Assembly: GCA_028554645.1 (NCBI GenBank)
Contig: JAQOOI010000013.1
Coordinates: forward strand, 653,336 to 717,335
Reading direction: 5' to 3'
Origin: Omphalotus guepiniiformis
Taxonomy: Eukaryota > Basidiomycota > Agaricomycetes > Agaricales > Omphalotaceae
DNA: 64,000 nucleotides
Both the position numbers and the translations under genes were made by a program. Numbering within the stretch: the stretch's first letter is position 1; the number at the start of each line of letters is the position of its first letter. A model generated the notes under the pieces. It did no database searches. It saw nothing but the letters and a program-made list of their open reading frames with translations, and had not been told where the DNA came from. Below, in pieces: positions 1 through 64,000 of this stretch.

Positions 1-2
1 GA

Positions 3-3000
3 CATTCTACTTCACATGGTACTCCTTCATCAACACATAATACTATCCACTCTAACAGAAGTCAAAGACATAGTGTTAGAGGAAGTATACCTTCACACAG
101 AGCTTCATCAGGATCTCATACCACCAATGACTATGAACAGGAGCATAGTGTATCAGCTACTCAACTAGCAGGATTGACAATTTCAAGCAGAGCCTTTTTA
201 CTCAGCATTGGAGTAGAAGATGATTCTTGGAGGAATGATTATGGATGGATCTGTATGATGTGCAGGCTGGCTCAAACTAATCTATCTGACTTATCAGAGC
301 CCATAGCACATGCTTTGCAATTTCCTCATAATGCAAGGGAACTCACAAATCTATACAACTTCTCACAAAGAACCATGATGCTCAATCTTTTGAATATGCA
401 AGAGCCATCTAGCAGAGTCTCATCTCCAAGAAGTAATACCCCTCACTCTGCCAGAACAACCTTGCTTTCAGAGGCAAGTGACCATCCACATTCAACATCT
501 CCTAGATCCTATCAGCTATATCCTGAAATGGACATTTTCCAGTGGACACTGAACTCTGCTAATGTGAATGGAAATTGGCAAGTGGTAGATGATAGGTCAG
601 TCAGGAGCTCTCATACCAACCTACAAGGGTATACTAGAGTACCAACCCATACTCCAGTACAATCACCTCAACATGCAGTACATTGGCCTAGTACTGTTGG
701 TAGAGTACAACAATTCATCAATACTACTCCTTCAACTGTGAGAAGTACAATGCCCCAAGCACAAGGACGTATTGCAACTCCCTGGCACCCTAGTACTCAA
801 CCAATAATGGTATCCTCAGGGTCAGACTCCACCACTGTAGTAGGGATACCCAATGTTCCTTTCTACAGAAATACAGAGTACAATATCCCAGACCCTGTAC
901 CACCATATCCTGGAGAGCCCCCAGCACCTACTTATGAACAGATTCCCACTTCCAGAACATCCAATCCTTCCTCAAACAGAGCATCCAACCATGTTGAAAC
1001 TCATTTATCTAATCCTGTAGTTCAAGAACTTCCACAGGAAAATATTCAGAGTGTCAACTACATTGATGATACAGCAGTTTTCATCAATGAGTCACAAGAG
1101 GAAGTTATGGAAGCAAATGAACCTGAAACAGTCCTAAGACCCAACAGAGTACCTGGTTATAGAGATGATGAGGTACCTCCAGAGAGTTCAGTACAGGAAT
1201 CTAGTGCAGCACAGAGGAGAAACAGGACACAAACTTGGAGGGAAGAATTAGAATCAAGAATCCAAAGGGGTCAAACCAGAGTTGAGCCTCAACCCAATAA
1301 TTCCCCCTCACATCCTCAAGATGAACCCACCAGAGCTCAGGCCCCAGTACAGCTAGGTCCTTCCAATCAGTCTCATTCAATGCAGGTGCCTGCAGCTAGA
1401 AACAGGGTACCCTCTGGTATGGAAATAGATGCCCCACCACATTTAGATGTTAGAAGAGAGGATCAAAACACTTCTAGGCAATACAGGCAGAACACAGCAG
1501 GACCTTCTAGAAATCATGAGGTAAGTCACTCACCAGGATCATCTAGGATTTCAGAATTAAGGAGAAACCAACAATATCCTTATACTCCCAACAAAGATAA
1601 GACTCCCATAAGGAATGCTGGAGGACCCCCAGATGACCCCAATGGCCCTGGACACTCTCACTATGATGATTCTGATTCTGATTCTGATGATGAACACAAT
1701 CAATCATCTAGAGGGGAAGGACCAAGTCATTGTACAACACTAGGAGGACCAGGAGGACCAGGAGGACCCCCCATCTGGAGATGAAAGTGATGATGACTAC
1801 AACCATAGAAGAAATAGTAGAAATGGTAGAGATGGCAGAGATGGCAGAGATGGTAGAGATGGAAGAGATGAAAGAGATGGCCGCAATCAAGAAGATGCAG
1901 AAGAGCATCGACAAAGAGAAGAACTCACTTGTGCTCTCAATAGAGAAGCTAAGTTGGACATCAACAAACCCAAAGAGTTCTCTGGAGAAAGCCGTGCTGA
2001 ATGGTCTACCTTTGTTGACAGCTGTGAGAACATGTTTGCTGCCAAACCCACCATCTATGCCTCTGAATCATCTCAAATTACATTTGCCGCATCGTATTTC
2101 ACTGATCCAGCTTTGCGGTATTACAACAATCTAATGCGCAAACGGCGAAATGGCAACATCATTGCAGCTTTGAACACATGGAATGAATTCTTAAAGATGT
2201 TCAGTAAGATATTTGGTTTACATGATGAGACTTTATACTCTCAATCCAAACTGGATACTGTATATCAGAAGTTCAAAGAAGCTTTTGCTGATTTCCTTGT
2301 GTGCTTTAAGGATGCGGCAAATAAGACCAACTACAATGACCCAGCTTTACAGTTCCGATTACTCCGTTAAATCCGCTCTGATCTCAGAAATCGACTCACA
2401 AACAATGGGAAAATTCCTGAGTCTTATGATGAAATTGTTGAAAGACTCCTGGAAATTGATACTGCTCGTGAAGCACTCAATGACATGGGTCTTGGAGACA
2501 ACACTTATAGTCGCAACTGGAATAATCAACAAACAGACACCAATCAGCATGTAGTTCAAACTCGTTTTGTGTCAAACAATACCTATTGACTTCGTAATGC
2601 TAACACTCTCAATGCAGTCAGTGGGAATGCTGCAGAAACAGGAGAAACACAATCCCAATCAAACTTCCCACCCCGTATTTCACAAGAAGAATATGAACGG
2701 CGGATGAGAGAAAGGTTGTGTATGCGCTGTGGCAAACCAGGGCACTTTGGTAGAGAATGTAGGACTTATCCAATGCCAAACTCCAATTCAAATGCAAACC
2801 GCTATGGCAACAATACAGGGACTGGCAATGCTGTCAATGGTAGAACAGTGTTTGTGGACAATGTTGAAGAAGAAAGAGATAGAACATATTTGGAAGTTGA
2901 AGGAGAGGATGGCATTATTCAGATAGAAGACACCATTTTCCAAGAGGGTGCAATGGAGAGGAATATGAAGATGACAACAACTCGGAAAACTTGCAGGAGA

Positions 3001-3042
3001 CTCAGGATGGCAGGAGTCACATTTGAGTCTAGAAGAAACTGA
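3..3042 (+). pseudogene. Outer element Gag, broken
   Basis: One long frame enters from the left edge and runs to 1784. It is Ser/Pro/Gln-rich and low in complexity, then hits a run of six C (1767-1772); dropping one C restores the frame into a Gly/Asp/Arg-rich linker and the capsid-like part (1954 onward). In-frame stops follow at 2368 (TAA) and 2587 (TGA). Near 2713 there is a retroviral-type zinc knuckle, CMRCGKPGHFGREC (CX2CX4HX4C), which would bind nucleic acid in the virus-like particle. After about 2940 the reading frame seems to shift again. Gag would form the cytoplasmic particle. It cannot be functional as it stands. Confidence 0.8.
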
Positions 3043-3619
3043 TTCCATATATTTAAATGGTGCAGTGGTTGAACCAGTCACCATAACTTCTAGATCAGAA
3101 CAATCCTTTATCATTTCTGCAACAATTTTCAATTCCAACTCTGTTAACTATCATTGCCTGCTGGATACAGGTGCCACTAGAGAGTTCATTGATATCAAAC
3201 TAGCAAGTCTTTACCCTGAAAGACTCAAGCCCCTACCTCTTCCCATTCCACTAAGACTCTTTGATGAACAATTCACCTCTGCAGGGAAAATCACACACAA
3301 ATTCTTTGCACCAATCACATTCACTGATGGAACAACTCATCATATAAACTTCTTGGTTACTCAACTTCATCCTGAAACTCCTATAGTACTGGGACTACCT
3401 TGGTTTAGAAAGTACAATCCTCAAGTAAACTGGACTGACTTGAAGTTCTCTTTCAATAACAGTGTTCAGCTTATGGCTGCAGAAGTATATGATCTCACAC
3501 AGATCACACACTATATTGTCAGACCTTCCATAAACAAGAAGAATGGAGTAACTATAGAAGATGAGGAAGAGATATGTGAATTTCAGAAGTCAGGACTAGG
3601 ATTGAAAGACCCAATCTGA
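3023..3619 (+). pseudogene. Outer element aspartic protease
   Basis: The frame contains LLDTGATREF, the DTG(A) active-site signature of retropepsins, followed by a beta-rich domain with the late ILG-type motif (IVLGLPWF). Its job would be to cleave the Gag-Pol polyprotein. It overlaps the end of the gag frame in another register, and its natural start is unclear because gag has shifted frames just upstream. It ends at a TGA (3617-3619) that could be a decayed CGA. The linker to RT (3620-3768) holds further stops. Confidence 0.8.
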
Positions 3620-3768
3620 TACACATAGATGAGATGGATGAATACCTCCAAGAGCAGGAAACAATTCAACAGTCTATTCCCAAATCTAAACCTCCTACTC
3701 CTGATCCCCAAATGGAGGATAACACCCCACATATATGCTTGCTAGGTGCAGCCTCCTTTGCATAACTA

Positions 3769-6551
3769 GTGATGGAAGGATATGAAGCATCAATCCTATA
3801 TATAATGCCAAGCATTGAAGAAGCAGAAGTAGATGCAAGAATGGCCTCTACCAGTAATGAGAATTCAGAAGTTCCAGATAAACCAAAAACCAGCAAACTC
3901 TCTGAACAGGAATTACTGGATAAATTTGTACCCAAACAGTATCATCAATATGCCAAAGCTTTCTCAGCCACAGAAGCTAAAGGCCTGCCACAACATAGAC
4001 CTTATAATATCAGGATTGATACTGAGGATGACAAACTACCACCCTATGGGAAGTTATACAACCTGTCAGAAAAAGAATTGAAGGTCCTCAAGGATTACAT
4101 TGATGAAATGATGGAAAAGGGATTCATTCGGCCTTCTAGTTCACCAATTGGAGCTCCAGTCTTGTTTGCCAAGAATTTTAAAAGATGGAAGTCTCAGACT
4201 GTGTGTGGACTATCGTGCACTAAATAGGCTTACAAGAAAGAATCGCTATCCCCTTCCACTCATTGGTAATCTCATTGACCAGTTGAGAAGTGCTAAAATC
4301 TACACCAAACTGGACCTCAGAGCAGGGTACAACAATATAAGGGTTGCTGAAGGACATGAATGGAAAACCTCATTTAGAACCAGATATGGTGCTTATAGGT
4401 ACTTGGTCATGCCCTTTGGTTTAACCAATGCCCCCTCTGTATTCCAGCACTTCATCAATGACATATTCCGTGACATGGTAGATGTGTTTGTTATAGTCTA
4501 TCTTGATGACATCTTGATTTTCTCAGAAAATGAGCAACAACATTTTGAACATGTCTCTAAAGTGTTGCAAAGACTGGAAGAACATGATCTGCATATCAAA
4601 CCAGAGAAATGTGAATTTTATACCAACTCTGTTGAATATCTAGGTGTCATTGTTTCTCCAGAAGGTGTCACTATGGATTCCAAGAAGATAGAAGTTATTC
4701 ATAAATGGGAGACACCAACAAATATGAAGGAGTTACAATCATTTTTGGGGTTTGCAAATTTTTATAGAAGATTCATTGACAACTATTCTGGGATAGTCAA
4801 ACCTCTCACAAGGCTTACCAGTAAAGACAAACCTTGGATCTGGATAGAAGAATGCACCACAGTCTTTGAACTCTTGAAAAAAGCATTTCAAGAAGCTCCT
4901 ATACTCCAGCACTTTGATCCAGATTTACCTATCATTGTGGAAGCTGATGCATCTGACTATGCTATAGCATCCATTATATCCCAGCAGAACAAGGAATCTG
5001 GAGAAATACACCCTATTGCATTCTATGCAAGGAGCATGACTAGTGCAGAATTGAACTATGATATCTATGATAAGGAGCTATTAGCTATTGTAGAATCATT
5101 CAAGCAGTGGCGTGCATATTTGAAAGGGTCCAAATACAAGATTGAAGTCTTCACAGATCACAATAACCTTCAATAGTTCACTACCACCAAAACTCTAAGT
5201 AGAAGGCAAGCAAGATGGTCAGAGTTTCTATCAGGATTTGACTTTGTAATCAACTACAGGCCAGGGAAATTAGGAGGAAAACCAGATGCTCTTACAAGGA
5301 AAAATGATGTCTATCTCAAGAAGTCAGCACAAGCAGCAGTGAACAATGAGAATCACAGGGTACTGCTAAATCCTGAAAGGTTATCAACTTCTCTTATTAT
5401 GAATGATGAAGCAGACCTGGCACACATCCATAATGTAGAGAAGGATAGATACTGGAAAGAGCACAAGGCTATAGCAGAATCAGAAGAGCCTGGACCATTC
5501 AAGATAGAAAATGGATTACTACTCAGAGATGGATTGGTCTATGTACCAAACAATGCTTCTCTTAGACTTAGAATCCTTCAAGTACATCATGATCATAAGC
5601 TAATTGGCCATCCTGAAATGCGTAAAACAGCACAGATGATTCACCAGACATACTTTTGGCCAGGATTGCAAAAGGATGTAAAGAAGTATGTTAGAAGTTG
5701 TCATGAATGTCTGCGAGCAAAAAGTAGTCGCTGAAAATCATTTGGTCTGCTCAAACCATTACCCATTAGTGAAAGACCATGGAGTTCCATATCAGTGGAT
5801 CATATTGGAGAACTACCAGAATCAAATGGATTTAATGCTATTATGGTTGTAGTTTGCTGGTTGACCAAACAAGCAGTATTCATAGCATGTCGTACTGATG
5901 ACAATGCTTCACAACTGGCTAAATTCTTCATCAAACACATATTCTCCAAGCATGGTCTCCCAGTGGATATAGTCTCTGATAGAGGATCTACCTTTGTGTC
6001 AACCTTTTGGCATTCACTTTGTGATGCACCAGATCTCAAAACCAATTATTTCACTGGTTATCATCCACAAACAGATGGACAAACTGAAAGAACAAACCAG
6101 AACTCTGGAGCAGTATCTCAGACTGTTTGTCAACTATGACCAGGATGATTGGGAAGAATGGCTTCCACTAGCAGAATTCACTTATAACAACTCTCCAAGT
6201 GATGCCACTGGCCTAACACCCTTCTTTGCAAATGAAGGATTTCATCCTGGATTAACCATCTCACTCAAAGGGCTGCCAAATCATCAGGCACAGTTAAAGG
6301 CTCAAGAACTTAAAGATTTCACTCTTTAGGTATTCATGAACATCAAAAGGAGTAATGAATCAGCAAAGAAGTACACCAATCCTAAAAGAAGGAAGACACC
6401 TAGTGACTGGAAGGAAGGAATGTTGGTATGGTTGAATGCAAAAAACATCAAGACTAAAAGGCCTACCAAGAAGTTGGACCATAAGCAACTGGGACCATTC
6501 AAGATAGTAAAGAAGATTTCTGATCATGCATATCGATTGGCATTACCACGC
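3769..6551 (+). pseudogene. Outer element Pol: RT, RNase H, integrase
   Basis: The RT starts near 3769 and shifts frame near 4180 in an A/T-rich run, then continues through VCVDYRALN, TKLDLRAGYN, MPFGLTNAP and the catalytic YLDDILIF. RNase H follows (EADASDYAI, DKELLAIVESF, TDHNNLQ) and is stopped by TAG at 5174. Integrase shows a zinc-binding part (H near GHPEMRKTA, CHEC) and a DDE core (VDHIGE, DRGSTF, GYHPQTDGQTERT). Further breaks are TGA 5732, a single-base insertion near 6101 and TAG 6327. The coding sequence stops at 6551, where the inner element inserted, and resumes at 21647. Pol would reverse-transcribe and integrate the element. Confidence 0.9.
6548..6551. repeat. Target-site duplication ACGC, left copy
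   Basis: ACGC lies directly before the inner element's 5' LTR and again directly after its 3' LTR (21643-21646). Deleting the insert plus one copy restores an in-frame integrase-chromodomain junction, so these are the true insertion borders. Confidence 0.9.
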
Positions 6552-8042
6552 TGTTGCGCTGAAAACGCATACACACCTGAAATACCTGAAATTAAACGAT
6601 TTCTACTGTGAATATGATGGGAATAAAGGGCTAGACTATGTCCCATAGTGCTAGCTAAAACATAGAACACGAATAGTTAAAGGCTCGAAGTGAAAGGACT
6701 ACGATGTACGAGTATGCATCAAGACCTTATGGCTGATATGCCTCTAGACCTTCGGCGAAGTAACTACCTGCTGCGAGACTGTACAGTATGGTCAGATCCA
6801 CCCTGCCTGGCAAAGAGCCCTTCGTCTGGAAGTCGCTATTCAAGTATCTGTGTAATCCACGGGACTTAGGAAGGAAGAAACTACACACACACAGGCGTAA
6901 TAGCCTCATGAGCCTAAATAACGTCGAAAGGACAAAGCTAGAGGTATTGCCGAGCCATCAAAATGGTTTGTTCGAACTTAGCCGACCTCCTAGAACTTGC
7001 AGATTGATGATATACTGGAGATAACACTTTATGATCGGAAATATATGATCGACGATTCCGTTCCGAGATACTAGATGGTCAAAGCTATGAAAATGATTGG
7101 TCTCGATGACTGTATAATAACTTATTAGTAAAGTAATGAGAGAATTGGCCTTCGAGCGCTGGATATTGGTATATCTACGAGGTGCTATGGGGTCTAGATG
7201 TCGAAATAGGAGAGAATACGGAAGCCCGACGGGATAAATGACTAGAAACTGCCCTCGGCGCCCCTATAAGTACACTGTAAAACAGTTACGAAGATGAATA
7301 ATAACAAAATGCATAGGAGTAGTTCGTTTAGAATGGCTCGAGCGCATGATAAGAAGGGTCTAGATGTACCAAAAACATCACTAAAACATAATACTTACGC
7401 ATATATACCCAAGAACTGCACATAATTACCCTCTAGACGTGCCTACTTACCCAACTCAGTCATATTGTTTCTGTTTATATCCATTTTATACTCGATGTTA
7501 TCCCTCTGTTCCTTTTAATTACTCCACTCAGTTTTCTATCTATTTATGAAATACTTACAAGCAGTAGAGTACATATACTGTCATGTATAGGGTCGAGCAC
7601 CCCAGGTTACGACTGCCCGCCAAATTGGAGAGCTTTACGTATCTTCTAGAGCGTTAAATCACAGAAGGCCTCTTGATTGTGAACGTCAGGCCCCGGTTCT
7701 TCGAGCTGGTAGAGGCAGACTATTAGGAATTGCAGTGCTTTAATAGAGTGCTAAATATCTGAACATCTGTTGTGTTTGAACTGTCTGTCTGTCTGTCTGT
7801 CTGTGTCTGTCTGTCTGTGTCTGTCTGTCTGTGTCTGTCTGTTTTTGCTGTTTCTGGTACTCGTCGAAGGGTCTAGACGGTGATCTTTCAGTTCAGTTAG
7901 TCTTTCCAACAGTCTAGCTCGACTTTAGTCAGTTTTCTGCGTGCGGAATCTTTGCCAACGCCAGACTACACTCGCTTTTACAAGGCAACCTTTGAGTTTA
8001 GACGAGTTCCTACGTCTTAGAGTGCTCATTACGCTGCTATTA
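6552..8042 (+). repeat. 5' LTR of inner element
   Basis: The LTR begins TGTTGCGCTG and ends GCTGCTATTA, so its end is TA rather than the usual CA. It matches 20166-21642 almost base for base. It contains a CTGT/GTCT microsatellite (about 7785-7845, longer than in the 3' copy) and a motif GTGCGGAATCT...CAACGCCAG at 7941-7964 that recurs in other LTR families of this window. Small open frames inside it are not supported as genes. Confidence 0.95.
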
Positions 8043-8044
8043 TC

Positions 8045-8062
8045 TGGAGCCCACCGCGAGGG
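8045..8062 (+). other. Primer-binding-site candidate
   Basis: TGGAGCCCACCGCGAGGG begins two bases after the LTR. TGG is the complement of a tRNA 3' CCA, and the position is right for a tRNA primer. I could not assign the tRNA. Confidence 0.55.
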
Positions 8063-8453
8063 GTAGTTTCAGAAAACAATTATATCGAGTTTTACTCTTG
8101 AAAGACCCCTGTGTCTAAATATCGCTGTCTTTTGACCTCGGCGAATTGAATTGACGATTTGATTTGCCTCTCGAAGTGTGAATTGTACATTTGCATAACA
8201 CTTCAAGATATTCTACTTCGAATCCGAGTCTCTTGCAAAGATTAGTGACTCTAGCCGTCGTGGAAAACCTAGAACTACACAAAATTCCCGTGAGGCTGGA
8301 CAAGAAGAATTAATATTCGAGTCTAGACCCCCTCGTCGTAGTAGAATCCCTGTTCGAAACAACTTGCCTCTGTCTAGAGAGAGGTATAGAGGAACAAACA
8401 AAGTTATAGGAGATATAAGACTACCAAGTCCTGAATTCTCTGATTTTACAAAC

Positions 8454-10031
8454 ATGCCTGATGAAGGAAATAATGCTACTGCTGGACCTGCTGGTCAAGG
8501 GTGAAACCCACAGCAGCAGAGACAACCAAATATTGATGAGGCTGCGGCAAATCAAAATCCTGGAGGAAATCGGCCGCGCCGGCCTCAACAAACTGAAGTG
8601 GTAGATGCATACTTACGAGAGCTACCTGCTGAGGTGCTCGCCGAAGTACAAAACGAGCAGTTACCGAAAGTCTCGAAGAAGGCACCCATGTTTGATAGAG
8701 ATCGTCCTGAGAAACTTGCAGGATGGCTCGAGGACTTAGAGGAAATCTTTAGGACTTTAAATATCAGATCTGAGATGGCGAAGATCCATCTAGCCTTGAA
8801 AGACATGACTTATGAGACGAGAAAGGAGCTAGCTACGCTTGATGCAGCTTCAGGAGATGATTGGGAAACATTTAGAGTTGCCTTGCTTGACTGCTATCCG
8901 GATTCTAGTGATAAGGACGGATATGGCTCGAAGCAGAGGCTCATGAGTGTAATTGAAAAGTACATGCTAGTGCCATCTGGTCAACTAGAGAAGCTTTTGG
9001 CTTTCTCAAGGGCGTATCAGATTGAAGCGAAGAAGTTAATGAGTGGACATGCTGTCATCTCGAACTTCGAGGCAGTACAAGAATATCTAGCTGCTCTAGA
9101 AGAACAGTTTAGAAAGAGAGTTATTCAAAAATTATCAACTAATGGTACTGGAGAAGGGGTTCGTCGAAGAGATGATCCTTGGACTCTAGAGCAAGTTGTA
9201 AAAGCTGCAAAAGCTGTATGTGCTATTCCTCCTGAGGAATTATATGATGTAGGAGCGAGTTGGAGCCTACCAGGTGTCATAAACACTGGAGCTAGACCCC
9301 TCTCGAGCCGACCATCTATGACTGACAGGTTAACTGCTATAAAGCAGGAGGAAGCACAGAATGAGTGGGAACGAAAGATTTCGTACACAGTAGATGATAA
9401 CGAGACGAAAATTAAGACCATTCACCAGAAGCTAGACACTATGACGAACCAGAATCAAGAGATGATGAAGTCCTTGATAAGGATGGTACAAATGTCAAGT
9501 AGAAACACTGGAAATATGGGTCTAGCGTCTTCGACGAATGTTGGTATGTCTTCTATGCCTACCAGAGGACTTCTGGACACGAGTAGAGTTATGCCTGCCC
9601 GTGATCTAGCTTGTTTCATGTGTGGAGGCAGAGGACATGGTTCACAAGACTGTCCAGCTCAACATCACTTTGTAAGTAAGAAATGGATGAAGCGAAATGC
9701 AAGGAATAGATGGGAACTAAAGGATGGTTCACCACTTCCTTGGATAAATGAAGGTGATAAAGAAACTAGAAAGGAAAAGATTGAGAAAATTGCAAAAGAG
9801 AAGGGATGGGATGTAGAAGTCCACCCAGATCAGTTCTTATATGAAGTAGAATCTATGCCAAATGTATACCAGGTGCAGCTGCACGAAGCTAGCCCCCTGG
9901 GAATGGAAAATAATGAAGTTGATACATTGGCTGTACAAGTACTTGAACAGCTAGAAAGGATGGGAGTCGAGTATAAGGCCTTGTCTGATGGACAAGTGTC
10001 TATAAACACTCCTGGAGGTTCGAAAAACTAA
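8454..10031 (+). pseudogene. Inner element Gag with one premature stop
   Basis: The frame opens at ATG 8454, meets TGA at 8502-8504 after 16 codons, and then runs uninterrupted to TAA at 10029-10031. Reading the TGA as a mutated CGA gives a protein of about 525 residues. A zinc knuckle, CFMCGGRGHGSQDC (CX2CX4HX4C), lies at 9612-9653, and the C-terminal part is Lys/Glu-rich. Gag would package the RNA in cytoplasmic particles. The frame is also open upstream of 8454 but has no earlier ATG. The next frame (10040) starts 9 bases after the stop in the -1 register. Confidence 0.85.
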
Positions 10032-10039
10032 TACTTTCG

Positions 10040-11392
10040 ATGAAGGAGCTTAAACAGGTGCTAGTTGGTGCAAAGAAGTTGCCTAGCCCTGTTCCCAGCA
10101 AAGCTCCAGAGGAAGATAATGCTGGAAAGACGTCTAGACGCCTCGAAGTGATGCTAGAGCGTCCTAAGAACTTTAATTGACACTTGTATAAACCCATAAA
10201 CAGGACGGATGAGTCATTGGAAACCCCTGAGCCTGAATTAGGCAAAGAGGCGCCCGCGCATAACGTCCCGGAAACGAAAAACTTAAATAAAAGACCATTT
10301 GATAACATAAAGCCTATTGAGAGACGAATCCAACCACCAAAAGAGGGTCTAGAAACGTCCCCAGTGACTGCTAGAACACCTAGTGTGGATATAGAAGAGT
10401 CTCGAGGCTCGGCGAAGAAGAAAGTAACATTTGATTTGCCTAAGGGACCTGAATACAAACTACAAAGTGGCGTGTACAGGCCTGGAGTTGCTGAAGAAGT
10501 GGCAACGAAGATATTAAAGAGTGAAATACCTATAAGTATGGAAGAAGTAATTGCTATTTCCCCTACTTTGCAGAAAATATTGAATAGAAAGACTAAGAAT
10601 AGTCGAGTATATAAGAGGCCTCTAAAGGCATTTGTACAAGAGATTAGAGATGAGGAAAACCCAGAAGACACTGATCTACCTGAGGATTCTACCTCTTTGC
10701 CATATGACACTCAAGTGGTGGATATTGATGATCTAGCATGGGGAGACTGCTTTGTACAGGTCCTCGAAGGCTCGAGCGGCTTGCAAACAGGATCTTTAGT
10801 CCATGTAGATGTGGTAGAACAATATCTCAAAGATGTTCCGCCGTCCGAACGAGAAAAGATTATCATTGTAGCCAGACCAAGTGATAGTCTGCGGGTTATC
10901 TTTCCTGATATTAATAAACAAGGGCCAGTCGAGTGTATACTTGACAGTGGGTCTCAAATAGTATCAATGGACACGGATATAGCAATGGGACTAGGTCTAG
11001 CCTGGGATCCAAAGACTGTTATCCATATGCAAAGTGCTAGTGGACAGCTAAGCCCAACCAGGGGTCTAGCTAGGAACGTACCGTTTACCTTTGGTGAAAT
11101 AGTTGTTTATATGCAGATTCATGTGATGGATAAAGCTCCATATAAAGTTCTGTTGGGAAGACCCTTCGATGTTTTAACAGAAAGTAATATTAAGACAAAT
11201 AAGGATGGAAGTCAAGAATTAACGATTCGAGACCCTAATTCTGGCATGACCTGCACAATGGGAACATATGAACGAGGCAGAGGTATTGGACCGAAGCCTG
11301 AAGGAGATGAAAAACTTACACCAGCTACCCAAAAAGCTGCAGAAGAGGAAAGAAGTCCACAAGATGGAAATTTTCAATCCTCGAAGATCTGA
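10040..11392 (+). pseudogene. Inner element protease frame
   Basis: ATG 10040 starts a frame interrupted by TGA at 10178-10180 (CGA-like context, coding on both sides) and ending at TGA 11390-11392. The first half is Lys/Pro/Glu-rich linker. The aspartic protease active site DSGS is at 10942-10953, followed by GRPF near 11157, typical of retropepsins. It should cleave Gag-Pol. The last codons overlap the start of the RT frame in the -1 register, with a slippery heptamer at 11368-11374, so a protease-RT fusion by frameshifting is plausible. Confidence 0.82.
11368..11374 (+). promoter_or_regulatory. Candidate -1 ribosomal frameshift site
   Basis: A AAT TTT, read in the protease frame, fits X XXY YYZ exactly. 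A -1 slip here enters the frame (tca atc ctc gaa ...) that stays open through 11566 and into RT. The protease frame would otherwise end 18 bases later. I did not model the downstream RNA structure. Confidence 0.5.
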
Positions 11393-14300
11393 CAGGCCAT
11401 CAGGGAGAGGTTGCTGTAAGTATTGGCCTAGGAGAGGATGGTAGATATGAAATAACTGGGTATAGACTGCCTGATGAGGAGACATTCTCTGATAACAAGA
11501 AGGCTGAGGCATATGTATATGCATCTCGAGCTAGCATTGAAGAGAGTGATCCCAAGGCTGCCCTTATGCTTAAAAGCTACATGAAGAAAGAAATAACCAA
11601 AGATAATTGCAAGGTATATTGTACTTGGCGTGAAGCTAAGGTACAGGATGAGAAAGTATCTTCGAGACCTGTGTATGAGGGTCTCGAGGCAGCTACTGTA
11701 TTCAATACGGCTGCTCGGACTGAGAAAATGGTTCGGCGGATGTCAAACTTACACTGTAGGATCCTACCTCGTGGAAGTAAGGCTAGATTTCGGAAACCGT
11801 TTGCAGTATTCGGCAGTAAGTATAAACCTGTGGCAATAAAAGTGAAACCAGTAAAAACTACGCTTCCAGAGGAGTTCAGGATAGAAAGGCACATAACTGG
11901 TGACCCGCTAGAAGGGATGCCGACTTTGTCGCCAAATCCACCGGACTTCACACCTGGAGAACGTTATAATGAAGAAAGAAAAGCTATTATTGAGAAGAAT
12001 CACGAAGAAGACTTCTTATGGCCCGAAGAAATGAAGCTAGTACATCACTTAATGAAGGTACAAGAGAAAGGTTTCACATGGGAAGCTTCAGAAGGGGGAA
12101 CTTTCAAGACAGAGTTCTTTCCACCTGTTAAATTTCCTGTTATACCACATACTCCATGGGTCAAGAGGAATATACCTATTCCGCCCGGGATCTATGGAGA
12201 TGTATGCAAAATAATTAAAGATAAGATTGATTCTGGGGTCTACGAACCCTTGAGCTCCTCTTATAGATCCAGATGGTTCTGTGTTTTGAAGAAAGATGGC
12301 AAAAGTTTACGGCTAGTACACAGTCTAGAACCGTTAAATAAGGTCACAATTCAACACTCAGGCATACCTCCTGCTACGGCTGACATAGCTAGAAGCTTTG
12401 CAGGCAGATCTTGTATTGGACGACTAGATGTATTTGTAGGCTATGATGAAAGGCTCGTAGATGAGGGATCTAGGGATTTGACGACATTTCAAACTCCTTT
12501 TGGCCCTCACCGACTTGTAAAACTACCAATGGGTTGGACCTAACTCAGTACCAATCTATCATGATGATATCACTTATATATTGAAAGAAGAAATTCCACA
12601 CATAACGAGACTCTATATAGATGATGTTCCAGTGAAAGGACCGTCTACTAGGTATGAGCTCGAAGGTGGAGGGTACGAAACAATTCCTGAGAACAGTGGA
12701 ATTAGAAGATTTGTATGGGAACACATGCAAAATATGAACAGAATTGTTCAACGAATGAAACATGCTGGAGGAACCTTCTCAGGACCTAAAGCATTCATTT
12801 GCTGCGCAGAAGGAAATGTTGTGGGACATAGAGTCTCGTATGAGGGTGAATTACCTGAAGAAAAGATGGCTAAGACCATTTTGTCATGGGATGCAACTCA
12901 ATGGACGAAGTGTACACACGTTAAATTGTTCTTGGGGACTGCAGGACAACTCAGGATGTTCATTAAAGACTATGCAAAGAAGGCTAGACCCCTCACGAGG
13001 TTGACTAGTTCACAAGTTCCCTTTGAGATCGGAGAAAAAGAGTTAGAAGCCGTCGAGCTATTAAAAGAAGGCATTAGAAATGCTCCGGCATTGAAACCAA
13101 TTGATTATTCGTTGTCTAGCGGCATTACTCTAGCAGTGGATACATCATGGATGGCTGTAGGATATTATTTATACCAAAGAGATCCTAATGATCCTAAAAA
13201 GAAGTTTTATAACTACTTTGGATCTATAACATTAAATGAACGGGAAGCAAGGTTCCCACAGCCTAAGAGAGAGTTATATGGGCTCAAGCTCGCGCTAGCC
13301 CATACTTACTACCAAACTTATGGCTGTAGGGATCTAACTGTAGAAACGGATGCTAGCTACATAAAAGGGATGTTAGATAACCCAAGTAGTGGCCCAAATG
13401 CAACTATTAATCGTTGGATTGAAGAAATAAGAAAGTATCACTTTGAATTGGTACATATCAAGGGGTCTATACATGGACCTGATGGACTATCTAGACCACC
13501 ACCGGGTAGTGAACCAACAGAGAGATTACCTGCTGAAGAGGAAGATTATCTAGATGAAGATGATGGGGAACCATTGCGATTTTGTCAGGAAGATGAGAAT
13601 GAGCAGGGCCCTTATGACTTTGAAGACTTTAAGCATGAGATAGACTCTAGAGGTGGATACTTACAGGGTCTAGCCTTGTCAGTAGAAGACTTCGAAGATG
13701 ATATTCAAGAATTAATTGAAGAAGAACGAAGATTCGCCTACTGGCGAGAACACATACTATTTGAACAAGGAAAGACTCTAGACCAGTTTGCACAGGTTCT
13801 AGTAGCTCCTGAATCGACAGAAGAATGGAAACATGATCATCCTTATATGGAGGAACATAGAACTACCATAGGGATTGAGCTAGATCGATTGCTACCGAGG
13901 ATAAAAGAGTTCTTAATGCATCCTGCATCGGATATGCTGGATGGGATGGATGCTCGAGCTCGAAAGAAATTTCTTTGGAAGGCGTCTCGATACTTCGTCG
14001 ACAAGAAAGGACGTATGTATCGAAGAAATGATGAAGTTGGTGGACAACATCAGCTAATAGTTGAGAAAGAACGACGTATGTATATCCTGCATAGTGCTCA
14101 TGATCATTTGGGACACAAAGGAATGTATGCTACGAAGGCTGTGATAGAAAAGAGGTTCTGGTGGCCAGAACTGGAGCGAGATGTCAACTGGTTCGTGAAA
14201 ACATGTCAGGCATGTCAAGATCGAGCTCTAGCGCTATTGAAAATACCACCTACCCTTACTCACACCCCTTCTCTGTTCCAGAAAGTACATGTGGATGTAT

Positions 14301-15442
14301 TCAAAGTATCTCCGGCTAGTAATGGCTGTAAGAACGTTGTACATGGCCGATGTGCTTTATCTTCTTGGTCAGAGGGACGAGCAATCAGAGATGAGACAGC
14401 TCGAGCCTTAGGCGAATGGTTCTTTGAAGATATAATCTGTAGATGGGGTTGCCCTCAGGAAGTGGTAACTGATAATGCTAGAAGCATGATTGCAATGTTG
14501 AAATGGCTGGAAGAGAAGTATGGGATTAAAGGGATTCGTATCTCAGCCTATAATTCTCAAGCCAATGGAAAGATCGAAAGAGCACACTTTAATATCCGTC
14601 AAGCTTTAGTAAAAGCAACGGGAGGTGATCTTAAATGTTGGTACTGGTTTCTCAAACATGTGCTTTGGGCAGACAGAGTAACAACTAGAAGAGGGTTTGG
14701 ATGTTCTCCTTACTTCTTAGTAACTGGAGCAGAACCAATACTGCCTCTAGACCTTATAGAATCAACTTGGTTGGTAGAAGTACCAGATAGAGTCCTGACT
14801 TACGAAGAATTGATTGGCTACAGGGCTAGAGCCTTGGCAAAGCATAGAACTCATGTTATGGACATGATTTCCAGGGTTGACGAAGAGAAAAGAAGAACCA
14901 TGAAGAAGTTTGAACAAGATTATGAACATGTAATAAAAGACTATGATTTCAAACCTGGAACTCTAGTACAAGTTCGAAACACTCAAATTGAGAAGAGCTT
15001 GGACAGAAAGATGTATCCAAGGTATAGAGGACCTATGATTGTCATCAGACAAACTAAGGGTGGTGCCTACATTATTGCAGAAATGGCTGGCTCTGTACTT
15101 AAAGAAAAGATTGCTGCCTTTCGTGTACTGCCGCATTTTGCAAGATATGAGCCTATAGACCTACCTACGAACGTGCTAGACCTCATAGACCTTACTGCAG
15201 AACAGCTAGAACGTATGGTGAACGAAGATGAGGATACTTACAACGAACAAAGTCGAGATTACATTTTTGACTCCATTCCGAACTTAAGAATGCCTCGAGA
15301 TGAGGAATATGAAGATGATTCTGATGAAGAAGATGATCATCCTTCTCCTGAGAGGGATTTAAGCGCAGAACCTGAAGAGATCACTGGAGTGCGAACTAGA
15401 AGCAATAAACAGTTTGTTCTATTGCGTCGAAGTGGTACTTAA
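11371..15442 (+). pseudogene. Inner element Pol: RT, RNase H, integrase
   Basis: From the slip site the frame is open to 12543. It includes the RT fingers and palm (FVGYDERL, FQTPFGPHR, LPMGWT). At 12541 an extra T shifts the frame; the sequence resumes as NSVPIYHDD and continues to 15442. The catalytic YIDDV is at 12614-12628. RNase H follows (LAVDTSWMAVGYYLY, VETDAS), then integrase with an H2C2 region (HDHLGHKG, CQACQD, about 14095-14222) and a DDE core (HVDVFK, VTDNARSM, NSQANGKIERAHF). The C-terminus is acidic and no chromodomain was seen. Only the 12541 shift breaks this 1.36-kb codon stretch, consistent with a young copy. Confidence 0.88.
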
Positions 15443-15633
15443 TCGATATTCTGAAGGCTCGAAGTAATGACAGTAATAAGAAACTCGAAAGAGTTATATG
15501 TACGAAGGTATATGAACTATATCATGAGTTGGGAGTGTAAAGTAGGTTGGAGACTCTGAATACAGGGTCTAGTGCCTATTCTCACAACAATTCAGTTAGA
15601 AAGAACTAGATTACGGGGATCGACGAAACTTAC

Positions 15634-16955
15634 TTAGGCGCTGCTAGAGTTGGTAGCTGTGGTATCAGCTGAGCTAGACCCAGCCTCCTCCATGGTAGCA
15701 TCTTGAGGGGTCTCCGAAGATGAAGAATCAGCGGTTTGCTTGTCCTCGACTGGTCGACGACTAAATTGTTCTCGTTGGATGTTGTCCATCTGTTTAACAA
15801 CGAACTGGTACTGATTGGCATGGAAATGTACAGCATGCTGAAGAGTGACTTGTTCGGTACGAAGGAAATTGAGAACTGAGCGTAAAGCTTCAACACTAAG
15901 CTTGGGCAGTTCGAGATATGGAGTGAGCGCGATATGGCGGAAAGTTGTAGCGATGGCGGCCTCTCGAAGGGTCTTATCCTCTGGTCAATATGATCAGTAG
16001 GGTCGAGACAGGGAGAAACCATGCTTACTTACCCTCAATATCCTCACGAAGATCGGAAATGGGTTGCTCGAGGCGAATGCGCTTGCCATTGGCAGCTGCA
16101 ATGTTATCCTGAGCAACTGATAAGTAATATATGGCCTTGAGGTAGGAACGAGAACGTACATCCATTCCAGGCACATCGCCGAGGGCCAATGAAAGAGTAG
16201 AAGAACGATTCGCGATGTCCTGAATGTTCAGCGAAGTTAGAATATGATGGATAAGAAGACACCGCACTTACCCTGACCTTCTTGTTGAACTTGAGGCCAG
16301 GTGGAAGGCTTAACTCTTGAGAAGGGGCATGCATAGATGCAGAAAGACCCAATGCGGCTGCGAGTCCGGCTTTATAGTCCTAAACTTAGGTCAAGTCGGA
16401 GTCTCGACCTAAGAAATATGAATACTTACTGGAGTAGAAGCAATCCGACCTCCGACGAACTCGATCTCATCATCATCATCATCGTCTTCGATGATAAGAG
16501 GGGATTTAACGTTCTGTGAAGAGTATAGAATGAAGCTTGTAAAGAATGAGGAAAGAGGAGAGTTACCTTGCGCTTACGAGTGGGCTGTCGAAGCACCTCG
16601 AGCTTGGCAAAGAACTCCTCGAGCCCATTTAGATGGTAGGGACGATTGACCCCATCAATCTCTGTAATAGCTATCACAGTGTTGAGTCCTTTCTGGAAGG
16701 TATCAAAGACGATATCATCCTTGGCCACCACTTTGGCATTCAAAGGCTTTGACTATGAAGAAATCTGAGCTCGACGAAGCCTGAGGAATATAATAAACAA
16801 ACCATATGATCGGCTAGAGCCGTCACAACTGGTCCTAGAAGCTTGGGACTGGCTTTGGGGAAGGCTTGAACGGCTTGAGCGGCAGTAATGGCCTCTTGAG
16901 TCTCCTTTAACCATTGATCCCTCTCGGGCCAGGTCTTGTTGGATCCTCGAGCCAT
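15634..16955 (-). CDS. Antisense spliced accessory gene (beta) of inner element, 354 aa, unknown
   Basis: On the strand opposite pol, six exons with GT-AG introns join in one open frame: 16955-16803, 16752-16567, 16513-16430, 16379-16272, 16219-16033 and 15980-15634. Their lengths total 1065 nt, 355 codons including TAA. The start is ATG 16955 (MARGSNKTWPERDQW). The product has a Lys/Arg patch followed by a run of six Asp (IIEDDDDDDEIEF), a helical middle segment and a Ser/Thr-rich tail. I see no enzymatic motif, signal peptide or membrane helix. It lies wholly inside the element, between pol and the 3' LTR, so it moves with it. Function is unknown; a nucleic-acid-binding or regulatory role is only a guess. 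Confidence 0.7.
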
Positions 16956-17725
16956 GTAACAATGAGATATGGACGAGAAGAAGGCGGAAGTAAGGTTGAG
17001 AATGCAGGTTGAAGGTCTTAAAGTATACTGATAACTTGGACCCACCTTCGGCGACCCTCCTTTATACTTTTCTGACTGAGAGCGGAACTACTGGTCCCTT
17101 CGACGAGGTAACATGCCCAACTGATTAAGGCACCCTGGACTTACCTAAGGGCTAGCCGAGACATGCAGCGGGGACACTGAACTTCTTTTGGTTTGGGGGA
17201 GAGGAGTCCGTCTAGGACATAGAATTTTGACATAGAATTTTGAAATTTCTAAAGATTTCATAAAATCGAAACTTAAGTGTTTTAGATTTCAATAAATCTA
17301 TATCTAAGATGGGTTGAAACAAACAAATGGGTGCCTGAGGCACAGAATGATAAGTAAAGGCACGAGACTTACGAATAACGGGTCTAGCTACTACTTACTA
17401 CATTCGAGATGGGATTGCTATAAGTCAAGTCCATACTTACAGCTTCGACGAAGGCAATCTTAAAGATATTAGATTAAATCTGAACTTAAGAATGGATTCA
17501 CACCTAAAGAAAGAACATGAAAGCTTTTATTTTGGCACTAAGGCCACGAGATTTCTATGTACAAGGTACAAGAAATGAAAACAAAGATATTTGGGCCTCT
17601 TGGAAGAGAACCCTTGCTAGATATAATGATTTTGGAGCTCTATAAAGAGACTCCTTGCTGTGATGTAATGAAAATATTATTTAAAGTCCGAAGACTGTAC
17701 GCTACGCCTCGACGAAGACCGCGAG

Positions 17726-19658
17726 TTACCTCTCCGGACTGTCCTCTGCCAGGATCCGACCAACGCTTTCCTCCTCCACCGGGGAACGGGCAGTGTTGAG
17801 TGTCGTAATGGTAGGGAGGGAGGAGGGAAAGGAAGAGCCGGCCGACGCAGGTACCCGGGAAGATGAAGCATTCGCCGAAGAGCGAAGAGGCGCGAGAGCC
17901 GAGGTAACCATGCGCTCGATGGTGCTTCGAGTGTCGGACTTAGAGAAGTCGATGGGGAGGCGCGACAAAGTCGGTTGGATCTGAAAACCAGTCTCCGTCT
18001 TCACCAGGCTCGAGTCTCGATCCACCACCGACATGTCCCAGCCCAAGCCCACACCTATCATCTTCAAATCTTCGATTTCGTCCTTGAATGAAGGGTCGTT
18101 ACGATGAAGAATGTTGAAAAGAAGGGTAGGATCGGTGACTGAACCACGAAGGTGCAACTGGTCCCGCTCGATGGACTCGCAAAGCTTATTGGCGTTGTCG
18201 GCAAGATCTAAGACGCTGCGGCGAAGTTGGTCGTATACAGAGATCTTCTCGACGAGACCAATAACTTCTGCGCCGAGGTCTGAATAAGGAAGGAAATGAG
18301 AAAAGATGTTAAATAAAAAAAAGAAATAAATGAATAACTTACTATGAGGACCTTGACGAGCCAACCCGTAGATCGTATTTCGCATCTCGAGGGCGCGAGC
18401 CGGCGTCAGGGTCCATGAACAAGGTTGCCTGCTCTTGAAGCAGACGGCGCATTTGTAGGAGGTGCTTTGTATTTCAGGAGGGACACACTTCTCTGCTGCG
18501 TGAGCTGCGGTACATCGCGTACATGGCAAGCTGCCAGTAAGCTATGAAAAGATAAACAAAATAAAAGAGTGATAAAATAAATAAGAAAGGGACTTTACTG
18601 CGTCGATGGTTCGAGTTGCGTGAAGCAAGTCGGCGAGGTTGAAAACCGTGTCACTAGCAGGATGTGTGAAGAGGCCAGCCTCAGAGACCTGATGAGAAGG
18701 ACCGGCCCTCGCTGATGAAGCAGGAGCAGGGGTCAGCGACCTTTCGCTAGCAACAGGAGATGGTTCTTTGGGAGTCGGGGCCTTTGCCTTAGGCTTGGGC
18801 TTCGGTTTGGGCTTCACTGCGCGAACGGGTGGACCAGTCTTGAGTGTTTTGGAAGGAGTAGACGCGCGAGGCTTCTTGAAGGAGAAGAGATCCATGTCGT
18901 TGTCGTCTTCTAGCAGCTCGAGCGCTCGCTTTTTCGAAGTCAGAACGGGCTAGAATGAGAAAGGATATAAGAAAGAAATTTGAAGGGAATAAGAAGAAGA
19001 AAACGAACCTCGGGCTTGACTTGGACGGACTCGTCGTCAGACTCGAGGACCTCGTCCTCTGAGTTGCTAAGAACGGTATCGTTGTCGCCACAATCGTCGC
19101 CGAGGATGGTATCGAAGTCATAGAACCAGGAAATTATATTGAATAAGATATATAAAGACTACAATAGAATAAGGACTTACAGGCTCGAGACTATGTTTCT
19201 CCTGTCGGTCGTCCTTCGAGATATACCAACCAGTCTTGTGAAGAAATGGGAGTCGAGATTCGAGGGGGTTGCAGAGTCGTACTAGGGCTAGCCACACCGG
19301 GCGCACATGCGAACAGAAATCTTCGATATCAAAGTCGACGTGCTCAAAAAGAGTATCCTAGAAAAAGAAAATGTAAGAATGAAAGATTAGAACTATAAGA
19401 AATAAAACATACCATGAAGGGCGTTGCACTTTCCACGGCCTTGGTCATTTCAGAAACCTTGGGAGGATTCTTTCGTGGTTTATCAAAGTAACGACGATAA
19501 ACGTCGACAATACATGCGATGACTTCATTGGCTTGTTCATGTGGGTTGATCTGCGCTGTCTTTCGACCGGCTCAAGTTTTCTTGGCCACAGCCAAAATTT
19601 GAGAAGAAGAGGCTGCCTTGCCCTTCCCTTTGGAAGCTTTGCCAGTGGTTCGCGCCAT
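17726..19658 (-). pseudogene. Antisense spliced accessory gene (alpha) of inner element, Cys-rich, unknown
   Basis: The start is ATG 19658 (MARTTGKASKGKGK). Exon 1 (19658-19413) contains TGA at 19574-19572 where CGA would continue the frame. Exon 2 is 19357-19181. An acidic exon ends at 19009, but the acceptor before it is not clear (TTCTATG where AG is expected). Then 18949-18599 (Lys/Pro repeats), 18541-18343 and 18279-17726, the last two joining as 251 codons with TAA. Exon 5 encodes a cysteine cluster, CTRC...KC...CAVC...PC, resembling a zinc-binding module. The C-terminal part is helical. It is probably a nuclear or nucleic-acid-binding protein, but that is inference. This copy carries at least one nonsense mutation. 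Confidence 0.6.
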
Positions 19659-20152
19659 TAGAAGTAAAGAAAGAACAAGTATCTATAGAGAAAGGCAGAG
19701 GGATAGAGCCACTCTGGGAGAGAAAAGTAGAGAGAAAGAAAGAATGGACGTGAAAAGTTGAAGTCCGTTTACTTATGGAACGACTCACCTGACCACATTC
19801 CCACGGCGCACGGACCAGTGAAAGGCTGAGAGATGCGTGAAAAGAAAGAATAGAGAAGCAAGAAACTGAATAAGAGATGTGAAAGAGAAAAAGAGACGGA
19901 AAGTCACTTGCCTGAAAAGAACATACAGCAATTGCCGAAGGCAAACAGCTGGCTGAGAGTATTTTGGTCGGAGTTTGAAATTTGATGATCGGCATAGACC
20001 GGCAAAAGCAATGAACAGTGTACCACTGCTTCGGCGAACTCTGAGATGTGTGTGAATAAGTATTATATAATCAACAGGCTGTCTGCGAAGCTTTAGAATG
20101 TATCTTTGGCTGTATGACTGACCGATCACCAGACCGGGGACGGTCTAGATTT

Positions 20153-20165
20153 GGTTTGGGGGAGA
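20153..20165 (+). other. Polypurine tract of inner element
   Basis: GGTTTGGGGGAGA abuts the 3' LTR start at 20166. Position and composition fit the plus-strand primer site of an LTR retrotransposon. Confidence 0.8.
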
Positions 20166-21642
20166 TGTTGCGCTGAAAACGCATACACACCTGAAATACC
20201 TGAAATTAAACGATTTCTACTGTGAATATGATGGGAATAAAGGGCTAGACTATGTCCCATAGTGCTAGCTAAAACATAGAACACGAATAGTTAAAGGCTC
20301 GAAGTGAAAGGACTACGATGTACGAGTATGCATCAAGACCTTATGGCTGATATGCCTCTAGACCTTCGGCGAAGTAACTACCTGCTGCGAGACTGTACAG
20401 TATGGTCAGATCCACCCTGCCTGGCAAAGAGCCCTTCGTCTGGAAGTCGCTATTCAAGTATCTGTGTAATCCACGGGACTTAGGAAGGAAGAAACTACAC
20501 ACACACAGGCGTAATAGCCTCATGAGCCTAAATAACGTCGAAAGGACAAAGCTAGAGGTATTGCCGAGCCATCAAAATGGTTTGTTCGAACTTAGCCGAC
20601 CTCCTAGAACTTGCAGATTGATGATATACTGGAGATAACACTTTATGATCGGAAATATATGATCGACGATTCCGTTCCGAGATACTAGATGGTCAAAGCT
20701 ATGAAAATGATTGGTCTCGATGACTGTATAATAACTTATTAGTAAAGTAATGAGAGAATTGGCCTTCGAGCGCTGGATATTGGTATATCTACGAGGTGCT
20801 ATGGGGTCTAGATGTCGAAATAGGAGAGAATACGGAAGCCCGACGGGATAAATGACTAGAAACTGCCCTCGGCGCCCCTATAAGTACACTGTAAAACAGT
20901 TACGAAGATGAATAATAACAAAATGCATAGGAGTAGTTCGTTTAGAATGGCTCGAGCGCATGATAAGAAGGGTCTAGATGTACCAAAAACATCACTAAAA
21001 CATAATACTTACACATATATACCCAAGAACTGCACATAATTACCCTCTAGACGTGCCTACTTACCCAACTCAGTCATATTGTTTCTGTTTATATCCATTT
21101 TATACTCGATGTTATCCCTCTGTTCCTTTTAATTACTCCACTCAGTTTTCTATTTATTTATGAAATACTTACAAGCAGTAGAGGACATATACTGTCATGT
21201 ATAGGGTCGAGCACCCCAGGTTACGACTGCCCGCCAAATTGGAGAACTTTACGTATCTTCTAGAGCGTTAAATCACAGAAGGCCTCTTGATTGTGAACGT
21301 CAGGCCCCGGTTCTTCGAGCTGGTAGAGGCAGACTATTAGGAATTGCAGTGCTTTAAAAGAGTGCTAAATATCTGAACATCTGTTGTGTTTGAACTGTCT
21401 GTCTGTCTGTCTGTCTGTGTCTGTCTGTCTGTGTCTGTCTGTTTTTGCTGTTTCTGGTACTCGTCGAAGGATCTAGATGGTGATCTTTCAGTTCAGTTAG
21501 TCTTTCCAACAGTCTAGCTCGACTTTAGTCAGTTTTCTGCGTGCGGAATCTTTGCCAACGCCAGACTACACTCGCTTTTACAAGGCAACCTTTGAGTTTA
21601 GATGAGTTCCTACGTCTTAGAGTGCTCATTACGCTGCTATTA
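20166..21642 (+). repeat. 3' LTR of inner element
   Basis: A direct copy of 6552-8042, 14 bp shorter because the CTGT array lost one block. I found eight single-base differences over the rest. It starts TGTTGCGCTG, ends CTGCTATTA, and is followed by the ACGC duplication. Confidence 0.95.
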
Positions 21643-21646
21643 ACGC
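21643..21646. repeat. Target-site duplication ACGC, right copy
   Basis: Second copy of the 4-bp duplication (see 6548-6551). Confidence 0.9.
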
Positions 21647-21997
21647 AGCATGCAAACTCTTCATAATACATTTCATGTGGACTTGTTGACTGCTAATCCA
21701 CCAGAACATTTTCCCCAATGTCGACAACCACCTCCTCCCCCAGTTGAAATTGATGATGAAGAACACTATGAAGTGGAACAGATTTTGGATAACCATAGAA
21801 GATGGGGAAGAATGGAATACCTAGTCCGCTGGAAAGGTTATGATCCAGAACATGACTCTTGGGAACCAATTAGAAATGTGGTTGGATCTCAAGAATACAT
21901 TGAAGATTTTTACCAAAAGCATCCCAACAAAATAGGACTTCATGATGGTGAATTGGAGAGAGCAGTAGAACAAGAAAGAAGTCAAACTCAGAAATAA
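21647..21997 (+). pseudogene. Outer element integrase tail and chromodomain
   Basis: Joined to 6551 (through one ACGC), this continues the outer Pol. It has the linker motif HNTFHVDLL, a proline stretch and a chromodomain: YEVEQILDNH, EYLVRWKGY, SWEP. The aromatic cage positions (Y, W, W) are present. Chromodomains direct integration towards modified histone tails. The frame is intact to TAA at 21995-21997 even though the remainder of Pol is broken. It was physically separated from its integrase by the 15-kb insertion. Confidence 0.9.
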
Positions 21998-22100
21998 CCT
22001 CAACAAATCATTCAAGCAATATAGCATAGAGAGTTAATCATCTACTTGTCATGTACAGATTCAGGTTATTTCTTGGCATACATTGGTTACAACTATCCTT

Positions 22101-23253
22101 CTAATTATCAAACTCTGGATACTCCAATTCCCCTCCACCATCTCCCTCATCATCAACAGTCAGGTCAATAATAGCAGGAGACAAACCTGTAACTGTTTCA
22201 TCATCATCCAAGTCAATAACCACTGGATTGATATGAGATTCAGCTACAGTCCAGGCACTGGGATAAGTGATGCGAGAGATGTTAGAGAAGAGGTGAGCAA
22301 GAGCATTAGCAATACCAAGACGTTGGAAATGTAGAGACAGGAGTTCATCTTGAGTGAGACGAGCATGTGAAATAGTTCCCATCATCTTGTCAAAGCTCTC
22401 AACAAGCCAGAATTCTAGTGTCTCCACCTCCATCTGCCCCTCTGACAACTGGTGTTGAGCCTGAAAAACACCCCACACAATGGTCTCCAAGTCCCGACAA
22501 AGTGCATCAAAGAAGGGGGTAGGGTCCGCACAAAGTCCCCTATAAGCCATATCAGCTAGAATCCTATGAAGCACCGTTTCCTGTTCCAACTCCCGATGAA
22601 GGTGTACAATTTCCACATCACGCTCCTTAAGCTGACCATTACAACAAGATTGAGCAGCTACCACACAGTAGTATGATTTCTTAATATGATTCAATTGCAC
22701 TACCTGACCTTGTAGGGTTGCTGCTAATTGACCCATGCGAGAACCAGTGTTGCGAGCTACAGTCAATTCTTCCTGAGTACGAGCAAGATCACTAGGGAAG
22801 GATATCAGCAACGGCAGCAAAAAGAACATGAGAGAATAGGCAACATACCTTTCAAGAGACTTCTTTTCATCCTCTAATGTTTGTTTATCGTCCATAAGAA
22901 GCTTCGCTCGAGCGCAAAGGCTAGCAACGAGCCTTACAGACTATCAATACTACACCACAGAATGGTGATTTACACTTACCTAGCCCCTAAAGTTTCACCT
23001 CGAAAAACCGTCGGCTCATTGATTTTCAATTGTTCCTTGTATTCCACTTCGAGTTCTCTAATACGGCTAAGAAAGTCGGTCAGTACCCTTGGGCAATCAA
23101 AGTTGAAAGAAATGCTCACACATCCACAAGTTCTCGAAGATCTAGAGCTGGCATCACTGGAATGTTCATCCAAGTGAGAGAGCCACCCCCAGCAACATGA
23201 GGAACAAGATCAGCCAATACAGAGGTCTGAGTAGCGGAAGTTTCGAAGTTCAT
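22101..23253 (-). CDS. Antisense spliced gene of outer chromovirus, 327 aa, unknown
   Basis: Four exons on the strand opposite pol, 23253-23120, 23066-22980, 22920-22849 and 22791-22101, have GT-AG borders (GTGAGC, GTAAGT, GTATGT donors) and join to 984 nt without a stop. The start is ATG 23253 (MNFETSATQ); the end is TAG 22103-22101. The product is Glu/Leu/Arg-rich with probable coiled-coil (RIRELEVEYKEQL, LARTQEEL), then a segment with DPTPFFDALCRDLE, and an acidic tail (VVIDLDDDE, IIDLTVDDE). The VIDL/IDLTV tail resembles a SUMO-interaction motif; that is inference. It starts 1.26 kb beyond the chromodomain and is transcribed towards it. No homologous function is known to me. Confidence 0.68.
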
Positions 23254-23699
23254 GGCAGAGTACAGTGAAAAGCACGGTTGAATTGTCAAGGACAATGGGA
23301 AAGATACATGATAAAAAGCTAGGTTTATTAATAACTCGAGCTATCGATAACATCCTCCATCCCGGAATTCCACTGAACGATGGGCACATGAATGCATGGG
23401 AAAGATATCACAAAGTGGAGCATAGAACAAGTAGTTCAAATTAGTTTCTGATGTGTGGCGTACACAAGGAACATACACATCTATTGCGACTCCACTGCGA
23501 GACTCTTCACAATCATTGCTTTAAGATCTATCCCCTGCACCATCTTTCACACTCACAAATCTCCTACTGCATTCCCAGTCATCGTTGCTGTCCACCATAG
23601 CTACATCAGATATTGTACGACAACTAATGATATGCTAAACATCAATAAACGTGCATAAATAATAACGTTGAAGCAAAGGTTATGAAAACGCACCACATG
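23254..23699. other. No gene seen
   Basis: This would be the promoter side of the antisense gene and possibly the end of the outer element. I see no LTR, clear polypurine tract or conserved frame. Confidence 0.5.
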
Positions 23700-24371
23700 G
23701 ATGGCATGCTTCGTTCTTGAGAAATGTGAACTTGTGGGGGCATCGAACAAGATCTCCAGCAGAGGGAATCAGCATTTGAGTCATACTCGGCTCAAGCTTC
23801 ATGAGCTTTCTCATCCTCGTGTTGATCAGGATCCTGCTGACAGAAAGTCTTCTACCCTAGAATTTGGATTGCAATATTGCGAATCCATTTGAGCTCTGGG
23901 AAATACCCTCGTAGTAGTGAAGGAGAAGGGTGACAAGTTCCAAAGTGCACGGTTTGACATATTGTAGGGAGTGCTATATCTGCTGCATAGTCGGCTCAAA
24001 GTAGGAAGTGAATTGCTCCGCAACAACAACTTTGACAGGAATAGGAGCAGTCTCGAGGATACTGGGCAAAGGCTTTATGACGAGTTGCAAGTACTAGTCA
24101 ATAACACCATAGAGGATTTCGAGCAGAGCATTGAGGGCCGTATAAGCGGATTGCTGGGTCTGAGGATCATTGATCAAGTTCAGGATTGTCTAGAAGACAG
24201 TCAGCGCACTTCAAAGCTGATGGAATATTATGTACACACAAAAATAAGGACAGCATGTTGGCAGCACACTCCTCCTCAAGCCACTCACAGAAACAGCTCG
24301 CAGCAACACAAGTAGCTTTCCTGATTGTAGCATTGCTATCTTGAAGGCCGGCCTCGACGATGAGCCAAAAC
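23700..24371 (-). pseudogene. Karyopherin (Kap123/importin-4-like) gene fragment
   Basis: Read on the minus strand, short frames contain EAGLQDSNATIRKATC, CEWLEEEC, NLINDPQTQQSAYTALNALL and TSYFEPTMQQ. These resemble the HEAT-repeat body of the importin-beta family member Kap123, which carries ribosomal proteins and histones into the nucleus. Frames change and stops intervene, so it is a remnant. A solo LTR (24376-26206) is inserted directly at its upstream side. The assignment rests on motif memory only; another HEAT protein is possible. Confidence 0.45.
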
Positions 24372-24375
24372 TCGC

Positions 24376-26206
24376 TGTTGTGACTATGAAATGAACGAGA
24401 GAGATACTCAAATGAGCACTATCCAACTCAAATCAAAAATGATGTAGGGTGAGGTGTGACTGGCGTTGTCAGAGATTCCGCACAGTTAGACGCAACAATT
24501 GAACTTCGAATCTGCAGGGTTACAGATGTCTTTATCTCAATCTGGGTGAAAAATGGCAGAGGGTATCTCAAAACACAAGATTCAGACAGAAGGTAAGGGT
24601 GGTTTTCAGGGTTCAGGAGGGATTCAGGACAATCAATCTCGATGTTAAACTCAATTCAATGGTCAGACAATGCAGGGAACAGTTTCAGATGCAGCACAGA
24701 CAGTTTCAGCAGGCAGATTCAGCACAGACAGAATAGCAGTTTCAGCAAAGATTCAGTATCTCTTTCAATTTATCTGCCACAAGGGACTTTACAGAAGTTT
24801 TCACAGGATATTTCTTGAACTGAACTCTAAAGAGCCAGGCTATATTTTGTCTAAGAAGGGTTTCCTGCTTTGGCTTGTAGCTTTGGGCAGTACTTGCTTA
24901 AGAAAATCTAAATAGATACTCTATAAGCTATATATACTAAATCATAAAATCAAAACATATATCTCGAAATTAAAAGAGTAATCTGAACAGTAAATGAGTC
25001 AAAAGTAAGTAAGTATCAATTGAGCAGAGATTGGATTCTTTTTTAGGTAGTTTTCTAGGTAATTTTCCAGTTAGATAGTCAAAAGTAGGAACTTTGGGTA
25101 TAGATTGGTATAAAAACAGAAATATATCGCTTTGTCCGCGTTCTAGGTGTGTTAGGGCGTACCCAGGGTATCTAAATAAAGGTCCAGAACATGGAAATAG
25201 CAACTAGTATCATGACAGTTGACATTCTCCTTAGTGCATTGCAAATCTGGTCCCCTATAAGTTTCTCCAAAATTGGCACATTCTCCTCTACTAGGGCAGC
25301 ATTAGGAGTTGTGTAGAAGCTCTAGAGCTTATCTAGACCATGCTTTATTGTTTCTATCAGCCACAGTAAGGTACAGTAACTGTTTATTTCAAGTTTTACC
25401 CCTATACATCTCTTTTTGGTCAGATTTGTACTCAGGTTATATTTCTTGTTTAGGATAGCTCTCAGCTTCTCCTGGGACAGTATTCTATCCCATAGTTTTG
25501 TCTAAGACCTCCAATCAGAGTGCCTTTGTCTTTCATCAAGTTCAGAGGGTTACTGAATTTCAGAGAGATACTCAGATCCAGAGAGATACTCATTTTCAGT
25601 ATCTAACTCCTTTCATCATGAGTATTGAGTATCTAACTCATTTGTGCAGATAAAACTTTGAATCTACTTCCATTATTACACAGATTGGCATTTCATCTTA
25701 GTGACATTATGTTCACATAGTACTTAATGTACAATATTTCTCTGGTAATACAATCTTCAAGATTGCCCATATTCTCAGCATTCAATCTTGTAGTGCCAAC
25801 TTAGTTAGCAAGACCAGCTGGAACTTTTGATCAGTCCAAAGGACTTAGATAGTTGTTCAATTGAAGTGAAAATCCATCAACCCCTTGGATTACAGTCAAC
25901 AACACTTGGTAGAGTCTCTAGTTATTAGAGGGTGGGTCTGACCAACTCAATCTGGTATGGAACATTGGAATTCCAACACATCTGGAGAGGCATAACTAGT
26001 ATAACCCATTGGTCACAGTTGCTTAGCACCAGATTTAGTACTGTAGCAATCACTACACTTAGGCATTGTGAGTACAAGTATGTTTCATGTCTTAACTAGC
26101 AGTCTGGGGTGACTCTAGTCCTTTATGTTCAGTTTCCAATGCTTGAACATTCCATATTTACTTCAATCTGATAGATTTCAGTACTGAAAGGCTTTTTGAC
26201 GCAACA
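24376..26206 (-). repeat. Solo LTR, 1831 bp, flanked by TCGC
   Basis: On the minus strand it starts TGTTGCGTC at 26206 and ends GTCACAACA at 24376, with terminal TGTTG/CAACA. TCGC occurs at 24372-24375 and 26207-26210, a 4-bp target duplication, so this is a solo LTR. It is largely the reverse complement of 28375-30086. The start resembles that of the inner element (TGTTGCG) and the GTGCGGAATCT...CAACGCC motif is at 24483-24460, so it belongs to a related lineage. Confidence 0.85.
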
Positions 26207-26210
26207 TCGC

Positions 26211-27065
26211 GTAGGCAGCAACACGAGAAGTTTGTAAGGTGTTCATGTAGTCATACTAATCAAACATTTCCAGGTAGTCATCGAGGAGGTAATCGAGCAC
26301 GGAAGTGTCTGTCCATATACACCATATTAGAACAGCTGAAGAAGAAAAAGGGGTCAGGACAGAAAGGCACGTACCATACTTCCAGTAAGTCCACCAATCG
26401 TAAACGCAAACCCAATAAACAACAATCACCTTGTTGTGCACCAAACCACCCTTGAAAGTCTCGGCTCTTCTCTGTCTCCGTTGGTCAGGATGACAATGAG
26501 GTAACAGCAGAAAACAAGTCCCAGGAAAATTCAGTCGAGAAGTAAGGCATATGCGGGAGGGTCAGCCCCCCATGGTACCGGAGCATAGTTGGCCAGAATC
26601 ACAGCGTAGGAAAGACACGGTTGTTGCAAATGTTCACGTGCTTGCATGGGTTTACCAAGGTCACCTGTGAAGACAACAAAATACTCAAGTTGAAATCTGA
26701 AATCTGAGGAGTTGACAATAGTATGACCCTTAGCAACGCCATAAACAAAGAGAGACGGTGACACACCTTGTCATAGTTCACAAGCCAAACACAAATATGT
26801 TGTGGGTGATTGCGACACCATATGTTCCAACGTGTTCCCAACAATTCTTGGCACTAGTAGACACAGCTGTCCCATACAGATTCCACAATGCTAACCTGAC
26901 AGATGTAGCCTCAGATTTGTGATATTGATGTCCTGCGATCCTGCCTACACCTTCTCCATTGACGGTCACAATTTGATGATCATTGAACCAGATACTGTCA
27001 ACTCCATTCCGGTATTCGCTGCTCAAAGATACTTCTTCGTCCTCAATTCGAATCAACCGGTCCAA
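26211..27065 (-). other. Coding-like minus-strand remnants, unrecognised
   Basis: A 95-codon frame (27065-26778, containing DSIWFNDHQIVTVNGEG) and shorter frames with candidate intron borders (for example GTGAC near 26673) suggest a decayed spliced gene. I recognise no domain. Stops and frame changes make it non-functional as read. Between 27066 and 27438 I see nothing coding, only a purine-rich tract at 27424-27434 next to the following LTR. Confidence 0.3.
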
Positions 27066-27631
27066 AATTACTGAATGTGCATTGTAAATGAGTAGTGCTA
27101 TGTAGATGGAGTGGCAAGAGCAGAATGGAACATTGATGCGTACACGCGTTCAATATGTCACGTGATATATATTAGCAAATCAACGCACTCGCATGCTCTT
27201 GCTCAGGCCTACCATGAAAAGGATGCTGGGTTTTGATCTCAAGAAAATTAATGGACCACTCATAGTACATGGGATTAGAAATCTACGTCTCTATTGATTA
27301 TCACCTATGTGGACAAACATTACTTTCACAGCAAGACTATATTTTAATTTCAGTATTGAAGATGTCTTGAAATTGTACCACTGGTGCCATCAAACATGCT
27401 ATGCCGTTGAGGGCTCCAGCTGGTGAAGGGGGGTGTACTGTTAGGGACCTAGATGGATCAGGAGCATGAATACAAGAGGATTGAACAAGTCAACAAAAGT
27501 GTAGCAAAAGTGATGCCAGAAAAATTTCAAAATTCTAGATGTTATTGGACTAGTCATTTTAGATGACCTACCTATTGGACCAGTCATTTCAGATGATTTA
27601 TTGCTTCACATTGCAATCTCATGTTTAAACT

Positions 27632-27782
27632 GCCTCATGTTTGGCCTCAAGGCAACCTCATTGTAACCTCATGCCCAATTTGCCTCATGTTCAGCCTCAA
27701 GGCATGCCTCACTGTAACCTCATTGCAGCCTCATTGCATGCCTCATAGCATGCCTCATTGTATGCCTCATGTTCAGCCTCAT
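27632..27782 (+). repeat. CCTCA tandem array in LTR U3
   Basis: Thirteen copies of CCTCA, mostly as GCCTCAT or ACCTCAT, lie in 150 bp immediately upstream of the TATA box at 27792. The position suggests promoter binding sites for a host factor. Confidence 0.7.
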
Positions 27783-27900
27783 GGTTTGTAGTATATAAAG
27801 CCCCAGAAACTTAGTGTACAGTAGTCTAGTTATTGTTTTCTTGTTAACTCCCATCTTGTAAATCTGTCTTGTGAATTCAAGTACTTTTTACTCTCTAAGT

Positions 27901-28200
27901 GTTGCTGAAGCATTACCAGTGACTGAACCTACAATATCTGAAGCATTTCCAGATATTCTCTAAGACATCTGAAGCATTTCCAGTGTCTATTCCTAATTAT
28001 TGCTGAAGCATTTCCAGCAGTATTCCCTTTGATTGTCTGAAGCATGTCCAGACTTTCATCCTGAACAACTGAAGCATTTCCAGTTCTCAAACTACTCCTA
28101 GATTACTTGAAGCATTTCCAAGTATTCCAACCTTCCTTGGTTACTGAAGCATTTCCAGTAATCAAAACATCCTCTTTTCACTTGAAGCTTTCCCAAGTGG
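27901..28200 (+). other. Array of nine hairpins with constant loop and covarying stems
   Basis: Nine units share an 11-nt core GAAGCATTTCC (variants CATTACC, CATGTCC, CTTTCCC) starting at 27907, 27940, 27971, 28005, 28039, 28071, 28109, 28146 and 28184. The flanks differ in every unit but stay complementary: AATATCT/AGATATT, GTCT/AGAC, AACT/AGTT, TACTT/AAGTA, GGTTACT/AGTAATC, CACTT/AAGTG. Some pairs are G-U, which favours an RNA structure. The array lies downstream of the TATA box, so it would be in the transcript leader (R/U5). Confidence 0.75.
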
Positions 28201-28374
28201 ATCCTATTCTTCTAGTGATATTTGATACATCACTCTTCACATCTCCCCTTTCTATAGACTATCACTTCAGTTTTCCATTGTGTTCTTTGAGTAGATTCTC
28301 AATTAATACAACTTAGCCTCCAACCCCCATACTGTGGATCAGAGTAACTAACCCTTACCTTCTGTTCCCTAACA

Positions 28375-30086
28375 GACATGAAACATACTTGTATCCACAA
28401 TGCCTAAGTGTAGTGATTGCTACAGTACTGAATCTGGTGCTAAGCAACTGTGACCAGTAGGTTATCCAAAGAGATACTAGTTATGCCTCTCCAGATGTGC
28501 TGGAATCCTAATGTTCCATAACAGATTGAGTTGGTCAGACCCACCCTCTAATAACTAAAGAGACTCTACCAGGTGTTGTTGACTATAATCCAAGGGGTTG
28601 ATGGACTTTCACTTCAATTGAACAACTATCTAAGCCCTTTGGACTGACTAAAAGTTCCAGCTGGTCTTGCTAACTAAATTGGCACTATAAGATTGAATGC
28701 TGAGAATGTGGGCAATCTTGAAGATTGTATTACCAGAGAAATATTGTACATTGAGTACTATGTGAACATGATGTCACTAAGATGAAATGCCAATCTGTGT
28801 AATAGAAGAAGTAGATTCTAAGTTACATCTGCACAAATGAGTTAGATACTCAGTCTTCATGATAAAAGTAGTTAGATACTAAAAATGAGTATCCCTCTGG
28901 GATCTGAGTATCTCTCTGAAATTCAGTAACCCTCTGAACTTGATGGAAGATAAAGGCACTCTAATTGGAGGTCTTGGACAGAACTATAGGATAGAATACT
29001 GTCCAAGGAGAAGCTGAGAGTCATCCTAAACAAGAAATATAACCTGAGTACAAATCTAACCAAAAGATATGTATAGGGGTAAAACTTAAAATGAACAGCT
29101 ACTGTACCTTACTGTGGCTGATAGAAACAATGAAGCATGGTCTAGACAAGCTCTAGAGCTTCTACAGAACTCCTAATGCTGCCCTAGTAGAGGAGAATAT
29201 GCCAATTTTGGAGAAACTTATAGGGGACCAGATTTGCAATACACTGAGGAGAATGTCAACTGTCATGATACTGGTTGCTGTTTACATGTTCTGGACCTTT
29301 ATTTAGATGCCCTGGGTACGCCCAAACACCCCTAGAACACAGACAAAGAGATATATTTCTGTTTTTATACCAATCTATACCCAAAGTTCCTACATTTTGA
29401 CTATCTAACTGGAAAATTACCTAGAAAACTACCTAAAAAGAATCCAATCTCTGCTCAATTGATACCTACTTACTTTTGCCTCATTTACTGTTCAGATTAC
29501 TCTTTTAATTTTGAGATATATGTTTGATTTTATGAGTAACCGCATCTATTTAGATTTTCTAAAGCTAGTACTGCCCAAAGCTTCAAGCCAAAGCAGGAAA
29601 CCCTTCTTAGATGAAATATAGCCTGGCTCTTTAGAGTTCAGTTTGAGAAATATCCAGTTGTGAAAACTTCTATAAAGTCTCTTGTGGTAGATAAATTGAA
29701 AGAAATACTGAATCTTTGCTGAAACTGCTATTCTGTCTGTGCTGAATCTGCCTGCTGAAACTGTCTGTGCTGCATCTGAAACTGTTCCCTGTATTGTCTG
29801 ACCATTGAATCGAGTTTAACATCGAGATTGATTGTCCTAAATCCCTCCTGAACCCTGAAGACCACCCTTGTCTTCTGTCTGAATTTTGTGTTTTGAGATA
29901 CCCTCTGCCATTTTTCACCCAGATTGAGATAAAGACATCTGTAATCTTGCAGATTCGAAGTTTGATTGTTGTGTCTGACTGTGCGGAATCTCTGACAACG
30001 CCAGTCACACCTCACTCCATCATTTTGATTTGAGTTAGTTTATGCTCAATTTGAGTATCTCTCTCGTTCATTTCATAGTCACTACA
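28375..30086 (+). repeat. 5'-truncated LTR, same family as 24376-26206
   Basis: From GACATGAAACATAC onward it matches the reverse complement of 24376-26206 to the end (GTCACTACA, where the other copy has GTCACAACA). About 120 bp of the LTR start are missing, replaced by the abutting LTR at 27439-28374. The motif GTGCGGAATCT...CAACGCC is at 29981-30004, about 80 bp from the end. It interrupts the DDE transposase gene at its 30087 side. Confidence 0.8.
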
Positions 30087-30520
30087 GTGACACACAAGGT
30101 GTAGGCACGCTTCTCATCAGTTCTGTGGATATCTACCTGCCGACTGCCCTTCTCTGCATAGGTTTTGTTCTGAGTCATCATGAGTCCAGGACTGGTTTGA
30201 TTCATGTTAACACAAAGCTTTGATGGTATGTCATAGATAAGGCTGAGATGAACAACCCAGAAGAATGAGCACTTGCAGAGCTTGGATGCATTAGCAGGAA
30301 GATGAGCGACTGCTCAGATACCAGCACGAACAGACCAGTTAAGTGTGCTCTGTAGGAACTGACCGACATAGAACTGCAAGAGAATATGTACTTATGAGTC
30401 TTGAAAATACATAAGGCATCAAATACTGACCTTGCTACACATAAATTCAGAATTAAGAAGCTGTGGCAGCCAATGCTTGATGATAGCAAGCATGATAGAT
30501 TGTGTAATGAGCTGGCCAAT

Positions 30521-30971
30521 TGTCACAGTTTTTCCTTATTCTGTTTATCTGTGACATGTAGTGACTTTTATCATATGCCCATAAGGCTTAGATATAGATT
30601 AGATTAGATTAGATAGGACTTAGGTATATGGGGATAGGCTATGGTCTAGACTACCTTGGCATCAGCCTTGGCAGGGCTATGTCTTGGCATCAGTCAGTGC
30701 ATCAGTCAGCATATGATGTCACACATGACATCATTGACATCATTGATCAGTCAGCATATGACATCATTGATCAGTCAGCTAGGTATCATGGGTCTTAGAA
30801 GGTATCTGGGGTCCTGATGCCCAAATATATAAGTAGACAGGTCTAAGCTCTTAAAGCTCAGACTCAAGATAAATCTTATTGTCTTTGACAAGCAATCCTC
30901 TTCTCTCACACTAAGCTCAACTCTTTCCCCAATCTTTGCAACAAGTAGCAGGTGAGTAAAGAATTGTGATA
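30521..30971 (+). repeat. Solo LTR, 451 bp, 5-bp duplication CCAAT
   Basis: It starts TGTCACA and ends TGTGATA (TGTGACA with one C-to-T change). CCAAT flanks both ends (30516-30520 and 30972-30976). A TATA-like AATATATAAG is near 30823. It holds direct repeats of CAGTCAGCATATGA and GACATCATTGA (about 30707-30778). Removing it rejoins the DDE transposase frame. Confidence 0.85.
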
Positions 30972-31235
30972 CCAATAGCAACACCTGACTGGTGATAGCT
31001 CTGAAGTTTGGATTTGATCTTGTCGACAACTTCTGGATAGGGTGTCAAAACACCAACCCTTCCTGTGCGAGCCAAAACAGAGCAACGAGAAACATTGTCC
31101 AAAGTCTTCTTTGACTATCGGTGTCCATGTTTTGAAATCTATTTATAGACAGTTCCTCGATGCAGACATGAGAAGAACTCTGGCATCTGATTCTGAAGTG
31201 TGGATGCAATGGGTTGAGGAGACCATGAAACCCGT

Positions 31236-32604
31236 TGATGAGAATGAAACGGGGAAATGAACTGCTAAAGGGCTAATAAACAAAAACCCAAAAATAACCA
31301 AAACAACCAAGTCACTCGAAAGATGTGAGTCTGAGGGGGCGTTGTCAAAGGTTCCACACAACCAAACTTATGGCTTCTTTATTAGAACTTTATATCTTTA
31401 TCACAAGAACTTTATAGTTGAGCTTTTGAAAATGCACTAAGACAAAAGTAGCACAAGAGGGTTTTGAACAAGACAGGTGTTCACTGCACAATCACAACCA
31501 ATTGACCACAAGATCAAACAATCAATTCCAATAACACAGCCAGTTCAATTCAACCAACAATAATCTTTATACAATATCACAATAAACACTGGACTATAAA
31601 CAGACCAGGGCAACTTTATGTTTTTGGTAGGTTTTCCCTTCACAGGCACAATTCACGTTATAAAGATGATCCCCAGTGACCCTGTGACTCCATGGTACTC
31701 TCCTGGATTTTCTCTCTCCAAGTTACTGCCCTTTTATACATACTGCCAGTCTAAAATAAATAAAAACAGGAATTATAGCTAAACTGTCCTGTTTTATATA
31801 TATACCTATATCTGTGTATGTAGATTGTAAGTAACTGTGTCAAGTATGTCCATTATTACTTGTTATAGATCTATTTTATGAAGCAAACCTCAAAAATGTG
31901 TTTTAATTCTATTATTTTTATTGTAAGCAATATTCAGCCCCTTTATTTCATTTTTATGGATTTCCTTGACATCTCTTGGGCATCCGGGTTCCATAGGATT
32001 AATCACCTGATAGAAATTATACCCCTCAAAGTATCACATTGTTCCGTTGAAGGATTTCAGTAGTATTCCGAGAAATTTTACTGATCAAGTTTTTACACCT
32101 CCTAACCAGTTTTTTGGCAAGCAATTTTCACCAGACAATTAATTGAAGCAAGTTTTCTTGATCAATGTTTGTTCCTGGCAGTTAACTAAGGGGTAAATAC
32201 CCCAGAACTATTCTAGATCCATCTTTTCGACTTTATTTTGTGTTCCATCCATTTTTAGTTTCCGCTGAGTTTTTAATCTTTATTGACCGGAGGAAAATGT
32301 TCCCCTAATAATTATATGATGCAATTGATGTTGTGATGTCAGGGTTCTTGTTACGAGATTGGGTGAGTCTGATTCAACAGTGGATGGCCATTGAACAATT
32401 CTCTACATCACAACTATACTGACTTGCCTAGAACCTTGATACACATGTTGTACTGTAGGTAATAGAACATGCTTTATTACTCCAATCACAACACATTTTG
32501 ATTGACAAGGCGGGCACCTTTCAACCCTCTATATCTCTCACTGCAAATGCCTAAAATGATTAACCACCTGGCTTTTAATGCAGATGCCGAAAATTGGCAC
32601 ATCA
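31236..32604 (-). repeat. Solo LTR, 1369 bp, 4-bp duplication CCGT
   Basis: Plus-strand ends are TGATGAGAATG and GGCACATCA (terminal TGATG/CATCA). CCGT lies at 31232-31235 and 32605-32608. A reverse-strand TATAAAAGG box near 31737 shows that it reads on the minus strand. It belongs to the same family as 38763-39058, 40991-41182, 42381-43665 and 43667-44241. Excising it restores the transposase frame. Confidence 0.88.
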
Positions 32605-32898
32605 CCGTGGTGCAATATGGTCAATATGGACCCACAGAAATGGATGATACCAATTCACCCGCTCATGTCTGTGCTGCACAACTCCACCCTTCTTTCCATT
32701 CTGCTTCAACTTCCAGTTCTTTCCTGGTCTGGATAGTTGCAAGATATCTGACACTTCACCTTCAGGCCGGTGATATCCCAATACAGCCTCCTTCACCTAC
32801 TTTCCTTTTGCCTTGTGCCTGTGGTCAGCCTTATCTTTCTGAACCTTCTGACAATGGCGCTGTTGCTATTTGTGATTTAATTCCCACTTCCTATCCTC

Positions 32899-33731
32899 TC
32901 ACTTCAGATTCTCCTTCTCCTGGTGAGCCAATTTGGTTTCTACTGACTTGCAATAAGTTCTTGTGAATTCTTCCTGCTGTTGGTAGAACTCCTCTTTGCT
33001 CACACACTTGCATCCAAACTCAAACAAAGTTCCAACACACATGCAAGACATAGCAGATACATCTGAAGGTGGTGGCATAGACTCAGAGGAACCAGAGAGG
33101 TCAGGAGCAGAAGTTGGAGCAGTGGTAGATGAAAAGGCCTGAACAGCAGTGGGAGCTCCTGAGGTTTCATCATCGGAAGACAGAATCTCAACAACATCTT
33201 GATGATGTTCTGTCTTGCGAGATCTTTTGGACATGGGTTGGAATTGTACATGCCTTTCGCTTTTAGACTCATCATCTGAGTTAAGGGCTCGTCTGTAGAT
33301 GCAGTGAATTAAAATAAGACCCAAACTTCAAATAATTCTCACTCATTTCTGTTTTGGTATCTTTGCACCCGCCTCTCTAGCAGCACTGGTAATCTGGTCT
33401 ACCCATCATTCAACATAGAATGTCTGATAATCAGGGGAGAGGTGCTTGGCAGCTTCATGGAAAATCTTGATCAAATCTCTGAAAGGCCCATGTTCCTTCT
33501 TTGGAATGGTAGTGACATGGTCTCAAATGCAATCTCTAGCTGCCGGTTGAGTGCAAAGCCATATCCTTCTTCTTTGACATCATCAACATCTAGGTAGAAC
33601 TGATAAGTGGAGGATGAAGAGGATATTGGTAGATGAGAAGGTAGATTAGAGAGAAGCTCAGAAAGGTGCTTCAACCAAGTGTTAAGAGCTTGAGAAATGG
33701 CATTGTTACTAGCAGAAGATTTAGAAATCAT
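32899..33731 (-). pseudogene. Unrecognised decayed gene pieces
   Basis: Two minus-strand frames: 33731-33471 (Ser-rich, then a Phe/Tyr/Asp segment with DVDDVKEEGYGFALN) and 33324-32899 (acidic Ser stretch EILSSDDETS, then cysteines CMC...CKC and a Gln/Glu-rich helix). They may be exons of one nuclear protein or the N-terminus of the adjoining transposase gene. Stops separate them. No domain was recognised. Confidence 0.3.
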
Positions 33732-34889
33732 AATTGCAGGAAGAAGTCACCTTTGAAGATCCAGAAAGAAGTCACCTTCGAAAATCCAGAATTTAAGCAT
33801 CTATTGTACTTATTGTTCTCTGAAGAGATTTCATTCATGGCCACTCAAGAGACAAGACAGAAAACTGGTTTATTGAGCAGGAATCCACACATCGTGGATA
33901 ATGGCAGAAAACTGGTTTATTGAGCAGGAATCCACACATCGTGGATAATGGCAGAAAACTGGTTTTGTGGTCACTTGTTGCCTATTTTGATCCTAGTCAC
34001 GCATAACGTCCACTCTGTTGCTAACTCTCTGACGGTCTCCTGTGTCACGCTCAACTCCCAGTTGCTACAACTCACTCGGCTACAGTAGAGGCAGCATTTA
34101 AGGCCTTCGTGCTTGTATCCAAATGTGAAAATAGTTCTTCTCCACTCTGACCATCAAAATCAAAGCATGTGTCCCAATGATCATAAGATTGCTAGAACGC
34201 ATCTGTCTGCACTAACAAATCATAAGAGGAAGATACTATTAGATTGATTGAAGTCTGGGACAATGTGAAGAAGGATTGAACATCTTGAGCTTCCTTGACA
34301 AGTGAGTCTAGACTCAGAAGTTCAGAGAGCTTGGTGTATGTGTGAGATGCAAGGTCTATCAATTCCAAAACAGGACTGGATAAAGATTCAGAAGCCTGGC
34401 CCTCTGTTCTTGCTCTCTTTAATTGGTGCTGTGACTAGTCAAAGTCCCATTTAGAAATCAACTCTTCAGATCTAAAGAAAATCAATGTATTAGTGTTGAT
34501 TAAATACAACAAGCAATTGACAAAACATACACATCTTTCGAAGGTTGCCATGTATCCTTATGGGTTGGGTACCCTCTCCACCTTATCTTGTAATGGGTGA
34601 GAATGTCAGCTTTCTGCAGTAATAGACTTTGAGTTAGCTATCGAGTAATAATTCATAAAGATGAATGTACATTATATTTCTCATCAACAATACCTATCAC
34701 AATATGTTGTGCTTCATCTATGGATGTAGATGCTACACTGGATTCTCCATCAGATCCAGCACACTTCAAAACAGCAGCTTGAGACCTTGTCTGCATTGTT
34801 CAAGTACACTGAGAAGATGAATTTTGGTTTTATATAGTGGTATGAGGACTTTGTTCTTGTAGTTCAGATAACGCTTTTTGCTGGGCATG

Positions 34890-36886
34890 TCAAAGTAATG
34901 GTTTAGTCATACTCAACAAATAGCGCATATTATTGTTATGGAGATTTTGATAGAGACCTCTTATTTGATGGAAGAGAGGAGCATCTTGTTTGGGATCAGA
35001 TAGAGAGCACATCATCACAAGTTGATTGTCAAGTAGACACCTATATGGAAATGATGGAGAGGATTGGGAGGGTAAAGGAAGTCCAGTATTCCAGGCAAAG
35101 TTGTAGTCAGACATATAGCACTCCTGCAATAAGAATTTTTTGATATGATCAAAATGAAGCAGAGCATAGCTGTCATCTGCAAAAGTGTGTGGCTTCTCTC
35201 TGTGCTTCAATGATGTACCCTCTTGGTTGCCAAATACAGTTCTAGCTGTCATAGTCATTCCAGCCTCACAATAGAAAGCAGCATAGCTAGGATATAGCAC
35301 GTACATAACATGATTCTCTTCTCCAACATATTGATAGACCTCATCAAGGTCTTTGATATAATTGTCTCAGGCTAAAGGGTAGGTCTTGGGTGCAGTACCA
35401 GAATGCAGATCGTTTCCTTTGAAGAGCAAAAAGAATCTGACATTTCTGTTCTTGTCAGGCTCTAACCGTGAATAGAAACCAGGCTGTCCAAGAAGGAAAT
35501 CTCCCACAGCACTACCTAAATTAAAGCCTAATTAGAAACAGATCCAAAAAGAATTCTAAAAGTACACTGACCTGGAGGTATACGCAAAAGCCCTATAAGC
35601 AAAGTCCAACCATTTTGATTGTCTTTCACATCAACATGCCACCAACCCTGAAGAAGGCCTATAAAATCATGCAGAGAGCCACCTGATTGTGCCGATGATA
35701 TATTTATTTGGCAATTTGAAAATGCACGCAAAATGTCTCCAGGGCAAAAGACATTCATATTCATTGCTCTAAACTCTGTAGCCTCCCATTCTTGCTTTGA
35801 TACACAGAGAGGAACAATTAATCTCCACAGCTCATGAAGCAAAGTAAGAAGTTGACGAGTGCAGATAATGACTTCAGCACTATCAATCTGATGTACAGGC
35901 TGAACCACACCTGTACCTTGGCCTTCTCCTACAGTGACTCCCAGAGAGTATGAGCCATCTGCAGACCCATCTACAACAGGCTTCGACCTGGTATTAGGTT
36001 TGAGACCTTGCCTGAACAAGGATAATATATATTTTTGGTTCCAAATGTCTCATCCCAAATAGCTGTAACCAGAATCAGAATATGGCTATATTCCATATAT
36101 TGATGTAGACTCTCAACTGTCTGTAGACAGGCTATAGTTATGAGATTGTTAACATCGCCATCAAGCATGACGGCAAATGATACTCCAGCAGAAAGTTGTA
36201 TCATTTCTTTGACAGGATCCATAATAAAACAGTGATTCTCGACATCATAACCAATAGGTTCCACTCCAGAAGGTGTGATAGTGTGATACAATCACTCCTG
36301 TTTCTGTTGCTTATTGTGCTCAGTTGTTGAGACACTGGTAGTGTAAACAAAGCCACAATGGAAACAAGGATCAGGTTTAGTGTTACATTGATAGGTTGTG
36401 GCAATAGGGAATGTGAAGGCTGTCAGTGGATTTGACAAGCTTGAGTTGGGTGTAAGTGTTTCCGGTGGTAGATACCATTCGGAGAGGTTGTTGCTCATCT
36501 GATCTGCTTTCCAATAATAAGTGGGGTCACTTGCAAGAGGCAGAGAGACTAGATCAATTTTATCAATAGAGATACCATAGGTAAATTTCCTATCTGAATA
36601 GAATGCTAAAATCTAAGTATTAGCAAAAAGCAAGTTGGAATATACTCCTCAGATCCTCATGCTTGCGGGCCTCCAATAGTTTAATATATTTGAAATTATC
36701 ATTAGGTAACATAGACAATTTCCCAGCAGGAGAAGACAATTGTGAAGGGGAGTTAGAAGATAGTGGAGAGTTCATATTAGAAGGCAGTGGAGAGTTCATG
36801 TAAGAACTAGAATCTGTGGTTAATTCTGTCTGAGGTAGAAGTAGGGAAAGTGGCTGTGTTTGATAATATCCAAGGTGCACCTCCAT
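34890..36886 (-). pseudogene. Decayed spliced gene with possible 2OG-Fe(II) dioxygenase-like core
   Basis: Coding-like minus-strand segments start at 36886 (Ser/Pro-rich N-terminus), then run about 36606-36030, 36019-35576, 35530-35130 and 35125-34890, with GT-AG candidates between them. In-frame TGA stops lie at 36294-36292 and 35369-35367. The third and fourth segments read WWHVDVKDNQNGWTLLIGLL, then an intron, then FFLLFKGNDLHSGTAP. An HxD followed by a distal H on beta-like strands resembles the metal triad of double-stranded beta-helix dioxygenases. This is inference from pattern; a TET/JBP relation is possible but unproven. It is divergent to the gene at 36930. Confidence 0.4.
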
Positions 36887-36929
36887 ATCATCAGAATATG
36901 CAGGGATATTAGCAGTAGCATCAGGAGAG

Positions 36930-38369
36930 GTGGGTAAAGATGACTGGAAAAGTACAGGATTAATTATATGTGGTGCAATACTGGACTGCTTAGTTGATTG
37001 GCTTGATAGTGATTATCTATTTGCATTGCTACAGATAGATGAGGTGTTGAAAAGTCCAGCCTCACTCTTTGCTGCCAATGGGAAGACACATGATTTGTCT
37101 TGCCAAGAAGATTCTAAAAGATGCTGACAACTCTCTTATCAAGCTCTTACTATTTAGTCTATCACAAACCTTTGACTGGGTTGAGGTCTTGGAGGCTGCA
37201 GGTCCTTTGTCCATTGCAGTGCAGGAAGGAATTGCTAAATTATTGAAGCAACCCACCTGAAGTCACAAAGGACAAGTTTCAAGAAAGAATCATAGAATGG
37301 CATTTTATAGCCAGCTCTCCTCTCTTCCTCGTGTTGCTCCTGAGACGCTTCATTCTGATCTCTGCCCATGGCAATCAGGATTTAGAGCAGACAAGTTGGC
37401 ATGTATTCTCAAAGAGGCTCTCAACCAATGCAAGGGAAACAAAGATCACCCTATTCTCCAGTGTCTAATGAGAGGTGAACTCTCATCTCAAAAAGTATTT
37501 GGTCCTGATCATTACAATCCTATTTGAGCCACCAATTGTTCCCATACCTTACTACAAGCCAGTCTTGGCTCTACCCATCCTCTTTGTTCAGACTATGGAC
37601 TTTCCAACTTACTAGTGCGCATTGGAACAGGCCAGAGCTCAAAAACAGAAAAATTCATAAAAATGTATCTTAATTGCTGGCAAGTGTCTGTGCAAGACTG
37701 TATAGCACTTTTTGAAAAGGCCTGAATAGCTGATTCTAATATATCTATTGATAATATGAAGTGCTGGGACACGCCTTCTCACTGTCTAGGCTTCATTAGA
37801 AGCAAGAAACCTAATACAGCTTCTGATTTCAAGGTGAAGATCATCTCCATATTTGAACAGAGCTCTAGTGAGAGTTCTGTCATTCAGGTTCACTACCAAC
37901 ATACCAAGATGCATTGATACTAGTTAAAAGGACTAAGATACCTGGTGTTTGCTCAGGGCTTACCTAAATGCAACTTGCAAACGCTCTGGTACTTCTGGAT
38001 CTTTGTGAGATACCAAGTGTAGATACAATGGCAGACATTATCTATGCTCACAATGGGATGGGAGCATTTGAGGGCCTTCAGCGACTTGGTTTTGACATCT
38101 GGCCAGGATGCGAACGGTCTCGAGTTCAAAAAGCTTTTAGATATGTCTACAATTTCTTGAACTCAGAATTGGAGAAAGGTGATAAGGAAATCCTTCATTT
38201 CAGTTCCATATTCTTGGAACACCTTCTCTGCAAGATATCACAATGGGAAAAGGCATTCAGGAAGGAGGACAAACATACTTCAGACACAATTAGTTCAAGT
38301 GCAAGAGAAAGGGCAGAAGCAAATGAAGGTGAACATCATGGATTCCCAATCCCTTTAGCAGTAGATTGA
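36930..38369 (+). pseudogene. Unrecognised decayed gene, divergent partner of 34890-36886
   Basis: From about 37000 to 37916 one frame stays coding-like through in-frame TGA at 37258, 37525 and 37723 (each followed by coding-like sequence), then a 133-codon frame at 37968-38369 contains DTMADIIYAHNGMGAFEG and a Glu/Lys-rich helical tail. Segments include WVEVLEAAGPLSIAVQEG and FGPDHYNPI. I recognise no family. It starts only tens of bases from the start of the opposite-strand gene, suggesting a shared promoter. Confidence 0.35.
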
Positions 38370-38762
38370 GAGCAGTTGAGTAAGTATTTTATTGTAGAAT
38401 GTATTGTGTTTATTTCCTGGATATTGAATATTGAATCTCAACTTGACATGTAAATGCATATGGCTATGCTTCTATTCTTGCTCTATCTCATTGTACACTC
38501 CAGTGTCTGAGGATCATTGTATGTCTTCCCAACACTCTATAGTCCTGAAACTTGTCCATAACTCATTCAAATAGATTTTCTATCTGATGCCAGTTGGAAT
38601 TTGTGAGCTGCTATTCTGGATGTGCAGAAATATCCCAGCCATTGTACAGATAGATGTATCTGTGATATCCAGGTGAGTTCTCCATGGAATCTCTTTATTC
38701 TAGGCATTAAAAGAAGCTTAATTGTGGTCTATTTGAAGGCCTGAAAACTGCTTGTACATCGC
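38370..38762. other. No gene seen
   Basis: AT-rich spacer; no frame, LTR or repeat recognised. Confidence 0.5.
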
Positions 38763-39058
38763 TGATGAGAATGAAACGGGGAAACTCCTTAAAACACATT
38801 TTTTGAGGTTTGCCTCATAAAATAGATCTATAACAAGTAATAATGGACATACTTGACACAGATACTTACAACCTTGAAAGGTGTGAGTCTGAGGGGGCGT
38901 TGTCAAAGGTTCCACACAACCAAACTTATGGCTTCTTTATTAGAACTTTATATCTTTATCACAAGAACTTTATAGTTGAGCTTTTTAAATTACACTAAGG
39001 CAAAAGTAGCACAAGAGGGTTTTGAACAAGACAGGTGTTCACTGCACAATCACAACCA
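38763..39058 (-). repeat. Rearranged LTR fragment
   Basis: It begins TGATGAGAATGAAACGGGG like the LTR at 31236. It then carries about 90 bp (38788-38875) matching that LTR's interior near 31830-31900 in reverse orientation, and returns to the expected LTR order from 38880 to 39058. This is an internally inverted remnant. Confidence 0.7.
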
Positions 39059-40524
39059 AGTCCTTCAAATACAAGAGCACAATTAAGTGAGGCACCATTA
39101 GGAGTCTTGGGAGAATCACCAGAAGCCTGAGTAGCCTGAGTAGAAGGACGAGTTGGAGTATGTGAAACAGCAGGAAGTGACTGAGACTCAGTAGAAGGAT
39201 GAGTTGGAGTATGTGGAATGGCAGGGAGTGACTGAGACTCAGTATTGGAAGTATTATCAAGGTGAGTAAATTTGTCATCATGACCAATGCTATATTCCAC
39301 CTTCGTTTTTTTTCTGCTGAGAACTACTAAGAGGAGAGTGAACCATTCGTTTCTTTAACAGTTGGTTGTCAGCATTACAGCTACATATCTATAAGTGTAT
39401 TCTTGACTTATAGAGTTTCTCTCTTGTTGTCGTTCCATTTCCTTCAACACAATCATTTCTTGCTGTCTTCTTAACTGAGTAGTAGGGATGATATCTAGTC
39501 AGTGAAATATATTGAGACTAGTGTAGAGCATCTCACCTCCTCTGGGGCTATTCACTCAAGCAAAGAATCCTTTGTCATCTCATCAACCACATATCCAACG
39601 CAAAATGGTGTCTTGGGCTTCTTGAACACAGTTACTTCAGCTTTTGATGCTACATTCTTTTCACGAGGCTTCCTTATCCCAAAGCAATAGTCCATAAGTG
39701 GATATCCATTACTTCCAAGAGCATCATAGTCAATCATTTAATCAACATCTCTGAATGGACATATTTTCTGAGAATTCGAGGAAGTAGCAAATTGAACCAA
39801 TGCTTCTTACTCCAAAACAGTGATATCTGGTGAAGCAGATAGCCCTTCAATAAGATCCTAGTATTACGTTTCTATTAGTCATTACATTATAAGAAGAAGT
39901 GTCTCATCACTTACATTTGGGAAGGTCTCAAATTTCTTCTCACCCATGTATCTGAATACAAACAACACCAAGATCACTTCACCAGGCTTAATTGAATAGG
40001 TCTTAGCACAGTTCACCTCCAAATAATCAGAATAGGCAAAGTGTGCTGCACGATAACCTGTTCAAACCAGATTCAGAAAAGTGTGTTCAATTTTATATTT
40101 TCTGACATACTATTCAGAGGAGCATCTGAGATTTGATTGACTCTTGTAACAGGCAAAGTGTTTTGATTTTTGTTCTTATGCCCACTAAACAATGTGTCTG
40201 GTAAAAAGGACTGATTGCCAAATGCTCGAACTTCTCTCGAGACTGATAGCTGTATATTTGATATTGGGGTTACTTGTTTTGTGAATGATGGTGTACCTGC
40301 AACAGATTTAACTCAGTTAGCATTTTTTTGCAACTATAGCATTGCATGGCATTGCGAAAGTGATAATAGGGATAGTAATTTGTGAATTCATGGTAAAGAT
40401 TGATTTTTTTTTGTGAAAGAAAAGATCGACTTGTTCTCTTGAAAACCGAAGTTGAGGGTGGGCTTACTTTTCGAAGAATGATCACTCTGTTTTGTCCAGG
40501 TTTTGTCGTCGTCTTTTTGCTCAT
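39059..40524 (-). pseudogene. Unrecognised decayed spliced gene
   Basis: The start is ATG 40524 (MSKKTTTKPGQNRVIILRK). Coding-like segments with candidate introns follow: one with VSREVRAFGNQSFLPDTLF, one with GYRAAHFAYSDYLEVNC and VILVLFVFRYMG, one with DYDALGSNGYPLMDYCFGI and a Pro/Thr/Ser repeat region (39300-39060; PHTPT units). TAA stops interrupt it near 39800 and 39740. An LTR fragment truncates its 3' end. No domain was recognised. It is divergent to the gene starting near 40640. Confidence 0.35.
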
Positions 40525-40639
40525 CTTATATGCCCAATCAATACAAGCCTAATCATGAGTTTCAGACTTTGAATATATCTGGTGCTTAGTCTTATTTTAT
40601 TCTATAAAAGCTCCTTTGGAGCTCATTTGTTCATGGATG

Positions 40640-42180
40640 GAAGAATATTGAGCTATGAATTGGAATGTCAAGAGAATACATGAACAAATAAAAGATTATC
40701 ACATTGACAATAAACAATATGGTCTAGGGTATGTAACATTCTCAAAGTATTTGTTTGCTAGTCTCATATTTTTTCAATATTAGCTTAACTCAGTTTCGAG
40801 AAATGATGAAAGAAGCAGGCTTACTTGGAGTACAAGCTCAAGCTCATACTGCTGACACAATCAAATCTTATGTGGAGGGTCTTTGAACAATGTATAAAGC
40901 TGGATTGCGGGAAATGAAGTCTTTGTTAAAGCATGAACTTGGAGTCCTTGTTTCGAGGTGATTGCAATAAGGTATTTAAATTTATGCATGACTATACTGA
41001 CTAGCCTAGAATCTTGATACACATGCTGTACCATAGATAATAGAACATGCTTTATTACTCAAATCACAACATCTTTTGATTGACAAGGCGGGCACCTTTC
41101 AACCCTCTATATCCCTTACTGCAAACACCTCAAATAGTTAATCACCTGGCTTTTAATGCAGGTGCCGAAAATCGGTGCATCACTGTCAACTTCATAATCC
41201 TACTCTGTCTGGCACATTTTAGCACAGATACATGTCAGAAAAGAAAAATGTTATGCCTGAGATAGAGTGGGCTCAACTTTGTAGAAGATGGACACCAGGC
41301 TAGGAAGATCTAATGGACTTCAGGGTTCAGCAAGGATGGTATGATGTTGATAACGAGCTAGAACAGTAAGAAACACTATTCACCTTTATATTATTCCCTT
41401 CTGAATTATCTTTCCTTCACTTAAGCTTTGTATTTCACTGGGTTTTTATCTCCTTACTTCAGGCTAAGCTAGACCGTTACTGTCATCGCAAGAATTATAC
41501 TGCTAAGCACAAGGACAAAAATAAAATACTTCCACATGGTGTACCAGCAGATATCAATCAAAATCCAAAAGAATATGATTCTGAGGACTTCAGTGTATGT
41601 TTTATATTACTCACTTTGATAGTTGTTATTTACCATCTTTTGCGTTAGATAATTCTTAACCAGACACATCTTCAGACTATCAGGTCCCAGTTTATCCCAC
41701 AAGAACATGAAGTCTTCAATCTAGTACCTGATTCATTCAACAAACTCATTGGTCAAGTCTATAAGGAGTTGAGAAGCCCAGATGTACATCAGGGTAATAT
41801 GTGGGATGTTTATCATGACTTATTGCAGAAAATTAGGAACATCCATTCTGACATTGTTGCTAGCAATGAGAAAGAGTGGAAAGCAGTTCATTCTATGGCT
41901 CATAGTGATAAATGGGAGAATGATAAAATCACTCTGATTACAGGAAGACCACTTATTAAAGAGTCTGATTACTTGAGAGGCGTAAATGGAGGGCTTGGAA
42001 TTCTTGGTAAGACACAATATATTTGAGAAATAAAACTATTGAACTAGATCTCTCTTTAGATCCTGACTCTGTACCTTTTGAAATGCTGGAACATCCAGAG
42101 CTTGTCCTGGATTTCCCTGATGAGCTAGACAGTCTTTACCCAGTCCATGACAACTGTACTTCCAGTATTGATATACAGTA
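40640..42180 (+). pseudogene. Unrecognised decayed spliced gene with LTR insertion
   Basis: Plus-strand exon-like segments: about 40640-40728 (ends GLGYVT before GT), 40785-40965 (FREMMKEAGLLGVQAQAHTA, with one TGA), then an LTR fragment (40991-41182), 41250-41367 (PEIEWAQLCRRWTPG, one TAG), 41465-41595 and 41650-42025 (MWDVYHDLLQKIRNIHSDI, WENDKITLITGRPL, YLRGVNGGLGILG), and 42060-42180. Introns with GT...AG can be placed between them. I do not recognise the family. It pairs divergently with 39059-40524, repeating the layout of the 34890/36930 pair. Confidence 0.4.
40991..41182 (-). repeat. LTR fragment
   Basis: It matches the last 190 bp of the 31236-32604 LTR (from GACTATACTGAC to GGTGCATCA). 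The remainder of the LTR is absent. Confidence 0.75.
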
Positions 42181-42380
42181 AAGCTCTTTCTACCACCTGA
42201 ATACAAGCTCAATCAGATAACAAATTCTTGATAGCAAGTGGAATATACACCTCATTAGCTCATATCTCCAGAGTGAAAAAAAGTGGTATACAAGCAGTCT
42301 TCAGGCCTTCAAATAGACCACAAATAAGCTTCTTTTGATGCCCAGTATGAAGAGATTCCAAGGAGAATCCATCTGACAGC

Positions 42381-43665
42381 AGGGGGGTGTTGTCAAAGGT
42401 TCTGCACGACCAAACTTATGGCTTCTTTATTAGAACTTTATATCTTTATCACAAGAACTTTATAGTTGAGCTTTTTAAATTGCACTAAGGCAAAAGTAGC
42501 ACAAGAAGGTTTTGAACAAGACAGGTGTTCACTGCACAATCACAACCAATTGACCACAAGATCAAACAATCAATTCCAATAACACAGCCAGTTCAATTCA
42601 ACCAACAATGATCTTTATACAATATCGCAATAAACACCGGACTATAAACAGACCAGGGCAACTTTATGTTTTTGGTAGGATTTCCCTTCACAGGCACAAT
42701 TCACATTATAAAGACAATCCCCAGTGACCCTGTGACTCTATGGTACTCTCCTGGATTTTCTCTCTCTCTCCAAATTACTGCCCTTTTATACATACTGCCA
42801 GTCCAAAATTAATAAAAACGGAAATTATAGCTAAACTGTCCTGTTTTATATATATACCTATATCCGTGTACGTAGGTTGTAAGTATCTGTATCAAGTATG
42901 TCCATTATTACTTGTTATAGATCTATTCTATGAGGCAAACCTCAAAAATATGTTTTAATTCCATTATTTTTATTGTGAGCAATATTCAGCCCCTTTATTT
43001 CATTTTTACAGATTTCCTTGACATTTCTCAGACATCTGGGTTCCATAGAATTAATCACCTGATAGAAATTATACCCCTCAAAGTATCACATTGTTTTGTC
43101 AAAGGAACTCCTTCAATTCAGTAGTATTCCGAGAAATTTTACTGATCGAGTTTTTACACCTCCTAACTGGTTTCTTGTCAAGCAATTTTCACCGGACAAT
43201 TAATCGAAGCAAATTTCTTCAATCAACTTTTGTTCCTGGTGATTAATTAAGGAGTAAATACCCCAGAACTATTCTAGATCCATTATTTCGACTCTATTTC
43301 ACATTCCATCCATTTTTAGTTTCCGCCAGGTTTTTAATCTTTATTGACTGGAGGAAGATGTTCCCCTAATTATTATATGATGCAATTGACGTTGTGATGT
43401 CAGAGTTCTCATTACGAGATTGGGTGAGTCTGATTCAACAGTGGATGGCTATTGAACAATTCTCTACATCACAACTATACTGACTAGCCTAGAACCTTGA
43501 TACACATGTTGTACCGTAGGTAATAGAACATGCTTTATTACTCAATTCACAACACATTTTGATTGACAAGGCAGGCACCTTTCAACCCTCTATATCCCTC
43601 ACTGCAAATGCCTAAAGTGATTAATCACCTGGCTTTCAATGCAGGTGCCGAAAATTGGCACATCA
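42381..43665 (-). repeat. LTR copy lacking about 95 bp at one end
   Basis: Collinear with 31336-32604. It begins in the GGGGGTGTTGTCAAAGG region and ends GGCACATCA. A head-to-head inverted partial copy follows at once. Confidence 0.85.
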
Positions 43666-43666
43666 A

Positions 43667-44241
43667 CGGATATAGGTATATATATAAAACAGGACAGTTT
43701 AGCTATAATTTCTGTTTTTATTTATTTTGGACTGGCAGTATGTATAAAAGGGCAGTAACTTGGAGAGAGAAAATCCAGGAGAGTACCATAGAGTCACAGG
43801 GTCACTGGGGATCATCTTTATAACGTGAATTGTGCCTGTGAAGGGAAAACCTACCAAAAACATAAAGTTGCCCTGGTCTGTTTAAAGTCTGATGTTTATT
43901 GTGATATTGTATAAAGATTATTGTTGGTTGAATTGAACTGGTTGTGTTATTGGAATTGGTTGTTTGATCTTGTGGTCAATTGATTGTGATTGTGCAGTCA
44001 CCTGTCTTGTTCAAAACCCCCTTGTGCTACTTTTGTCTTAGTGCATTTTAAAAGCTCAACTATAAAGTTCTTGTGATAAAGATATAAAGTTCTAATAAAG
44101 AAGCCATAAGTTTGGTCGTGCGGAATCTTCAACAACACCTCCTCAGACTTGCACCTTTCAAGTGATTTGGTTGTTTTGATTGTTTTTGGGTTTTTGTTCA
44201 TTAGCCCATTAGCAGTTTATTTCCCTGTTTCATTCTCATCA
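43667..44241 (+). repeat. Inverted partial LTR copy (snap-back partner)
   Basis: Same LTR family, opposite orientation, starting inside the LTR (GGATATAGG) and ending TTCTCATCA at 44241. It contains a TATAAAAGG box (about 43743), an AATAAAG signal (about 44094) and the motif GTGCGGAATCT at 44118. Together with 42381-43665 it forms a large palindrome. Confidence 0.85.
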
Positions 44242-44255
44242 TCCGGTTAGACAAT

Positions 44256-44522
44256 ATGACAGAATTTGTGATTAGTGACCCCCAGGTCATGACTTCGCCT
44301 AAGCTAGGTGACTTGCTATTCAGTGATAGCAATGTTGGTAGTGCCTTCACTGTGTTCCAAGAAGAGCATAAATGTGGACAGCTCTGCAAGATTTATGGAG
44401 TTCAATCTATTGAATTTCTGGTTGGAGAGTTTGCAAGGCAGAAGGAGAAGGGAGAAATCAAGGAATTAATGGAAGGCACAGCAATTCCCTCTACAGTTGC
44501 AAACCTGGAATTCTTAGTATAA
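44256..44522 (+). CDS. Short open frame just after an LTR end, unknown
   Basis: An 88-codon frame, MTEFVISDPQVMTSP..., starts 14 bases after the LTR end at 44241. It contains a helical segment (VEFARQ-like, EIKELMEG). It could be the first part of the element's own gag leader or a flanking host remnant. No homology is recognised and nothing coding follows it. An A/T-rich region begins at 44523. Confidence 0.3.
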   Translation: MTEFVISDPQVMTSPKLGDLLFSDSNVGSAFTVFQEEHKCGQLCKIYGVQSIEFLVGEFARQKEKGEIKELMEGTAIPSTVANLEFLV

Positions 44523-45299
44523 GGATAACAGACTTGTAGTAGATGTAAGACTTGGCTTTTATCGTTAAAGACTAAAAATCATCTAGAATAGCAATACAAC
44601 TTTATTTAATTACACAATGAGAAGTAAGTCAAGAAAAATAAAGGCCTGAATAACAGCCTGGTCTGGTAAACTGACGTGTTCTGATTAGTATCATGTGATT
44701 GTCAAAAAGTTGGGGGTTTCAATGCCCAAAACTCCCAAGATTTGGACATGACTCATAGTGAATGACTCACTAAATGTAATTTATTTACTAGATCGAGAGA
44801 TACTTACTTGTCTACTAATTTGGCCTACTCTGCTTCTTACTGGCCAACTGGAAACTGAAAATAACTGCTACTATCTCCTCAATTGCAGAATATACACAAT
44901 ATACAACAAACACTTCTTGAAAGAAAGATTCTTTTACTTCATCCTATGTCCAGAGATAACACCAGTCTCTGGGGTCCATCTACTATCTATAGTAATAGTC
45001 ACTGTCGGCATTTGATGCCGACCATGTTGTTTGAGTGTGATACTCCTGTATTCCATACTCTACAACTCGAGGGCGAGCTCCTCAAGATCTGCACACAAGA
45101 ACACATCCCTTGTGTTAATTTAGTGCACAGTGTTGCCAAACAGGCCCTAAAAAATAATGTGATAATATTAAGTTTGAATATGTAGAAATGCATCAAGTTG
45201 TACACGAAACTCAACTCTCATAAATTACTATTGCTACAATCCATCACAAAAAAGAAGAACCGAAAAAACAAAACAAAACATAGAATAGACCAGGAAGCA
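44523..45299. other. No gene seen
   Basis: AT-rich spacer between the repeat block and the host gene block; no conserved frame or repeat recognised. Confidence 0.5.
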
Positions 45300-47831
45300 C
45301 TAATGAACCCCACTAACCTCCAAAACCTTATGCAACTGCAAATTCTCCTTTTCATTAGCGATATGACCTTCCTTAATCCTCTCTTTTGTCCTTTCAGCCG
45401 CAGCATCATAAACAAAATGAACAGGTGGGTGCATTTGTAAATGATAATACCCTCCACGCCCATCCAAACTCGAATCAGAATCAGAATAGTGGTTGTCGAC
45501 TCTATCGTCCATCGGTTCTTCTTTACCGATAGTTTCATAGAAAATATCGTCTGGATCGAACGCTTCTAGAAACGAAGTACGCCAGCGTTAGAGCAAAGAC
45601 CATGAAAAGGTACGCTCGAGGACTCACGTTCAGATGCTTCGGCATCAACTCTTCTCTTTCCCAAAGCTTTGGCACTAGGCTCAATAGGCGTCCTAACATC
45701 ATCCTCGTCATCCTCATCCTCATCCCTCCTCCTGATACCCAACCCTCCAAACCCATTCAACACATCATCAACCGGCAAAACCACTTGAGGATGTTGATGC
45801 GAATGCTGCTGCTGGGACTCCGAATTTGGCGTCCCAGGACTAGCCGCCCTCCCGAACGACGCCGAACCTGAATGCGAATGCATAGAATGAGCAGGACTCC
45901 GCGGACCATGCGGTGCACCAGGTGGGGGCGCAAGCAGCGGCATCGCCGATGCGGCTTGCTGTTGCTGCTGCTGCTGTAGAAGCGTGCCATCAACCACACC
46001 AGGTTGTAAAAGCAACGGAATATGATCCACCATCGACTGAGGTCTTGACGGTGGCGGGGTAGGAGAATGACTCCTAGACACGCCAGCTCCTTCAACAGCA
46101 GCTGTAACAGCCAAATAAGCGGCAGTCTCTTTATCCAACAACCTCCTATCCATTCTAGTTTCCTTCCTGCTCTTTTCTTCGGCTTTCCTTTCCATCGCGA
46201 CTCGTTCTAAATCATCATATTGCTGCAAGGCATCCAGGAGCTCTTCGTTGGCTTGGAGTAGCGCATCGAGCAGCATCTCTTCCGTCGTTTGCTCGACTAC
46301 AGGCGAAGGCGTGCGTGAATTGTCCGAGTGGGTTCGTTTCTTTTTCTTCTCGTCTTCATCATTGTACAACAGCTGCTTTTCTCTTTCCCTCTCTCTTCTT
46401 GACTTTTCTGCGCCAGCTGTTGCCCAAGGGATCTGAGCCGCTATAAGCTCTTGACTGGACAAACACTTCAACCGGAATTCCTACAAAACTCTGTCAGTAC
46501 CAAGTTCACGCATACACGGATGATGCTCACCTTGATAACCTCTCCCCTCTCCCCCTTTTTCAACTCTTCAACTCTAGCATGTACCAACGCCTGAGTTAAA
46601 AGACTAGCATTGCCCATGCCGATCGTACACTCTTGAAACAACCTCCTGATATCTTCTTCAAGTGGAATGATCCGATTCTTTGTCTTTTTATCCTTTCTAT
46701 GTTCGCGGTGCTTCCTAGGAGTAGCATCGACGTCTACTTGGGGAGCAACAACAGGGGCAGTCGGAGGGTTGAACATGGCATCATCTGTATCGAAAGGCAT
46801 GCCTTCATCAGGTTTATCGATCGGTTTGACTCGTTTCCATAATCCTCTAAAAGCTGAATCTTTTCCTATTCACGTCAGACGACGGCACCATTGAAACTGC
46901 TGTATGTACTCACTAGATCCAGACGCATAAGCAGCGGCAGCGATAACATCCAACACCCTCTCCCTAACAACCGGACTAGTTCTCTTATTAGTCGGACTAA
47001 GAAGATCTTCAAGCGTGTCTAGAAATTTGCGAGACGTTGATTGAGAAATAAACAGATCGGACGAGTTTCGAAGCATGATAGCCCATAAGCGTGCAGCAGA
47101 TAGCTGTGCAGTAGGTTCACCATATCTACATACAACATTAGCATAAATCGGGAAAAGCTGGGATGAGGATGATACAGACTTGAATTCGCGCCGAAGAGCA
47201 CGGACAGCCTCTTTCGCATTGACTTCGTTGGCAGAAGCGCGCTCGCATACTTCGAGAACGAGAGCCCAATCCTCCGAGGCAGTTGCAGTGAGATAACCTT
47301 AAAAGACGATAAGATTTGACAAAAAAAGACAAAGACACTAGTTGTCCCACCTATCATCCTAGTCAGTTCAGCGCCACCCTCATGGTCAACGCGATCAACA
47401 ATCTGCCACTGCTGAGGGTCCTTCTCCTGTCGCTGAAGGTCCTTGTCTCTATTCCAAAACCACTTTGTACCACCAGACGAAGACTTAATATGACCATCAT
47501 CTGGATCAAGAGCCTTGAGTATGCCCATGACGCCAACAGAATCAGGAGGTGGTGGTGGTTTCTTCTTGAGATGCTGAGGGCTACCCGGAGCAGGAGGAAT
47601 AGAATGATTACTAGGATTTTGCATAGCAGTGAGACTAGTATGAGAACTCGACCTGGAAGGAGGTAGCTGATCGCGGTGTTCGATGTCGTCGAGGACAGAA
47701 CGAGGTCTGAGTGGTTCTAGCTTTGAATATACAGCATGTTGAGAGTGAATAGGGGTATGTATAGAAGCAGAAGAGGAAGAACTGGATTCATCTTGCTTTT
47801 TGGGCTTGCCAGCACCAAACAACTTTTTCAT
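45300..47831 (-). CDS. VHS/GAT-type vesicle-trafficking adaptor, 754 aa
   Basis: Six exons, 47831-47351, 47297-47180, 47125-46914, 46865-46531, 46480-45628 and 45565-45300, join to 2265 nt in frame, ATG to TAG. The N-terminus (MKKLFGAGKPKK) is basic and Ser/Pro-rich. A VHS-like helical domain follows (ASEDWALVLEVCERA, EVNAKEAVRALRREF, AARLWAIMLRNSS). A GAT-like helical bundle comes next (EEMLLDALLQANEELLDALQQYDDLER), then a long Gln/Pro/Ser linker with a Q7 run and an acidic C-terminus (DPDDIFYET, SDSDSSLDG). The domain order suggests an Lsb5/GGA/TOM1-like adaptor that binds ubiquitinated cargo or actin-linked endocytic partners; Lsb5 is the nearest guess. The second intron donor is a weak GTCTGT. 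Confidence 0.82.
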
Positions 47832-47857
47832 CGTGGTAGGGTAGAGATACAAGAGTA

Positions 47858-49749
47858 TTATGTAATCACTACTGGGGACAAACCGAGCGCAGGTTTGTCG
47901 GCAAACAGAACCGGGCGGACTGCGGCGAGAGCGGAGGGAGTGTACTCTGTTATGGCGAGATGACGGACTGAAATCGGAACTGGATCGTAGGGTGTTCCGG
48001 TGGAGAGCACAGCGGTGGGCTGAAGCTGGGAAAGGATGTGGAGCTGCCAAGGAGAACGATCGGCGTTTCGGAGGACAAACACGGTCTGCTCCGAAACGAC
48101 GGAGGGAATATCGGAGGGAGAGTAGACTACGTGTCTTGCGTCGAGAGATTTGACAAAAGCGTCGTACGCAGCGCCTGCGGTGTTTCTGATTGCACCGCCT
48201 TTTGTGCGCAGAACACCCTCTGCATCGTCCACTGCTTTGTTGTAGCTCTCCATCTTTGGCGTGAATACAACTGTTTTCTCTCCTTTCTTCAATGGTTCTC
48301 CTTCTTTCAAGCAGATGACTGCGCGTGAATAAGCTGCAGTGCTGATCTCTGCGCTTTCTTTCTTCGCAGCAATCCACTTTTCTTCTGACCACTGTTCTTC
48401 TCTGAGCTTGGACTTCCATTTCCTGATTCTCTCCGTGCTCTCTCGCAGTCTGTCCAGCGAAATCCTCCCATTCTCGACTGCACGCCAAACAGCCTCCACG
48501 GCCCCTTTCTGTCTCTGAAAGGTATGACAAATCATGACGACATCCGCGCCTGCCTCTAATGCTCTCACTGCGCCTTCTTCAACTCCCGGCCCGCCTTTCC
48601 AGTCCTCCTGCACCTTCCCCTCGTTCGTCCCAATGCCAACGCCGCTTTCCTCTTTCGTCTTTGCAATTGCATCCATCTCCAAACAATCCGTTACAACAAC
48701 CCCGTTAAAACCAACCGACTCCCTCAACAACTCTGTCGTTACTTCCCGACTCATCGACGCCGCAGTATCCGTCTCCCCAGTCACCAAAGGCAAAGCCATA
48801 TGTCCCGTCATCACCGTCACCAACTCACCGCTCAACTCTTTCCAAGGTACAAGTTCAACCTTTTCCAACTCTTCTCTCCTCTTCCAAATCCTTGGTAATC
48901 CCAGATGCGAGTCGACGTTTGTATCTCCATGTCCAGGGAAATGCTTCACACACGGTGCAACACCTGCTTTTTCAATTCCTTTACACGCCGCTTGAACGTG
49001 TTTTGCTACTCGATCGGGATCTACTACTTTTTCAGCATTTCACGTTTTGAATTTGTCTAGAGGCTCACCATCACCGAAACTCCTCACGCCGATAACTGGA
49101 TTCTCTCTCTCGCTATTCACATCACCCACAGGCGCAAATACCCAATTTACACCGATCAACCCCAACTCTCTCGCTTGGGCCTCTGATACCTTTTCAGTAA
49201 CATCATATGCTGGACTCCCATCTTCATTAACGATAGATCCAAGCGTCATCGCGCCGGGGCTACGAAATAATACACATTAGACACATACCGCTGTATAAGC
49301 ATCTCATATACATACAACAATGTAACAACCCCATTTGCACTAAATGTCGATACCAAACCTTACCCATCATAAGTACCTTCAACAGCTCTTCAACATAATA
49401 CTCACCACCCTCCTGATCACCACCAACACCAAGCACCTCTTCCTGTCCCTCCTCCCTCGCAAAGTCCTTCAACTTTTTCACATCCTCCGCAACCTCTCTC
49501 GCTCTCCCCTCCTCAGGCCCTGACCCAATAATATTTCTCTTCATCATAATAACATTTCCAACCCAATAACCCCGACCAAGTAACTTTAGTATATCCCTCC
49601 CGATACCTTCGAATGGTGAGGAGCCGTGGTATCCGAAGATAAAGTGCTAGTACGAGTTGATCAAAGGATGGGTGGATGAATGAATGAAGACGCACCTGCC
49701 CAATTTCTTTCTTGATTTCGTCAGTCAGTTGAACGATAGGTTCAGACAT
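47858..49749 (-). CDS. Glycoside hydrolase family 3, NagZ-like beta-N-acetylhexosaminidase, 567 aa
   Basis: Exons 49749-49696, 49646-49354, 49259-49069 and 49023-47858 join to 1704 nt in frame (MSEPIVQLTDEIKK... to TAA). The GH3 core shows VGGDQEGG, ENPVIGVRSFGD, KHFPGHGDTNVDSHLGLP with the catalytic His, and VVVTDCLEM with the nucleophile Asp. It would cleave terminal beta-GlcNAc from sugar chains. There is no signal peptide, so it is probably cytosolic. The last intron is only 45 nt. The second splice (49353-49260, GTATCG donor) is the least certain. Its stop lies 26 bp before the start codon of the downstream VHS gene on the same strand. Confidence 0.87.
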
Positions 49750-50641
49750 GGTTGCGACTTTCGTATTCCATCATTGATACTTTAAGTACCCTTTGTTCCG
49801 GGCCGGGTCACCGGGAGGCATATGCTTCAAGATAACGCAAACCCTGATAACTACAGGCTCGCGTTCTACTGTAGCACTGACTTCAAGCTCGAAGTTCTCT
49901 CAATCTGAATCACGGTCAATACCCCAACACGTCCAATCCAGTGCTAGCTATGTATAGCTATAATACCCCTGCTGGCGGTCGATGACTTGACGCGCTGCGC
50001 AGTGCTTTCAGTCATGACTGACTCCTCCGTCATGAATGTGTATACGCGCTTTCCGCTCTCTAAAGGCGTCCGAGTGCTCGCAGGGATACCGTATCCGCCC
50101 TCCACTGATTACACTCTCACTGGTCACGGTGGGGATAGAAAGCAACGGTATACTCGGTCTTTGAATCTTTGTACAGCAGGCACTCTGAGTATCCGGCGTT
50201 CCGCGCAATATCGAAAAGCGAAGGGAATAGTTCAGGTAACCTTTGAAGCATCTACATATCTCAATATCACGGTGTAACTTGAGGCGGAATTAAATAACAA
50301 ATATGACCCACCGTGCAACAGTTACAGAATGCAATGCGTCTCATCATAACATCTTGTATGCGATTGAAGAAAAGATTGCCGTTACTTCCAACAAATCATA
50401 AAGGCAACGCCGAACGAATCTTGGCGCATACCATACTTGAGTAAGTACGAATGCAAAGACAGCTGCCAGTACATACGTGCAGTACTAATTCGACAAGCGC
50501 CGACGAACAAACAGAACGCCATACCTTCCGCGAGCTTGCTGGAAAACGACAGAAACAAGTCGAATGGCGGAAAGAATTTTAAAGAATGTTATTAATGATT
50601 TTCCGGAGAAACAGGTCGTGGGAAAGCGTGTTTGATGGGAG
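49750..50641. other. Divergent intergenic region
   Basis: Lies between the GH3 start (minus) and KAR2 (plus). Small frames here are not conserved-looking; no repeat was seen. Confidence 0.5.
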
Positions 50642-50673
50642 ACGTGCCACTGCCACGTACAACTGACACGTCA
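50642..50673 (+). promoter_or_regulatory. ACGTG-core cluster, candidate UPR element of KAR2
   Basis: Within 32 bp there are three ACGT cores: GACGTGCC (50641-), CACGTA (50654-50659, reverse complement TACGTG) and the near-palindrome TGACACGTCA (50664-50673). TACGTG is the core of a known yeast unfolded-protein-response element bound by Hac1. The cluster lies 65-96 bp upstream of the BiP start codon. Confidence 0.5.
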
Positions 50674-50737
50674 CGCTCCTGAAATAAAAAGCTCACCAAC
50701 TCTAGAAATTTTACATCCAAGTCCTCCCCTTTCCACC

Positions 50738-53163
<2,426 letters not shown>

Positions 53164-54603
53164 GAGACTCGGATGTCTTTTTCTTTTTGGAATGAAAGGT
53201 GGTGGAGGGGTCACTCCACGGATGTGGGAGGTGGAGACTAGAGAACTAGATGCAGTGGGGCGGGTGAATGCTTTTTGGGGAGAGCATTCATTTTAATACC
53301 AATTTTACACGTTCCCCCCATCTGTATTCGGTTGTTGGTTGTCGTAGTCTCTGGGAATAGGAAAATGAATGTCCTAGGTAGTAGGAGTGGGAGTGGGATG
53401 ATTTTATAGTATATGTGCATAGTATTTGCAGTAAATTAGAGAATGACTTCTTTCCCCAAAATTGTGCGCACCAGGTATACGGTTGAGATTTACTGTAAGT
53501 ATGGGATCAAGGCATTCATTCCCGTACAGGTTGTAGATGGTCGCTTATATGCGCGTTCTGTACTGTGTGCGGTTGGTGTTAGCTACCACTCAAGGCCAAC
53601 GTGGGGTGCAGCAAATATGACAAGTAACGCAACGTTCCCGGTACGTTCCCCCCTTCCCATCCAAGATCTGAATTGTCTCTAGAGCAATTCGAATTCTGAA
53701 GGAAATAGAGATGCGATCGTTGTCGGAAAGACCGGAGTGGCGTAGTTGGTATTTGAGGTTTGGTTAGCGGCTTCCTAGCCCTGCATGTTTTTTGCCATCT
53801 TCTTATCGCCATAAAAGATTTGAATATCCAAGAGAGGTAGGGAGAGTACCATCGGATAGCCAAAGGCCAGCACGATGACGACAACCTGAGTGTAGGACGA
53901 GGACAACGTTTCCGGTCCTTCCGACCTCCCATCCGAATCTAAATTGTCTTTGGGAGCAATTCGGATGATCCAGAGAAAGTCAAATCATACATAGAGATCG
54001 TTTCGGAGAGTAGTTGGGTTGGCCTTGTGATACTTATACTTTGCGATAACGGAATCTCGTTAATACTGCATACTTGCCCTGTTTGAGTAGGCCCTGGAAG
54101 TTTCGTACATCATAGCCTGAAGGTAGGTGGACGCTGAACACGAGGTGACCTGCAGCCTTGGACCTACATGCTTGATCAAGCGTATCACTGGGATCTTGAG
54201 AATAGCAGATGAAAGATAGGTCAGGGAAGGTCATCAGGTTATGAATTTGTCGAGTTTCTTTTGCTGTTTCAGTTTGCATCTAGCATTGGATGAGTACGAA
54301 TCGGACAATGTCACAAACGTGCGGTCTGTTGATCATATCGATTCACAGGAATGACCATGAACGTGTCTCAATCGCACCTGTATCGATCCAAGAGAAAGAG
54401 GGAAACAAAGAGCAAGACGAACTGAATTTCCATAAATCAGTTTCCCTGAGTCGAGTACAACGTTGTCGCCGAGTAAAAAGAGCTAAAATAACACGTGACG
54501 AACGCGTATATATGAAGGGGCGCAATGATGTAAAGCGTGTTTTTCCTTTCTTTCATTCATTCCGGATTATCCTTTGAAAGATTCCCTCTTCCCCCTTCAT
54601 AGC
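53164..54603. other. Intergenic, no gene seen
   Basis: Holds short imperfect repeats (CCCATCC...GCAATTCG around 53655-53690 and 53925-53965) and a hairpin ATCCGAAT/ATTCGGAT near 53932-53967. No coding frame is supported. Confidence 0.5.
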
Positions 54604-55694
54604 ATGTCTGAAATATTCTATCGTCAATATGTAGGCGAATCGGATCTCCCTCATGTCATGGCTCTTGTTCAGAGCGAGCTCAGCGAGCCGTATGTCATTT
54701 ACACCTTCAGATACTTCCTTCATCAATGGTATGGCCTTTTAAGCGCTCCTTCAGCATTTCTGGTCGTGTGACACTCATTTTTTGTGTATAGGCCTCATCT
54801 CTCTTTCCTAGTGAGCTATATATCATTTTTCTTGGTCGCGGACTGGATTGTTCATGCAAGCAATCTTGTCTTTGTGTGTTACCCCCCTTCCCAGGCTTAC
54901 CCAGGCGACCCAACCACTTCCGACCCTGTAGGAGTTATCGTATGCAAACAAAGCATGCACCGCGATCTCTACAACCGCGGTTACATCGCTATGCTCAGCG
55001 TAAACAAGGCCTATCGAAAACGTGGCATCGGTCCGTCAGCCTTCTCGCTTTCTTTGCTTTCCTCACGTGTGGATTTCTTATGCTAGATGAACGACCACCA
55101 CCTTGATTGGGGTGCGCCTTTGTCTCTTTTTTTCCCTTTTTCTTTCAATCTTTTAGCTAGTTCGCTTGTACGGAACTCTATGGAAGCTATGAAGCAAGAT
55201 GGGGTCGACGAGGTGGGTGGCTCATTCTTCATTCATGTATTGATACCCTTGCATCCTCAACTCGGGTCCAAGGACTCTTTGCTTGGGGGTTTTTTTTAAA
55301 ACCTATCATTCTCTCACCCATTATTAATTTCGTCACCGGGTTCCCCCATATTCCCCGCATCAATCATTACTGACATCGTACGATCCTGACCTAGGTTGTT
55401 CTCGAAACCGAATACGATAACCACGCCGCTCTCTCTCTATACGAGTCTCTCGGTTTCATCCGCGAGAAGCGGTTGTACCGTTTCTACCTGAATGGAAAGG
55501 ACGCGTTCCGCCTCGTGTTGACCGTCCCTCCTCCGGAAGGAAATTCAGACGACAGCTCGAGTTCTAATACTGCATCCGTCACCCTCGGCAATCGTACACG
55601 CACCCGCCGACCCAGGAGGCACACCAACTATCGTGCTATCAGGGTCACCCCTTATTCGGATGAGGATGATGATGACGAGACATCCAGCCGATAA
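54604..55694 (+). CDS. NAA30: N-alpha-acetyltransferase 30, NatC catalytic subunit (Mak3), 211 aa
   Basis: Exons 54604-54728, 54792-54810, 54895-55030, 55157-55212 and 55395-55694 sum to 636 nt in frame. The second exon is only 19 nt. The GNAT fold is clear: [42 protein letters not shown] (the acetyl-CoA loop R/Q-x-x-G-x-A/G), [21 protein letters not shown] and [14 protein letters not shown]. NatC acetylates the N-terminus of Met-hydrophobic proteins on the ribosome. A Ser/Asp/Arg-rich C-terminal extension (residues about 165-211) is unusual compared with yeast Mak3. The third donor is GTCCGT. Confidence 0.93.
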
Positions 55695-55952
55695 GATGTG
55701 AGCGCATGTGAGCGGCCAGTATTCGTTTCTCTGCTTTTACTCTTTTCTTTTTTTGGGATTTCTTGAGGTAGATAGCCAAAGCGTTTTTTGTTTCTCCCTC
55801 TTTTCCTTTAATTGTCATTCTACACATTACATTGTACTGCTGTTGTACTTGTACGAACTTTTATTTCTTTGTAACCCCAGATCATCCGATAATAAAGCAC
55901 CAGATAGCTGCGATACGTCACCATTTGAGATTGCATGCTATGAGCATTTCCC

Positions 55953-57464
55953 CTACAACATAGGTGTAAGCCCAAGCTTATAGAGCCTGTTTGCATTATG
56001 AAACAAGGCGTTCTCCACGACAGTGACAGCCTGAGACTCTGACAGGTCACCTAGCTTTACCATCTCTGCAAGTACCTGGCAATACAAAGTATAGGAAAAT
56101 CGAGTTTTACAACAGAAAATAGCAACTTACAATATACAGAGCTTGTCTTGCCTGGATAGTCCCCAGATAAAACGTCTCGGGAAACCAGTGCCCGTCCGCT
56201 GTATTCATCATTAGATGTATACTATCAAATAAACAACTCAAACTCACTGGACCAAAGAATCTTATTCGTCGGACAAAGGTCCAGTACATCCCGGACGACG
56301 GCCCTTTGACCTGCGGCCGATACGAATGGGAAAATCTGCAATACACAAACACCTTAATCTTTATTAATTACATCAACGAGACGGCAAGACATACCTCCCC
56401 AAAATCGCAAAACACATTCTCGTATACCGCAGTGAGATACCCCGCTTCTCGCGTGTACGGATACGACGAGTGAAGAAGGACGATTTTAGTACTGGGATAT
56501 TCTTTGATGATAGGCTGCATATGGGCCGGCGATGAGTGTACGAGGCTTATATCACTGTCTCCGAGACCGGTATGGAATTGCACTGAAGGAAGTTTCAACA
56601 AGCGCTTTGTATATGACTGGTTACCATCCAGTCATAAGCCATGCCATGATTACCTGGTATGCCAGATTGACCCGCAATACGTAGCGTGGCGTGAACTATC
56701 CAATCATTGAGTGTCCTAAACGCTAGCCGGAGGTTTCGGGTTTCCTTGTACAGAGTGAATGCTGATGTCACATCTTCCAGTAGTGACTTTTCGTTGATCA
56801 ACTCGGATGGGCTGGTTATATTGAGGCCCGTACGATAACATGCGATGGATTTGAATGCAACCACCTCGGAATCGTTGCATTTATCCGTAATACACTGCTG
56901 GAATTCCGATGCTAGCGCGTTGTAGACTTGAAGGCTGCCATCATCCAAGGAAGACTGGAGATATGGTTCAAACAGTCTCTTCAAAATGTTCTACGTATCA
57001 AAGCTTAGATATGAGCAGTCTCATTAATCAAACTCACGAAAACTCACCTCAGCTTCTATCTCAACCCTCACAATCCTTTTCGTGTCGCACCCAAATTTCC
57101 GATGCCACTTCCAATCTTCAGCCCACTCTGATACGCCTCCGAGTCCATCGTCAAGTAGAATAGATTGTATCTTGCACGGACGCATGAACATCTCACACAA
57201 TTCATCGTAATCGGTTGCATCCCTCTTAGCTTTCACGTCAGCCCAAGATGAAGCATATTCCGGTAGCTCCAACAAACGACCAAGCTGAGACGCCGCACGC
57301 CAGCACGCAAGTGTATTTGTCGCATCCACGGTCAATCCCTTATCAGTAGCTTCCGATATAAGAACCTCGAAAGGGACTTGAGAGCGATATTCTGCCTTGA
57401 GGAGAGGGTGAGCATGATTGTCAATTGCAGGGAAGTTGAACGCCGTTGTCGCTAGTCGATCCAT
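55953..57464 (-). CDS. Amidohydrolase-2 family protein (FluG N-terminal type), 406 aa
   Basis: Exons 57464-57048, 56990-56654, 56582-56395, 56335-56248, 56198-56131 and 56075-55953 join to 1221 nt in frame, ATG to TAG. It has the metal-binding HxH near the N-terminus (DNHAHPLL), a C-terminal barrel with VQFHTGLGD (metal His), IVLLHSSYPYTREAGYL and NVFCDFGE, then TNKILWSTDGHWFPE with the catalytic Asp. This pattern matches the amidohydrolase half of fungal FluG-like proteins; the glutamine-synthetase half is absent. The substrate is unknown. No signal peptide, so probably cytosolic. Confidence 0.85.
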
Positions 57465-58556
57465 TACTTGCTTACTAATATCAAAACCGCAAGAGAAATC
57501 CCCTGGCTTATCTTATCAGATCAACTCTTTAACCCATACTGCACACTTACCCTCAACCGTCTTGCAGCGATGCCTATTAATCCTGGAGACTTGGAATCTG
57601 CAATTAGGAATGCTATTCCTGTCTCGCATCTTGAAATTGAAGACCAATCAAGTGGGTGCGGGGAGAACTACGCAATTGTTCTCGTCAGCGAGGTGATCCT
57701 GCTTCGCCGAAATACCTACAGCGAACTGAATTTCTTTGATGTATCCATAGGCATTTGAGGGAAAGAATACCCTCGCAAGACATAGATGGGGTGAAGCGCT
57801 CGTCTCCTCAACTTCACTGATCATTCATATTCCCCGCCCTAGTAAATGAACTTTTGAAAGAGCAAATCTCGCAAATGCATGCCTTTTCTCAGGTATAATC
57901 TCAATTGACCTGAAGACTCGTATCATTGACACTGCCTCGTGGTAGAAAACTTTCACACCGAAACAATATCAGGCTTACTTGGCCAAGGGGACCTAGTTGC
58001 AACAGATATCACGGAGATAGGGCCAGGAAGTTGACACACAACACCGGGAGAAGTGTGGCGCAGATCCCACCATAGGTCGCATTCTCTTGGTCAGACTCTG
58101 AGACATATCAGTATTTGATGGACCTGACACCCACTTTACGAGATTCTGTAGTGTACTACGTTTCTAAGACTAGTATGTGGGAGTTAAAGTTAGCAACGAC
58201 TATCTTGCGTAATACATGATTACATGACTTGAAATCTAGAGGCTGACTCCGGGAGACTATGTGGGAGTCAAAGATCCCAGCGTCACTACTGCCTCAGTCG
58301 CAGCAATTTGCGTTCAGTCTGGATAGCTTGTACACGAAAAATTGAGGTCACAATAATTTCCCAGCGTACTGAACTTCGAGTCCTTCGAGGCTGTCCAAAT
58401 ACTCAATGTTCAGCACACAAAACAATAAAAAGAGCGGCTGCACATTATACAAATGAAAGTTCATGAAAGGTGGACCAATGAAGGGAAGTGTTTAGGGTAA
58501 AGGTTCATAAAATAGGTTACCGATACGGACATGTCCAGCAGCGAGTCCAGCATTGT
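57465..58556. other. Intergenic, no gene seen
   Basis: No conserved frame. Two short similar stretches TATGTGGGAGT near 58171 and 58259; otherwise unremarkable. Confidence 0.5.
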
Positions 58557-60055
58557 TCAATGAATATCGAGGTCAATCGTCGTCGACCGCATGACTCGAA
58601 TTTCTCTGGCAGTAACCGGCGGCGAAACTTTCAGGCCAACCTTAGCTTTATTCTTCCACTTCCAGAAAATCCATGCTTTCAACAGATCCTGTAATTTGAG
58701 CGAGAGTGAGAACAGTACAAAATCACTGCAGCAAACCGACCTTGTGAGTTCCAAAAATGAGAACAGCAGCAACTGGGACTGATCGGATGTCAGTGAGATG
58801 CACAGAGCATGCATCAGTCTACTCACCAATAGAGAGGACAATGTCTAGCTGAGCCAAGCCTATCACACTGTTCTTCACGAACACAATGAAAAAGAACATG
58901 AGACCTGCACTGAAGAAATTTGTCGGTATGCAATTCTTCTCCAATAGGGATAAAACAACTCACATTATCGAGACAAGACCAAAAGTAGTGAATGCGGTGA
59001 CCCGAATCAACATAGATTTCGGCATGCTGGCTTTCTTCACGGCCGACCTGCATCTACGAAATCGCAAGTAGATGATAACTGAATGACGACCGTTCATGGT
59101 TTCGTCCGATAATCTGAAGTGGTTCAAGAAACGTACCGTTGAGAACCAGTACAGGAATCAAGAACATGATGACGAGTGCCGCCGTAATGCGCCCACTGTA
59201 AATTCATTCGCTGGGGCCAATCCATAGCAGAAATTCTGGACGCACGGAATATTGTTTTCCAGGCTGCAGTAGGAGACCGTCGAGAATGTCGATTCGGATG
59301 AGTGGACTAGTCCTAGCTTTTATTTCATGTTTCACACAGTAGCGCATTTGAAGATAAACGTCGCAACTCACAGTCAAAGATTCCATGAAAACGCCGAACT
59401 GGACAATATAAGGCACAATCAAGATCTGCCATGTCCTACTTTAATACTAACCCTCCACAAGAAACGAGAGAAGCAAAGCCGACGTACCGCTGCATTCCAA
59501 AAGGTTTTGGCCGACTACTGTGCCCCCCGAAAGTGTTGTGTGGACACTGAAAAATAGCTAGATATTCGTTGGAAACACCCTGACACACAGTGCATCAATC
59601 TCACCTGAACGACAAGTCCAAGCGTAGCAGAGGCCGCACTATCGGGAAAGAAGAATTGGCAGTCATCCCCATGCGCGGCAGAACATGAGGCTTACTAGGG
59701 AGGTGCTGCGTACGTAAATGACGATTGGACGAGACACAAAGCAAAGGGAGGCTGGGAGTTACCCGCCTCTGACCAGCAAGGAGGAGTAGCAGATAGGATA
59801 CACAAAAGAAAATCCAGCTGAACATGAAGTTATACCAAGTAGCTTGTCTTTTCACGGGAGAGAAACAAGCCGCTATCACAGTAACGACAGCGCCAACCAA
59901 GCCAATTACTTGAAAAACCAAGAACACTGTCAATTTCGGGTCTAGATTTGACATTTCTTCTGCGAGCTCGCGGGCGGAGTCAGTGAAATTTGGAATCTTG
60001 CGAATGGACCACACTCACCCGACTGGGTTTCATTTACAGCAATTACAGGGGACAT
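58557..60055 (-). CDS. Seven-helix membrane protein, Agaricomycete family, possible frame lesions
   Basis: The start is ATG 60055 (MSPVIAVNETQS), exon 1 60055-60019, exon 2 59959 onward: VFLVFQVIGLVGAVVTVIAA and FMFSWIFFCVSYLLLLLAGQ are membrane helices. Later pieces are 59640-59604 (AASATLGLVVQ), a segment reading LFFSVHTTLSGGTVVGQNLL, IVPYIVQFGVFMESLT, MLIRVTAFTTFGLVSIM, VAAVLIFGTHK and the final exon ending DLLKAWIFWKW...IDLDIH at 58557. The order fits a seven-transmembrane protein with short introns, possibly receptor-like, of unknown function. Two junctions (near 59755 and 59495) do not keep frame with standard splicing; either a degenerate gene, a one-base assembly error, or my exon choice. 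Confidence 0.6.
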
Positions 60056-60606
60056 TGCAATTACTGTAAAGCTCCACCTGGGAGATGTAAGCGAGGCTTT
60101 GAGATCAGGATTCAATATGCAGGGCTTGAAGGAGAAAAACTTCACAAGGACTAGTTGTATAAATCGAAATATTCGACCAACATCAGTGTTCCCATCTTGA
60201 CATTCGTGTGGTCAGGACAGTGCTCTGGGACGATGCCATCTCCTTGGTCAACTTGGTTACCTAGATATGTATAAGCAAATGGACCCAGAGTTCCACCGTC
60301 ATCAGAGAGAAGAAGGACGGCGCCACGTGCGATTCTCCTCAGGTGCCCCTTCCATAAATCATTCGAAGATCATACATACTGTACATAGATGCGACGAGTG
60401 CTCCACAGCCCTGATTCCTGGTTGAAGTACTGTTGAAATCCTGGACAGACCTCTACTACTAATTCTGGCCTGCTGTTTTTTCAGCCTGGCTATGGAGTCG
60501 ATTTGCCTAGCGTTGCTGAAACACTAATATCAGTGAAAATCTCTCAACGCAACATTCCAATCAATGATGTGGTAAGTATGTAACTAAAATTGTCATGTTG
60601 GCCGTG

Positions 60607-61077
60607 AGGACCCCGGAATGCCCACCAAAAGGATGTTTTCTTCTGGCGCCACCGAAATGTCCTAACCGAAATTTTCAGAAATTTGCCAAAAATGTCCGAA
60701 ACTCAAGTGGCCCCCAAGATGCCGGGAGATGCCGGGAGATGCCGGGGAAGTATGTTTCCGTGCGAGGATAGGTAGAATTTGCTTTGGCAAAGTTCTAACG
60801 ACATGTCTCGAGCCTCGAGGACCACTTACAGTACATAGTGGTCATCTTTGGACCACTGCGTGAAACATCGAGCGGTCAGAGGTCAGGACAGAAGCCCAAC
60901 CGGTACGTTCATCATCGCTGACCTGCCCAGTTCATAGCAAATTTGTCCGAGCGTAGCAAACTACTTTTTCGCTCTCGAAGGCCTATTTTGTCCGAAAGTC
61001 AAACGTATTTTTCGAAAAATTTCTCGACAATTTGTCCGAAACACAAACCATCATTTTGGTGGGCATTCCGGGGTCCT
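60607..61077. mobile_element. hAT-like MITE, 471 bp
   Basis: Terminal inverted repeats are identical for 24 bp (left 60607-60630, AGGACCCCGGAATGCC...; right 61054-61077) and continue with one mismatch. The 8-bp TGGCCGTG occurs immediately outside both ends (60599-60606, 61078-61085), as hAT elements produce. No coding capacity. The interior has a GATGCCGGGA triplicate (about 60718-60747) and repeated TTGTCCGA. Confidence 0.88.
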
Positions 61078-61085
61078 TGGCCGTG

Positions 61086-61439
61086 TCGCCGGACATACTT
61101 CATTGAATTTCTTCTTTGACGGTTACATACTACATCTATGCTCTGGGGGTCCGCCGACCAATCACACGTCTACATGATGGCCTTATACTACTTGCTGCCT
61201 CCTTCAGAGGTATCCTATCATTGCAGGACTTATATCTCAAGTGACCTTGTCTGTGGTCTATATCCCTAGAAAACCATTCGTTTCATCTTTTTCTCATCTA
61301 GAAAACATGTCCACTTGTCTGGCCGTAGATCTGGGCGACTGTCGAAGAAACTGAAAAACAGGTGTTGACCAGTACTACTACATCTGGTTCGGATGACGAC
61401 GAAACGACGACAGGAACCTGGATTTTCAAAGGTTCAGAC
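61086..61439. other. Spacer with degraded start of BTA1-like gene
   Basis: A Ser/Thr-rich stretch around 61350-61420 (TSTTTSGSDDDE) resembles an interdomain linker, but no start codon with a conserved protein follows upstream. Confidence 0.4.
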
Positions 61440-63062
61440 TGATACACTGTGTCAATGCTTGGAGGCGACCGTATTTCGATCACCCAGTCCATCGAGAATT
61501 CAGGGACCTTCATCTACTCGTTTACCCTGGGTGCGTGTGATGAAACGATCTCTTCTTCTATTCAACGGGCATTCTTACCACTTACCACTATCTCAACTCA
61601 GGAAGATCCAGAGGTCGACATGCAGCACCTCAAATTGACCGATTCTGATTCAGTACTTGTCATTACCTCCGCTGGAGACAATGCGTTGCATTATGCTACT
61701 TCAGCTGCTCCTCGACAGGTTAGATATTCATACAAAGAAGTCGTGGAACTTTTCTCAACCTTGTCGTTCTACAGATTCACTGTGTCGATATCAACCCATG
61801 GTTGCTTGGTCTTTAACGTTACTTTGCGTACCGCTAATCGTTCTCATGACAGTCAAGGACATCTTCTTGAGCTCAAGTTAGCATCAATCAAGTCCCTTTC
61901 TTTTCCTGATTTTTTCTCTCTGTTCGGCCGGGGCTGGCATCCGCACTTCGAGACCCTCTTGGAGACGAAGATCGCTCCTCATCTTTCTTCTGACGCATAC
62001 AAGTTCTGGAAAGATAATAAAAATGCATTTTCGTCCTCATTCTACCTTCGTGGATACAGCGGGTGGGCTTTGTGGCTAGCGAATGTCATCTTCACGCTCG
62101 CCGGGGTGAAGAAGGACGTGAAACGAATGTGCGAGTGCAACACACTGGAGGAGCAAGCAAGCATTTGGAAGACTAAGCTTCGGCCTGTGTGGCTGAATCC
62201 TATCGTTGTTACGTTACTGCGCAGCCCTACGTTCTGTTGGAATGCTCTCTGGGTACCCATGAACCAGAGGAAAATGCTGCTCGAAGACGGTCAGTCAGTC
62301 TTAGAGGCGCTGCATTCCATACTATTTTTGTTGAGCATTTGGACTTTCTTTTGTTTACTAGGTGGTATATATGAGTACGTGTGCGACACTCTGGACCCGT
62401 TACTCTCAACGTATCTTCTCAAGACGCAAAACTATTTCTATCTCTTAGTGAGTCCCATGTATACCTACAGTGTCGTCTTTCTACGTCTGACCGTGCACTA
62501 TCGTTTGACAGACCCTTCTTGGCCACTACACCCCTTCCTGCTGCCCTGCATATCTTACCCTCGAAGGATTTCAGCGCCTCAAAGCTAATCATTGCGCTCT
62601 TCTGGACACTTTCTACCTACATACGGACTCGATCCTGAAGTAAGCCATTCAAGTCGCCTCAACAAGTTATCCCTGGTACTTATACAAGTTTTCCTGGCAG
62701 CGTTCTAAAAGGAATGTCTTCATCATCTCTCAACCGCGCTGTCATCATGGACCACCTGGATTGGTTCGCGCCTGGTTCCCCGGAGGTAGATGAGGAGGTA
62801 GCACAATTCCATCGAGTGATAAATGCCGGCGGCTTCGTGCTCTGGCGCTCAGCTGCGAGAAAGCCTTGGTATATCGACGTCTTCCTCAGTTCGGGTTTCG
62901 ATGTCAAGGCATTGGGTGTCAGAGGCCCAGGGTCAGGTGTTGCTCTTGATCGGGTGAATATGTTAGTATGACAACTGTTCTTGAAACTGTTATGGAATAC
63001 TGAACTTTCCCAGGTACGCCTCCTTCTGGCAGGCGATGAAAGGATATGAGGATTTGCTGTAG
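61440..63062 (+). pseudogene. BTA1: Betaine-lipid synthase, BtaA (DUF3419) half only
   Basis: From 61602 seven exons stay in frame (61602-61718, 61775-61800, 61853-62289, 62362-62447, 62512-62639, 62701-62961, 63014-63062; 1104 nt) and read as the S-adenosylmethionine:diacylglycerol 3-amino-3-carboxypropyl transferase domain: SVLVITSAGDNALHYA, HCVDINP, SSFYLRGYSGWALWL, FCWNALWVPMNQRKML, VIMDHLDWF and GGFVLWRSAARKPWY. It makes the homoserine-lipid step of DGTS synthesis at the ER. Upstream, the REFR and IYSFTW-like segment (61480-61530) needs two one-base deletions to join, and the methyltransferase (BtaB) half expected in fungal BTA1 is absent. It is therefore probably a truncated gene, or affected by assembly errors. 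Confidence 0.8.
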
Positions 63063-64000
63063 ATTGTTTGCTTTCGACTTATATCAGTGATCACAACGTA
63101 GTATTGCAAATCAGTGCACTAGGTCTTGTTTCTTGTCCCCCTCTATTCATACGTAACTTATTGTACATGTGTTTTCGTCGTCTTGAGTATCCATGTACCA
63201 TGATTGTATAGACCTTTTTTCTCGAATTTTAGTACACTGTGTCAGTAGTAAACCAGCTATCCTATCACAAACGATCACATAAGGCAGTGAGTATGTTGTG
63301 GGTGCACCACTCGTGAGGCTTGTACGGTGTGTTGTTGATGTCGGAACCATCGATTATTATAAGGAACGATACTTTATACGAATTACAGAACGAGTAAAAT
63401 CTCGCTGAATTATGGTGATCTGGTGCCTGGTTTTCTTTGTCCATGAGAAGAAGACATCCGACTCTTCTTCCCGTGGCTGGCCCTTCGTTACGGCGCTAAC
63501 AGCCCAAGCACCCCAAACCCATGTAGGACGTCCCATCGGAGCCTGTAGTACTAGCGGCTCTCTGCCTCTTCGACCGTCTTGGATTCTCCCTTCCATAACA
63601 AGCTTCATCAATATCAGCACAAACCGCGATGAATTGCCCCAACGCTCATACTTCTTTCCTCTCATCTTTGTTCTTCATCGGGATTTTTCGTATATACCTT
63701 CATGCAGTTTCCGGGTCGACCTCGAGATATAACTAGTAGGCGGGCAATCAGAGTTGCGTTCTGTTGTTTCCGTGTTATTAGGGTGGCCATGGCATTTTGG
63801 GAAAAAAAAAAAAAAAAAAGTAATAAACGAGGCACGTCTTCGACCCACAGCAGAATCCGGAAGGTTGCTAGTGAGAAGCTTGGGGTCATACAGGATAGGC
63901 TGCGAGGGCGCGATCTAGTGAAGCTGAGGCCCACCTGACCTCAGGTTTAAGCTGAGCCGGGTGCGGCTACTATGGGCATTAAGGGACTTGCAGAGCCGCC
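63063..64000. other. Intergenic to window end, no gene seen
   Basis: Contains an A18 homopolymer at 63802-63819. Frames on both strands look incidental. Confidence 0.5.

Follow-up and report, generated by a model that had tools for sequence, protein, structure and literature searches.

The window, which is the whole stretch of 64,000 nucleotides that we analysed, comes from contig JAQOOI010000013.1 of the basidiomycete Omphalotus guepiniiformis, whose genome assembly comprises 42.5 Mb in 80 contigs. An LTR retrotransposon spans positions 6552-21642 (Table 1). Its LTRs (6552-8042 and 20166-21642) are 98.5% identical over 1491 columns, with 8 mismatches and one gap, and an ACGC duplication is found on both sides of the pair, as in elements of the Ty3/Gypsy type; in Pfam searches the domains follow each other in the order protease ORF, RNase H and integrase zinc-binding domain. 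The 4.7 kb between the end of pol and the 3' LTR hold two genes on the antisense strand, here called A and B. The element is itself inserted in an older chromodomain element, whose RT begins at 4112, and beyond the chromodomain lies a third antisense gene, C.

Table 1. Coordinates of the features discussed, in window positions.
Feature	Positions	Strand	Basis or detail
Target-site duplication ACGC, left copy	6548..6551	.	Flank match
5' LTR	6552..8042	+	LTR-LTR alignment
gag-like ORF, 508 aa	8505..10031	+	Open frame; knuckle motif
Protease ORF, 403 aa	10181..11392	+	Asp_protease_2 and DUF4100 above Pfam cut-off
pol upstream piece (RT region)	11311..12543	+	Out of frame with next piece in window copy
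pol RNase H and integrase part, 973 aa	12521..15442	+	RT_RNaseH, RT_RNaseH_2, Integrase_H2C2 above cut-off
Gene A exon 7 and stop, most conserved part	15634..15980	-	Copy comparison
Gene A exon 6	16033..16108	-	Spliced frame reading
Gene A intron 5, 51 nt; exonic in the first-pass annotation	16109..16159	-	Copies L045, L046
Gene A exon 5	16160..16219	-	Spliced frame reading
Gene A exon 4	16272..16379	-	Spliced frame reading
Gene A exon 3, acidic run then IEFV	16430..16513	-	Spliced frame reading
Gene A exon 2	16567..16752	-	Spliced frame reading
Gene A exon 1	16803..16955	-	Spliced frame reading
Candidate gene A promoter box TATAAAGG	17059..17066	-	111 nt before ATG; putative function
Internal polypurine tract	17187..17203	+	Copy of tract beside 3' LTR
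Gene B exon 6 and stop	17726..18279	-	Spliced frame reading
Gene B exon 5, six-cysteine motif	18343..18541	-	Spliced frame reading
Gene B exon 4	18599..18949	-	Spliced frame reading
Gene B exon 3	19009..19125	-	Spliced frame reading
Gene B exon 2; next intron ends GG, not AG, in window copy	19181..19357	-	
Gene B exon 1; premature TGA at codon 29 in window copy	19413..19658	-	Spliced frame reading
Polypurine tract adjoining 3' LTR	20150..20165	+	Sequence reading
3' LTR	20166..21642	+	LTR-LTR alignment
Target-site duplication ACGC, right copy	21643..21646	.	Flank match
Chromodomain end of older element	21653..21997	+	Pfam Chromo 6.9e-15
Gene C, 331 aa, intact	22101..23253	-	Exons 23253-23120, 23066-22980, 22932-22849, 22791-22101

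The first-pass annotation had described both gag and pol of this element as broken. This is so for pol, which is split between 11311-12543 and 12521-15442, the former piece giving no Pfam match, but the gag-like ORF at 8505-10031 is open; no Pfam model scored above cut-off for it, and it carries a CX2CX4HX4C motif that we take to be a knuckle. The same annotation had pictured a single host-style gene in a broken element, a picture that our results do not support: there are two antisense genes, the family is multi-copy, and 31 of the 47 pol matches listed are open for 1,364 codons or more with no internal stop, so that the element families are not relics. These 47 matches are the ones scored among 585 first-look candidates in the genome. 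Neither Rfam nor a tRNA search found anything in the window. The target site of the element seems to be NCGN, with a middle CG at 29 of the 31 readable outer ends of the 3' LTR in a sample made up of 21643-21646 and the flanks of L009-L043 (duplication on both sides was checked in the window copy only), and the CG dinucleotide background in 44-64 kb is 4.7%; the exceptions are L038, which reads CA, and L042, where the LTR is followed by a sequence resembling a primer-binding site and not by a true flank. Elsewhere in the window, an inverted repeat in several pieces (24449-26092 and 28374-30015, arms of about 1.6 kb, 93-97% complementary, 2.3 kb apart) was observed, and 31229-44248 contains direct and inverted copies of units of about 0.2-0.3 kb, at 31.3, 38.9, 42.4 and 43.7 kb, which are probably another nested repeat cluster.

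Gene A had been annotated as an antisense gene with canonical intron borders and an unbroken frame, and its coordinates, strand, borders and frame are all confirmed, the ATG being at 16955 and the TAA at 15636-15634. The reported six exons and 354 codons were obtained by leaving in the 51-nt intron 5 (16159-16109), which has no in-frame stop, and the better model has 337 codons in seven exons, separated by six GT-AG introns of 50-53 nt each. An intron at the same place is needed in a copy of a fourth family (L046) and is present in a copy of a sister family (L045); for this reason we take intron 5 as an intron and reject the six-exon, 354-codon form as the main one, while its retention might possibly yield an isoform. 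A TATA-like box precedes the gene A ATG in L046 as well, at 89 nt. Just upstream of gene A, within a block common to L045 and L046, the internal polypurine tract at 17187-17203 reads TTTGGTTTGGGGGAGA, as does the tract adjoining the 3' LTR, and TTTGGGGGAG occurs twice in the window, both times on the plus strand, and nowhere else there. This internal tract could prime plus-strand synthesis or form part of the gene A promoter.

Full or nearly full copies of gene A are found at 36 places in the genome, in addition to two short fragments. All six introns keep GT-AG in 35 of the 36, and 27 are fully intact, the others being L020, L021, L032, L035, L037, L039, L040, L042 and L043. The window copy and L009 are separated by 17 synonymous changes (237 sites) and 4 nonsynonymous ones (774 sites), a dN/dS of 0.07; in non-coding sequence the same two copies differ at 8 of 254 intron positions and at 44 of 686 positions in the 700 nt upstream. 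In a tree of 34 of the 36 copies (L040 and L043 left out), the counts of synonymous and nonsynonymous changes are 43 and 17 on internal branches (dN/dS 0.12), with 46 of 61 internal-branch changes at third codon positions, and 67 and 87 on terminal branches (dN/dS 0.40; Fisher p 2.4e-4 for internal versus terminal counts). The dN/dS test that the first-pass annotation had proposed thus gave values well below 1 between lineages, both for the window with L009 and on internal branches. Higher values were obtained with the old copies L041 or L042 (0.24-0.50), between L038 and L039 (0.48) and in pairs with the truncated L043 (0.36-0.71). Such a branch pattern is expected if the gene is constrained while the element replicates and decays once it has inserted, but the terminal value is 0.40 and not 1. 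Gene A is antisense, lies between pol and the 3' LTR, is present in most copies and is constrained like pol, properties that it shares with the antisense accessory ORF known as aORF-3R in plant elements.

Relatives of the three genes were sought in this one genome. A search with the last exon of gene A from L045 gave 126 matches: 17 at 96-100% identity, none of them with a stop; 44 at 73-81%, of which 43 have no stop; 35 in the window's own family, at 33-36%; 26 in a fourth group at 28-34%, with 25 free of stops and 21 at E<=0.001; and four outside these main classes. Fourteen places of the sister family are identical in protein to L045, three of them being identical and 11 being 97-99% identical in DNA, so that the changes at those 11 are silent. 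In the second group (73-81%), among the matches listed, DNA identity is 78-79% and protein identity mostly 80-81%. Of the 47 pol matches listed, from three element families, 45 are followed after 226-412 bp by an antisense match to the last exon, and the remaining two are truncated pol matches; four of the 126 exon matches were omitted from this adjacency count (two pieces on C33, the fragment C20:2195344 and a doubtful match on C65). A lack of homologues in other LTR elements, which the first-pass annotation had named as a refutation, is therefore not what we found, since they occur there at the same place, and no match outside element-like places was seen among those listed (119 of 277 candidates scored). 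Pattern scans of viral contigs with gene A exon 7 and gene B exon 6 found no relative.

The one place of the fourth group that was read in detail, L046, has by a spliced model seven exons, 329 codons and six GT-AG introns. Its intron phases are 0,0,0,0,0,1, as in the window gene, and the two share KPLN after intron 1, RKRK before intron 2 and an acidic patch in exon 3, at 34% identity in the last exon. For L045 a spliced model is possible from exon 3 onwards, and its phases, 0,0,0,1, equal those of introns 3-6 of the window gene. Exons 1-2 were sought in L045 and not recognised, so that the whole gene A protein is not conserved everywhere; the sister family has either lost or replaced them. 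In L045, a polypurine tract and an LTR-like start were seen by eye about 1 kb past the internal tract, which leaves no room for gene B.

Gene B, overlooked in the first-pass annotation, runs from 19658 to 17726 in six exons and is broken in the window copy. A model in which its intron 2 ends seven nt further downstream was dropped after other copies had been read. The gene exists as two alleles, B1 and B2, and both are present in this one genome. It is intact in 22 of the 32 copies that could be typed (18 of 27 with B1, 4 of 5 with B2); four copies were left untyped, L010 and L042 having no usable gene, L041 being partial and L026 chimeric. B1 (547 aa, in L009) and B2 (539 aa, in L013) share 315 of 534 aligned residues, or 59%, and all five introns are at the same places and in the same phases; the two alleles give a dN/dS of about 0.13, their synonymous sites being close to saturated. 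L009 and the window differ in gene B by 63 synonymous and 16 nonsynonymous changes. Seven of nine comparisons within B1 gave dN/dS of 0.07-0.16, the remaining two being that with L034 (0.32, one change of each kind) and L009-L043 (0.79), and six control comparisons of the pol end gave 0.09-0.17. Judged by these substitution counts, gene B is under about as much constraint as pol.

The two alleles sit in otherwise nearly identical elements. L009 and L013 are 99-100% identical in 3' LTR windows and 97-100% in the pol end and gene A, whose exons differ at 2 of 1014 positions, yet across gene B their identity is only 59-66%. The divergent block begins within about 40 nt of the gene B ATG and ends about 0.1 kb past the stop. 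L025 has B2 and its close relative L016 has B1, and L026 changes from B2 to B1 inside the six-cysteine exon, where it is out of frame, a switch that catches recombination in the act. These alignments show gene B alleles moving between elements whose sequence on both sides of the gene is 97-100% identical, with template switching between co-packaged RNAs as the likely cause. A genome search with gene B (79 of 196 candidates scored) also found two places outside the window's family, C31:124392-124847 and C35:194840-195298, that are 80% identical to the gene B end (residues 395-547), each about 3 kb from a chromodomain match.

Gene C was likewise overlooked. It is antisense and has four exons, and by eye no kinship with A or B is apparent. 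The genome contains 13 long matches to gene C; each of them follows a chromodomain at a distance of 110-143 bp, on the opposite strand, and 11 have no stop. A degraded match on C27 also adjoins a chromodomain match; two short weak matches on C20 do not.

In Pfam no model scored above cut-off for A, B or C, so that the original description of the gene A product as having no recognised function stands. A PDB search with the three proteins gave nothing above cut-off, and no solved structure matched below E 0.45. Exon 5 of gene B has the spacing CX2CX8CX11CX2CX6C in both alleles. Fungal Zn(II)2Cys6 clusters have the spacing CX2CX6CX5-12CX2CX6-8C, and the array of gene B is similar but does not satisfy it, its first loop having eight residues and not six; no Pfam zinc-cluster model matched at E up to 1. 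In the three families read, A has, by eye, an acidic run and then IEFV, IEVI or VEVI, which we take to resemble a SUMO-interacting motif, and both gene B alleles contain VKPE or IKTE, presumably similar to a SUMO-attachment motif. Together with RKRK and the six cysteines, these motifs are weak hints that A and B may be nuclear.

Antisense accessory genes are known from other LTR elements. Zhao et al. (2011) reportedly dealt with brtn of Boty-like elements. In the accessible text of two papers, brtn is an antisense gene of these elements in Botrytis cinerea (PMC7264820, PMC8365987); it is, by description, another extra antisense gene in a fungal LTR element, but it is a single gene in an ascomycete element, whereas the element of the window is basidiomycete and has two. 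Plant elements provide further cases (Retand with a TRP28 domain, Grande gene23 and RIRE2), and as far as the accessible text goes these too lie antisense between pol and the 3' LTR, occur in most copies and are conserved like other element proteins, the Grande product being nuclear and having its own promoter (PMC11963269, PMC7264820). TRP28 (PF04195), which the Retand lineage has, was matched at E up to 1 by none of the proteins described here (A, B1, B2 and C). The word intron is absent from the main text of these plant papers in the form available, whereas A has six introns, B five and C three. The HBZ and APH genes of HTLV-1 to -4 are described, in the accessible part of a review, as spliced antisense transcripts encoding nuclear regulators (PMC10186651). 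They resemble A and B as spliced antisense coding genes in an LTR element, predicted from sequence in our case, but HBZ transcripts start in the 3' LTR, while A and B seem to have their own start regions and contain six and five introns, and the Pfam search found no bZIP domain in the antisense proteins. The legend of a figure in a fungal survey mentions an additional ORF of unknown function (PMC2864245, accessible in part). A literature search, made largely without subscription papers, did not find multi-exon antisense genes in a basidiomycete element. The deep conservation of introns, the presence of two genes and the exchange of alleles set the present case apart from the antisense accessory genes known in plant, Botrytis and HTLV elements.

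The open spliced frames, selection against protein change, the place beside pol, the old introns and the exchange of gene B are read directly from the sequence. Together they lead us to consider A and B, with a probability of roughly 0.8, as true accessory genes that code for proteins and that a Ty3/Gypsy-type LTR retrotransposon carries in antisense orientation between pol and its 3' LTR. RNA polymerase II would transcribe each of them from its own minus-strand promoter, the TATA-like box serving as a promoter element in the case of A, and the host would splice the transcripts. In the genomic RNA of the element the introns would be present solely as their reverse complement, a form that the spliceosome cannot recognise, and each round of reverse transcription would then copy the antisense introns faithfully. 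That introns survive through antisense placement had been proposed in the first-pass annotation, and a spliced antisense gene between integrase and LTR lends support to it: the introns would persist because the element's own RNA holds only their reverse complement. The probable site of action of the proteins is the nucleus, where they would affect how their own element is expressed or integrated, as hinted by the zinc-cluster-like cysteine spacing in B and the basic RKRK and acidic patch in A.

That these frames are open by chance, without coding function, is a notion for which we found nothing in favour beyond the absence of a known domain; intact copies, dN/dS, the tree, the B alleles, silent changes in the sister family and the splice models refute it for A and B as coding sequence, and we regard its chances as negligible. 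The antisense RNA might instead be the functional product, as double-stranded RNA or through interference with sense transcription, the proteins being incidental, and antisense transcripts are indeed discussed as regulators in plant elements in the accessible text of PMC7264820. This we find very improbable, given that selection acts on codons, with most internal-branch changes at third positions, and that B1 and B2 keep their shared residues and five intron places despite near-saturated synonymous divergence. Equally improbable is that a host gene or pair was recently captured, or that the element landed on one, leaving the frame as a passive remnant: introns of 50-53 nt are host-style, but the gene keeps the same place beside nearly all listed pol matches, its last exon has matches in four groups that have diverged to 28-36% identity, and L046 has the same intron phases, all of which speak against it.

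What A and B do for the element is a separate matter. Selection that keeps both working suggests an as-yet undescribed benefit, and we tentatively favour, at somewhat less than even odds, a role that helps the element in the nucleus, by relief of silencing or by assistance to its RNA or integration, since they are constrained as strongly as pol and four groups of elements have retained the last exon of A. The direction of the effect is nevertheless a guess. Against the reading of A and B as accessory genes weigh the higher dN/dS of older or broken copies (0.24-0.71 for A, 0.79 for B in L009-L043), which decay after insertion would also produce, the unrecognised exons 1-2 of gene A in L045 and the failure to assign a domain. 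The main rival of the helper role is self-restriction, in which A and B would repress transcription or integration of the element and keep its copy number tolerable, in the manner of HBZ or of copy-number control. Strong constraint fits any trans-acting role, and deltaretroviral antisense proteins repress sense transcription according to the accessible part of PMC10186651. Selection among copies, however, should quickly discard a self-repressor unless host survival pays, and in the windows compared, elements with B1 and elements with B2 have LTRs that are 99-100% identical, which argues that B has not coevolved with a target in the LTR; we consider self-restriction unlikely. A further reading, itself doubtful, would make A and B two spliced nuclear regulators, with B1 and B2 as interchangeable specificity types that recombination at the gene borders swaps between nearly identical elements. 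As the LTRs do not follow the swap, these types would be aimed at host factors, for example the silencing machinery, and not at the element's own promoter, and the introns would lock the module to one strand. If this is true, only the antisense transcript would be translatable, and the module would thereby be separated from the genomic RNA.

Reverse transcription normally strips introns from the cargo of an element. The six introns of gene A keep their phases across elements whose proteins are only about one-third identical, and antisense genes with introns can consequently be long-term parts of retroelements. Two element lineages in one window carry such genes with unrelated proteins, which looks like a repeated solution. 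The exchange of gene B alleles provides a handle on the target of selection, and among the 'hypothetical proteins' of fungal annotations, those with several exons may be retrotransposon genes.
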